Part shown: one piece after another, positions 1-64,000 of the stretch
Position numbering within the stretch: position 1 is the stretch's first letter
Layout: each line of letters begins with the position of its first letter
From: Hemileia vastatrix
Taxonomy: Eukaryota > Basidiomycota > Pucciniomycetes > Pucciniales > Zaghouaniaceae
Length of the DNA: 64,000 nucleotides
Direction of reading: 5' to 3'
NCBI GenBank assembly: GCA_030280995.1
Contig: JASXTE010000010.1
Coordinates: 19,857,823 to 19,921,822 of the forward strand
Made by a program: the position numbers and the translations under genes
Notes under the pieces: model-generated
Seen by the model: the letters and a program-made list of their open reading frames with translations, nothing else
Databases searched by the model: none
Told to the model about the DNA's origin: nothing

Positions 1-522
1 TCAGTATATATGTGAATCTCGCATTGACATCTGAAATTAAATTTAACAAATATTCATAAAGGATTATCCTTTTTTTTCATATAATATACTAATTAAGTGT
101 ATCTCCATTGTTTAGGAGTAAATTCTAATTTAAAAAATTTTGTATTTACCCGTGGCAATTTTAATATGGGATATAAATTTGTTATTATTTGTTTTTCACA
201 CTAAAAGTCCCCAAAGAATTACTAGTATTTTCTGTTAGCTACATCAAATTTCGCTTCAATATAAACAGATTGTGATTTAGCATGTTACTCAGTTTACCCC
301 ACTATGAATAATACATGTTAAAAAAAGCTCAAATAATATAAAATCCCCCTCTTTATGTTTTCTGTTTCTTTCATCCTCACTTTAATTTTAATCTTATTAA
401 ATTTTTTATCCTATTAAAATATCAACTTCAATTTTCTAGAATAGAGTTTCTTATAATTGTTCATCATATTACATCATAATTTTTTGATATCGAATACTTT
501 TTTTTAATATTCATTAATCAAT
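1..522. other. AT-rich region, no gene seen
   Basis: No open frame with protein-like composition and no repeat shared with the rest of the window was found. It probably contains the upstream region of the gene starting at 523, but I see no convincing promoter motif. Confidence 0.5.
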
Positions 523-2950
523 ATGTCTAGTATACAAAATCCTACACCTCCACTTTGTATGTATATCATGTTCCTCTCTCTTAATTTATATATTTCACTT
601 ATGTTCTATATCTTTTTTTTTCAAAAATTTGATTTTCCAGCACCCAAATGTGTTTCATCCCACTCTCTGATTGATACTTGCTTTGAAGCTTTTGAGCTTG
701 CACCATGTCTGCCACATGGCATGGCACCTAACCCTCCTGTACTTAGCAATGAGAGGCAGGAAATAACAAGAGTTCAGTATCGCAATTTACTTGAATTGGC
801 TAGAGATAAAACAGAAGAGCTTGTCAAGATCCTTAACAATAATCCTTCTCCTTCATATTTATCTAACCCTTGTAATGAATTACTCCAATATGTGAAAAGC
901 CTTGAAAAATGTATGTTCATCACCTTTTTTGTCTCCTTTTAAATTAGTAGATAAGATTATTAATATTTTTTTTTCTTCATATATATTTGTAGCTTATGAG
1001 GAGGGTATGATTCCTCCTGATGAAGTCATTGTCATTAGGGATGATGATGAGACAGATGAACCATCAGCTTCAACTCATGCTTCAACTTCTAAGGAAAATC
1101 TTGAAACACCTGTTATCCGCTCCAAGAAAAAGAGATTATCCCAAGGCTCCTCTTTTGTTCGACGTATTAAACCGGCTTCTGCTAATGAATTTTCTGATGT
1201 ATCAAATAATAAATCTCAAAAAAAAAGCAAAGGTTTTGATAATGAGTATATTCTTGTTTCCTTTTTTTATTGTTATTCTTTTATCTTTAAAATTCAATCA
1301 TATATCTCTTTTATTGCTTACATATTGTACTTTTTATCTTTCTTTTGATATTTTGTACCAGAAACTCACCTGCTGTAGATTGTTCCATCCATAAACGCCC
1401 TCTCCCTGATGAAGATGATGAAAAGAGCAATGAAAATAGCGATGATCAACTATCAGAATATGAAGCTATGCTTGTTCATCAAAAAAAGCAAAGTTTAAAA
1501 TCTTCTTCAAGACATGTTGATATGTTTGATAAAGATGATGATTCAAGCAGCTCATCACCAAATTCCTTCATTTCTAAGAAGCAATACCCATCACCTCCTA
1601 AATTACCTACTTTGACCTCTTTGAAAGCTTCTCTACCAATGAAATCAACTCCAATCAAGATATCGAAAAAACCTCTAACTTATTCACCCTCAGTTCTAAA
1701 AGAATCTGATTTGCAGGAGGAATTCTGTAAAATTCATAATTTTTATAAAGGTAGAATCAGCACGGCAAAGGTCCTCAGGTCGTGGTTGGAAATTGTTACT
1801 CTCCTTGAATTACGCTCTTCTACTTCTTCCCAAGAACCCATGTCAAATATTCCAATGTTTACTTTTCATTGGGAAAAATCTTGTGGAGAAGATTGGCTTT
1901 CAAAACTTACTGAGTTATATAAGTTACCATAATTTTTAGTCTTGACTTTTGTTCTTTTACTTATTTTTTTTTTCCTTTTGTAGCAAATATTTTTTTAGAG
2001 ATTGATAGCTCACAGCTATGGGTACTCGATAATATTGATTTCAAAAAAATGGAAGATTTATGTGATCCTGATGGTTTAAATACTGAAATTCTTTCCTCAA
2101 CAAAGAAAACGGATCACCCTGAATCCAATCTTATCCGAATGCTCATGAGATTAATGATCCCAAGTGACCACTGCCGTTCTTCATGGGTATCTCTTATATC
2201 ATCTTCACTTTATCTGACCGCACATGATTTCAGCCAGCTTCCATCACATCAAAAAATTAACTCAGATTGTCCAATTGAGCGTGGTCTTCAGCTTCTAGCT
2301 CACCTTTCAAATCTGAAGAGTCCGATTTCTGATGGCTTAGAAGTTGGTCCCACTGCACTTCAAACCCGTGATATATCAATGTCAACTCTTCTTCAAATCA
2401 GCAATATTATCATTGATATAATTATGTCAATTATCATTCTTAAATCAAAATATTGTGCTGCAACAATATCAAGTGGCAAGACTAGTGAAGCTCAACAATC
2501 AAGTGAGAAAAACGAAAATACTGAACTGACTATAATGAGAGAGAAACAAAAGGCTGCACTAAACAAAATAAATTCTGAATACTCCCACCACCGATATCAA
2601 TCTTTCACATTCTATATAATTGATGGTGTCCGTGGTTTATTTCTGAGCTCTCAAGATCATAGATTGGCTTCAGCAGCTGATTGCTTGGAGGTAATATCAG
2701 AAGTTAAGTTTCTTAATTTACATGAAAAAAAAATCATTTGATGGAAGAAATAATTTGGAAAAATTTAAATAACTATATTTTAACATTAATAAAACCTTTT
2801 ATAGGCAAGTGTGATCCATTTCCTTTAAAATTTGATACCCCAAGTCCTTCGGGAATTGCTAGGGCTATTTCTGCAGATTTTCTTAATCACTGGAGCTCCA
2901 TTCAGCCAGTATCACCTTTTTTTGCTAAACATAGCCTTTCAATAAATTAA
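523..2950 (+). CDS. Hypothetical protein, six-exon gene
   Basis: I do not recognise the product. Splice signals and reading frame support exons 523-556, 641-910, 993-1245, 1362-1922, 1984-2690 and 2810-2950. Intron 1 begins GTATGT and ends CAG; introns 2 and 3 (911-992, 1246-1361) keep frame exactly. The protein would be about 654 residues: a short N-terminus, a helical segment rich in Glu/Lys, an acidic Ser/Asp-rich low-complexity middle (exons 3-4, for example DDDETDE and SSSSS runs) and a more ordered C-terminal half. Two oddities: exon 5 reads through only if one T is removed from the seven-T run near 1991, and the last intron works only with the downstream of two tandem acceptors (TAG at 2802-2804, AAG at 2807-2809). 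The neighbour, a Tet-like oxygenase gene, converges on it. It may be a host gene or part of an unrecognised mobile element; no function is assigned. Confidence 0.6.
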
Positions 2951-3749
2951 TATTCCAACATGTAAATAGATAAAGTTCTGTCTATATGATATATCTTGTA
3001 TAATTCAAGTTATTTTCCTTCAAATACGTCAAAAATGTGACCATCTTTGAAATTTATTAAGTAACCTTTGACATGATTTTCTAAATTAATTATTAAATAA
3101 AATTATTGTAAGTCCAGCAATAACAAAGATTTTAAAATCTACTTATATGATTTCAAATACTTGTATTAAATTCTTAAATATTTTATTGTTTATATAAAAA
3201 TATGATAACTGCTCTAGTTTTGTTACTTTACCTTTAATATTATATAATCTATTAATTATTACAAATATTTTCGTTGATTGTAACATTTTTAATCAGAAGT
3301 AGAACAATTTAAATAATTAAATGAGTACATTCTTAAAAAAATACAATTTAATCTATTATTGATTCAAAATTCTTTCTTCAACTCTTTATTATTACCTTTT
3401 TTATTAATAAGCCTGTTTGACCTAAAATACTATACAGTTAATTTGGTAGCATTAAAAGCACATTTTTATGGCTAATATATTTCAAATTCTTTATTATAGT
3501 TTTTTTTATTTTAGAACCTTTGCTACCAATTTAATAAAAATGACATTTAAAGATTTCACAACTTATATATTTCCTCAAAAGTAAATCAAATTTTCTTATA
3601 ATATTATGAAAAAAAATTATTTTATTTCACAAATAAAAAAAATAGATAATACTATAATTATCAAAACTCAAAATGTTACAGCTACTCCCAGTATTTATCA
3701 TGTTTAAATTTGCATTAAGTTGTGTATATATAATATAAATTTTTAATAT
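2951..3749. other. Intergenic gap between convergent genes, no gene seen
   Basis: About 80% AT. Both flanking genes end here, so it should hold two polyadenylation regions. No repeat or ORF of interest was found. Confidence 0.5.
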
Positions 3750-5642
3750 TTATATATCTAGATTTTTTAGATTTGTCTTAACATTAGATAAATAATACTT
3801 TGCTGATTCTATTTCTTCCTCTATTAAGTCATCTCTTTTCAAAAAAACTCTCAAAGCACTAATCAAATATTCTAACCTAAATTTTTCTTTTTTAATTTCT
3901 AAGTATTCTGAAATATCAATATCAAAAACATTAAGCTTTTCTATAGCATGAAAAAGTCTAGTGCTGATTTGAATAGAAGAACCTATCCTAGTGAAGCTAG
4001 GAATTTCATGACATCTTGAGGTAAAATGCCTTAGTTGATTGGCAGGCCATAATGTCACTGTTATTCCATTAGTTGCTTCAAAGTTGATTTTACTTCGAAT
4101 TTCGGGAAACATAAGTACTCCACCTATTTGTCGTGGTTGGGTCTTATCATACTTCATATGAATGGTGTTTTTTTCTGTATCTTTAGGAAAAAATATTCCT
4201 AAAGTATACTCACTTGCATCCTTATCGAGATCAACCTCATTAGAGAACCCATTACCATTCCCTCCAGATGTCCAAGTTAAATTACTAGCAAACGGTACAC
4301 CCTCTTCTTCACTAGAAACTTTTGAAAATCCAGGAATACCAAGTTTTGCACAAAGATTAGTTGCCTCATTGTACTTTACATATGATATTTTTTTAAAAAA
4401 ATATTCAAAGTACATTGCAATCCTCTTCATTCGTTTTTACAATATCATCAGTGTATTCATCTGCAAGGAAAAGCATTCAAAAATTCAGTATTTAAATTAA
4501 AAAAAGTGATACTTACGAATATGTAAAGATTTCTTTCTATCTAAAATAAAGCCACCACCAAACATTTTTCCAAAACCACCAGCTCTTTGATGATAACCAT
4601 TATTTTTAATTTCATGTTCGCAGTAAGAAAGATCCTTAATGCATCGCACCGTAGCTTCTAACATATCTAGTTCTTTGAGCTCATGAATTTCAAAAGTCTG
4701 CACAAGAACATTAGGTATTAAGACACCTTTTGGTTTATAAATACTACATCCAGGAAAAAAATTGTAATAATTATTGCAATCTGTCATATTATTTGCATAA
4801 GATCGTGCATATAAATGTGGCTTCTTCCCCTTTGTATCCATTCCAAGAGCGTTTACAAGTTTCATTCCAGTAGCAATGTCTTTTGCCCACCTATTGTTAG
4901 AGTTCTTCCCTGGCCGTTTTTTTTTCAAATCCTTACTCATTGATGGTTCAATCCTAAGAGAATTCAATTTTGATTTAAAATAGAAAAAAATCAAAAATTA
5001 GAAAATAGTAACATAATTTCAATTATCAGTCAATGATACCTTTAACTTTATCATATCTTCAATATTAGAAATACAAAAGTTAGCATATCTACATATTAGT
5101 AAATTTATATACTTTTTCTTTATTTCAAATATTAAGAAAGCGTTTCAAAGGTATACTTTATTAAATTATACATATAAAGAGTATAGCTTTATCCTGTATG
5201 CATTCAGCAAGTACGAGATTTGGCTCTACACTTAATATTAATAATATAATGAAAGTATAACTCCAATACACTAGTAATATTAAAAAATTTACGGAATTAT
5301 GATATCCACATATATAAAATGAAAAATCTTGCTCTGATCAATATATTGACTTAGAAAGTTATACTTCAATAAATTATTAATTTTTAAATTGTAGCATTGT
5401 CCTGTATGCTTTCAGCAAGTACGAGACTTTGAAACAACTTAAAAATCAATAAATTAAAGGTAAAGTAAAAACAATCTAATTATTATTATGAAAAGCAAAA
5501 CATTATCCTGTATGCTTTCAGCAAGTACGAGATGATGTTTTACTTTTCATATTAATAATATAATGGTTGAGAAAGTATTAAAGAAATATAGAAAAATGAT
5601 AAGCAAAACATGAACTTACATGTCTATAAAATCTTCTTCCAT
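3750..5642 (-). CDS. Tet-like 2OG-Fe(II) oxygenase domain protein, ligand-substituted
   Basis: Exons on the minus strand are 5642-5620 (MEEDFID), 4953-4517 and 4460-3750, with GTAAGT donors and CTTAG and TGCAG acceptors. About 389 residues if one extra base in the 5' part of exon 3 (about 4437-4405) is an error or frameshift. The family signature is seen in order: GIPGF, PFASNLTW, SNEVDLDKD, YTLGIFFP, GGVLMFPE, a distal His in LRHFTS, and FTRIGSSIQIS with the Arg expected to bind 2-oxoglutarate. Family members usually carry HxD where this protein has DLD (codon GAT), so one iron ligand looks lost. Related TET/JBP enzymes oxidise methylated bases; activity here is doubtful. Intron 1 is 666 nt and holds three palindromes; intron 2 is 56 nt. 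Family assignment is by remembered motif pattern, not by a search. Confidence 0.7.
5150..5260. repeat. Intronic palindrome 1 with conserved core
   Basis: Core 5192-5218 contains ATTCAGCAAGTACGAGA. The left arm (about 5150-5191) and right arm (5219-5260) are imperfect reverse complements over roughly 42 nt. It lies within intron 1 of the Tet-like gene. Confidence 0.75.
5369..5456. repeat. Intronic palindrome 2 with conserved core
   Basis: Core 5400-5426 is the same 27 nt with one base change (T for A at core position 11). Arms 5369-5399 and 5427-5456 pair at roughly 23 of 30 positions, although the arm sequence differs from palindromes 1 and 3. Confidence 0.75.
5474..5564. repeat. Intronic palindrome 3 with conserved core
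   Basis: Core 5506-5532 is identical to that of palindrome 2. Arms 5474-5505 and 5533-5564 pair at about 27 of 32 positions. The right arm shares ATTAATAATATAATG with palindrome 1, so the units are related but diverged. Confidence 0.75.
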
Positions 5643-6686
5643 TTGTAGCTGATTGATCAAAATTAATTATAAAGTTTATTTTATAATCACTGTTTTAAAA
5701 AATAAATGGTTAGATAAATAAATTGAACATTTTTGATAAGGAATAAAGAAAAGTAAATTGACAAACAAATAAAAAAACTTTAAGTTAACTGAAAAAGAAT
5801 TATTTTATAATGAATCGAAAGGGTACAGTAAAAGATACCATAAAAATAAATTCAGAATTAGAATCATTAGATTAACTTGTCAAAAGTGTAAAAAAGTGTA
5901 ACAAACCAAAATGATATGAAATGCAATAGCAAGAAAAATTTGCTTACCGGTAATCAGATAAGGTCAAGAAAATAGTACCAATAATTCAAAATGATAGAGC
6001 AAAAATATGATTGATAATTTTTGAAAAAGGTAAGTGAGAAAAAGAAAGGAAAAATAAATTGGGTGGCAAACAGATGTATATATCATGAATTTTCACTGAT
6101 CACATTTTCAAAAAAATGCAGCTCTCCAAGTCATATGATAAACTTCATCTAAATTCCAAGAATGATGTTGCCAAGGCACTGTACACAGCATGATCATTTT
6201 TTCCTATGCATATACTAATTCCAGCTAGAATTTACTTGGCTGCATGTTGTACAGATGCACATTTGTGGAACACTAAATTTCACATCTAAAAAAAATTGAC
6301 GCCACATAATTCTAGCTACCATGTTTCACGTAGCTAAAAAACATACACTCATCACATTTAAATTTACATTGCGCCAAAATTAATTCATTTTTGAATTTTT
6401 TTAAAGGAAACTATAATGTGCACCACCTATTTCTAAAATATGAACCTCCGCACCATATTAAATTGGGAGACTTTTAATTATGCAATTTTTTTGCCGTGAC
6501 CTTTTTCCTGATCTTACTTGGTTCAAAATATTGAAACATGGCCAATGTTGATGAAAGAAACATTTGATTTTGTTTCTATGTGTAACAATGGAAGGCTGTT
6601 TCTTACTGGCTGAAGAGTGTTGTATATTTTATTTGAACAAATTTTTATTTTTTTATGTATTTTATTTAAAAAATTTACTTTTTATT
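5643..6686. other. Upstream region of the Tet-like gene, no gene seen
   Basis: AT-rich, non-coding. It should contain the promoter of the minus-strand gene starting at 5642. I see no repeat shared with other parts of the window. Confidence 0.45.
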
Positions 6687-7407
6687 GCAGCCAGATTTAT
6701 ACTGGCTGCTTTTTAGAAACCTTAATTTATGACCCAAGCCTTTGAAATTGGCTTGGGTCCCTTACATTGCAATTTAGTACTTCCAGCCAGGTTTCCCTGG
6801 CTGGAAGTGTCTCTTTCAAGCAATCGAAGTCGCTTTTAGCGACTTCGATTGCTTGCTGTAATGTTTGCCACCCTCCCAGCTAATTTACTAGGCTGGGAGG
6901 TGGCCAAAGCAGTGTGCAACGCGCGTTGCTGCTGCAAGTAACGCGCGTTGCACAATCGCTACCATATTTCATGCAGCTGATATCAAGTCAGCTGCATGAG
7001 ATATGCGCAGCATGTGCAATGCGCGCTGCATGCAGCAGAAACGCGCGTTGCATGCAATGCGCATTACTTGCAGCAGCGATGCGTGTTGCATGTGCTGCAT
7101 GCAGTGCATTGCACAGCCAGTTTTTTTCTGGCTGTGCAATGCAGACAGAGAAACCAAAGTCCCTGCAAGGGACTTTGGTCTCTAAAATGGAAGCAACTTT
7201 CCCTACCAGGTGCAATCTGGTGGGAAAGTGAGAGAAACGTTAGACCGAAGTTGTTTGAAAGCAACTTCGGTCTTAAAAACATTAAAAATCATAAAAAAAA
7301 ATGAGAAATGTAGAAAAAAAAAAAAATTAAAAATTAAAACGTGAGTATAAGAAAAAAAAATAAGTTCTAGTGATACCAAAAATCCAAGCCAATTTCATTT
7401 GGCTTGG
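6687..7407. repeat. Array of about 14 distinct hairpins
   Basis: Consecutive inverted repeats with different stems and short loops: 6687-6709 (8 bp), 6731-6759 (10), 6779-6808 (13), 6817-6855 (17, perfect), 6872-6900 (9, extendable with bulges to 6864-6908), 6913-6954 (15), 6963-7005 (18 with one T-G), 7015-7052 (11 with one G-T), 7051-7092 (14 with two G-T), 7105-7143 (16, loop of seven T), 7153-7179 (12, loop GCA), 7196-7229 (13 with one bulge), 7242-7273 (12) and, after an A-rich gap, 7384-7407 (9). Stems are GC-rich and CpG-containing, loops mostly AT-rich, and both flanks are about 80% AT. Adjacent hairpins follow each other with very few unpaired bases. Short ORFs here are open on both strands because of the palindromes and are not counted as genes. 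The nature of the array is unknown. Confidence 0.85.
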
Positions 7408-9559
7408 TTATTTAATAATTATTTTTTAATACATTAAATTTAAAATTCAAACACCATAAAATATATGAATTTTTTTTATATGAATATTATAAATTTAATC
7501 TACCTCTTTCTCATAATTATATTTATAATTTTGTTTTTTTAATTTTTGACATTTAAGTTTATTTTTTGGAAATACAAAATTAAATTTTCAACTAAATTTT
7601 TTAGTAAGGTAAAATAAATTATAAATTTGACATTTTGTAATTGAATAATGAAAAAAATTTTAAATTTATTTAAAAAATATTTTTGTTAGAAGAATACAAA
7701 TATTTTAAGGGTAGAAATATGGTGCAAATTGTAAGTAAAAAAAATTATATTTTTTTTGTGAGGGGTTATTTCTATTTTTAAAAATATTTTTCAAAAACAT
7801 TCATTAAATACTGAATTAAATTAGTTTGAAACTCAAATTTTTTGTAAAATAATTAAAAATGAAATAATAATATTGTTGTATTTGATATAAAATTTGAATT
7901 GGTAATATTAATGTCTCTTTAAGTAAATTTGAAAATCATTTAAAAAGACCATGTTGATAAGTACTTCATTTTTGATATACAATGGTTATATATATATCTT
8001 ATATATATTTCTTGAGTGTTATTTTTATATACATTCAATAAAATTTGTAATATAAAATGCCATTTAATAATTAATTAATGTTCAACTTAGTTATAACAAC
8101 TTCATATTTAATACCAGCCACTAGTATTTACTTTTTAATTTAAAACTCCAATATAATATGAGAGTATCCTTATTTTGTCTGTATGTAATGAACAACAATA
8201 ACAGAACATAAATGAGTGGGTAGTTAATTACAATAAATAGTTGAAGAATAACCTATAAGAAATGGTAAGTTTATCAAAAAGAGTACATTAAAAAAATATA
8301 CTTTTGAATTTTTTTTGATATAATTTGGGTAGTTAAATGAAAATTTAAATTATCAGACATCAAAATGGATAAAATCTAAAAGTAGTGTTTATATAATAAG
8401 CCTCATATAAAAAAAGGATAAAAAATCTACTATGTAACTAAATTATTAAATATTAAGGTATTATTAAAATTATTGAAAAACTTATTTTACAGTTATAATG
8501 AAATCTAAATGTGAAAATAATGGTGGGATAATAGTAAGACTATGTGGAAACACTTTAATTTATACATACTTTCAACTATGTTCAGATAAAAAAATTGTTA
8601 AAATTGTATAATAACATCTAGTTAATAGTGATGCAATTTTATTTAGATCAAGAATAAATTTTTCTGAGGAAAAACTAATTAAATTGAGATATGGCCATCT
8701 CCTTTCAAGAGATAGAATAATAATAAAAATTTAAAAAATTATAATAAGTATTCTTAATCACCATTTTTGAAAAGTCTCTAGTAAAATTCATTATAATATA
8801 TCATTCATTGATTACATTATATGGAGTTTCATCTTGAAGTAGTGATGTGCAGCTTTGAACTTATGTTATGAAAAACAAAAAAGTTAAAAAATATATAGTT
8901 ATACTAATGAAAAAGCCAAAAATAAAAATACTATTATAAATTAAAAAAATAAAACTACATAAATTTTATTCTGCTCCAATGATGGAAGGGTACTATGTAT
9001 GAATTTCCACATGTTAAATCCAAACCTGCTTTAAGGCTAGTTTACAGGTAGAGCTATTAAGTTTCCTTAAATTCTAAAAATAACTTATGCATTTTACTAA
9101 TTATTTTTTTCTTGTTTCTTTCCAAAGTTGTTAGAGTTGCTTAATTAATACTGTTATCTTGATTGTAAGATATATAATTTTTTTTGAATACATGATTTAT
9201 TGTTTCAAAAATTATATTATAAATTTAAATCATTTATTTCATTTTCTAAAGCTTTATTGTCAAAGACACAACTCCATTTTCTATTACTTAACAAATATAT
9301 AAAAAGTGATAGTAAAATTTGAGGAATTTTCTTTTTGAGAGGGTCAAACTATATTGTGAAGATTTTTTCTAGAAATTCTTGTACTCTAAAACCAAATAAT
9401 TTTCTCCCTTAAGTAAGCCATTTCAAAAATATGAGAATATAAACAAGAATATTAACTTATCTTATTTTTATTTTCTTTACTGAAAGTTTTAGTTCAATCC
9501 CTTTTTTTATATGACATTAGTATAAAAACATGGTTAAATGCTACTATATAATTAATTTT

Positions 9560-9562
<3 letters not shown>

Positions 9563-9607
<45 letters not shown>
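9563..9607. repeat. (TA)n microsatellite
   Basis: Uninterrupted TA dinucleotides, 45 nt. Confidence 0.95.
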
Positions 9608-9614
<7 letters not shown>

Positions 9615-11321
9615 TTAGAACGTCATCCTTTTTTATTTACTTGAATAAATGGCTCAATTATAATACCCAACACTTATTAATGTTTCCCAAACTCAATAAC
9701 AAATTTCTCATATGAAATATTAGCTTCTAATATAAGAAGTTTATCTATAGATGATATTCAACATGTGATTTTACTTTTTAGATTCAGCTAAAATTAAACA
9801 AAAGGAGAAATCATGCATATGTGTATAAATGGTAACCATATGTTACTTAGAGGATTGTGAAATTCACTCATCAGAATGGTTTAAGTATTAAAATAAATTG
9901 AGGTCATTATTTTCTAGTATTTGAAACTAATTAGGAAATTATTCTAAAAATATATTTTAATGTGTATCATGTTTAAAAAGTTGGAAATATGATTTTTGAA
10001 AATTGTGAGTTTCTTATGAGATACCAAGCTTTAGTTTACATTGTTTCAAGTAGAATAGAATTTTAGTATTAGAAATTGAAAGCAATGTACCATTATCAGA
10101 TTTTAACTGTGTTCTACTTATAGAATGATTACATAACATTAAACATTATTTAAATCAAAAAGGTTTAAAAGATATTTAGAATTTTACCAAATTTCACCAT
10201 TTATTAATCTTTGATTTGAAAACAAACTATGATGTACACTCACTAGAAATAAGCAATCCCAGTTTTAACATAATTTATCAATCCAAAAATAATGAGTCAA
10301 TTAAAATGAAAATATATATTATTTCAAAACCAATTCTCTAGATTTAAAATATGATGCTTTAATGAAAAATTATTACAAAACTTTAATGCAATGAAGTCTC
10401 TTAAAAAATTCAAAAATAGAATATCAAAACAAGTAATTTCTGCAAAAAAAACTACTAACTATTGTAGATAAAGCATAAAAATAAGTCATATTTTTTAAAA
10501 AAATGATCTAACAATATTTATTTTTGTTAAAAAAATCAAAACATTGTTAAGTTTTCTTGTTATAATAATGTTAAAATCCACTAAACATTATCTAAAGGTG
10601 GTAAAATATGTTAAAAATAAGTTGAATTTTATGAGATAAAAATCAACAATTTTGTATCATTTCCTGTTGTGCTATGACTTTATTCCACCCTTTTTATCTG
10701 ATTCTTCCAGTATTACTTTGCTATGATCACTAGTTTTCAAGTTAAAATTTACAAATGTTCATTATACTTGATAATATGAAAAATAACTCAAACTTTTATA
10801 ACTACAAAATAAGATTTTGTAACTCCTTCTTTCAATCAATATTTGAAGAAATTTTAGTTTATTTGAGTAATGATTTTAAGAATAACAAAAAATTTGAAAT
10901 TCACAAGGAATTATTTCCAGAGACTATAATTATTTACTTGTGTAATGCATGAGCTACTTATCAATGATGTAAAACATCAGAAAAGTAAGTTATAGTTATA
11001 AATCTACAGATTATACTGTTTCTGGTATATATATCTTCAATAAATCTTTTAAACTTATCTTAGCCTACATACCACACAATAGAAAATCATTATATTAAAA
11101 ATGGAAAAAATTCTATGATAATATCATAAAGAATGATAACCATGGATTAATATTCCATAAAAATGGTTAATAATATTTTAAGAGAACCTAAATCAGTATT
11201 CTTTCATCAAAATATATCCTTTTTGTCTTTGTAATTTATTCCAAACAAATTTTTTGAAAGTTGAATCTATATATCTAATGCCAAAACCACTATTAAGTTC
11301 CCTCTTAGACTTTTTAAGAAA

Positions 11322-11322
11322 T

Positions 11323-11353
<31 letters not shown>
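11322..11353. repeat. (TA)n microsatellite, interrupted
   Basis: TA dinucleotides with one TG interruption, about 32 nt. Confidence 0.9.
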
Positions 11354-13258
11354 TATTTATCAAAAATTGAAATAAAGAATAAAAACATAATTTTATTTAC
11401 CTTTAATTATTTAAATATAGAGTATTTTCAGAATCCATTGTGGTTACTTGTGAAGGTTAGAAGATTTGAAGTTGGATTTATGAGTTTTTAGAAGGGCAAA
11501 TATTGTAAAATTCTTTCATAAATATTTATTTCATAGTTTCAAATGTTGAAATCTACAAACTAATGGGATTTAAAATTATATTGAGATTTAAAATCTGTTT
11601 TCTACTCAAGTAAAATAAAATAAAATGATGATATCAAAATTGAAATTAAGTTTAAACTTTTGATATGCTCTATCTTCAATTTTATTGATAGTGCATCAAA
11701 AATTTAATAATATTTTTTTCCTTCATCACTTTTTACATAAAAGATAGTTTTATCATTTTATGAATTAAAGATTGCTTATATAAATTTAACATCTATGTCA
11801 ACTGTTTATGACTATTAATCTATATAATAAATTTTTTAGAAGAAAAAATAACATCAGTATATACTGAATTTGAAATTATTCAATTTAAAATAGTTTACAG
11901 GTAGATAATGAAGGGTGATTTCATTTTTGAATATGAACTATAGAAGTCTTATTTTATCAATTTTAATTCTTTTTGAGCTCAAATGTATCCACCGCAACTT
12001 AAGTAAGAATAAAAATTATTTTTATTGAAATTTACATGAGAAAGTATGCCTATTATTCAAAATCAAACTTGCTCTAATGGTGTTTTTCAATCATTATTTC
12101 CATTCATAACAATAAAAAACATTTCAATTTGCTGATGTTTTAGTTTTTGATATCCCCAAGTTTATATCTCAGGTGTACTATTCACAAAATTATTAAAAAT
12201 ATAATTTTCGAAATACATGATAAACTTGAAAGTGAGGGGGCATTAAATTTTTAAAAATGAATTCTAAATTCAGGATGGATAGTATTTTTTCTATTTTCAC
12301 AAATGAACAATTTTTTGTTTCAATTAATCCAGAAAGAAAATTTTGTTGTAAGCATATTATATTATATTTATTATGATTTTAAATACTATATTTTCAAGAT
12401 TTGTGTTTAATATTTCCTGTGAAAGTTAATGTTAATGTGAATTTAAAGTAAGCTTGAAGAAATTTAATCAATAGGCATATTGGATATTTAAAATAATATT
12501 TTGCTCCAATCTTGAATCATCCTGGGCTAAAAAATATCCAAAATAAGGTTTTTGTGGGTCAATTTGGATTTAAGTAGGATTAAGTGAGGTTTAATAAAGG
12601 ACAGATAAAAGGCTAAATTCATTACTAGTGACTTTTTTCTCAAAATAGTTATAAAATATGTATCATTCTGGAATCAAGCTTCAATAAAGTTGAATTGAAA
12701 CAGAGATAATTTCTAGCAGCACAACACCATATTTACAAAGGTGTAAAATACCTCAAATATTACTCATAATATAGGAAGGCAAGGAATCTACAAAATTCAC
12801 ATTTCAAACAAAGATTTATATTTTGAATTTGAAATTGAGAAATGGAATATTATTTTCCAATTTAAATATCTATTAGTCATTTTAACAAAAGTTTTCAGTA
12901 ATCAGATTGAATTTTGATGGTATTTTGTTGTAGATTAATCATTTTGATGAGACATTTACTCAAAATTACTGGTTTCGTTTCTAATATTCCATGTGAAATT
13001 CATTACGAATCTTTTTGAAAGTGAATAGTTGACATATTGGATATGCAAAAGCTTATGTTAGATCAAAGTGAGATCAAAGGGAGCTTAACTGATGATCAAA
13101 TTAGGATTTTACAAGATCAAACGGTGATCAATGTAGGTTCATCTTGAGCTCAATTTGTGACAAATCTCTGACTAAATGTAAGGCCAAACAATTTCCTACA
13201 TGGTGATGATGTGTGCATAATTCAAGCATAGATTTGTGGCTCAACGGAGCTCAAGCAA

Positions 13259-13298
13259 GGGGTATTGCTAGCAATACCCCCCCATTTTTTCTGTGGTG
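13259..13298. mobile_element. CACTA-like terminus with perfect 22-bp palindrome
   Basis: Bases 13259-13280 form a perfect palindrome centred on TTGCTAGCAA. The 29 nt from 13270 to 13298 align with the right terminal repeat of the 261-bp element at 20012-20272 (about 20 of 29 identical, both ending in GTG-A/G-GTG after a C-run), and that element has the same kind of palindrome (20235-20252) at its inner TIR edge. I read this as the right end of a related CACTA-like element that cut the 5' side of gypsy copy A. Its left end was not found. Confidence 0.5.
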
Positions 13299-13560
13299 AA
13301 TATAAACCTAATTAAACTGGTATTTGGTTAAATCTTGGTAAGCTATTTATTCAACCTTATAAAGGTCTAGTTAAAATTATTAATTTATTTTTAACAGATT
13401 TTTCCGAATTTTTATTACATTTTATTTAAATAAATAAAGATTTAAATTCAGGGTAAGTTCCAGTGCTTTTTATTAGTAATAATATTGCTAATACTTTTAA
13501 TATACTAATTCCAATATATTTTCCTTTCTGTAGATGTAATATATTGTTAATTTTATTAGT

Positions 13561-15716
13561 ATGAGTGCTCCCCAGGACAATGTAAGTGTACAGCCTGCTT
13601 ATAATACCAGGTCTAAAGCTAACAAAAACATTGCTCCAGGATATAACTCCAGGATATAATCATGGAGGGTCAGTCATACCCCCAGGCAGAGCAAATGAGC
13701 ATAGAGGAAAAGGACGCCCTCTTAAAAAAGATTACTATAAAAAAGAAGTCTCTTCCTCTTCAGGATCAACTATCCCATCTGGAAAAACAGGTATTGAAGT
13801 TGGAGGAATCAAAATCCCTAATGCTCAAGGAGGTAGAGCAATTACAAAACAATTGCAAGGTAGGATTTCAGCAGATGAGCCAATCATTGGCAGATCTAAA
13901 GGGAGGACAACCAAGTCAGCAACCTCCTACCCCAGGAGGGTCACATCACTCCCAGGAGAAAATCCTGGTAGAAAAATGGAAGTGGGATTGGTTCCATCAA
14001 CAATGGGCCAGTCAAAACTGCAACAAGGATCCTCCTCCTCATCAGACTTCCTCACTTCACCCCTAAAAGGTAAAACAAAGGCGCCAAAAATCAGGGTTCA
14101 CACAAATCCCGTGGTAAGTAGATTACCCTCTCAGATTGAACACAATACTGATAATTACAATGTAGGTAATATTATTGATGTCAAATTTGTGCAGAAAATA
14201 GAGGAGGACTTAAAAAATTTAGGTTTTAGTGTAGATACACCTGACTTGTCTTTTGTCAATAACAACAGTAGTATTTATAATACAGTTAATCCTCAGTTGC
14301 CACCACTTACTAGTGAGATGAGAAGTTCACAAGAGAGTGAAAGAATTGAGAAGGAAGACATGGAGTATTTTAATAATAATCCAACTGTCCATAGAATTGT
14401 TTCGGAATTGTGGAATAGAATGACTGATTGTGAGGAACAGACAGTTAAACTCACAAGTGATAAAATTTCATCCTTAACATTAAATATTTCTCAACTGGCA
14501 ACACGTAATAAAGAATTAGAGAGTGAACATTTGTCTCTAACTCTTAAATATGATTCATTGAGTAGTAAATATAATGAACTTTCAAAAAAATTCTTTGAGT
14601 TGGAAAAATTGTATGAAACACATTTATTGAAAACTGAATCAAGAACTAAGTTATCTTTTGCCCAGACAAATCAAAGTGTCTCTGAGTTTCTACAAAGATT
14701 AACTAAAGTTGAGATTGAAACTGCCAATCTACTAATGAACCAGGATAATCATAAGTATACTCAATATAATAATATTCCTTTCATTGGAAAAAGTGAATCT
14801 CATTCCTTTCCTATACCACCACAACTAAAACCATCTGGTGATAGTGTCAAATCTGAAAATTTAAGTCACAAATCCGTACAGGAGGAAATACAAGACCATT
14901 TATCAAGATTAAATGAGTTGTTGAATTTACCTAAGATTAGTGAAATAAAATCCAATCAGAAGAACTGGCCTAAGATAGATCAGTACCCAACTTATGATGG
15001 GGAAGCCAGCTCTGATTGGCAACATTTTATCCAAAGAATTGACAATTTAAAATTCTCATATAAGTTACCAGATGAAGAAATAACATCAAAATTATATTCT
15101 TTATTTATGGATGTTGCCTTATTATGGTTTGAAGCTGTTTTGAATGAGGGTAAAGATTACTCTTGGGCTGAATGGAAAAAACTAATTGAAAAACAATTTG
15201 GAGGTTCTAAATTCAGACTCACCCAGCAGAGATTTTATGAGAAAACTAGGTATAATCCGTTGAATGGTGACAAACCTATGGTATTTTTAATGAATTTAAA
15301 TAAAATATTAAAAGCCATTGAGCCTCACATGAATTTTAACTTATGGAAAGATAAGATAATATATAAATTACCTATATCTGTCAGAGACATTGTTGTAGCT
15401 AGAACAATTAATGTTACTGAATATTCTGACTTTATTAATATTTGCAATGAAATATTATTAAACCATAAGTATGAAGCAAGGTATTCCAATTATAAACAAA
15501 ATTTTGAACCTGTGAAAAATCAGAATTCAAAAACACTTCAGGAGAAGCAGAAAAAACCTACTTCACCTGTAGTACCAAAGAAGTATGAGACAAATACTTG
15601 TTATAAGTGTAACAAACCTTGGGTTAAAGGTCACAAATTTGAGAAGAATATAAATATTGTTGAAAATCAACATGAATCTGAAATTGAAACAGAGAAAAGT
15701 AAAGAATCAAGTGATT
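13561..15716 (+). pseudogene. Gag of copy A, frameshifted
   Basis: Translation should begin at the ATG at 13561 (MSAPQDNV, then the NTRSK typical of these Gags). A small local duplication near 13630-13655 shifts frame, so the main body is open only in the frame running from 13586. The body has a Ser/Pro/Gly-rich N-terminal third, a long coiled coil (about 14450-14640), a capsid-like region with WPKIDQYPTYDGEA, and a Cys/His knuckle whose last Cys is Phe (GHKF where copy B has GHKC). The Harbinger insertion at 15717 cuts the linker to protease. Confidence 0.8.
13662..14066 (+). other. Overlapping alternative-frame coiled-coil ORF within gag (copy A)
   Basis: A 134-codon ORF starting MEGQSYPQ, in a different frame from Gag. 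It predicts a heptad-rich helix (LQDQLSHLEKQVLKLEE) followed by a Gln/Pro-rich tail with KWKWDWFHQQW. Copy B preserves the same ORF with few, mostly conservative changes, fewer than in the overlapped Gag frame. Confidence 0.6.
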
Positions 15717-16052
15717 AGGGGGTGTCAGTTCTGGAAAATCCGCACTTAAATTTGACCAAATCCACACTTAAATAAGTGCGGATTTCCAAAACACACTAGC
15801 CCCAATACTGGTGGATTTCAAAATGAAATAAGTCACTTATTTCACTCAAATCCGCACTTTCTCAACCAAAAGTGCTGATTTCACCATCAAGTCCCATTTC
15901 ACTGATTTGTCAGCATCATCCCATTCATACGCAGCACTCCACAGCATAACACTTCATAACTCAAAACATCGTACATCACTTACATCTTCATATCATATCA
16001 TATAAGAGTTAAGCCTTCCTCACTTTCAAATTTTAATAAATTACATAAAGCA

Positions 16053-16639
16053 ATGACTTTCATGGCTCTTGAACTGCTCTTGGACTCTGATTGCGATTCT
16101 GATTCTGATCTAGAAGAAGATTTTGTCTTTTTATCAAAAATGGCCACGAAAAGTTACCTTCTTCCCAGAAAGCCTCAAGTACTTCATACCCCCAAGTACA
16201 CCATCCAAACACTTCTTAAACTATCTACACCCAGTTTTAGACAGCTTTTCAGGACTTCTCAGGAATGTTTGCTTAAATTGCTTGAGCTTATTCAGGATCA
16301 TCCCATATTTCACAATAATTCTCAAAAATAACAACGACATCCTTCAATTCAATTGGCCATCACACTATGTCATTTGGGTTCAAATGGTAATGGAGACGCT
16401 TTGAAACGTTTAGAAAATGTCTTTGATTTAGGGTATGGTTCAGTTAACACTTATACCAAACAATGTATCACTGCCATCAACTCCTTGTAATCTCAACTTC
16501 TCACCTGGCCAACACAAGAAGAGCGACTTGAATCATCTCAGGTTATGCAAGCAGAGGGCTTCCAAGGATGTATTGGTTTTGTTGATGGTACTGCTATTCC
16601 TTTGAGCCAGAAACCTGCTCAAGGTGGAAACAATTACTT
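16053..16639 (+). pseudogene. Harbinger transposase (HARBI1-like), truncated
   Basis: The N-terminal half matches the copy-2 transposase: MTFMALELLLDSD, PRKPQVLHTPKYT, FRQLFRTSQECLLKLLEL and, after a stop near 16329 and frame changes, GCIGFVDGTAIPLSQKP with the first catalytic Asp. Copy 2 has an ATG 41 nt upstream of this start (at 57432); here the equivalent position (16012) reads AAG. Homology stops after GGNNYF at about 16639, where Tet-module sequence begins, so the second Asp and the Glu are missing. Confidence 0.8.
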
Positions 16640-16707
16640 TCACATTCTCGTCAAAAAGTTTTACCAAAATATTTACAAGTCAAAAAAATTCTATATCTTT
16701 TTTAAAA

Positions 16708-16850
16708 AATTGGCAATACTCTCCCCTGCATTTTATTGAAGCAAGGGGTGGATATCACCAAAATTTTTCTAAGTCATCAATTTCACATGTCAGATTTAAA
16801 AATTTGGCAATACCCCCCCCTGCATTTTATTGAAGTAAGTGGTGGAAGTC
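16708..16850. repeat. 94-bp tandem repeat at edge of Tet module (copy 1)
   Basis: Two units beginning TTGGCAATAC, 94 nt apart, each with TGCATTTTATTGAAG and TCACATGTCAGATTTAAAAA. Equivalent units of 93 bp occur at 54243-54480. Confidence 0.8.
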
Positions 16851-17766
16851 ATCTAAATTGAATATAATTACGTAAATTATTAAATAAATATCTAATATAT
16901 ATCACTTTCCCTATTTTAAAGTAATGACAATCCCTCAAGCCAAAATGCAGATCAAATCTAGAAACAAAAGTTTGGGACTTTCCACAGGTATAGGCTAGAG
17001 GAACCCCATGAAACAAATAAATGTTATCATGATTACCATTTATACAACACAAGGTCGTGGGCCCATTACTTTAGTTGAGGAAATTGATACATAAAAAATA
17101 TTTATTAAAAATTTACAAAAAAATATAAAATTTTCAATGACAACTCTAATCCCCATACTTTTTGGATCTAAATAAAGTTTTTTTAAATCGATTAACTTTA
17201 ACTTCTTTCATTACCTATATGATTCTTTGAATCAACTTATGACTGATTTGAAATGAGAAACCAAAATGTGTTAAATCTTGACAGGATTCCAAACCAGGAG
17301 GAGCTTTGGTCGTTTGATGATTATCCTTAGAAGAATTCCAAATAGTTTCAATGATACCATTTCCCAAACCATAATCAATGATGCACCGGTGGTCTGGAAA
17401 ATATAAACCATCTCATTTGATTTTAGCTGGAGATGGTATTGGTTGGCCAGTAATCGGTTTGATATATGAGAATATACCAAAAGTAAGAAAATTGGTGTCC
17501 TTGGTATTGGTGTGAATTTTATTGTGAAATACAGAATGAGTGATAATAACATTAGAAAATAAAAGATATTCGTGGCTGATATTTTCCCATTCGGAGTCAC
17601 ACCAATTTGGTATTCCAACTTTGGTTTCAAGTTTATGATTTTTTTCAAATGCTTTATTACAGTGCTTTTTGAGTTGAAGAGCAAGAAAAGAGTTAAAGGA
17701 AGGTAGAGTGTCCCATAAGCAAAAATCTTCATCTTTTTGAGCTTTAGTGATATTCTTGAGCAACAA
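16849..17766 (-). pseudogene. Tet-like 2OG-Fe(II) oxygenase relic, cargo of Harbinger copy 1
   Basis: Minus-strand blocks in order: GIPNWCDSEWENIS, NKIHTNTKD, FLTFGIFSYI, PITGQPIPSPAKIK, then after a stop GLYFPDHRCIIDYGLGNGI, WNSSKDNHQTTKAPP, THFGFSFQIS, and a C-terminal CCINGNHDNIYLFHG block. These match the fold signature of the family. The HxD position reads H-T-N. Stops and frameshifts interrupt it. Upstream minus-strand sequence to about 19000 holds likely leader exons (for example a CTCTCCAG|GTAAGT donor near 18738) that are shared with Harbinger copy 2. Confidence 0.65.
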
Positions 17767-17839
17767 ATATATTCCTATATAATTGAAATGCCTAGATAAT
17801 AATCATATAAGAGTTTCAGAATCCTCATCCTCTAAATAT

Positions 17840-18193
17840 GCAATATAAAAATGTGAAATAAGACAAGTGAAATTTGGAAAAAAGGCTCAACTTCAAAGGT
17901 CAAAATCTCAGCAACCACTGAACCTAATTCAAACCTGTTTGTGGAAAATAAAAGATATGCTTTAGTAGAATCTTCAGTTAAAGGACATGTGATTTAAATA
18001 AACCTAACCCTAATTTGTTACATAAAAAAATGAAATAAAAATTTAAATTAGGAAAAAAAGGCTCAACTTTAACGGTCAATATCTCAGCAACCACTGAATC
18101 AAATTCAAATCTCTTTGTAGGAAATGAAAGGTAGCCTTCAGGAGAATCTTCAGTAAAAAGAACATTAGATTTGAATAAACCTAACCCTAATTC
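17840..18193. repeat. 176-bp tandem duplication
   Basis: Two diverged units containing GGCTCAACTT, ATCTCAGCAACCACTGAA and AATAAACCTAACCCTAATT, offset by 176 nt. They lie upstream of the Tet-like relic and are absent from the same place in Harbinger copy 2, where a hairpin array is found instead. Confidence 0.75.
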
Positions 18194-19449
18194 CGAGTGT
18201 GATTTTCAAAATTTTACAAAAACTTGATAAGTGGTAATGAAGATGAGATCAAAAGGAGTTTTATAAGTTCACTGTTATCCAGATAAGAGTCATACATATA
18301 TTTAAGTATGAACTTCTCAGAAAAGGAATGAGATATCATATAGGCATGAAAAAAAAGAGATGAAACTTACCTTGATTGAAAAGTAGGAAAAATAGAGTGA
18401 GAAAGATTGATGTTGGAATTGTAGGGAAATTGAATATGGAGTAAGTGAAATGCATAAAGAATGTGAAATGTATGTGTTTCAATGCAATGGAGCCAAAAAA
18501 AAGTGAAATAAGGGAAAGGGGGGATAATGACCATGCCAAGGAGGGATGAAGAGTAGGGTGATGGAGCTAAAAAAGAAAGTAAAGCGGGAGAGAAAAAAAA
18601 GGTTAATTATACCATTGAAATCCAAAATAACCACTTACAAAAAAAATTTAGATAAAAAAAATAAAATAAACAGAAAAAAACAAAAAAAATTATAATCAGT
18701 AATCAAAAAATCAAAAAAAAAGAATAAAGTGACTTACCTGGAGAGATGAGATGACAAAATGAATGAAACCAAATTGTTTGAGGGATGTTGGAGGAGAATA
18801 GGAAAAGGATATGAGGAATGAATGAAAAAAAAATCACTGACAAAATATGCGATTTCATGTTGAGCTGGTGAAAGAAAACCAATGAGCCATCCAAAAAGAA
18901 AAATTTCACCGTAAATTCCAAAAAAAATGAATATGCAACAAACCAAAATACCAACCCAAGTGAATGAAGTACACAAAGAGGACATTTGGAGAGTACAAAA
19001 TGGTATGGGAAAGAAAGGGATGATGTGGCCAACATGTGGTTATGAAAAAAAAATCACGAAAAAAGTGCTGATTTGAGGTCAGAACTGACACCCATAGAAA
19101 AAAGATTAAGAAGTAGAAGAAATAAGTAAAAAAGAATGTAAACATGCCTGGTGAAAATATTGAAAATGTCAGGAAGGGGTGTGTGCCGAGGATTGATGGG
19201 TAGGTAGCGAGGAAGGTCAGTGTGTCACATGTGACAGGGATGGGGTAAGAAAGGAAGGGATGTTTTGTGGCCAAAATGTGGTTGTGAAAAAAAACGGGAA
19301 AAAAGTGCTGATTTGAGGTCATAACTGACACCCTTTTTTGAAATAAGTGACTTTTTTGAAAAATTTAAGTGCTGATTTGTAAGTGCTGATTTGGTTTGAA
19401 ATCCGCACTTAATTTAAGTGCAGATTTGCCAGAACTGACACCCCCTATT

Positions 19450-20011
19450 ATGACAGTAATATTTCATATAGTGATGAAAATGAAGTCTGTATGTTGGAAG
19501 ATGATTTGTCCATCTTTGACAATCCAATATTAAATATGGACTCAAATGAATCTTTATTGAATTTTGAGGATGCTGAAATCATTAAAGATATACAAGCTGA
19601 TAACTTTAGAATGACACCTATCACGGTTCCAGCTATCATTTCTGGTGAAAATGTTAATATAGTATTGGACACAGGAGCTGCTGGTTCTGTTGTTTCTACT
19701 AATACATTGCAGAAAATTGATAGTGAATATAAGTCTAAGCTTGAAACCCTTCAAAGTAAAAATTGGAGAGGTTTTGGATCAGTACTACATCCCATTGGAA
19801 GATACAAAGATGCTGTTTTCTTTAAACATCAACATGGTTATTTAAGGATAACTTGTGACTTTGTAGTAATGGATAATACTAACTGTAGTAACTGTTTTAT
19901 CATTGGAAATGATATTCTAACTAAATTTGGTGTGAAATTAGACCCTGCTAATAACAATTTTACAATTGGCAGGAATGGTAAAAGGAAATTTAAAAATAAA
20001 TTCTTTTAACA
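19450..20011 (+). pseudogene. Gag-Pol protease region of copy A
   Basis: Continues the Gag frame after the Harbinger insertion. It encodes a retropepsin-like aspartic protease with the active-site motif VLDTGAAGSVVS at about 19664-19700 and the C-terminal part FIIGNDILTKFG. The frame ends at the MITE insertion site (20012). Confidence 0.8.
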
Positions 20012-20272
20012 CACCACACAATATGGGGGGCGGACTTGCTCGTGAGTCCGCAACCTTGGACCCAAACTCACAACAGATTGAACACACATTGAGCTATTGA
20101 TAAAGGAACCATACAATCAGGAATGAACACCACTCAGCAGAACAGTTTTAGGTGGGTGTTCAAGTAGAGTTCAGTTTGAGTTCAGTATGAGTTCAGTCTG
20201 AGTTCCATCTGAGTTCCATCTCAGTTCAGGTTGAGGACTTGCTAGCAAGTCCACCCCCTATATTGTGTAGTG
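20012..20272. mobile_element. CACTA-like MITE, 261 bp
   Basis: Terminal inverted repeats of 29 nt (20012-20040 and 20244-20272) starting CACCACACAATAT and CACTACACAATAT, differing at three positions, all transitions. It is flanked by the 3-bp direct repeat ACA (20009-20011 and 20273-20275); copy B shows the empty site. CACTA start and 3-bp TSD are diagnostic of the CACTA/EnSpm superfamily. The interior has seven subterminal GAGTTC-type repeats (20166-20228) and no ORF. An 18-bp palindrome abuts the right TIR. Confidence 0.85.
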
Positions 20273-20275
20273 ACA

Positions 20276-21382
20276 CAGTCTTACACATTGAGTCAGTAAC
20301 AAATATTCTGTGCAAAGGAAGAGCATCCAATGAGATGGAACTTCTGGAAACAGAAATTTCAAAAGCATCATTTGGCACTCAGATAAGCAAAGCTGAGAAA
20401 AATAATATTTTGGACTTAATTAAAGAATTTCCAATGGCTTTCGCACATGGTACAAATGAACTTAACCTTGTAAAAGATCATGAAATGAAGACTAGTTTAA
20501 CCTGTGATATGGATAATATTCCTGCTAGTCTTAAAAAGAAACCATACCCTGCTTCACCAATGAAGAGGAAAGACATAGAGGATAATATTAAGATGTTATT
20601 AAAGATGAAAATTCTTGAAAAGGTTGAAACTACAACAAAATATTGTGTAATATCACCAGTGCTAATTTCTTATGAACAAGATAAAGCAAGACTGTGCGGT
20701 GATTATAGAGCATTAAATACATTTACAGTAGATGATATTTATCCCTTGCCAAGGATTGCCTCTATACATGCTACCCTCAAAGGTGCTAAGTATATAAGTT
20801 GCTTAGATGGAAATAAAGGGTACCATCAAATTCCTGTTGAAAAGAATTCACAGAACTTTTAGTTGATAACAACACACATGGGAATTTATAAATATGTCAG
20901 GATGCCATTTGGACCAAAAAATGCTCCATCAGTATTTCAGAAGTAAATGGATATAACATTCCATAATGAAATGATTGAGGGATGGTTAATGGTATACATT
21001 GATGACATCATAGTGTTCTCTAAGACTTATGATGAACACTTATTCCCTTTAAAGAAGGTATTTCAAAAAATGGATGACATAAAAATGACCCTTGCATTGA
21101 AAAAATGTATTTTGGGTTTGAATCTTTAAAAGTGCTTGGTCAGATTGTATCTGGCTTACAAATATGTGTAGACCAAAATAAAGTGGCTGCAATAAAGAAT
21201 TTTGGCATTCCTCAACATGTAAAGGATGTACAATCTTTTCTTGGTATGTGTGGTTATTATAGACAATATATAAAAAACTACCAATTAATTGCTGCACCAT
21301 TAACCACACTGATAAAGAAATCAGAAGCTTTTATTTGGAATAATGAAAGACAACAGGCATTTGATAAGTTGAAAGATGTTTA
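20276..21382 (+). pseudogene. Reverse transcriptase of copy A
   Basis: Homologous along its length to copy B. Recognisable are the RT core with ARLCGDYRALN, the palm motif MPFGPKNAPS, and the catalytic YIDDIIVFSK near 21000. In-frame stops near 20861 and 20944 and frameshifts near 21105 and 21382 disable it. The MITE at 20012-20272 separates it from protease. Confidence 0.85.
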
Positions 21383-23428
21383 ATGACAGCTCCTATCTTG
21401 GGATTACCAGATTTCCAATCGCCTTTTGTATTATATACAGATGCAAGTTTTATTGGTCTGGGTGCTGCTTTGCATCAAAAACAACTTATTGAAGGAAAAA
21501 TGTCAGAAGTAGTAATTTGCTATATTACACGTACTCTAAGAAGTAGTGAATTGAAATATGGTGCTACTCAACTTGAATGTTTGGCAGTAGTATGGGCTCT
21601 TGAGAAGCTACATTATTACCTTGAAGACCAAAAATTTGAGTTAATAACTGACTGTAGTGCAGTTAAGTCACTCTTGAACATGAAAACTCCTAATAGACAC
21701 ATGTTTAGATGGCAATTAGCTGTACAAGAATACAGAGGACGAATGACTATTACACATAGAGCAGGAACCTTACACTCTAATTTAGATCTGTTATCTAGAG
21801 TACCTCTGCCTAATAATGATGATAATCCTGCTGATGTTCCTGAATCAGAGATTATTAACACTTATGGCATTTATATTGTAGATCTTGAGGATGAATTTAT
21901 GCAATCAATTCTTGATATGTATGCTTCAGATTCTGACTTGAGTAAACTCACTACAATATTAAATGATCCATCTAATGCTTCAATGAATGTTTTAATAAAA
22001 ACATTACCAAATAATTATAAAGAGGCATTAGAAAAAGGAAAATTCTCCATTGAGGATGGTTTTATATATTACAGAAAAAAATTAAGTAATGTAATTGTAA
22101 TTCCCCCTTCAATGAAGGAGTTAATGTTAAGTATATGTCATGATGATATATTGGCAGGTAATTTTGACTACCATAAAACATTAACCAGAGTAAAAAACAC
22201 AGCTTGGTGGATTAATATGTCTGAGGATGTTCAGAAATATGTTGAGACATGTGATTCTTGTCAAAAATCTAAAAGATTAACAGGCAAAAGAGCTGGTTTA
22301 TTACAACAAATTGAGCAACTAAAAGCTCCATGGGAAATAATTAACATGGACTTTGTAACAGGTTTGCCAATAGCAGGGCATAAGAGTTATAATTCCTGCT
22401 GGGTAATTGTAGATAGATTTACAAAGATGTGTAAATTTATTCCTACCCACAAAGAGGTTTCTGCAAAGGACTTAGCTTTTTTATGGTGGACACAAATGTT
22501 AAATATAGCAGGTTTCCCCAAAGCAATAGTTTCTGACAGAGATCCTAAATTTACTTCTGAGTTCTGGACATCACTTATGGATGTTTCAGGGTGACAATTA
22601 AAACTTTCTACAGCACACCATCCACAAACTGATGGGCTAGCAGAAATAAAAATACAAACTTTAGAAGATATGATAAGAAGATATTGTGCTTTTGGTCTTA
22701 ACTTTAAAGACAATGACAAATTCATGCATGATTGGGTAACCCTTATCCCAGGTTTAGAATTTGCATACAATAGTACAGTACATTCTGTCACTGGCAAAAT
22801 GACATTTGAGTTATGGTTGGGTTATGTACCTAATACCTGTGCTAAAACTCTTAATAAATTACCTAGATTAGATATCCATCCAGGTACTAAATCTTTTCTT
22901 CAGATGCAAGAATTATACGGAAAACATGCTCAAGAATGTATAAATAAGGTGTTTGAGTATGAAAAGAAAAAATGGGATAAAGCCCATAAAGAACAAATGT
23001 TCAAAGAGGGTGATGAAGTCCTTATTTCAATAATACATTTCAATTTAAATGGTAATGTTAAATTGAAGGATCCATTCATTGGACCATTTGTAGTTAAAAA
23101 GATGATTGGTAATAATGCTGTTGAGGTTATTCTATATGCACCTTATGATAGAAAACATCCAGTATTTCCTATTTCTCTTATAAAACCATACCATTCTAAT
23201 GATACTGCCCTATTTCCAAGAAGATCAGGAAGGAATAAACAACAACCTGAAGAAATAGTTGAAAAGGCAGAAATTGAAAAGATACTTAAAAAGAGACACC
23301 TTACAAAAGAAAAGGGAGTTGAGTATCTATTAAGATTTAAAAATAAATCAAGTGAATATGACCAGTGGATTCCAGTAAATGAAATCTCTGATCTTAAAAA
23401 TCTCTTGAAAAAATTTAAATCAAAATAA
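21383..23428 (+). pseudogene. RNase H, integrase and chromodomain of copy A
   Basis: RNase H begins with LYTDASFIGLGA. The integrase zinc finger reads CHDDILAGNFDYHK (copy B has GHF, so a ligand His is changed) followed by CDSCQKSKR. Core residues are NMDFVTGLP, VSDRDPKF and DGLAEIK. A stop at 22592-22594 splits the core. The C-terminus (about 23250-23425) is chromodomain-like: EIEKILKKR, YLLRFKN, DQWIP. Confidence 0.85.
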
Positions 23429-23539
23429 TACTGTTTATTCAGTATATGTAACATAGAAATTTTAAAAATTTTCTATTCACTCCTTACTTTTAAGTAAAAT
23501 GTCTTAACATTTTTTTATTGTTTTTTTTGGGTGAGGGAG

Positions 23540-24714
23540 TGTCAGCCTAGATATCCCTAGGACTGAGTATTTCTTATACTTAAAATAAGTTAACCTTAAG
23601 TAAATTAAGCTTATATCTTAAAAATAAGGTTAAAATAATAATATATATGATTATATTACATATATATATAATTATTACTCTATTATATAAATTATAGTAG
23701 TTTAAATAGCTTATACATAGCCTAAAAACACTTATTAAGGTGTTAATGGAGTCATAAGATACTTTTCTTAAGTTATACTAAGTAATTATTGACATACATA
23801 AGCTTATATGTATACATAAATATCATATTCAGTGAAATATGCAGTATATTATGTATATTTAGGTATATAAGTGGGTTTTAGCCCCTTAATAGCCTATAAA
23901 ATTTATTTTTCTGCTTATTTTAGGTCATATGGACGTATTCAGTGGACTCACAACGCCTACAGAAGCATAAACATCTATTTAAGGCGCATACACCTAGTCT
24001 GGACAACTTAATCTGCTTCCTTGGATGGATATTCATGGATTTATGGGTTGGGAGGTCATTGCTGGGTTAATATGGATGCTTGGGGATGTTTTTTGGGGCT
24101 TGGAGATTTCATTTGTTTCCTTTATATGCTTTGGGTTTCATTATATTCTCTTTGGATGAGTTATTTTACCTGTTTCTCTATGGTATCCGCTTTTATCTGG
24201 ATTTTCTATTTATGGTATAGGTCTGTGTTATCATTAATTGTGATGGAGGGTCCTTACTGGAGGTCTGGGTGTTGAATCTGCTTGAAGTGGAAGCCATGGG
24301 GAGGTGATGGGCCCTCACAGTGCTGTAATTGCCAGGGATAGCAGTGACATCATATGGATTGAAGGTCTGTGCACTTTAGTGGATTTTGGTATAAGTAAGA
24401 GAGGATTTTGACGGTTATTAGACATCATTCACTTACTAACATTAAAACAAACACTACAATACAATTATTAGCATTTAGAAATATATTATAAAGCCATTAT
24501 AAATTGATATGATCTCTATATAAGCTATAACTATATTCTATTCATCTATTTTCCACCACTAGCACGCATTTAAATCCAAGTATTGTGATTTTATTTGAGT
24601 ATAACTATTTTATTAGTCTTCCCCTGAGGTTTAATCACTAAATCTTTTATCAATAAGTAGTAGGACCATAAATAAATACTATTATATCATACTTAAATAC
24701 TAGATACACTAACA
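23540..24714 (+). repeat. 3' LTR of copy A
   Basis: Starts TGTCAGCC after a purine tract (GGGTGAGGGAG), ends CTAACA; 1175 bp. Clearly homologous to the LTRs of copy B but diverged. Contains a sense-strand hydrophobic ORF at 24021-24275 conserved in B. Confidence 0.85.
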
Positions 24715-26738
24715 GATAGTGAGGGTTTTTTCATGGTGGTGTAGGGGTTTGGAAAGAAAAAGATTCAGGCCCAGGAGGATTCCTATAATTTAGGCTTCAA
24801 AAAACTGAGTAGAGAGAAGAGTCCCCTAAGGAGGAAACAAAAGGGAATGGTGAGCTAGGGTCAAAAGCTGCTGTGTAAGTAAAAGAGGAGGATTTGGATC
24901 TGTCTGTGTAGATAAAATTGGAGGAAAAGTGGGAGAAAAAGATAGTGGAAGAGACTTCTCCGAGTTCCATTTCTTTGTCTGAGGGAGGTGAGGTTTTGAA
25001 TAATGGAGAGGACCATGGAGGGAGGAGGAACCTTCTTTTTGTGCCTAGATTCTCTAGTATGGAGGAGTTATGGAAGTTGTGGTGGTTTGATAGGTTGTGC
25101 AGTTGATTGTGGTGGGTCTTTGGTGGAGATGAAGAAACAAATTTCCTAGCCAATCATGCCATGGGGTTTGACAAGGGGAAAGAGAGAAAATGCAGCCAGG
25201 CTTTTTGGACCACTAGGTCTAATCTCTGGAGGCATGGTAGTGAGGTGTATTGATGTAAGAGGAGAAATACCAGGGTAGTCCTAAAACAACCAAGTGCTTG
25301 TCTGATTGCTTTGTTGTTGACAACTTGGAGCATGCAGGTCGCGCAGGTGTTCTTCTGAGGGTGATGCCAAATAATTTCAGTGTGATCAGTATAGGCATGT
25401 ATTACTGAAGAAATGAGAATTTGGTATTGTTTCAAGGGAATAACCCATCCTAAAAAGCAAGGCAGTGGATATTGGATGCAGCTTGGAGGCTGACTGAAGC
25501 TAATAAGGTACCATTTTCTTTATAGTTCAGAAAAGGGTCAATAATCATACCCAGTCGGGAGGGAGGGATGATACAATTGTTGAAGATAAGAGAGGGGGAG
25601 GAAGTTAATATGGAGTGTTTTATAAATAAGAATAACCACTTAGCTTTGGCTTCTCCAAACTCTGCTGCGTTATTTTCTCTCCATGCAAGAGCATCCATCC
25701 CAGTTGAGGAGAGTTTATCCATGATCCAGTCTGGGTTCCTGTTTTCAGAAAGTTAAATGATGTCATCCATGTACCATAGGGAAATGAAGCTGTGAGAGAT
25801 GGAGGGGAGGGAAATAAGCAGGGAGTTGTATGTGATATAGAGAATTGGGGAGAGGGGAGAGCCTTTCAGGAGGCCTTTGGGAAGAAATATAGGAGGAGAA
25901 GGAACTGCTTGTAAACCTATCATGGAGAGAATCAATAGTTAGTCCAATAAGGTTTATGAGAAGGTGGAGGGAGGATAGGGTAGCTTTGAGTCTCATGATA
26001 TCAACTGATGGTAAGTCATGCTTCACATCCAATGAAAGAGCCCCAACAACATTACCTTTTGTCCATTGGTTCTTGAAACAGGTGGTTAAGTGAAGAAGAG
26101 CATCTGTGGTTGAGTGAAGAGGGAAGCCTCCATAGTGAGTTTCAGGCAGGAGGTTGGAACAAGGAATTGAAGCAACTGATGTTCCTTCAAAAAAAAGGTG
26201 CACTTTCTTTAGATTATCCAAGATTGGGGAGCCATCTAGGGTTAGTAAAGGAGGGTTAGTATGCAGAGAAGTACAAGTAGATGAATACTTAGCTAACTGA
26301 TGAAATATAGACAGGGTGAGTGAGGATAAGATGGATTGCCAGTGCTGTTAATGTAGGAAGAAAATTTTAGCTTGGAAGGCTTTTTTTGCTGCTTTGAACT
26401 TGGCTACAAGGTGAGGTGCTAGGGAGAGCTTGAGAGATTTCTGGGCCTGATAGTAAGTTTGCTTGAGAGGATCCAGGATTTTTTGGTTCAACCATGCATG
26501 TCACTTTGAGCCAGGCTTCTGCATCAGGATGAAGCCATCCATTAGTTCAATAATAGAGGAAGTAAGGAGCTTGGCATCTAGGTCAATCTGGTCTAGGAAA
26601 GAGATAATGGAATGGGAGGGGATGGAGGAGAAAGCAGAGAGGGAGGAAGACTTATCAAGATTTTTCCAGTTGTAAAACTTTCTAGAAGGGGGCATTGGGG
26701 AGAAGAGAGAGGATAAAGATGTTGATGTTGAGCGGTGA
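24715..26738 (-). pseudogene. Jockey/Tad-type LINE relic, 3' part
   Basis: Minus-strand fragments in order: linker MPPSRKFYNWKNL (26695-26501), RT with LPETHYGGFPLHSTTDAL and ALSLDVKHDLPSVD (26221-25990), GLLKGSPLSPILY and WYMDDII (25935-25753, catalytic motif), then LQVVNNKAIRQALGCFRTT (about 25310) and an RNase H start IYTDRSKS (about 24920). Many frameshifts. Gypsy element C inserted upstream; the LINE continues at 50570-50740. Confidence 0.75.
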
Positions 26739-27499
26739 TGTCACATGCTACGTGTCATTCAAAGAAAAAGTACCTCAATTACCCCACTATTCAAACTCTA
26801 ACTCCACTAGAGATGTGAAAAAAGTGACCATGGGGAGATTTCATTCTATTGTATTCTCAAATTAGCTGCGCTATTCAAACTATAAATTATCCTAAATTTA
26901 AATACACTTATACTTAATCTATGCGCTCTATAGCACTAAAGAGGGGTGATTGTGGGTCTGAGTGTAATAAGGAGGTCTGGGAAGTAGGAACAATAAAGAA
27001 GGATTATAAGGTTAGATTAATTAGTAATTGGGAGCTCCAGTGGATTAAATGGGTCTGTTAGTAATATGGTGGCTGGTTGGTTAATGGTTCAGTGCAAGGA
27101 GGAATAGGATATTTAAAGGGTGTTACTTACTTTAACATTTCCTTAGAATTAAATTATAAAAATATTTGTGATAGTAGTCAAACTTATATTAGGCTATTAT
27201 TATATTTGTACTTTTCTTTTCTTAATAATAAAACTCATTTAAAATTCTAAAATACTTAATTCTTCCTTTTGATTATTAAGTTACAATCCTTTGTGAGATT
27301 ACCACAATAGTTAGTGTCCTTATTATCTAAATTAATTATTGCTCAAAAATTAGCACAAACTAGTGTTATTAATTAGATCTATCTTCAAACCACTTCCTCA
27401 AAGTAATCCTCTGTGCTTTGAAGTTGTAATTCCATTCTTAATTTTATCTCACTTACTTTGATATCATCCTCAACCCTGTGTGTATGTTGTCCTGTTACA
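26739..27499 (+). repeat. 5' LTR of element C
   Basis: Starts TGTCACATGC, ends CTGTTACA; 761 bp. Pairs with 49773-50564 (shared CCTCAATTACCCCA, TTCAAACTCTAACTCCACTAG and CATCCTCAACCCTGTGTGTA). Confidence 0.85.
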
Positions 27500-27563
27500 G
27501 TATAATTTAATTCTCCATAATTCTCATTCTTTTTACTACTACTATTTTCAGGTTCTAAATCTA

Positions 27564-28690
27564 AATGGCACCTGTTCAATGCACTCCTCCTCCCATTGGC
27601 GCTACTACTAGAGCTCCTGCTAGGGATAGGCCGACCTCATTACGTCCTGTATCTTGCACTCACTCCCTCAAACCTCTTGATGAAATGGAACACAAACATT
27701 CAATTTAATCTGTTGAGGACATCCCTCAGGATTTTGAGGATTCCAGTGAAGAAGATTAAGGCAAGGATACTATGCACAAGGCACCATCAGCCCCGGCTGC
27801 TGGACCTTCAGGCCAATCTTCAAGCCCTTTCCCAAATGCTTCATTGGAGGACTTCATGAAACTCCTGGTTAAAACCCTCACTAATCCTGCCTCATTTGAA
27901 GAATCTAAATTCAAAAATCCTTCTATGAAATCTCCAGAAATGTTTGATGGAGAGAATCCTGACAGATTGCATCCTTTCTTGCAGACATGCAAGCTACTAT
28001 TCCACAATGACCCTCAAATCTTTAGAAAAGATTGCTCCAAGGTCATTTATGCCTCTTCTTACTTATCAGGAAAGGCCTCATGGTGGTTTGAGCCTTATAT
28101 ACTCATGCTTTCTTTGAGTGAACCTCACTTACTCAGTAATAATTTGGAAAAGTTGGAGGATCAACTTTTTACATTGTTTGGTGACACCAATGAAACTGAC
28201 AACAAGGAGAGCAAACTTGATTTTCTTTGCATGAGAAATAATAGTAAATCTTCTGAGTATATCTCAAATTTCAGGGCTTTACAAACTCAAGTTAGTTGGA
28301 ATGATGCTGAATATCATTTAAAAAAGTGACTTCCATTGAGGATTCTGGACCAATTAAATCTTCAAAGGTAAAAAATGGAGAGTTTGACAGACTTAATGGA
28401 TAGGACCATTGAACTAAATAACTCACATCAAGGACAACTTCAACAAAGGCATCACGTGCAGAAATCTCATGGTTCAAATTTCAAATCTGGGCCTCCTTCG
28501 AACAATCATTCCCAACCAACCCATTCACAAGGGAAAGGAAAATATTAAACCTAAAATATTGACTCCTGGAAATATCAGTAAGGTATTGAATCCAAAAGGT
28601 GAATTAAAGGAAGCTGAAAGGAAAAGACGGGAATATAATGGGTTATGTATGTATTGTGGGGATAAACACAAGTTGGAAGATTGAGGGAAA
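27564..28690 (+). pseudogene. Gag of element C
   Basis: Starts MAPVQCTPPP with a Pro/Arg-rich N-terminus, then an open stretch 27772-28329 with the capsid-like signature FKNPSMKSPEMFDGENPD, LLFHNDPQIF and LEDQLFTLFGD, which I recognise from rust gypsy elements. The knuckle CMYCGDKHKLED is followed by TGA where the last Cys is expected. Several frame breaks. Confidence 0.8.
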
Positions 28691-28745
28691 TTGAAGGAAA
28701 GGGAAGGTAAAAGATTGAAGTCAAAAAAAAGAGAATAGTTTACCT

Positions 28746-29709
28746 GTGTGCAAAGCAAACTATTTTATTTCTCCAAGTGCACAGAACCTCCATGTCTTAA
28801 GGGCTGGAGTTTCCATTAACCATTTGAGATTTATTCTTTTTAAGGAGGATATACCCTTCAGTTGTCTTATTGACTATGAAGCTTCAATTTCATTTATCAG
28901 TTTATCTTTTGCTAAAAAACTTAAGCTGAAATTTGTAGATACTGATTGAATTCTTATTTATTTGCTCAAATAAGAGGAACCCAAGTATTGAGTTATTAAG
29001 AAAGTTTTACGGGTTTTAAACTTTCCAAATTTTCCCTCCTTTGAGTGGGAATTAGCAGTCTCAGATTCCCCAAGGATGGACAATACCATTCTTAGCCATG
29101 ACTTTTTAACACATTGGAATCCTGAAATTAATTGGTCAAAGAGATTGATCACACCTTGTTCTAAGTATATTTCTGATTCTTCAATGCAGGTCAACAGTGA
29201 GTTAAACAACCCCTCTGACCCTGTCCTGCTAGTGCACATACCTTTTCCATATGATTTACAACCATCTGATTTTTCTCTAAATGAGCATTTGGCTAACCTT
29301 TTTAGCTTGGTTACTTCACTTGAAGAGGTTTTGAACAGCCTCAAGGTAAAAGATTCTTGCTCTCTAAATTCAGGTCTACCCTCAAAAGGCTCCCTCAACA
29401 ATGAAGAGGATTACCAAATCAATATTGAAGCCATTAAATCAACTCTACCAGAAGTATATCATGACTTCCTTGATGTATTTTCAATTTTTAAGGCCAACAA
29501 GCTACCGCCTCATCAACCTTACAATCATAAAATAGAGTTAGTAGGTACAGTGACTTTGGAAGGTCCTGTCTACTCCCTATAAAAGGATGAATCTCAAGTT
29601 CTTCAAGACTGAATTTCAGAGAATGTGGCAAAAGGTTTCATTTGAGCCAGCAAATCCCCAACCAGCTCTTTAGTTCTTTTTGTCAAGAAAAAGGATGGAA
29701 GTCTTCTGT
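28746..29709 (+). pseudogene. Protease and N-terminal RT of element C
   Basis: Protease-like segment with LIDYEASISF where LIDSGAS is usual, so the catalytic triplet is destroyed. It is followed by the linker (29076-29582) and RT entry LPEVYHDFLDVF, LPPHQPYNHKIEL, VLFVKKKDGS. Element D interrupts directly after the KKDGS motif. Confidence 0.75.
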
Positions 29710-30788
29710 TGTGGTCTTCCAGCATTGGCAGAGGCCTTTGTTGGTCTGTTTGGCGCTGTTTTGGTATGTCTTAATTGACATTGGTTGAATAATTGGGTGT
29801 TTTTCAGGTTTTATTCAGTGAATATTGGGAAAATGGGTATGCGGGTACTCAAATTGAATAGCCCCAGTTTTTCTCTATATTTTATGTCTTTATGACATTT
29901 TTCATATTCTAAGTTTTAAGGGGTCATTTCCTCATTTTTCATTTATAAAAGAAAGCTGTTAAATTTTTATTTTTGTGTTTTAAGGGCTAACATTAAGTCT
30001 TAGGGTTAAGTGCTTAGTACCATTAAGTAGAGATAATTTGGCTCTATATCTTATGTCACAATGTTTTCATAGCTTAATTTTGTGTTTTAAGGGTTTTAGT
30101 AGTGGTGGTGGAATTTTCAAGTATTTTGGGCTTTATTGGAGGTTTTTGGTGGTTTTATGGCTTCAGGGAGGTCTGGCCGCATCTAGGCGGGCTGCCTGCC
30201 TTAGTTATAGAAGGCTGGGGAGCGCTTCTAGAGGGTTTTTATTCAATTTGGCTGCCAAAAGCATCAAATTTGTTGCTGCGCATAGATTTTTTAGATGGTG
30301 GTCTGTGTGTAAATACTAAAAAAGACAGTTTGGGGAAACTTTAATTGTCATAAAACTATCCGCAGGTGATATAATTGTTTCTCACTCAGTTTTCTCTGTT
30401 TTTTGGCCACAATTGGCTGTGTTTGTTGCAAGGTTAGTTCTTCATTTAACTCAACTTTGGAAACTGGTTTCTCTGGTGTAGCTTTTCAACCTTCATCAAG
30501 TATTATTGCTGTTTTCGGTGCAAGCGCACAGTGCTTTGTTTTTCTGGGGTGGATCTTTCTGCATTTCAGGTTTCTGGTTCTTTGGTTCTCAGTTGTCTGC
30601 TATTGGCTACTGTCTTGACTTGTTAAGCAGTCAAGAAGTGTGTTGGAAGGGGTATAGTAACGGTCTCTAATTTGCTGTAGCAAATAAATTTCACCTGGTA
30701 TTTCTTAAAGGGACAGGGGTTTTTCTCTCCAGTTTTACTCCAAATCCCTTGGTCAAGGCCTATAGCTAGTACTATAGGATTTTCTACA
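29710..30788 (+). repeat. 5' LTR of element D
   Basis: TGTGGTCTTCC to GATTTTCTACA, 1079 bp, closely similar to 44141-45220. Confidence 0.9.
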
Positions 30789-30793
30789 TTTCA

Positions 30794-30809
30794 GGTGCCC
30801 AACGTGGGA
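30794..30809 (+). promoter_or_regulatory. Putative tRNA primer-binding site of D
   Basis: GGTGCCCAACGTGGGA, five nt inside the 5' LTR. It resembles the lysine-tRNA PBS consensus (GGCGCCCAACGTGGGG) used by many LTR elements. Confidence 0.55.
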
Positions 30810-31028
30810 TGAGGATTTGCTAGCTTTTGGAATTTCTGTTACTGTTGGACTCTCTTCTTTTGTGGACTCTTTGTGGATTTTAGATTTTTGGTGCTGTATC
30901 TCTCTGTGGTTGATCTAGGGGGTCTTCTCTCTAGTTGTATTTGGTCCCTCCTAGGTCTCTGAAGGCTATTGGGGGACTTTGGATATCTGTGGTGGAAAGT
31001 TGGGGAGGAGTAACTGGAAATAGTTAGG

Positions 31029-31616
31029 ATGGTCAGGATCAAGTCATGGAAAGGGAAAATTTGCTTTGGAGAGGAGGGAAGGTTATTTTTGGAGATCTTT
31101 GAAGCAGCTGCTGATGTGGATGGAGCTTCTGATTTGGATAGGGTGAAGCAGGTGATCATCTTCATTGATGATAGAGAGGTGGTGAAGGAAGTTCTTAGGA
31201 TAAAGGGATATAGTATTCAGGATAGGGGAAAGCTAAACATTGAAATAATCAGGAGGTGGCCCATTGTGTTTTCAATGGATTATCCTTATGGCATTGCTAG
31301 GAAGTGGGAAATGAATGGTGGTGTAACTTCTCTGGTTCAGTATGGTAAATTTATGGAGGAATTTTAAGAGGTTATGGATTATATAGATTATAATGGTATG
31401 TCCTCTCATGAAATAGAGGCCAAGAGTTTATTTTGGATTGCCATGGGTATGGAGGTCAAAAAGGAGGTTCAGGGATTTATGTTAAAGGCTGGGCTGATGA
31501 AGACACTTCAAAATGGAGAAAGTAGGATTCCTGCTATAGGTGTTTTGAAGAAGGCTATTCTGGGGCATCTTGAAACCCTTGTTTCTAAAGAGTTGGAACC
31601 TGAAATTAAAATATAA
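31029..31616 (+). pseudogene. Gag-like protein of element D
   Basis: Two in-frame pieces (31029-31367 and 31374-31616) separated by one stop near 31365. It begins MVRIKSWKGKICFGEEG, followed by a helical capsid-like region with EVMDYIDYNGMSSHEIEAKSLF. The style (SWKGK near the start, Glu/Lys-rich helices, LVSKELEPE end) resembles Gag of rust gypsy elements of the E type. No zinc knuckle. Confidence 0.55.
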
Positions 31617-31777
31617 TGGATGGAAAGGTTCAGGAAGAAGTGGCAGAAAATTCAGCTACAGTAGAAATTTTGGAATCACCCACTTTTTGAGATAATGATG
31701 TTTGTGATGTTTCAGAAATTTTTATTTCTTTAACAGGTGAAATCAATGGATCTCAAGAATGTGCTTCATTTGATTTT

Positions 31778-32560
31778 TTGGATAAGTACACACTGGATGA
31801 TCAGTGCATCTTTTCAAAGGTGGATGAGCTCTGTGGGAAGGAAAAATTTGATGTTCATGATATGGTTTCTTCATGTTCAGATCATGGATTTTTCGATGAA
31901 GATGTTTCTTTAAGATCTGTTTATGGTCAGCAAGAGTCTGTGTTGTATCTATTGTTCTTAGAGGCAGATTATTTTCTAAGTGCTCCTTTAAGCTCAGAAG
32001 ATGAATGCTTGGAGGAGGATGTTAATTTTGACGTTATGGACTCTATTCTAGAGTATCTTTTGGATTCTCAGAGTAATTCTGAACTTAATTATTTTGAGCC
32101 TCATGAAAAAGATTCTCAGTTTCTTCTTTCAAGTTCAGAGGATGGAAGAAGTGGTGAAAATCTCTCTATAGAAAGTTTGGATCTTCAGAATGATTATGTT
32201 CTGAATGTATGTTTGTTGGAGGAATATAGTTCCAAGATGGTTCCCTCAAGATCAGTGGATGGTTGCTTGGGGGAAGATGATTCTTTCAGTGTTCTGGGTC
32301 CTGATTTGGAGAATTTTTTTAAATTTTAGAATAATTTTGTGATTGATGATTTGAAGTTAGATACAGTAAACTCTCAGCTTCTTTCCTCAACTGGAGAAGG
32401 TCTTTTTAGAAAGGAGGATAAAATCATTGATGCTGTAGATTGCACTGTTTCAAAGGATATAGGGTGGATGGACACAGGGAATGAAATTGATGGTAACTTC
32501 AGTGTATGGAGAAAGATGGGGATTTTGTCTGGAGGTCTCATTATGGGATATCAGAATTGA
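31778..32560 (+). pseudogene. Acidic internal-repeat ORF of element D
   Basis: Two pieces (31778-32329, 32339-32560) separated by a stop (TAG, 32327-32329). Highly acidic with about four degenerate units around the pattern S-x2-L-S-S-x-E-D-x-x-x-x-E-D, for example LSSEDECLEED, LLSSSEDGRSGE, SRSVDGCLGEDDSF and LLSSTGEGLFRKED. No catalytic motif is visible. It occupies the position of pol and could be a decayed linker or a novel accessory protein. Confidence 0.45.
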
Positions 32561-32921
32561 AAGAGGGGCTTAACTTTCTGTTGCCCTAGGGGCAAACTTA
32601 TTGGTTTCAACCTGGGGATTTCAAGTTTCTAATTCCTCTGAAATGAGGATAAACTAATTAATTTGTTTTGGTTTTGTTTAATTTGGTCTCTATGTATTTG
32701 GTCAGGATTTTTTTGATTTGTCCAATTCTTATCAGTCTCTCTGGTTCAAGTCTCTATATAAAAAAAATCTCAGTATAATGAAGATAGAAGAAAAGAAAAA
32801 TTCAAGGGAAGATGGATATTTTATTTAAAAGAAAATAAAGAAAAAAATGATGATCATTGGTTTAATCTGACCTCCAGTATGAGGTTAAACTGCAAGATTT
32901 TTTATTTCTAAAGTGGATTTC
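32561..32921. other. Non-coding interior of element D
   Basis: No ORF. Ends with the 5-bp target ATTTC (32917-32921) duplicated at 41752-41756 by insertion of copy B. Confidence 0.6.
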
Positions 32922-34098
32922 TGTCAGTACAGTCTAGTATATAAGTATGATATAATAGTATTATTTTATGGTCCTACTACTTATTAATAAATGATTTAGT
33001 GATTAAACCTCAGGGGAAGACTAATAAAATAGTTATACTCAAATTAAACTCACAATACTTGGATTTAAATGCGTGCTAGTGGTGGAAAATAGAAGAATAA
33101 AATATAGTTATAGCTTTTATAAAGATAATATCAATTTATAAGGGCTTTATAATATATTTCTGAATGTTAATAATTGTAGTGTAATGTTTATTTGAAGTTT
33201 AGTAATTGAATGATGATAATAAACCGTCAAAATCCCTCCTTACTTATACCCAAATCCACTGGAGTGCACAGACCTTCAATCCAGATGATGTCACTGCTAT
33301 CCCCGGCAATTACAGCACTGTGAGGGCCCATCACCTCCCCATGGCGTCCACTTCAAGCAGTTTCAACACCCAGACCTCCAGTAAGGACCCTCCATCACTA
33401 TTAATAATAACACAGAGCCATACCATAAATAGAAATCCCAGATAAAAGCGGATACCATAAAGAAACAGGTAAAATAAATGATCAAAAAGAGATTTAATGA
33501 AACTAAAAGCATATAAAGGAAACAAATAAAATGTCCAAGCCCCCAATAACATCCCCAAGCATCCATATTAACCCAAAAACATATTTCCAACCCATAAATC
33601 CGTGAATAACCATCCAAGGAAGTAATTTTAGTTGTCCAAACTGGGTGTATGCGCCTGATATAGGTGTCTATGCTTCTGTAGGCGTTGTGAGTCCACTGAT
33701 TTCGTCCATATGACCTAAAATAAGCAGAAAAACAAAGGTTATAGGCTATTAAGGGGCTAAAACCCACTTATATACCTAAATATACATAATATACTGCATA
33801 TTTCACTGAATATGAGATTTATGTATACATATAAGCTTATGTATGTCAATAATTACTTCATATCACTTAAGATAAGTATATTATGACTCCATTAACACCT
33901 TAATAAGTATTATTAGGCCATGGATAAGCTATTTAAACTATTATAAATTATATAATAGAATAATAATTATATATATATATAATAAAATAATATATATTAT
34001 TATTTTAACCTTATTTTTAAGATATAAGCTTAATCTAGTTAAGGTTATCTTATTTTAAGCATAAGAAATACTCAGTCCTAAGGATATTTAGGCTGACA
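32922..34098 (-). repeat. 3' LTR of copy B
   Basis: Reads TGTCAGCC to GTACTGACA on the minus strand; 1177 bp. The longer of the two LTRs by 18 nt. Contains a hydrophobic sense ORF (33767-33363). Confidence 0.95.
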
Positions 34099-34110
34099 CT
34101 CCCTCACCCC
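34099..34110 (-). promoter_or_regulatory. Polypurine tract of copy B
   Basis: GGGGTGAGGGAG on the minus strand, immediately upstream of the 3' LTR, as expected for the plus-strand primer. Conserved in copy A at 23529-23539. Confidence 0.8.
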
Positions 34111-34216
34111 AAAAAAAAACAATAAAAAAAATGTTAAGACATTTTAATTAATCTTAAGGAATGAAATAATAAAATAAAAAAACAATTTTTATAATACATA
34201 TACTGAATGAACAGTA

Positions 34217-36333
34217 TTATTTAGATTTAAATTTTTTCAAGAGATTTTTAAGATCAGAGATTTCATTTTCTGGAATCCACTGGTCATATTCACTTGATTT
34301 ATTTTTAAATCTTAATAGATACTCAACTCCCTTTTCTTTAGTAAGGTGTCTCTTTTTAAGTATCTTTTCAATTTCTGCTTTTTCCACTATTTCTTCAGGT
34401 TGCTGTTTATGCCTTCCTGATCTTCTTGGAAAGAGAGCAGTATCATTAGAATGGTATGGTTTTATAAGAGAAATAGGAAATACTGGATGTTTTCTATCAT
34501 AAGGTGCATATAGAATAACCTCAACAGCATTATTACCAACCATCTTTTTAACTACAAATGGTCCAATGAATGGATCCTTCAATTTAACATTACCATTTAA
34601 ATTGAAATGTAGCGTTGAAATAAGGACTTCATCACCCTCTTTGAACATTTGTTCTTTATGGGCTTTATCCCATCTTTTCTTTTCATACTCAAAAGCCTTA
34701 TTTATACATTCTTGAGCATGTTTTCTGCATAGTTCCTGCATCTGAAGAAAAGATTTAGTACCTGGATGAATATCCAATCTAGGTAACTTATTAAGAGTTT
34801 TAGCAGGGGTATTAGGTACATAACCCAACCATAACTCAAATGGCTTTTTGCCAGTGACAGAATGTACTGTACTATTATATGCAAATTCTAAACCTGGGAT
34901 AAGGGTTACCCAATCATGCGTGAATTTGTCATTGTCTTTAAAATTAAGACCAAAAGCACAGTATCTTCTTATCATATCTTCTAAGGTTTGTATCATTCTT
35001 TCTGCTAGCCCATCAGTTTGTGGGTGGTGTGCTGTAGAAAGTTTTAATTGACACCCTGAAACATCCATAAGTGACGTCCAGAACTCAGAAGTAAATTTAG
35101 GATCTCTGTCAGAAACTATTGCTTTGGGGAAACCTGCTGTATTTAACATTTGTGTCCACCATAAAAAAGCTAAGTCCTTTGCAGAAACCTCTTTGTGGGT
35201 AGGAATAAATTTACACATCTTTGTAAATCTATCTACAATTACCCAGCAGGAGTTATAACTCTTATGCCCTGCTATTGGCAAACCTGTTACAAAGTCCATG
35301 TTAATGATTTCCCATGGAGCTTTTGGTTGCTCAATTTGTTGTAATAAACCAGCTCTTTTTCCTGTTAATCTTTTAGATTTTTGACAAGAATCACATGTTT
35401 CAACATATTTCTGAACATCCTCAGACATGTTAATCCACCAAGCTGTGTTTTTTACTCTGGTTAATGTTTTATGGTAGTCAAAATGACCTGCTAATATATC
35501 ATCATGACATATACTTAACATTAACTCCTTCATTGAAGGGGGAATTACAATTACATTACTTAATTTTTTCCTGTAATATATAAAACCATCCTCAATGGAA
35601 AATTTTCCTTTCTCTAATGCCTCTTTATACTTATCTGGTAATTTTTTTATTAAAACATTCATTGAAGCATTAGATGGATCATTTAATATTGTAGTTAATT
35701 TACTTAAGTCAGGATCTGAATTATAATTATCAAGAATTGATTGCATAAATTCATCCTCAAGATCTACAATATAAATGCCATAAATGTTAATAATCTCTGA
35801 TTCAGGAACATAAGCAGGATTATCATCATTATTAGGCAGAGGTACTCTAGATAACAAATCTACATTAGAGTGCAAGGTTCCTGCTCTATGTGTAATAGTC
35901 ATCCGTCCTCTGTATTCTTGTACAGCTAATTGCCATCTAAACATGTGTCTATTAGGAGTTTTCATGTTTAAGAGTGACTTAACTGCACTACAGTCAGTTA
36001 TTAACTCAAATTTTTGGTCTTCAAGGTAATAATGTAGCTTTTCAAGAGCCCATACTACTGCCAAACATTCAAGTTGAGTAGCACCATATTTCAATTCACT
36101 ACTTCTTAGAGTACGTGAAATATAGCAGATTACTACTTCTGACATTTTACCTTCAATAAGTTGTTTTTGATGCAAAGAAGCACCCAGACCAATAAAACTT
36201 GCATCTGTATATAATACAAAAGGTAATTGGAAATCTGGTAATCCCAAGATAGGAGCTGTCATTAAACATTCTTTCAACTTATTAAAAGCTTGTTGTCTTT
36301 CATTATTCCAAATGAAAGCTTCTGATTTCTTTA
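34217..36333 (-). CDS. RNase H, integrase and chromodomain of copy B
   Basis: Open from 36333 to 34217 (first Met 36277), 686 residues from that Met. RNase H starts LYTDASFIGLGA with downstream CLAVVWALEKLHYYLE. Integrase has an intact HHCC finger (CHDDILAGHFDYHK, CDSCQK) and the three acidic residues in NMDFVTGLP, VSDRDPKF and DGLAERM. The C-terminal 60 residues are chromodomain-like (EIEKILKKR, YLLRFKN, DQWIP), marking a chromovirus that targets chromatin. Separated from RT only by a 1-nt deletion; no other lesion seen. Confidence 0.9.
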
Positions 36334-37635
36334 TCAGTGTGGCAGTGGTGCAGCAATTGATTGGTAGTTTTTTATATATTGTCTATAATAACCACACATT
36401 CCAAGAAAAGATTGTACATCCTTCACATTTTGGGGAATGCCAATATTCTTTATTGCAGCCACATTATTTTGGTCTACACATATTTGTAAGCCAGATACAA
36501 TATGACCAAGCACTTTTAAAGATTCAAACCCAAATTTATATTTTTTCAATGCAAGGGTCATTTTTATTTCATCCATTTTCTGAAATACTTTCCTTAAATG
36601 GATTAAGTGTTCATCAAAATTTTTAGAGAACACTATGATGTCATCAATGTATACCATTAACCATCCCTCAATCATTTCATTATGGAATGTTATATCCATT
36701 AACTTCTGAAATACTGATGGAGCATTCTTTGGTCCAAATGGCATTCTGACATACTTATAAATTCCCATGTGTGTTGTTATCAACAAAAAGTTCTGTGAAT
36801 TCTTTTCAACAGGAATTTGATGGTACCCTTTATTTCCATCTAGGCAACTTATATATTTAGCACCTTTAAGGGTAGCATGTATAGAGGCAATCCTTGGCAA
36901 GGGATAAATATCATCTACTGTAAATGTATTTAATGCTCTATAATCACCGCACAGTCTTGCTTTATCTTGTTCATAAGAAATCAGCACTGGTGATATTACA
37001 CAATATTTTGGTGTAGTTTCAACCTTCTCAAGAATGTTCATCTTTAATAACATCTTAATATTATCCTCTATGTCTTTCCTCTTCATTGGTGAAGCAGGGT
37101 ATGGTTTCTTTTTAAGACTAGCAGGAATATTATCCATGTCACAGGTTAAACTAATTTTCATTTCATGATCTTTTACAAGGCCAAGTTCATTTGTACCATG
37201 TGCAAAAGCCATTGGAAAAGCTTTAATTAATTCCAAAATATTATCTTTCTCAGTTTCACTTATCTGAGTGCCAAATGATGCTTTTGAAATTTCTGTTTCC
37301 AGAAGTTCCAACTCATTGGATTCTCTTCCTTTAGATGGGGAATTTGTTACTGACTCAATGTGTAAGACTGTGTTAAAAGAATTTATTTTAAATTTCCTTT
37401 TACCATTCATGCCAATTGTAAAATTATTATTAGCAGGGTCTAATTTTACACCAAATTTAGTCAGAATATCATTTCCAATGATAAAACAGTTACTACAATT
37501 TGTATTATCCATTACTACAAAGTCACAAGTTACCCTTACATAACCATGTTGGTGTTTAAAGAAAACAGCAGCTTTGTATTTACCAATGGGGTGTAGTACT
37601 GATCCAAAACCTCTCCAATTTTTATTCTGAAGTGG
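36334..37635 (-). CDS. Protease C-terminus and reverse transcriptase of copy B
   Basis: Same frame as Gag, following the single stop at about 37638 (copy A reads a Glu codon there). It contains FIIGNDILTKFG from protease, then RT: LCGDYRALN, LDGNKGYHQIPV, MPFGPKNAPSVFQ and catalytic YIDDIIVFSK. It ends with a frameshift in AAPL, near 36335, where copy A has one base more. Confidence 0.9.
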   Translation of the reverse strand, partial: PLQNKNWRGFGSVLHPIGKYKAAVFFKHQHGYVRVTCDFVVMDNTNCSNCFIIGNDILTKFGVKLDPANNNFTIGMNGKRKFKINSFNTVLHIESVTNSPSKGRESNELELLETEISKASFGTQISETEKDNILELIKAFPMAFAHGTNELGLVKDHEMKISLTCDMDNIPASLKKKPYPASPMKRKDIEDNIKMLLKMNILEKVETTPKYCVISPVLISYEQDKARLCGDYRALNTFTVDDIYPLPRIASIHATLKGAKYISCLDGNKGYHQIPVEKNSQNFLLITTHMGIYKYVRMPFGPKNAPSVFQKLMDITFHNEMIEGWLMVYIDDIIVFSKNFDEHLIHLRKVFQKMDEIKMTLALKKYKFGFESLKVLGHIVSGLQICVDQNNVAAIKNIGIPQNVKDVQSFLGMCGYYRQYIKNYQSIAAPLPH

Positions 37636-40083
37636 TTAAAGCTTAAACTTATATTCACTATCAATTTTCTGTAATGTATTAGTGGAAACAACTGAACCAG
37701 CAGCTCCTGTGTCCAATACTATATTAACATTTTCACCAGAAATGATAGCTGGAACCGTGATAGGTGTCATTCTAAAGTTATCAGCTTGTATATCCTTAAT
37801 GATTTCAGCATCCTCAAAATTCATTAAAGATTCATTTGAGTCCATATTTAATATTGGATTTTCAAAGATGGACAAATCATCTTCCAACATACAGACTTCA
37901 TTTTCATCACTATATGAGATATTGCTGTCATAATCACTTGATTCTTTACTTTTTTCAGTTTCAGTTTCAGATTCACGTTGATTTTCAACAATATTTATAT
38001 TTTTCTCACATTTGTGACCTTTTATCCAAGGTTTGTTACACTTATAACAAGTATTTGTTTCATACTTTTTAGGTACTACAGGTGCAGTAGGTTTTTTCTG
38101 CTTCTCCTGAAGTGATTTTGAATTCTGAGTTTTAACAGGTTCAACATTTTGCTTATAAGTGGAATACCTTGATTCATACTTATGGTTCAATAATATTTCA
38201 TTGCAAATATTAATAAAGTCAGAATATTCAGTAACATTTAATGTTCTAGCTACAACAATGTCTCTGACAGATATAGGTAATTTGTATATTATCTTATCTT
38301 TCCATAAGTTAAAATCCATATGAGGCTCAATGGCTTTTAATATTTTGTTTAAATTCATTAAAAATACCATAGGTTTGTCACCATTCAACGGATTATACCT
38401 AGTCTTCTCATACAGTCTCTGCTGAGTAAGCCTGAATTTAGAACCTCCAAATTGTTTTTCAATAAGTTGTTTCCATTCAGCCCAAGAGTAGTCTCTACCC
38501 TCACTTAAGACAGCTTCAAACCATAATAAAGCAACATCCTTAAATAAAGAAATTAATTTTGATGTTATCTCTTCATCTGGTAACTTATATGAGAATTTCA
38601 AGTTGTCAATTCTTTGAATAAAATGTTGCCAATCAGAGCTGGCTTCCCCATCATAAGTTGGGTACTGATCTATCTTAGGCCAGTTCTTCTGATTGGATTT
38701 TATCTCACTAATATTAGGTAAATTCAACAACTCATTTACTTTTGATAAATGGTCTTGTATTTCTTCCTGCACGGATTTGTGACTTACATTTTCAGATTTG
38801 ACACTACCACCAGATGGTTTCAATTGTGGTGGTATAGGGAAGGAATGAGATTCACTTTTGCCAATGAAAGGATTATTATTATATTGATTATACTTATGAT
38901 TATCCTGGTTCATTAGTAGATTGGCAGTTTCAATCTCAACTTTAGTTAATCTTTGTAGCAACTCAGAGACACTTTGATTTGTCTGTGCAAAAGATAACTT
39001 TGTTCTTGATTCAGTCTTTAATAAGTGTGTTTCATATAATTTTTCTAACTCACAAAATTTGTTTGAAAGGTCATTATATTTATTACTCAATGATACATAT
39101 TTAAGAGTTAGAGACAAATGTTCTTTCTCTAATTCTTTATTTCGTGTTGCTAATTGAGAAATGTTCAATGTTAAGGATGAAATTGTATCACTAGTGAGCT
39201 TAACTGTCTGTTCCTCACAATCAGTCATTCTATTCCACAATGCTGAAACAATTCTATGGACAGTTGGATTATTGTTAAAATATTCCATGTCCTCCTTTTC
39301 AATTCTCTCACTCTCCTGTGAACTTCTCATCTCACTAGTAGGTGGTTGCAACTGAGGATTAACTGTATTATCATTGTATATAGTACTGTTATTATGGACA
39401 AAAGACAAGTCAGGTGTATCTACTCTAAAACCTAAATTTCTTAAATCCTCCTCTATTTTTTGTACAGATTTAACATCAATAGAATTACCTATATTGTAAT
39501 TATCAGTATTATGTCTAATCTGAGAGGGTAAGTTACTTACCAAGGGATGGTTGCCAGTCCTGATTTTTGGCGCTTTTTTCCCTTGTAAGGGTGAGCTGAG
39601 GAAGTCAGATGAGGGGGTGGATCCCTGTTGCAACTGTGGCTTGTCCACTGTTGGTGAAACCAGTCCCATTTCCATTTGTCTACCAGGATTTTCTCCTGGG
39701 AGTGAGTGGACCCTCCTTGGGTAGGGGGTTGCTGATTTGATTGACTGGGCTGGCCTCCCTTTAATTCTGCCATTGCCTGATTCATCTGCTGAAATCCTAC
39801 CTTGCAATTGTTTTGCAACTGCTCTACTTCTTTGAACATGAGAGATTTTGATTCCTCTAGCTTCAGAACCTGTTTGGCCAGGTGGGACAGTTGATCCTGA
39901 AGAGGAGGAGACGTCTTTTTGATAGTTATCTTTTTTAAGAGGGCGTCCTTTTCCTCTATACTCATGCTTTCTGGCTGGGGGTACTGTTGTCCCTCCATGG
40001 TGATGTCCTGCAAAGTTTTTATTAGCTTTAGACCTGGTATTATAAGCAGGCTGTTCACTTACACTATCCTGGGGAGCACTCAT
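37636..40083 (-). CDS. Gag-protease of copy B
   Basis: 815 residues starting MSAPQDSVSEQ with NTRSKANK. In order: low-complexity Ser/Pro/Gly region (about 30-190), acidic linker, coiled coil (about 270-370, SQLATRNKELEKEHLSL), capsid-like region (about 460-620, YPTYDGEASSDWQHF), zinc-knuckle-like CYKCNKPWIKGHKC, and protease entry VLDTGAAGSVVS. The first part is overlapped by another frame. It ends at a stop that interrupts protease just after KIDSEYK. Confidence 0.9.
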   Translation of the reverse strand: MSAPQDSVSEQPAYNTRSKANKNFAGHHHGGTTVPPARKHEYRGKGRPLKKDNYQKDVSSSSGSTVPPGQTGSEARGIKISHVQRSRAVAKQLQGRISADESGNGRIKGRPAQSIKSATPYPRRVHSLPGENPGRQMEMGLVSPTVDKPQLQQGSTPSSDFLSSPLQGKKAPKIRTGNHPLVSNLPSQIRHNTDNYNIGNSIDVKSVQKIEEDLRNLGFRVDTPDLSFVHNNSTIYNDNTVNPQLQPPTSEMRSSQESERIEKEDMEYFNNNPTVHRIVSALWNRMTDCEEQTVKLTSDTISSLTLNISQLATRNKELEKEHLSLTLKYVSLSNKYNDLSNKFCELEKLYETHLLKTESRTKLSFAQTNQSVSELLQRLTKVEIETANLLMNQDNHKYNQYNNNPFIGKSESHSFPIPPQLKPSGGSVKSENVSHKSVQEEIQDHLSKVNELLNLPNISEIKSNQKNWPKIDQYPTYDGEASSDWQHFIQRIDNLKFSYKLPDEEITSKLISLFKDVALLWFEAVLSEGRDYSWAEWKQLIEKQFGGSKFRLTQQRLYEKTRYNPLNGDKPMVFLMNLNKILKAIEPHMDFNLWKDKIIYKLPISVRDIVVARTLNVTEYSDFINICNEILLNHKYESRYSTYKQNVEPVKTQNSKSLQEKQKKPTAPVVPKKYETNTCYKCNKPWIKGHKCEKNINIVENQRESETETEKSKESSDYDSNISYSDENEVCMLEDDLSIFENPILNMDSNESLMNFEDAEIIKDIQADNFRMTPITVPAIISGENVNIVLDTGAAGSVVSTNTLQKIDSEYKFKL
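39537..40058 (-). other. Overlapping alternative-frame coiled-coil ORF within gag (copy B)
   Basis: 173 codons in a frame different from Gag. From its internal Met (MEGQQYPQ) it matches the copy A ORF at 13662: SIEEKDALLKKITIKK, LQDQLSHLAKQVLKLEE, NNCKVGFQQM, KWKWDWFHQQW. Changes between copies are few and mostly conservative (D/E, S/A, L/M). Confidence 0.6.
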
Positions 40084-40592
40084 ATTGTTCAGAATAACAA
40101 TATTTTACGTCTACAAAAGGAAAAACTCTTTGGAATTAGTAGACAAAAGATATTAGTAATTATATTACTAATAAAAAGCAATGGAGCTTACCCTGAATTT
40201 ATATCTTTATTTATTTAAATAAAATATAAGAAAAATTCGAAAAAATCTGTTAAAATTATAATAATAAGTTTAACTAGACCTCTATAAGGGTGAATAATTA
40301 GCTTACCAAGCTTTAGCCAAATACCAATTTAATTGGGTGTTATATTGGTGTCCAAATACCAAGTGAAATTGGGTTTATATTGGGTACAGTTACTACTGTA
40401 AATATCTAATTTTTATGATAAAAAATTAGTACAATTATTATAAGGGTTCTTTTCCGCAATCAATGAGCTATGATGACCCACTAATATGCCACAGACCCAA
40501 ATATTTGGTTAATTTTGAGTTGTACTAAGGTAAAAATCACGTCCCAAGGCTTATACTAAATAATAAGTAAAATATAAGGAAAGACCCCCAAT
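40084..40592 (-). other. Leader of copy B
   Basis: About 500 nt between the 5' LTR and gag, non-coding, with two copies of a CCAAATACCAA motif. The PBS is not recognised: the bases next to the LTR (ATTGGGGGTCTTTCC on the minus strand) do not match a primer tRNA I can name. Confidence 0.6.
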
Positions 40593-41751
40593 TGTCAGTA
40601 CAGTCTAGTATATAAGTATGATATAATAGTATTATTTTATGGTCCTACTACTTATTAATAAATGATTTAGTGATTAAACCTCAGGGGAAGACTAATAAAA
40701 TAGTTATACTCAAATTAAACTCACAATACTTGGATTTAAATGCGTGCTAGTGGTGGAAAATAGAAGAATAAAATATAGTTATAGCTTTTATAAAGATAAT
40801 ATCAATTTATAAGGGCTTTATAATATATTTCTGAATGTTAATAATTGTAGTGTAGTAATTGAATGATGATAATAAACCGTCAAAATCCCTCCTTACTTAT
40901 ACCCAAATCCACTGGAGTGCACAGACCTTCAATCCAGATGATGTCACTGCTATCCCCGGCAATTACAGCACTGTGAGGGCCCATCACCTCCCCATGGCGT
41001 CCACTTCAAGCAGTTTCAACACCCAGACCTCCAGTAAGGACCCTCCATCACTATTAATAATAACACAGAGCCATACCATAAATAGAAATCCCAGATAAAA
41101 GCGGATACCATAAAGAAACAGGTAAAATAAATGATCAAAAAGAGATTTAATGAAACTAAAAGCATATAAAGGAAACAAATAAAATGTCCAAGCCCCCAAT
41201 AACATCCCCAAGCATCCATATTAACCCAAAAACATATTTCCAACCCATAAATCCGTGAATAACCATCCAAGGAAGTAATTTTAGTTGTCCAAACTGGGTG
41301 TATGCGCCTGATATAGGTGTCTATGCTTCTGTAGGCGTTGTGAGTCCACTGATTTCGTCCATATGACCTAAAATAAGCAGAAAAACAAAGGTTATAGGCT
41401 ATTAAGGGGCTAAAACCCACTTATATACCTAAATATACATAATATACTGCATATTTCACTGAATATGAGATTTATGTATACATATAAGCTTATGTATGTC
41501 AATAATTACTTCATATCACTTAAGATAAGTATATTATGACTCCATTAACACCTTAATAAGTATTATTAGGCCATGGATAAGCTATTTAAACTATTATAAA
41601 TTATATAATAGAATAATAATTATATATATATATAATAAAATAATATATATTATTATTTTAACCTTATTTTTAAGATATAAGCTTAATCTAGTTAAGGTTA
41701 TCTTATTTTAAGCATAAGAAATACTCAGTCCTAAGGATATTTAGGCTGACA
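40593..41751 (-). repeat. 5' LTR of copy B
   Basis: 1159 bp, essentially identical to 32922-34098 except for the 18-nt gap. Confidence 0.95.
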
Positions 41752-41756
41752 ATTTC

Positions 41757-44140
41757 TGGCTTTCAAGAATTTTAATGGTTTTTTAATGATTTTGGTTTTT
41801 TCTGGGAGAAGATTTGTGTTGGAAAATCCTTTTGTTAGAAGGTACCCAAGGGTGGGGCCTCTAGATTTGATTTTGGCAAGTGTGGGGGTAACTGATGGGC
41901 TGGCTGCTCTGTAGAAAAGTTGCCCCAGATTGTCTGTTTCCAATACCTTCTCTTAATTTGGTTGAACCCTAGTATTGGTTTCTCTTCACAGGTTTTAGTC
42001 TTCTATGACTTTAAACTGGAAATTATTTTGGTCTTCAAGTGCTGGACTCTTCACGCTTATTGTTTTTGTTTTATTGTGTTGAATAGTGTGTTTTTGTTAG
42101 AAGGTACCCAGGGGGGGAGGCTTCTGGATTTTAATTTGGGCAAGTGTGGGGGTAACTGATGAGCTGGCCTCTCTGTAGAACAGTTAACCCACAATGTCTG
42201 TTTCAAGTATTTTTTTGTTCTAGTTGAATCCTAGTTCTGGTTTTTTTTATTCAGGTTTCAAGTCCTCTATGACTTAAAAATGGACTGGACTGGTTCTTTG
42301 GCTTGTGACTGGATTCTTTATCATTGGTTTATTTGGATTAGTGGTGGATCACTGGAAGTCTCCCATCATTTTTACTTATTGGAGAAAGCCCACCCATTGA
42401 TCTTTTCTGTGGACATGGACCTGTCTCTGTTATGTGGTTTTAGGGTGTTGGCTGTAAAAGTAGTGGATTCAAGATTATTTTCTTTTTTCTCTTTTTTTCT
42501 TTTAATTTTTTTATGGAGGCTATTTTTGTTCACAGGCTCAAGATAGGGCTCTGTAAATTTTCTTTTAGAAGAGGAGTCAATATAAAAAAAAAAATTTTTT
42601 AGGTGTGACCACATCAAGGTGCACTTGGATGTGGGTAAGGTATCAGGGGATCAGCTCATCAATCAGCTGGGGAACCACTTTGTTATTTTTTTTTAGACAG
42701 GATGAAGGGTGTAGTGGAACTCAAGAACTTTTGGATAATACTTCAAGATATTCTGTTAGTTGTCCAAGACTTAAAACTGGCTGGTTTTTTTTAAGATTGC
42801 TTCAAGATTTTATTTTTGTTACTACTGTGGATCTGTTAGTCCTCTAAGACTTTAAACTGGCTGGGTTTCAAAATTTTATCAAGAATTTGGCTTATGCTTT
42901 TTTGGATCTACTAGTCCTCCAAGACTTTAAACTGGCTGATTACAATTTTATTTCAAGAATTTGAATCCTCTATGGGCTCTGAAGTCCGTCAAGACTTTAA
43001 ACTGAACACTGTGGTAAGTCCATCAAGACTTTAAACTGAACACTGTGGTCAGTCTATTAAGACTTTAAACTGAAAAATGGTATAGTCCCCCAAGACTATA
43101 AACTGAGGATGGTTTGATGGTTGAGTCCTTCAGGACTTTAAACTGATAATGTGGTAATGGTGTGATGTCAGAGGGCATCCAAAGGGGGAGTCTCTGAATT
43201 TAGTTAAGGCAAGTGTGGGGGTAAATTATAATCTGTCTGCTCTGTAGAACAGTTAACCCAGAATGTTAGTTTATTTTCTTTGTTCTTTAATGGTTTGATC
43301 TCTGGTTCTGTCTTTATGATTTAGTTTTTGAGTCCCCCAAGACTATAAACTGAGGGCTGTTAGTCCCCCAAGACTTAAAACTGAGGATGAGTCCCCCAAG
43401 ACTTTAAACTGAGGACTTTTTTATTCTATTTTATTTCTAAGTCAATAATTTCAGGCAAGAATCAATTACAGTAGAGAATCAAGAGATGAAACAAAGTGTT
43501 CAGCATTAGTCTTGAACCGGTGGATGAGGTGTCTTCTTTTCTCAATTTCTTGTGGATCTTTGGCAGGAGTGGATTGGAAGTAGTTTAAAATGAGATGTTT
43601 TTGTTGAGAAGAGTGTTTTTGGAATTTGTTCTTGATGGTGGGCAATTGGTTGAGTGGTGGTGTTTCAGGGTGGTTCCCACATTGTCATCATCACTGTCTG
43701 GATGTGAATGAACTGGAAATTCATCAGCTTAAATTTTAGTATGGAGAAGCATTTTTTTTACCATCAGAAGTACCAAGTATGGTAGCGCTAGTGGTTGTGG
43801 TGGTGTTGGCACTCTTTTTGGAAGGGTGTAGCTTGTTGATTAATCTGGGTATCAAGATGGAAGGCCTAGATCTTTCGGTTTTGCTGCAAGATGGACCAGG
43901 TTGAGGGGGAGGTGAATCTGTTGCAGATGATAATGGACCAGGTCTGGATCAGGATTTCTTTCTGGAATAGCAGGCATCACAAGCAGTTGTGTATGGATGA
44001 ATTGGTGGTGATATGGTGCAGATGAGGTTATGGTAAATACAGTATTGACAGGGACCCATTTCAAAAATGGATTTTGAAAAATGTGTGAACATGGTGGTTT
44101 TGGTGAAGGAGCACGTGGAAATTCTCAATTGGAGGAAGGA
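41757..44140 (+). repeat. 3' region of element D with interspersed repeats
   Basis: Non-coding. Two repeat types. (1) A roughly 110-nt unit with GGCAAGTGTGGGGGTAA and CTCTGTAGAA at about 41830-41940, 42093-42205 and 43165-43275; a fourth copy lies at about 63615 in E. (2) About 13 copies of a 22-24 nt motif around CAAGACTTTAAACTG between 41996 and 43415, closely spaced from 42755. The region ends in the purine tract GGAGGAAGGA (44131-44140) before the 3' LTR. Confidence 0.8.
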
Positions 44141-45220
44141 TGTGGTCTTCCAACATTGGAAGAGGACTTTTTTGTTCTGTTTGGCACTGTTTTGGTATGT
44201 CTTAATTGACATTGGTTGAATAATTGGGTGTTTTCAAGTTTTATTCAGTGAATATTGGGAAAATGGGTATGCAGGTACTCAAATTGAATAGCCACGGTTT
44301 TTCTCTATATTTTATGTCTTTATGACATTTTTCATATTCTACGTTTTAAGGGGTCATTTCCTCATTTTTCATTTATAAAAGATAGCTGTTTAATTTTGTT
44401 TTTTGTGTTTTATGGGCTAACATTAAGTCTTAGGGTTAAATTCTTAGTACCATTAAGTAGAGAAAATTTGGCTCTTTATTTTATGTCTTGATGCTGCCAT
44501 AGCTTAATTTTGTGTTTTAAGGGTTTTAGTAGTGGTGGTGGAATTTTCAAGTATTTTGGGCTTTATTGGAGGTTTTTGGTGGTTTTATGGCTTCAGGGAG
44601 GTCTGGCCGCTTCTAGGCTGGCTGCATGCCTCAGTTATAGAAGGCTGGGGAGCACTTCTAGAGGGTTTTTATTCAATTTGGCTGCCAAAAGCACCAAATT
44701 TGTTGCTGTGCATGGATTTTTTAGATGGTGGTCTGTGTGTACATACTAAAAAAGACAGTTTGGGGCAACTTTAATTGTCATAAAACCATCCAGAGGTGAT
44801 ATAATTGTTTCTCACTCAGTTTTCTCTGTTTTTTGGCCACAATTGGCTGTGTTTGTTGCAAGGTTAGTTTTTCATTTAACTCAACTTTGGCAACTGGTTT
44901 CTCTGGTGTAGCTTTTCAACCTGCATCAAGTATTATTCCTGTTTTCTGTGCGATAAGTGCACAGTGCTTTGTTTTTCTAGGGTGGATCTTTCTGCATTTC
45001 AGGTTTCTGGTTCTTTGGTTCTCAGTTGTCTGCTATTGGCTACTGTCTTAACTTGTAAAGCAGTCAAGAAGTGTGTTGGAAGGGTTATAGTAACAGTCTC
45101 TAATTTTCTGTAGCAAATAAATCTCATCTGGTCTTTCTCAAAGGGACAGGGGTTTTCTCTCCATTTTTACTCCAAATCCCTTGGTCAAGGCCTATAGCTA
45201 GTAGTATAGGATTTTCTACA
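44141..45220 (+). repeat. 3' LTR of element D
   Basis: TGTGGTCTTCC to TTTTCTACA, 1080 bp. Confidence 0.9.
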
Positions 45221-47890
45221 ACATTGTGCCTTGATTATAGAAAACTCAATGCAATAACTAAGAAGAATGCATATCAAGTTCCTCCTATGTCTTTACTTCT
45301 TACCTTGTTTAGTGATGCTAATTTCTTTTCTAAAATTGATTTGAGAGGCACGTAAAACCTTTTATGTATTGTTGAAGGCCATGAACGTTTAACAGAAATG
45401 TGCACTAGGTTTGGTAGTTTTAAATATTTTGTTATGCCTTTTGGGTTATGTAACGCACCCTCAACTTTTCAAACTTTTGTCAATTATAACTTTCATGATG
45501 TTGTTGAAAAATTTGTTGTTGTCTATTTAGATGATATTTTAAATTTCTCAAAGACTCTTGATGAAAATATTGAACATTTTTCACAGGTTCTCAATTGTCT
45601 TTGAGAAATGGTCTCTACACTAAGCACAATATGTTCAAATTCCACCCAAAGTCTATTAACTTTATAGTTTTTACATTATCCACTGACAGCCTTGTCATGG
45701 ATGATAGGAAAGTTAAAAAAATATTGGAATGGCCAAATCCAAAATCTGTAAAATCTTTACAAGTATTTTTAAGTTTTTCAAATTTATAAAGAAGATTTAT
45801 TAAAGATTACTGTAAAACTATTACAAATCTCACTTGTATTCTTAGAAAAGATATTCCCTTTGTTTTCACTGATACAGAAAAAAAGGAATTCAAAGCATTG
45901 AAATCTGCGTTCACCACAGCTCCAATTTTTCCACATTTCAATCCTTCTGATTTGACAATCCTTGAGATTGATGCTAGTGATTATGCTATTGTAGGGGTTG
46001 TATTCCAATTAAATCGTGAGACAAAATTTTTTTATCCTGTTGCATTTGAATAACGCAAATTGCTTTCAGCAGAGTTAAATTTAAAAATTCATGGTAAAGA
46101 GTTACTTTCTATGATTCATTGTCTTAAAAAATGGTGTTCTTTTCTTCTCATTCTTAATAGTACCTTTCAAATTTTAATGGATAATAATTCTTTTACATAA
46201 TTTATGTCTTCTAAAGTCTTGACACAATGTCAAGCCAGATAGGCTGAGTTCTTATTTGAATTTTTTTTTACTATTACCTATTGTCCTGGGAAAAATTGCA
46301 CTGTTCCAGACATATTGTCACTTCAGGAAAACATTTAACCAGAGCAGGGGGAGGAATTTGATAACAAGAATCCAGCAAATGTCAAATCAATTCTCAACAA
46401 ATCAATGCTAACAGCTCATCAACTCAATACAATGGTAAATCAAACAATTCAAAATTCACTATCCAAAATTCAAGAAGCTCATGAAAAAGATGATTATTGT
46501 TTGGGGATTAAAGATAAAATACTCTCAAAGAAAGGGGCCAAAAGATTCAGTATTTAATCAGGTATATTAGTCTTTGAAGGTAGAGTAGTCATCCCCAATG
46601 ATAAGGATATGAAATTATGGATTTTCAATAGTAGACATGATTCTCTGTTAGATGGTCATCTTGGGGTTGAAAAACCTACCAGTTAATAGTAAGGGATTTC
46701 TTCTGGCCAGGAATGACTAGAGAAATAAAGGCCTATATTAAAACCTTTTATGAATTTAATAGGAACAAGGAACCTTGACATAGGAAGTATGGGTTGCTTC
46801 AACCACTTCCAATTCCCTCTAAACCTTTAGAATCAATTTTGATGGATTTCATTTCTTAATTACCTCCATCAGTAAATTTTTATAGTATATTAGTTATATT
46901 CAATAAATTTTCTAAAATGTCTATTTTCATTAAAACTGTTACTACTGCAACAGCAGAGGATTTAGCAAAATTATTTCTAGAAAATGTATTTTCTAAACAT
47001 GGCTTACCCAATGATATTATTTCAGATAGGGGTTCTTTGTTTGTTTCTACTTTCTGGACTCAATTATTTTGACAATTAAATATTACAAGAAATTTTTCTA
47101 CTGCTTATCACCCTGAAACCAATGGACAAACGGAAAAAGTCAATCAAATCATCAAACCATATCTTCAGATGTATGTTAATTATCAACAAGAAGATTGGAC
47201 CACATGGTTACCATTGGCCAAATTTTCTTATAATAACTTGACACATTCTTCGACAAAACAATTTCCCTTCAAAACTATCTAAGGAAAATATCCTTGATTC
47301 AATCTTATTCATGTAGGAATAAATAATCCTGCTGAACAATATCTTCAGGAAATTTTACAACTTCAAGGTGAACTTCAATCTAACTTGGAAGTGGAAAATC
47401 AAAGGTATAAGGAAAAGGCTGACAAACATTTACCATCTGCTCCACTCTTTAAACCAGGCAGAAAAGTATGGCTCAATGCAAAAAATATTTGTACAACTCA
47501 ACCATCTAGGAAAATATCTGAGAAGTGCTTGGGTCCATTTGAAATTGATGCTGAAATCTTAAAAAATGCATTTTGACTCAAGCTACCTCCAAAGTGGAAA
47601 ACAATTCATCCTGTTTTTCACATATCTCTCTTGGAACTGGCTCAAGAAATATACCCGGGCAATAACCATCCTCCTCCGGAATCAGTCAAAGTAGAAGATC
47701 ATCTAGAGTGGGAGTTAATCCAGATTCTTGACTCAAGAAGGTGCAAAGGGAAACTTCAATACCTCATGGAATGGGAAGGCTACCTCAATTATACTAATAA
47801 AGCATCCTGGGAACCAGCCATCAACTTTTCTAATGCTCCTGAACTTATCAAATCTTTTCACTTAAAATATCCTTCAAAACCTAAACCTTA
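45221..47890 (+). pseudogene. RT, RNase H, integrase and chromodomain of element C
   Basis: Continues the RT interrupted at 29709. In order: CLDYRKLNAITKKN, KIDLRG, MPFGLCNAPSTFQ, catalytic VYLDDILNFSK (about 45525), RNase H with LEIDASDYAIVG and HGKELLSM, integrase core with MDFIS, ISDRGSLF and NGQTEKVNQ (about 46840-47140), and a clear chromodomain at 47690-47860 (WELIQILDSRRCKGKLQYL, MEWEGY, ASWEPA). About ten stops and several frameshifts. Confidence 0.85.
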
Positions 47891-48660
47891 AATTCTTTTG
47901 TTCTTTCTTTCTCTTTTCTGTTTCTGTTTCTTTATTTTATTTTATTTTATTTTCTATTTTCTTTCCTTTTCTAAAGAGTTTAAATATTATCATCCTCAAA
48001 ATATCTTTCAATTTTATAACTTAAAACATCATAATCATTTAAATCTTAAATTATTTTATCTATTCTCTTTCTATTTCTAATTTCTGTATTTTTCTTTGAA
48101 CTAATTTTGGAAAAAAAACTTTAAATAAAATAAAATAAAATAATAAAATAAAATTACAAACTAATTAAAACATAAATCAAAATAAAATTGTTTTCTTCTT
48201 TTCTAAAATTTAATTTCATATCACATTATCCTATTCTTTTATAAAAAAAAATTCTTTTGCTTTCTTTTTATTTCAACATTCAAATTATTTTATGTTTTCA
48301 TTTCTTTTCTGTTTTCCTCAAAATAAAACCATCAAAAACACTCAAAAAATCCACACAATGTTCCTCAACAATCAACCTCAAATTAAACTTCTTTTTTTTA
48401 AAAAAAAGAAAAAATAATCTAAATTTCCTTTGTTTTTTTCTCCTTAAATTCTCTTCCTTAAAAGATTCCTTTCCTTTTTTTTCTCTTGAAATTTTCTCTC
48501 TTAAAAACACAAACTTTTATTTTTCTTCTTCTTTTTATTCTCTTCTCTTTACATAATAAATCTAAAAAATAAAACAATATTCAAGAATAAAAAACTATAT
48601 ACAAAAAAAAATTATATATTTTTCCTTTTCTATTATAATTTCTTCTTTTTTTAAAGTATC
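47891..48660 (+). repeat. Polypyrimidine-rich low-complexity tract
   Basis: T/C-rich with TTTTA repeats; open frames here are Phe/Leu/Ser-rich and meaningless. Part of the 3' non-coding region of element C. Confidence 0.7.
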
Positions 48661-49772
48661 CTCTCTTCCAACTTTCTTCAAATCAATTCCTTCATCTTCT
48701 CCATGACTTGTCAAATTCCCTTTCAACTTGTCTCAATAAATTCATCACCATCTGCAAAAACAACCTCCCCAATGTCCAACAACTCTTTGGCTATATCATA
48801 CAATTTTTAATCTAAAATCTTCCTGACCATGTCTCATAAACCCTTGATGAATGACATTCAATGAGTGGGGTGTGATTACTTTGACCATTGTTGATCCAAG
48901 AATTTGACGGTCAATTAAGTATCCTTGGCACTCAACAGATTATTCTCAACTGGCCATTTGACCTTGGCCAAAATTTCAGGGACTGGCCCACTGGTTGATG
49001 CTACAGGAATCTCCTCCGTGTTCTCCACCCCCTAAAAAAACAACAACAACAACAAAATAAAAGAGATAATAAGTTACCATCAAAGTGATAAGAATTAAAT
49101 TGAAACACACCTACCCCAAATTCAAGATCTACTTCAAGGAACAAGGGCCTCTTCTTTATCATTGTCCTTGATAATTAGTCGACTTCTCTTTGATGTGGAA
49201 GCCTCCTCCTTTTCTTACTCTGCAGCACCTGTGATACCCTTGTCCACTTTGTCCTCTATAATCTTTTGCTTCCCCGAGTCTACATCCATAGCTCAGTCAG
49301 CTATCTCCAACCTCTCCTCCTGACTAAGCCCCTCCAACTCATCCACCATCAAATCACTAGTCATAGGCACGTCCCATTTTTTCTTTGAAAATGGCCTTCG
49401 AGTCAGCAATTGACCAAAATTTAGTGGAGGTAAACAGCTCAGTGTTATCCTTGAGGGCCAATGTGTTACAAGTCACTTGGTGCCATTGACAAAACTCAAA
49501 ATTCTTGCAAGGACCTCAAGACGCCGTACTTTCCACACAGAGTAGGTCCATGGCCACACAGGCCGTACAAGGAATCTTGAATTTCCTAGTGCGGAGCCCC
49601 CCATCAGCTTGAGGGTGAGGAGGTGTAGGGGTTGGGTCAGTATGTTCAGGTATTATAATTAAAATGAATAAAGAAAAAAAATTTAAAAATATAAAAGAGG
49701 GAGATGATAGTAAAAGGTGAATAATGAATTGTTCTCACGCTCAATAGAGCTTGTGTTTTATACCCAGGCATC
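48661..49772 (-). pseudogene. Antisense ORF relic with Cys-rich motif, 3' region of element C
   Basis: On the minus strand (about 49590-49000) a decayed frame reads RKFKIPCTACVAMDLLC, stop, GPCKNFEFCQWHQVTC, then SKAIFKEKMGRAYD and, in another frame, DELEGLSQEERLEIAD and AMDVDSGKQKIIED. The CX2CX6C spacing followed by a second Cys cluster resembles a Zn2Cys6-type or similar metal cluster. It lies opposite to pol between the chromodomain and the 3' LTR. Function unknown. Confidence 0.45.
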
Positions 49773-50564
49773 TGTAATGCGCCAAGTGACACTTAAAGTA
49801 AAAGCACCTCAATTACCCCATTATTCAAACTCTAACTCCACTAGTGATGCACAAAAAGCAACCATGGGAAGATTAAATTCTATTTTGTTTTTGAATTAGC
49901 TACGCTATTCAAACTATAAAGTATCTTAAATTTAAATACACTTATACTTTTCAAACATAAGCAATCTAGGCACACTATAGCACTAAAGCTGAGGCAATAT
50001 TAAAAAGGGATAATTGTGGGTATGAGGGTAATTAGGAGGTCTGGGAAGTAGGAACAGGAAAGGAGGATTATAAGGTAAGATTAATTAGTAATTGGGAACT
50101 ACAGTGTTTTAAATGGGTCTGTGAGTAATATGGTGGCTGGTTGATTAATGTTTCAGTTTGAGGAAGAATAGGATATTTAAAGGGTGTTACTTCATTTGAC
50201 AATTCCTTAGAATTAAATTATAAAAAATATTTGTAATAGTAGTCAAACTTATATTAGGCTATTAGTATATTTGTCCTTTTCTTTTTTTGATAATCAAATT
50301 CATTTAAAATTCTAAAATTCTTAAATCTTCCTTTTGATTATTAAGTTACAACCCTTCATGATATTACCACAATAGCTGGTGTCCTTATTATCTACATTAA
50401 TTATTACTTGAAAATTAGCTGGAACTAGTTTTATTAATTAGATCTATCTTTGAACCACTTCCTTGAAAGTAATCCTCTGTGCTTCAAAGTTGTAATTCCA
50501 TTCTTACTTTAATTTCACTTACTTTGGATCATCCTCAACCCTGTGTGTAGGTTGCCTAGTGACA
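49773..50564 (+). repeat. 3' LTR of element C
   Basis: 792 bp, TGTAATGC to AGTGACA, followed by TSD GGTGA. Visibly diverged from the 5' LTR. Confidence 0.85.
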
Positions 50565-50569
50565 GGTGA

Positions 50570-50740
50570 TCAGAGAGATGAGATAATGAACTGGCTGGGT
50601 TTTCTTGAACCTTGTAAGAAGCTTGAGTGTTTTCTCATTTGCAAAAACCAGATCAATTACTTTTAGGATGTGATCAAGTACAGAGACATGAACTAGCTTG
50701 AATGGTCAGTTGTCTAGAAGATTTTGATGGTCCTATACAA
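50570..50740 (-). pseudogene. LINE relic, endonuclease-linker part
   Basis: Minus-strand reading VIDLVFANEKTLKLL fits the end of an APE-type endonuclease domain (IDLVFA motif). Together with 24715-26738 it restores one LINE split by element C. Confidence 0.55.
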
Positions 50741-50744
50741 ATAC

Positions 50745-52146
50745 TGTAGTAAAAATCCGATAAGTAGTAAATTATAACTCAATATAAGTGTATTAGTAAT
50801 TTAAATCTAACTAATTATATATGGCTTACAATCTTATAGTTGGTAGAAAAAAGATTTAATAATTAATATACTATTCAAAGATTTTAAAAGTGCTATTGAT
50901 ATGTATTGTAATAGTATTGTTCATATATTTGATTGCAATGATAAAGAATGTATAAAACAAGACCAAAAACCCCCTCCTTTTATACTCAACAACTTCACCA
51001 ATGAACCATTTGATTTGCCAGCTATATACATGATTAATGAAGACTCATTCCAACTAATAGAGATGTCCAAAAATATAAAGAGTGACCAATAACATAATTA
51101 AAATGATATCACCTGCCAAAATCCTTCAGTAATAGGGATAATCCATCAAAAATAAAGAATAAGATAAAAAGAGAGTATATGCGTGTAATACATTAAAATA
51201 AAAGACTAAAAGGGAAAAATAAGACTAATTATTAGTTCATATTAAAGGGGATTAACATTAGAAATTTTCGGGCTAATCATGACATTATACTATGTGAAAT
51301 CTCCATTTAAAAATAACCAAAATTGACTGAGAAACCACTTAAAAACCCAAAAAAGCGCATGAGATGTGGGGTAACTAGATACAGTCCTTAGCAGGTACTT
51401 GCATAGGTAAATCCTTGATTAATTTTAGAAAACTTAAGCATGGTAGTGAATTAAAGCACCAAGCTTGAGGTTATAAATGAAATTGGTGCATATAATAAGG
51501 GTCAATGCATTTATAATTAAATTAGGACACTAAATAAGCACCTGTTGCCTAATTTAGCCTGTTTCCCCACAGTGGGCATATAATTTGGGGTAATTATAGT
51601 GTGAAAAAGCTAACTTTGCTAAAAATGAAGCTATTCACATGGGAAAAATGCAGACAGTATGTGGCCAGTACACAGAAGCCATTTATGGCATAAAAGAACC
51701 AAAATTGAAAAGTGTTATTTTTATGCATTTAAGTAGCCAAAACAATATTTCTAATTAAGAAAAATTGATCTGTTAAAGCACATTTTCAATATCATTGAAT
51801 TTATAGTGCATAACTCAACTTTTAAGTGATTTAAAGCGCATTTAATGATTTTTTACATAAAATAATGAAAAAAAGCTTTAAGTCTTCTTAAAAAATGTAG
51901 ATTCATAGTTAAGGCTCTTAAGACTACCCTATAATATTCCAACTTAATATTAAGTATCTAAGACTTATAAAAGGTGGGTAAATGCGTGTATATAAGGTGT
52001 TATAATGGCATATATTGTATTTTATCATAATTTTTACTTATGTATACAACTTGTGTACTTAAATTTATTTTTCCCATGTATAGTCCATGTGCTTAAAGTA
52101 ACTTATAAGTACATTTTACTCAGCCCTGGGGATAACCAGACTGACA
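50745..52146 (-). repeat. LTR of element F (related to A/B family)
   Basis: On the minus strand it begins TGTCAGTCTGGTTATCC after a purine tract (GGGTGGTAGAG) and ends about 50745; 1402 bp. The start, GGCTGAGTA block and purine tract match A and B, but the body is diverged and longer. A solo LTR of similar type lies at 61250. Confidence 0.6.
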
Positions 52147-52269
52147 CTCTACCACCCAAAAAAACAATAAAAAATGATAAGTTATACACTTTTTTTTATT
52201 TTTATTTTTCACGTATTCAGAAAATTCTGTAGCATTAAATTTTACTTCTTTAAAGAAATAAAATATGAT
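52147..52269 (-). other. Element F fragment adjoining its LTR
   Basis: Short stretch with the purine tract and a short minus-strand reading EVKFNATEFSEYVKNKNKKK; no domain recognised. Cut by Harbinger copy 2. Confidence 0.35.
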
Positions 52270-52641
52270 AGGGGGTGTCAGTTGTGGCAAATCGGTACTC
52301 AACTTAAGTGCAGATTTCAAACCAAATCAGCACTTACAAATCAGCACTTAAATTTTGCAAAAAAGTCACTTATTTCAAAAATGGGTGTCAGTTCTGACCT
52401 CAAATAAGCACCCTTTTTATGATTTTTTTTTTCAAAACCACATGTTGGCCACATCATCCCTTTCTTTCCCATACCATCCCTATCACATGTGATACACTGA
52501 ACTTCCTTGCTACCTACCCATCAATCCTTGGCACACACCCCTTCCTGACATTTTCAACATTTTGACCAGGCATGTTTGCATTCTTTTTTACATATTTCTT
52601 TTACCTCTTAATCTTTTTTCCTGTTATGTGCCAGTTTCATA

Positions 52642-53955
52642 ATGCCTCCCAGACATTCCAAATCTCAAAAGGTAACTCAAAAATCTGCTTTGTCACAAAA
52701 GTCTCCCCATAAAGCAAGCCCTACACCTGAAAAATCAAAGTCAGTTTCAGGTCAGCTTAAAAAGGATAATTATTTCATCATAATCAACTTCCTTAAAATA
52801 AAATCAAATTTTGAAGCATGTTTTGGATGTGAAAAGTCCACTCGTATTGGACTTCCACCTTCTTCAAAGGCTAATGGCTACTTATTGATGGCCAATGAAG
52901 TACGGAGGAAAACAAGGGGAGAATCAATATCAATCCTAAACAAATGAAGGAGGGATTTAAGAGTTACCAATCAAAATATAAAAAGGCTCATCATGCTGCA
53001 AATGAAAAAGGCTTTGGTATTGACTATGATTATTTGGAGATTGGAATTACTACTGTTTCCGAAAAGCTCAATGTAATGTGTCCTTTCTATGAGGAAATGG
53101 ATAATCTTTTTGGCTCCCGAGTTGATGTAAACCCTTGGTTTCTACATGATACTACTAAGGATATACCCTCTTGATCCAAACCTTCCTATAAGCCTCCCAA
53201 CACACATTTACTTGAAGGATATCAATCCCCTCCACCTTCTAACCATAGTTCAGCTGAAGATGATCCCGACTATCAAGAAGAACAATTATATTGCAGCAGA
53301 TCTGAATCCTCAGAGGCCCAAAATTTAAATGTATGTTTACTTTTTGTTTTTTCTTCAATTATTCTCTGAATTTCACTTTCATTCTAGTATCCTCCTACTC
53401 AAACTCAATCTCCATTATATTATCTTGATTCTGGAAATGTGAATCCCACTTTAGAAGCTGCTTTAGATGAACTTCCTGAAGCCTCTTGCTCAAGCTCCAA
53501 ACTAAAGCATTGAGCCTCAACTTCAATGAACTTGAACCATCTATTAAAACGTGGTAATAATTCAACAAGCTCATTTGGATCCCTTGAGGATTATTTTGAA
53601 AAAAAAGATATAAGTAAGATTCGTTTACTATATATCTTAATCATTAACTCATTTATTTATATATTTCAATTTAATTTTCTCAACAAAATCAACTATTGCA
53701 AAAAATGCCCTTGACTTTGAGAAGATGAAGTTTGATAATATGCTAAGGAAAGATCAGCAAGCCTTATATTTGGAAGAAAAAAAATTTGAGGCAGAGCAGA
53801 TGGAAAGAGTAAATGACTGTCAATTTCAAAGAGAAATGGCTACTTGTGAATTGGAAAAACAAGAGAGTTTAAAAAAAAAGATTTCATTATGGAATGTGTA
53901 AAAAATGGCCAATCTTATGAAGACATTAACAAATTACTTGACCTTTTCAATTGAT
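52642..53955 (+). pseudogene. Harbinger second ORF, Myb/trihelix-like DNA-binding protein
   Basis: Starts MPPRHSKSQKVTQKS (Lys/Ser-rich), then a helical domain with CEKSTRIGLPPSSKANG, LLMANEVRRKTRG and, after a 1-nt frame slip near 52925, MKEGFKSYQSKYKKAH and EKLNVMCPFYEEMDNLFGSR, a pattern I know from the accessory protein of rust Harbinger elements. Downstream pieces (53390-53955) include a GT..AG intron near 53614 and a Glu/Gln-rich coiled coil (EKMKFDNMLRKDQQALYLEE). The second protein normally assists transposase nuclear import and TIR binding. Stops near 53172 and 53511 suggest decay or unmodelled introns. Confidence 0.6.
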
Positions 53956-54242
53956 AAATTGTTTTTCTAGTTAATTTAATTATGTTTGATTTCTTTTTGG
54001 TAATATTTTCTTATATTCTGACTTATAAAAGGTCTTGAATATAGTACGTTATTTTTGACAGATTTTTGAAAATATCATACAATTTTTCTATCTTTACATT
54101 CAAGTCAATAAGTTTGCTTATACTTTTATTTTGACAAAAATTCTAAAATTTAATAAAAAATTTCTATCTTTACTTTCAAGTCAATAAGTTTGCTTATCTA
54201 AATACTTCTAAGTCAATAAAATTCAATATCTCTTTTGAAAAT

Positions 54243-54480
54243 TTGGCAATACCTCCCCTTGAATTTTATTGAAACATGGGGTGGGTACCACCAAATTTTT
54301 CTAAGCCATCAATTTCACATGTCAGATTTAAAAAATTGGCAATACCCTCCCATGCATTTTATTGAAACAAGGGGTGGGTACCACCAAATTTTTCTAAGTC
54401 ATCAATTTCACATGTCAGATTTAAAAAATTGGCAATACCCTCCCCTGAATTTTATTGAAGTAAAGGGTGAAAGTCATCAA
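54243..54480. repeat. 93-bp tandem repeat at edge of Tet module (copy 2)
   Basis: Units begin TTGGCAATAC at 54243, 54336 and 54429. The same unit as at 16708. Confidence 0.85.
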
Positions 54481-55100
54481 AATTTAATATAATTACATAA
54501 ATTAATTAATATATAAATGAGATATGTCAAATTTACTACTTTTAAAGTAATGATAATTTCTCATGCCAAAATGCAGATCAAGTCTAGAAACTAGTTTTGG
54601 GACTTTCCACAGGTATAGGCTAGAGGAACCCCATGAAACAAATTAATGTTATCATGATTAACCTTTATACAACACATGGTTGTTGGCCCATAACTTTAAT
54701 TTCATAAATTGAAATATCATATTTATTTATTAAAAATTTATGTAAGAATATTAAATATTTGGTGACTCTACTAATCCCCATACTTTTTAGATCTACCTAA
54801 AGAATTTTTAAACTTATTATCTTTTTCTTCTTTTTTTAACTTGTTTATTTGTTGGATTAACTTTTGACTGATCTGGAAAGAGCAACCGAAATGCGTGAAG
54901 TCTTGACAAGATTCCAAACCTGGAGGAGCCTTTGTGGTTTGGTGATTATTGTAAGAAGAATTCTAAACTGTTTTGATGATTTTATTTCTTAATCCAAAAT
55001 CAATTATACATCTACGATCCAGGAAATATAATCCATGTCCCTTAATTTTTACAGGTGACGGAATAGGTTGTCCAGTGATAGGATTAATATATGTGAAAAT
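54480..55100 (-). pseudogene. Tet-like oxygenase relic, cargo of Harbinger copy 2
   Basis: Minus-strand reading NPITGQPIPSPVKIKGHG, FLDRRCIIDFGLRNKI and NHQTTKAPPGLESC matches the relic of copy 1 block by block, including the long conserved nucleotide stretch TGGGACTTTCCACAGGTATA near 54598. The N-terminal half, with the first iron ligands, is missing: homology ends near 55100 at the hairpin array. Confidence 0.65.
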
Positions 55101-55146
55101 TCAGGTACACCTCTACAAATTTCATAAACATTTAGAATTGAAGCAG

Positions 55147-55690
55147 AAATACACATGTTTACTCTGATCTTTGCTTTTAGATCAAGGTACACCTTTTCAA
55201 TTTTTAAGAACAATGTGTTGAAAGAAAACAATATAGTGGTAAATCCACTCATGTGTACCCTGATCTTTGTGTGAAGATCAGGGTACACTTCTGAAAATCT
55301 CTGATACAACTTTTATCAAGGCCAATATACAATTGTGGACTCTGATTTTCTGCCAAAGATGAAGGTCCACCTCTTCAAATATCACTGAACACATGGTTGC
55401 AGGCAAAAATACCATTGTGTACCCTGATCTTTGGCCGAAGATCAGGGTACACATCTTAAAATTTCAATTTTTATCAAGGCCAATATACAATGGTGTACTC
55501 TGATGTTTGGCCAAGGATGAAGGTCCACCTCTTCAAATATCACTGAACACATTGTTGCAGGCAAAAACACAATGGTGTACCCTGATCTTTGGCCGAAGAT
55601 CAGGGTACACATCTTCAAATTTCAAGAAATATTTGAATAGGAGAAAAAACATATGTACCCTGATCTAATCATATGTAAAAGGTTTTGTTA
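55147..55690. repeat. Hairpin array with constant stem
   Basis: Three perfect 15-bp hairpins with stem GTGTACCCTGATCTT at 55253-55288, 55417-55452 and 55575-55610, loops of six. Three degenerate ones lie at about 55159-55195, 55335-55372 and 55493-55530, plus a partial one at 55654-55680. Part of the array is a 158-bp tandem duplication (starts 55313 and 55471). It replaces the N-terminal half of the Tet-like relic. Confidence 0.85.
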
Positions 55691-56167
55691 ACAATGTATA
55701 TTGATGTATTGATACTGAAGGAGAGGGGATGTATCCATTCTAAGGAGAGGGTAAAGGTGGGAAAAAGCCCAGGCCAAGGGGGGATAAAGAATAGGATGAA
55801 TGAGAGAAAAGAGGGAGAGAGAGAGAGAGAGAGATAAAAAAAGGTTAATTTTACCTATAAATTTAAAAAAAACCACTTACAAAAAAAAAAAGAAAAAGAA
55901 AAACCAAAAAAACCAAAAAAAAACAAATTAGCAAAAAATTAAGTAACAAAGATAAAATGACTTACCTGAAGAGATGAGTTGAGAAAAAAGAAATATAAGT
56001 GAAATTGTTTGAGTGATGTAGGAAGAGAGGAGAAAACGGATATGAGTGAAGAAAAAAAAGAGAGTGACTGAAAAAATATCTGTTTGCTGAAAATATGCAA
56101 AAAAATTTACCATTCTCAGTGAATAACACATGCAAATTGATCATTTGAAGAGAATGAAAAATAAAAA
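55691..56167 (-). other. Leader-like block of the Tet module, with GA repeat
   Basis: Homologous and collinear with 18500-18870 of copy 1, including a minus-strand CTCTTCAG|GTAAGT donor near 55967. Contains a GA microsatellite (about 55813-55834). No coding exon identified. Confidence 0.5.
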
Positions 56168-57432
56168 TTAAAATTGCGTTGAAAAATGTTGGAGTGTTAT
56201 TGGAAGAATTTTTGCCCTTATACTAGTTGATTGAGAAATAAAAGTGTTGGATATAGTCGGAGGTGAATCCACTTTTTCATCTTCATACAGCTCTAACAAT
56301 TGATCTTTGAGGTCGGCAAGTAGGTTATGAAGTATAGTGCAACACAGAATCCAGTTGATCACCGCCTCCATTTCAGATTTATTTCTAAGAGGACTTCTTA
56401 ATTCCCTTAAACTAGAAAAACGGCCTTTCAAGATTCCAATAGAATGTTCAATATGGACTCTTGACTTTGCCAAATGATTGTTGAACTTGGCATTTTGACT
56501 GTCTTCTGAAGCTGCTCCCCAAAAAGCAGGAAGTACATACTTTCCATTCACATAAGAAGAATCTGCAAGAAGATACTTATCTTCATCAAAGAATTTTTCA
56601 GGTTAATTTGAAATTTGCATTCTTTGGAAGATGTAGGAGTCATGACATGAGCCAGGATAGCCAGCAAAGAATGATATAAATTTTTTGTTTACGTCACATA
56701 TAAGCTGAATGGAAATTGAATATCTATAAAGAAGATATATTTGTTTGTGTTAGTTTCAAAGAGAATGAAAGGAGTTAAAAATAATCTACCTCTTTTTATG
56801 GTCAAAATAATTGTTTCCACCTTGAGAAGGTTTCTGGCTCAAAGTAATAGTAGTACCATCAACAAAACCAATACATCCTGGGAAGCCCTCTGCTTGCATA
56901 ACCTGAGATGATTCAAGTCGCTCTTCTTTTGTTGGCCAGGTGAGAAGTTGAGATTCCAAGGAGTTGTGGCAGTGATACATCGTTTGGTATAAGTGTTAAC
57001 TGAACCATACCCTAAATCAAAGACATTTTCTAAACGTTTCAAAGCGGCTCCATTACCATTTGAACCTAAAAGACATAGTGCGATGGCCAATTGAATTGAA
57101 GGATGTCTTTGTTCTTTTTGAGAATTATTGTGAAATATGGGATGATCCTGAATAAGCTCAAGCAATTTAAGGAAACATTCCTGAGAAGTCCTGAACAGCT
57201 GTCTAAAACTGGGTTTAGATAGGTTAAGATGTGTTTGGATGGTGTACTTGGGGGTATGAAGTACTTGAGGCTTTCTGGGAAGAAGGTAACATTTCATGGC
57301 CATTTTTGATAAAAAGACAAAATCTTCTTGTTGATCAGAATCAGAATCGGAATCAGAGTCCAAGAGCAGTTCAAGAGCCAAGAAAGTCATTGCTTTATGT
57401 AATTTATCACAATTTGAAAGTGAGGAAGGCAT
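56168..57432 (-). pseudogene. Harbinger transposase (HARBI1-like), nearly intact
   Basis: Exons 57432-56790 and 56723-56168, joined by a 66-nt GTAGAT..ATAG intron that keeps frame (KR|YSISIQ). Start MPSSLSNCDKLHK. Contains an acidic N-terminus (SDSDSDSDQQED), a helix-rich region, and the DDE nuclease: GFVDGT (first Asp), SCHDSYIF (second Asp) and HIEHSIGILKGRF (Glu). It would cut and paste DNA between the GGGGGTGTC termini. Lesions: one frameshift near 56975 and one stop (TAA) in QISN-PEKFF near 56603. About 400 residues as expected for the family. Confidence 0.85.
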
Positions 57433-57719
57433 AACTCTTATATGATATGATATGAAGATGTAAATGATGTACGATGTTTTGAGTTATGAAGTGTAATGCT
57501 GCGGAGTGCTGCATATGAATGGGATGATGCTGAAAAATCAGTGAAATGGGACTTGATGGTGAAATCAGCACTTTTGGTTGAGAAAGTGCGGATTTGAGTG
57601 AAATAAGTGACTTTTTTCACTTTTGAAATCCACCAGTATTGGGGCAAGTGTGTTTTGGAATTCCGCACTTATATAAGTGCGTATTTTTAAGTGCGGATTT
57701 TCCAGAACTGACACCCCCT

Positions 57720-58464
57720 ATTATATTGGTTTCCACTTTTAAATGGAGTTAATATTTCACATGTACTCGTACCACAGATTGTGAAAGTGATTTATATAAG
57801 TATTACATATTTAAATAGGAAAAATCGCATATTAATTTCTATAATGACCTTTCCATTTATACACTTTAAGGACTATTTTTTTATTTAAATATAAATAATT
57901 CTTTTAATTGAGTAAATGAAGATTTTATTTTCAATAGCCTGTAGGTCTTATATTTTAAGTAAAATATAAAAAATTATAAAAGATTTAGTTTTGAAAGACT
58001 TAATAGATTTGGGGTGAGAAGTGACTATATTCATTTTAAAATTTGAAAATAGGAATGGCATTAGTTATTTCAATCCCTATAGTTATTAATATTTGTGAAC
58101 AAAAATTTTTCTTAATTTATCTATTGTTGCAATTATGAAGTAAAAGATATCATTATTGTAAATCAAATTTACTTTCATAATTTATGGTTTATCTTTTGGA
58201 TGCAAAGTAATGCTTAGGTATGTTAAGGAATAATTTTCATCCTCTAAATTGATAATCATATTGGATATTCAAAAACTTATTTTGGATCAATATCTGCTCA
58301 ATGTGTGCTCAATGAAGGATAAAATCATGGCAATAGTTGATCAAATTATGCATAACTTGAGATCAATTAATGTTCATTTTTGGACCAATCTGAGAATAAA
58401 TGTAAATCTAACTCTAATTTACTTGAGTTTATAAATTATTAATAAACCTAGCATAATGAAGGGA
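57720..58464. other. AT-rich gap, no gene seen
   Basis: Non-coding. 58240-58440 resembles parts of the desert around 13024-13200 (TATTGGATAT followed by several GATCAA), so it is probably a decayed repeat. Confidence 0.45.
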
Positions 58465-59563
58465 CACTCTAAATTTCAGGAGATTTTATTGCTGGAAGTT
58501 CACCCCTGGATTTCCCATTGTGTGTGTTAATGTTAGAATTTTCAACAAGAACTTTTCTTTTTTGGAAGCTCTTTTGAGATGATTGACTAGGAAGGATGCT
58601 GATTGGGATTGGGAGGATGAACGTGAAGAGGCTTTTTTCAAGTTGAAGAAGGTGGTTGGAGAAGATATTTTTCTCCATAAATTATATTATGGTAAAGGAG
58701 CAGGTAGGATTTATTTGGATGTAGACTCAAGTCAAATTTTTTCTGGGGAGGTCTTGTCTCAGATAGATAAAGCTGGCTACATCAGACAAGTCAGGTTTGA
58801 ATCTGTGGTTTTTACCAAGGTGGAGTCAAGATATTGTCAACCAAAATTAGAGCTCTGAAGAGTGGAAAAACTTCTGAATAAATTTCAGAATGTTTTATGG
58901 GGTCAACACTTTAAACTTCAAGTGAATGCCAAATCTGTAATTCAAATAATTATTTCCCCAAGTTTACCAAATTCACCTATGACCAGATGGGTATCTTTTA
59001 TTCAACATTATTAATTTGATTTAGTTCATAAGCCTGGATAAATGATCACTATTCCAGAATCATTATCAATAATAGCTCCTACTGAAGATGATTATGACTC
59101 AGAAGAATTCAATGAAGATATACCTGTCATCACGGCCAGCACAAAAGGTGCTGAAGACCTTCCTTACCTCCCCCATGAGGCTAAACTGGCTGGCTCAATA
59201 TGTATAAAGAATGAAAATAACAACCTCTCCCATGAGGATAAACTGGCTAGTTTTATAAATGTGGAGAATTATGTGCTTTAGGAGTTTCATTTTGGTGTAT
59301 AAAAATTATATAAAAAAGAGGTTTGAGCAGATTTGGTGTATTATGATGAGGATGGTGAAATTGTTTGGGATAGTAGTAAATTGGGGAATGATGTATATGT
59401 GGGATTATTAGATAATTTGGTTAAAGAGAGTTTGAGAGAATTTAAAATTTCTGTTAAGAGAAGGATGTATGATGAAGAATTGACTGATTCTGAAAGGGGT
59501 GTTAAAGAGATAGAAGAAAATTTAAGTAAAGTAAGGTTTGAAGGTTTAGAGGTAAGAAATTAA
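58465..59563 (+). pseudogene. RNase H region and linker of gypsy relic E
   Basis: Reads LTRKDADWDWEDEREEAF, GAGRIYLDVDSSQ (RNase H entry), SRYCQPKLEL, NVLWGQHFKLQVNAKS and PMTRWVSFIQHY, a series I recognise from a second rust gypsy lineage, distinct from A/B and C. It is followed by an acidic linker (59042-59280, 59333-59563) typical between RNase H and integrase. Stops at 58856, 59012 and 59039. RT is almost gone. Confidence 0.75.
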
Positions 59564-60072
59564 AAATATTTGATGATAAGTGGAAACTCTAAGGTTTAAA
59601 ATTATTAGCTCATTCATTTTTAGGTGATTTTTGTGATAGGGAAGTGCCCATTGATGTGGTATTTTTGAAATTTAAAGATAAAGTCTGGGGTCAGAAAGGA
59701 TTCTATTTATATTTGATTAAATATTTTTGAATATGGAAAGGCCAGAGAATCATGAAGAAGATTTTTGAGTGGCTATAATAAGGAATTCACCAGGATTTTA
59801 TTTATCTGGTAGGAGGCTGATGTGAAGAAGGTATCCAAATCCTCAGATTGTTGTTACTCATAGAAAAGAGAATGAGTTGGTTATAAAATCACTGCATGAA
59901 TCTCTTGGGCATAGAGGTGTTGGAGAATCTTATAGATGAATTTCTGATATATTTTGATGGCTTGGCATGAAATTGGCTGTAAAAAAATTGCTTCATCATG
60001 CAAAGAGTGTCAAAGGGGAAGCTATCTGAGCCCAAAAGAACCTTCAAATACAACCAATGTGGAAAGACTCTT
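59564..60072 (+). pseudogene. Integrase zinc finger of gypsy relic E
   Basis: At about 59889-60050 the broken frames give GHRGVGESYR and SCKECQRGSYLSPKEP, the His..Cys-X2-Cys finger of integrase. Preceding sequence has many stops. Ends at an insertion flanked by ACTCTT. Confidence 0.65.
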
Positions 60073-61091
60073 ACAGTAACCTTCCTGTAAGCAGAGTCCA
60101 AGGGTGTTAGATAAACAGAAGAAATCCCTTTCACTTTATGTAAAATATTGGTTCACAATAACTAATCTAAACAGTCTACTTGATATAAAATGACTTTTTT
60201 ACCAATTGATTTAAACAGTTTTGAGACTTAGAATTGGTGTTATTAAAGTTAGGATAAAGAAATACAACAATAAAGCTGTACTGAGAAATTTTATTTAAAA
60301 AAGTGTTTATATTTTTTATGAAGTTTATATTTTTTTGAAAAGATGTTAAAATAAAATCACTGAAGTTGAGACCTTTCTAATTATACCCTATAAGTATATA
60401 TTTATGAGTTTTTGAGTAATATTTATGATGTTTTATATTTATAAGGGTATTACAAAATATGATGATTGGAGTTTTTATTATTATGTGTTTCTGTTTAATA
60501 GATAAGTGGATGATCCTCCTAATTTTGAGTCTAAAGCCTTTATATGTATAGCCAAGTCATGTGTCCAGCTTTCCCATCCAGAGCTAATCCAGAGCTTGTC
60601 CTGAACTCCAGACTAAATTAGAACCTTAAATCATTTATAGCAAATCTAGAAAAATTAAGAAAATATAATTGCTTCACTTTCAATTTTACAACTAGTTCTA
60701 GTAGTCAGTGAAACCCTATTAATTTAGCTAAAAATCATCAAAGTTAAGTAATTTATCAAAAATAATGAATATTTAGTAATATTTATAAAATAATGAAAAT
60801 TTAAGAGAAATAGTAAAACATTATAAGAGAATTTGCTAAGGTTTTTGAGCTTCTTTAATTCCATTTCCATAAATTTTTGGTCCTGTAAATATAATTTTCA
60901 TCCATTAAAAAAATTTTTAATCTCGACTTGATTGATTGACACATTTTTCACATTAAAACATTCATTCTTTTAATACTAAAAATATTTAAAATTAGACTGG
61001 CCTTTCCAATCTCCATAAAATTCATATAATCATTGATTAAAAGTAATTTTAAGTGCCATACTAAAAGTTAGACTTCCACAACAATATGAAC
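60073..61091. mobile_element. Unidentified 1.02-kb insertion in integrase of E
   Basis: Integrase homology stops at 60072 and resumes after 61091; both edges carry ACTCTT (60067-60072 and 61092-61097). The interior is AT-rich without ORF. Ends ACAGTAACC and TATGAAC show no obvious inverted repeats, so the type is unknown. Confidence 0.4.
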
Positions 61092-61249
61092 ACTCTTTTT
61101 GGTAGGGTTAGTTTGTATGCTTTTCATATAAAGGAGGGAAGAAATAAATTTTTAATTTTTGCAAGAGATGATTTATTTTATTAGGAAGAGGCAGTTCCTC
61201 TTATTAATTTGAATTCCAGAAAGGTGGAAGAATTATTAATGAAGGACTG
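61092..61249 (+). pseudogene. Integrase core, first part, of gypsy relic E
   Basis: Reads SLYAFHIKEGRNKFLIFARDDL and RKVEELLMKD, matching the start of the integrase core in this lineage. Cut by a solo LTR. Confidence 0.65.
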
Positions 61250-62716
61250 TGTCAGCCAGGATGTCTCAGGAGCCCAGTAAAATGTTATAATACTTTATTG
61301 GAGGGAAGAAATTTATTTATTTTATGTATTTAAAATAATATTTTATTGCATAATAAAATTATATAAACATTTTATTAACAATAAGTAAAATAAGTATTAT
61401 ATTAATTTTATTATTAAATAAATTATTTATACACTTATATAAAACATAATATATATTATATTCTATAAATCATGGCACATTTTTTATGTATTTAATATGG
61501 GTATCAAAGTTAGAAATCTTCCATTTCAAAAAGCTCTTTTTTCAACCAAATCAACAATAATTATTTTTAATATATGGGATATTGTACCCCCAAAACACCT
61601 TTCTACTTAGAGTTATTGTCAAGTTTGTGGCTTTCTTTTTATGTAGTGAAATAACTTTTTAAATAATTACAAATTTCTAACTTTGATACCCCCTAATATT
61701 CATAAATTAATGATTAATTAATTATAGACATATATTATAATTACAATTGTAAAATTGAATTATAATGTAATTAAAACTTTATCAATTAAGTTTATATATT
61801 AAATAAAACTTTTCATATGTTATAATCCAAAAATATTGGGTGCTTTTTAAATCTTAATTGTGTCAGAAAATTAATTAAATAAGTTAAAACACTTACTTAA
61901 TAAAGCATATTAAAATAATTATTTTGAATCAGTAATTCATTAAAATAGTTACTTATTTTCATTTGATTTAGTTATTGCTCTAATGAAATAGTTAAAACAA
62001 ATTACTTATTTCTGTTTTAGGGTTGAATTAATTACATAAATTTTTTTTTCAAAATGGAATGATTGTATTGGTTCAATTAAAATACTTAAAACTCATTGTA
62101 ATAACTATTTTAGATATATTACTCACAGTTTCCCATTTTACAGATTTGCATAGGTACTTACTATTTTAATTAACTGGGTTGGAAATTCAGGATGGGATAA
62201 ATTAGTTCTTATTTGTGGCTTTAATTACTTGTTTCATATTTCTCTCTCAATAACCAGGTCTCAATTATATTCTTTTATTTTCTTGTTTCATTTTGTTAAC
62301 ATTTTGTATATACAAATTTGTGTTACTTCAGAGGACTTCTTTCCTATAAAAAGGTCTTGTTTAATCCCCTTCAGACCATCACTTACATTACTTAATCATA
62401 TTTTAAATACTATAGTCTATTTAATTTTTTATTGTGTTGCATCTGTTCTCTTAACTATTAAATAAAATTATAATGGTTACTTTAAGATATTTTTAATCAT
62501 TAGTTGTTGATAGTCAAAGAAGAGATAAAATAAAATACTTACTATTGTAATTGAGTCTCCCCCTTGTCATTAGTCCTATTACTTCCATTATTTTATCATC
62601 AATTTACCTCTTATTCCTTTTATCCTTTCTCTTCTTTTACCTTTAAGTTTTTCCTTCTTCTCCTTCCTCTTCTTCTTCTCCATTATTTCTCCTCCTTCTA
62701 GATGAACCAGCCAATA
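61250..62716 (+). mobile_element. Solo LTR of element F type
   Basis: Starts TGTCAGCCAGGATGTCTC with the AGTAAAATGT block also seen at the F LTR start. Flanked by GACTG (61245-61249) and GATTG (62717-62721), a one-transition duplication. Removing it joins the integrase reading MKDW to VYRYEVMKF. Length 1467 bp, near that of F. The end reads ATA instead of ACA. A TATAAAA box lies at 62346. Confidence 0.65.
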
Positions 62717-63480
62717 GATTGGGTATATAGGTATGAAGTCATGAAGTTTGTGAGGTTTTAAAGAGGTCCTGAATTTGGGACAGAGTTTAGGGAAGCTACT
62801 TCAAAAGTTGGATCAAATTTTAGAGTGGAAACCCCATATTATCCTGAGGCTGAAGATATATTAGAGAGAGAGAATTAAGTTATTAAAGACTCTTTGGTTA
62901 AGATGTGGGGGACAAGTGCTGAAACATGGAGGCACTATTTACAATTAGTTTTATTTTCTGGCAGAATCACTTCAAAAAGGACAACTTTATATTCACCTTA
63001 CATACAGTTTTTGTAAAAGGGCTGTTTTACTAGTTAATTTAGAGGCTGAATAATATCTTGAAATATATTGGGATACTGTCAAAACTACTGAAGATTGATT
63101 ATGTTCAAGAATGGTTTAGATAGAAAAGAAAGAATAGCCATTAGAGAAGGGAAACACTAGGATGATCAAGATTCCAAGTCAGTTGGTTAGATATTGGGAT
63201 AAGAGGTTGGCTCATAGACTCAGGAAACCTTTGAAAGCTGAAGATATGACCATAGTCTATCATTGGAGTTTTGAAATTTAGTGGGGGAATATTTTTTCAG
63301 AAAGGCAGAATTGACTGTATAAAGTCAGAGAACAGGTTGCTGGAAATTTGTATGTTTTGGAAGAGTTGGATGGAGTAATGTTGAAGAAGAGGGTAGCTTC
63401 TGATCAAGTGAAGTGGTTTTATCCTAAGCGAACCAGGAGTTCCAAAGCTTTTTTCCAAAATGTGGGTTAACTATTAAATA
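62717..63480 (+). pseudogene. Integrase core, second part, and C-terminus of relic E
   Basis: Reads VYRYEVMKFV, GPEFGTEFREATSKVGSNF, TPYYPEAEDILERE (catalytic Glu region), SLVKMWGTSAETWRHYL and, near 63190-63470, LAHRLRKPLK, VAGNLYVLEELDG and WFYPKRTR, the C-terminal domain of this lineage. Multiple stops and frameshifts. Confidence 0.7.
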
Positions 63481-64000
63481 TCAAAACAAAGAATGACTTC
63501 AAAATGAGGATAAACTATATACTATCATTATTAAGAAAAGATTCATTAAAATCAATGTCAATCTTTTAGGGTGAATATTGTGATGGAATGTATTTATCTT
63601 GTAAGAAGTGTTCACAAGGGAACCTTCTATATTAATTATTGTCAAGTTTGGGGTTGATTAATGTGCTGGCTTCTCTATACACAATTACCCCAAAAATTTG
63701 TTACCAATTTCCCCCTTTTTCTAGTTGAATCCTGGCTTTGATTTTGTGATATAGGTAGTCCTCTAATACTATAAGTTGGATCACTAACACTTCAAAATGA
63801 ACATTCTCATTCAAAATTCAGGTTTAAGATTTTATTTTTTATGTTTTACATAAGTTTTTTGAAATTTAATGTTTGAATTTAATTTTAATTTTAATTTAAT
63901 GTTTATTGAAAATTAATTTTTTTAGGAAAAATGCTCACTGGTGTTCTCCAATAATTTTTACAAATTGGAGGGAGCCCACCCAGTGATCATTTCTCTATTT
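63481..64000 (+). repeat. 3' region of relic E, shared with element D
   Basis: 63600-63760 resembles the roughly 110-nt unit of D (CTCTGTAGAA-like block, then TCTAGTTGAATCCT) followed by one AGTCCTCTAATACTATAA motif; 63930-64000 resembles D at 42330-42410 (GGAGGGAGCCCACCCAGTGATC). The window ends before any LTR. Confidence 0.6.

Follow-up and report, generated by a model that had tools for sequence, protein, structure and literature searches.

The left part of the 64-kb window (the whole stretch of DNA that was analysed) is occupied by the right half of a CACTA/EnSpm-type transposon, whose full extent of 26,917 bp (26.9 kb) runs from -13618 to 13298 in window coordinates (G000:C194:19844204-19871120), so that the left end of the element is located 13,618 bp to the left of the window. 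Ten other copies show similarity across the entire left part of the window, and nine of them end at 13299-13301; the match of the C34 copy ends already at 11340, and two of the nine others carry an insert near 8740-8860. The termini are of the 5'-CAC..GTG-3' type, with CACCACAG at the left in 3/3 copies and CTGTGGTG at the right in 10/11. They belong to terminal inverted repeats of 40 bp, the left one being CACCACAGAAAATTTGGGGGGGTATTGCTAGCAATACCCC and the right one its reverse, with 38/40 bases alike, and both ends of the element hold the palindrome GGGGTATTGCTAGCAATACCCC, which differs by one base in the C531 copy. Target-site duplications of 3 bp (AAT, ACC, and AGC) were found in all three copies in which both ends were read. 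Outside the element, positions 20191-23428 and 34217-40104 of the window hold two Ty3-type retrotransposon remnants or copies with a chromodomain.

The transposase of this element matches PF02992 (Transposase_21, tnp2-type) above the cut-off (E 1.3e-10) and PF18759 (Plavaka) below it (E 0.0044). Its four protein relatives are distant and all hold PF02992, and a GDIPA motif followed by FCSFC, a C(2)C motif, was read by eye. The copy in the window contains one in-frame stop, and NCBIfam gave no match above its cut-off in ten frames. Two other classes of transposon were considered, a Helitron for the terminal hairpin and a KDZ transposon for the TET gene; the CACTA-type ends and target duplications rule out the former, and the tnp2-type transposase the latter.

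On the strand opposite to the transposase lies a gene for a TET/JBP-like dioxygenase. Its upstream frame (4497-4997) has no Pfam match when taken alone, and the TET exon found no protein relatives among 309 candidates and nothing at E up to 1 among solved structures. Read by eye on the minus strand, the start codon is predicted at 5642-5640, with the exon ending at 5620 and the next one beginning at 4953. Throughout the genome, PF20515 gave 10,849 first-look candidates, of which 150 were scored and all of these lay above the cut-off, and no first-look candidates appeared in 14 control genomes. Judged by these first-look candidates, this Tet-like dioxygenase family has undergone a very large genome-wide expansion.

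According to this gene model, three further hairpins would sit in intron 1 of the TET-like gene. Their apical 27 nt (TCCTGTATGCTTTCAGCAAGTACGAGA on the plus strand) are nearly identical. Their alignment covers 35 pairs, of which 85.7% are paired (at most 51% in slid versions), and 10 pairs have changed on both sides (0/500 shuffles), this covariation being drawn from three sequences only and from a structure derived from one of them. No Rfam family reaches its cut-off on these hairpins.

About 1 kb upstream of the predicted start codon, 5.9 kb from the right end of the element and 20.3 kb from its left end, lies the hairpin array proper. The first-pass annotation, made from the letters alone, had described it as about 14 hairpins, mostly perfect, with exceptions that are nearly all G-T and a GC content far above that of the flanks, and this description proved accurate. 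Thirteen hairpins are packed in 6687-7273 and one more follows at 7384-7407. Leaving out the two bulged hairpins (6864-6908 and 7195-7229), the other 12 comprise 161 base pairs, of which 155 are Watson-Crick, five are G-T, and one is A-C; the bias towards G-T among the non-Watson-Crick pairs on the plus strand (5/6) is weak (one-sided binomial 0.11). The GC content is 0.43, versus 0.25 for the remainder of the element within the window.

With a stem of at least 9 bp, a loop of 3-14, and a stem GC of at least 0.35 as criteria, the 721 bp of the array contain 10 perfect hairpins, versus a mean of 0.08 and a maximum of 2 in 500 dinucleotide shuffles of the same span. The whole window holds 14 hairpins of this kind, 10 of them within 6731-7407 and the others at 13259 (the transposon's own end), 55253, 55416, and 55575 (tandem repeat). 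Folding of both strands against shuffles (20 per strand), a check that the first-pass annotation had suggested together with a search of the assembly, gave z-scores of -28.7 for the plus strand and -22.3 for the minus strand. When the fold was slid along in 160-nt windows, the seven windows over the array reached z-scores of -7.2 to -13.2, and the lowest among the remaining 328 windows of the transposon was -6.9. Among 632 control windows (in the 64 kb, outside the transposon) the minimum, -9.8, fell on a tandem repeat of hairpins near 55.5 kb, and a window at 15.7 kb reached -9.0. Because strong folds also occur in these controls, hairpins are not unique to the element, and density is what sets the array apart. 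Rfam 15 gave no match at the gathering cut-off within the window, with 21 sub-threshold matches in 4900-7500 at E up to 2 (best E 0.012); the tRNA search found none, and the plasmid and phage collections gave no match.

Features of the element and of its hairpin array, in window coordinates
Feature	Position	Strand	Basis or remarks
Right half of 26,917-bp CACTA/EnSpm-type transposon	1..13298	+	Sharp right end in 10/11 copies, left end in 3 copies
TET/JBP-like 2OG-Fe(II) dioxygenase frames (PF20515)	3750..4997	-	E 1.5e-19 on 3753-4436
Proposed intron 1 of TET-like gene	4954..5619	-	By eye; splice-like letters and in-frame join
Three hairpins of ~80 nt, conserved 27-nt apical part, differing paired stems	5165..5565	-	Fold and alignment
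Hairpin array H1-H14 (14 hairpins)	6687..7407	.	Hairpin and fold searches, shuffles
H1	6687..6709		Perfect 8-bp stem GCAGCCAG
H2	6731..6759		Perfect 10-bp stem
H3	6779..6808		Perfect 13-bp stem; flipped loop in 4/31 copies
H4	6817..6855		Perfect 18-bp stem; loop TTT in 3/31 copies (window among them), AAA in 28/31
H5	6864..6908		Arms of 17 nt, two one-base bulges
H6	6913..6954		Perfect 15-bp stem; 87% complementary to 7053-7090 as well
H7	6963..7005		18-bp stem, 1 G-T pair
H8	7015..7052		11-bp stem, 1 G-T pair; unit 1 of 38-bp tandem pair
H9	7053..7090		12-bp stem, 2 G-T pairs; unit 2 of 38-bp tandem pair
H10	7105..7143		Perfect 16-bp stem
H11	7149..7183		16-bp stem, 1 A-C mismatch
H12	7195..7229		Arms of 14 nt, one bulge
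H13	7242..7273		15-bp stem, 1 G-T pair
H14	7384..7407		Perfect 9-bp stem, beyond A-rich gap
AT-rich non-coding stretch, nearly without CpG	7501..13000	.	CpG count (4 in 5.5 kb)
Right terminal inverted repeat with palindrome GGGGTATTGCTAGCAATACCCC	13259..13298	-	Target duplication AAT at 13299-13301

The array is not confined to this locus but forms part of a dispersed repeat of 27 kb. A search with 6600-7500 in its own assembly (747.6 Mb, 791 contigs), in which 40 of 1534 first-look candidates were scored, gave 119 matches, namely 40 full-length copies and 79 short matches on the opposite strand, which arise because the array consists of inverted repeats. There are, therefore, at least 40 dispersed copies, full length and 98-99% identical (the window itself, 100%). 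The scored ones are spread over 17 contigs, 15 of which are of known length, each of at least 10 Mb. That the array belongs to the transposon is practically certain: it is a non-coding segment that bears structure and lies in the interior of a TET-carrying element of CACTA/EnSpm type, itself present in many copies.

The stems had been regarded as unrelated to each other, and tandem duplication as playing no part in their origin, and neither view is supported. The centres of the 13 consecutive hairpins are spaced by 46.6 +/- 4.1 bp (about 47 bp), an evenness matched by 102 of 20,000 permutations of lengths and gaps and by 79 of 20,000 of gaps alone, and arms of different hairpins have 7-mers in common in eight pairs (0.55 expected; 0/2000 letter shuffles) and 6-mers in nine (2.7 expected; 3/2000 shuffles), although in both the spacing and the motif tests the limits of the hairpins were chosen after the sequence had been viewed. 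Three of the eight pairs with common 7-mers stem from the 38-bp tandem pair H8/H9 and H10. In H1, H3, and H10 the stem part CAGCCAG/CTGGCTG is common, and the next outward pair is G-C, C-G, and A-T, respectively; H4 and H13 have CGAAGT in common and differ in two pairs, on both sides. These common parts and base-paired differences give the stems the look of paralogous units whose sequences diverged with pairing kept. With its regular spacing and common motifs, the array is probably a degenerate satellite of hairpin units of about 47 bp, which would have grown by unit duplication.

Differences among the copies reveal how the array changes. An alignment of 31 scored copies, made up of the window and 30 more and leaving out nine of the 40, contains two loops that are polymorphic for orientation, those of H3 and H4, as exact reverse complements between their arms. 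The loop of H4 reads AAA in 28/31 copies and TTT in 3/31, and that of H3 reads TTTCC in 27/31 (the window copy being one base short) and GGAAA in 4/31. The copy tree is poorly resolved, and each of the two inversions may be a single event. Such inversions are what template switching between arms produces, and they lend support to an exchange between arms at the DNA level, one of the origins considered by the first-pass annotation.

Changes at stem pairs follow another pattern. Treating the pairs of the two bulged hairpins rigidly, 61 cells of the alignment are altered, as 37 one-sided mismatches, 20 G-T pairs, three Watson-Crick pairs, and one two-sided non-pairing change; neither a compensatory two-sided change nor the repair of a mismatch by copying the other arm was seen in the 31 copies. 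Most point changes in stems fall at CpG (41/62), with rates per site and copy of 0.053 for CpG, 0.001 for A/T, and 0.003 for other G/C. When sites that vary in at least two of 11 copies were counted along the element, the bin 6501-7000 had nine and tied for the highest of 27 bins; three of these nine sites correspond to the H4 flip and three are CpG-type stem sites. Copies thus decay once inserted, mostly at CpG, and the present variation shows no sign of constraint on the array. As the stems decay freely in the present copies, the transposing lineage is the only place where a constraint can have operated.

A constraint of that kind is likely, judging from the base composition of the array and from the second set of structures in the transposon, the three hairpins at 5165-5565. 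It holds 24 CpGs, versus 4 in the whole of 7501-13000 (5.5 kb), and its ratio of observed to expected CpG is 0.71, compared with 0.30 for the remaining element sequence within the window and 0.15 for the remainder of the window. Hairpins of similar GC content are almost absent elsewhere in the element. Unbiased exchange between arms fixes losses of CpG as often as it repairs them and therefore does not suffice alone to preserve CpG, which calls for selection, biased repair, or a recent origin. Recent origin, which the first-pass annotation had put forward, finds support at the level of the copies, which are 98-99% identical, and not at that of the hairpins as such. There are indirect hints of selection on a folded RNA or on cruciform DNA, likewise put forward there: the paired differences between units and the CpGs kept in the array.

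Taken together, these data are best explained by a hairpin satellite inside a TET-carrying transposon, turned over by template switching and probably endowed with a folded role in cis, a reading to which an overall probability of roughly 0.6 can be given. Its first component, a satellite with template-switch turnover, can be held with good confidence, and a selected cis function of the array is slightly favoured. The array would have grown as hairpin units duplicated. During DNA synthesis, template switching would let the arms of one unit exchange sequence, flipping the loops, and by analogy with the mechanism in yeast and in RNA genes it could also re-perfect mismatched stems, an effect not seen here. 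Selection in the transposing lineage probably kept the pairing as well, and the array would then act in cis, as folded nucleic acid located upstream of the TET gene. The place beside this gene, the pairing kept amid sequence change, the free loops, and the weak G-T bias all point to such a folded cis-acting nucleic acid. As for its form, RNA transcribed through the array is the tentative first choice and cruciform DNA the second, itself rather doubtful. It is also conceivable, if unlikely as a whole, that the array and the three intron hairpins form one cis-element next to the TET gene, folded as RNA or as cruciform DNA, with stems that covary and are under selection. Such an element might tune TET expression or mark the transposon for its own demethylase, and would be kept perfect jointly by template switching and selection; if true, eukaryotic DNA transposons would possess a structured organ of a new kind.

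The strongest rival, which appears improbable without being negligible, is that the array arose by mutation alone and has no function: in a recent ancestor it was built by template switching and duplication of units, which keep the arms alike, and the element can do without it. The loop inversions prove that arms are exchanged, the copies are young (98-99% identical), their stems decay freely, and shared variation is not reduced over the array; a recent origin likewise accounts for perfect stems and kept CpGs. However, base-paired differences between paralogous units take time or repeated events, hairpins with this GC content are nearly absent elsewhere in the element, and 24 CpGs have been kept where CpG decays fast, unlike what unbiased conversion would leave.

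Two other functional explanations fare considerably worse, and both seem quite unlikely. According to one of them, the inverted repeats are an array of binding sites for a protein of the element, bound as double-stranded DNA and forming no hairpins, which would agree with the 7-mers common between units and with the terminal palindromes of a second CACTA-type element, which have the same core. Binding should, however, keep sequence and not pairing, yet most units differ in sequence; loop inversions and long stems are unexpected, and the position, with 5.9 kb of the element to the right and 20.3 kb to the left, is not subterminal. The other makes the array, or the pairing between 6913-6954 and 7053-7090, a source of diced double-stranded RNA that silences or regulates the element. 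Its appeal lies in the very stable fold, the long-range pairing (38 nt at 87%), and the microRNA-like Rfam matches, which are sub-threshold, no Rfam match reaching the cut-off. The single stems of the array, at 8-18 bp, are short for a dicing substrate. An assembly artefact or a transferred mitochondrial segment, in favour of which nothing was found, is most improbable, given that the 40 near-identical copies are spread over 17 contigs, among them 15 of known length with at least 10 Mb each, and that the array lies within a transposon with target duplications; the transposon ends, together with these duplications, speak against a mitochondrial insertion.

Transposons of this group are already known from rusts, and a rust as host would fit the genome at hand, which measures 747.6 Mb, is AT-rich, and gave many PF20515 candidates. 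TET+ EnSpm transposons have been described in Puccinia, and EnSpm families related to them in Austropuccinia, among others (Kojima 2025, PMC12730594). According to that source, the TET+ EnSpm elements of Pucciniales have, like the one described here, CAC..GTG ends, 3-bp target duplications, a TET/JBP gene aboard, and a transposase similar to Plavaka/EnSpm. The word 'hairpin' is absent from the main text of PMC12730594, and the present family may be among its supplementary sequences. Searches of the openly licensed literature yielded no description of an array of hairpins in transposons of this kind. The first-pass annotation knew of no described fungal nuclear element of this form, which can stand for the array alone, since the group to which its carrier transposon belongs has been described (PMC12730594). 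A working array would mean that TET-carrying transposons possess a structured cis-element next to the demethylase-like gene that they carry.

In the evolution of RNA and DNA, it has long been puzzling how the paired arms of hairpins remain perfect. In yeast, inversions of the spacer are described only at repeats with arms of more than 9 bp, which flip within short times (PMC8604942). The hairpins attributed to template switching in PMC8794818 and PMC8604942 resemble those of the array in their perfect arms and in the exact inversion of loops in a short time, but the cases treated in these sources are single and lie in genes, whereas here about 14 are found in one transposon and compared over 31 copies. 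The repair of arms by template switching that these sources describe (PMC8794818, PMC8604942) was not seen in the array copies. At least 40, and perhaps many hundreds, of near-identical copies of 14 hairpins constitute a natural replicate experiment, which allows direct counting of loop flips and arm changes.

Other hairpin-rich or repeat-rich systems are less similar. The double-hairpin elements and GC clusters of fungal mitochondria are small units spread singly in mitochondrial DNA. Repetitive hairpin-forming elements have reportedly been found in sponge mitochondria (PMC2800124). Both the fungal and the sponge elements are, like the array, short GC-rich hairpins amid AT-rich sequence, but they are scattered singly, while the array has a fixed place in the interior of a 27-kb transposon, and this transposon lies on large contigs. 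The mitochondrial analogy drawn in the first-pass annotation does not fit, the array sitting in a CACTA-type, very probably nuclear transposon with target-site duplications. Plant CACTA elements, in turn, have subterminal repeats bound by TNPA. These are also motifs repeated in both orientations inside a CACTA-type element; the array differs from them in that it is not subterminal and keeps its pairing amid sequence variation.

Besides the array, several other palindromic structures were observed in this transposon and in other repeats. A nested palindrome of 1.5 kb lies within the element at L029:7548-9072 (window -2452 to -928), with two arms of 506 bp that are 90% alike when inverted and about 67% alike directly; it is rich in ATTAATTTCGATCGAAATTAAT-like palindromes, and one arm folds with a z-score of -19.8. 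Another copy carries a small CACTA-type insert (L016:2337-3169) with a TSD of TTA and the ends CACCACGCAATATAGGGGG and GTGTGGTG. Its terminal palindrome has the same core, TTGCTAGCAA, with different paired flanks (GCGGAC/GTCCGC), and two inner hairpins have TGAACTCTGTTC arms. The hairpins of other repeats (window 55253-55610; L010:2378-2411; L011:7342-7375; L016:2636-2752) have loop sides that are alike (TCTTTGGCCGAAGA, TTCTTCGCCCGAAGAA) and stems that differ, and hairpins may be common in the mobile elements of this genome. The end of yet another repeat family, with GGGGGTGTCAGTTCTGG beside AAATCCGCACTT palindromes, is found in the window from 15719, at L030:151-198, and in L010 near 2900-2952, and the C502 element carries one copy of this family as an insertion close to its left end.
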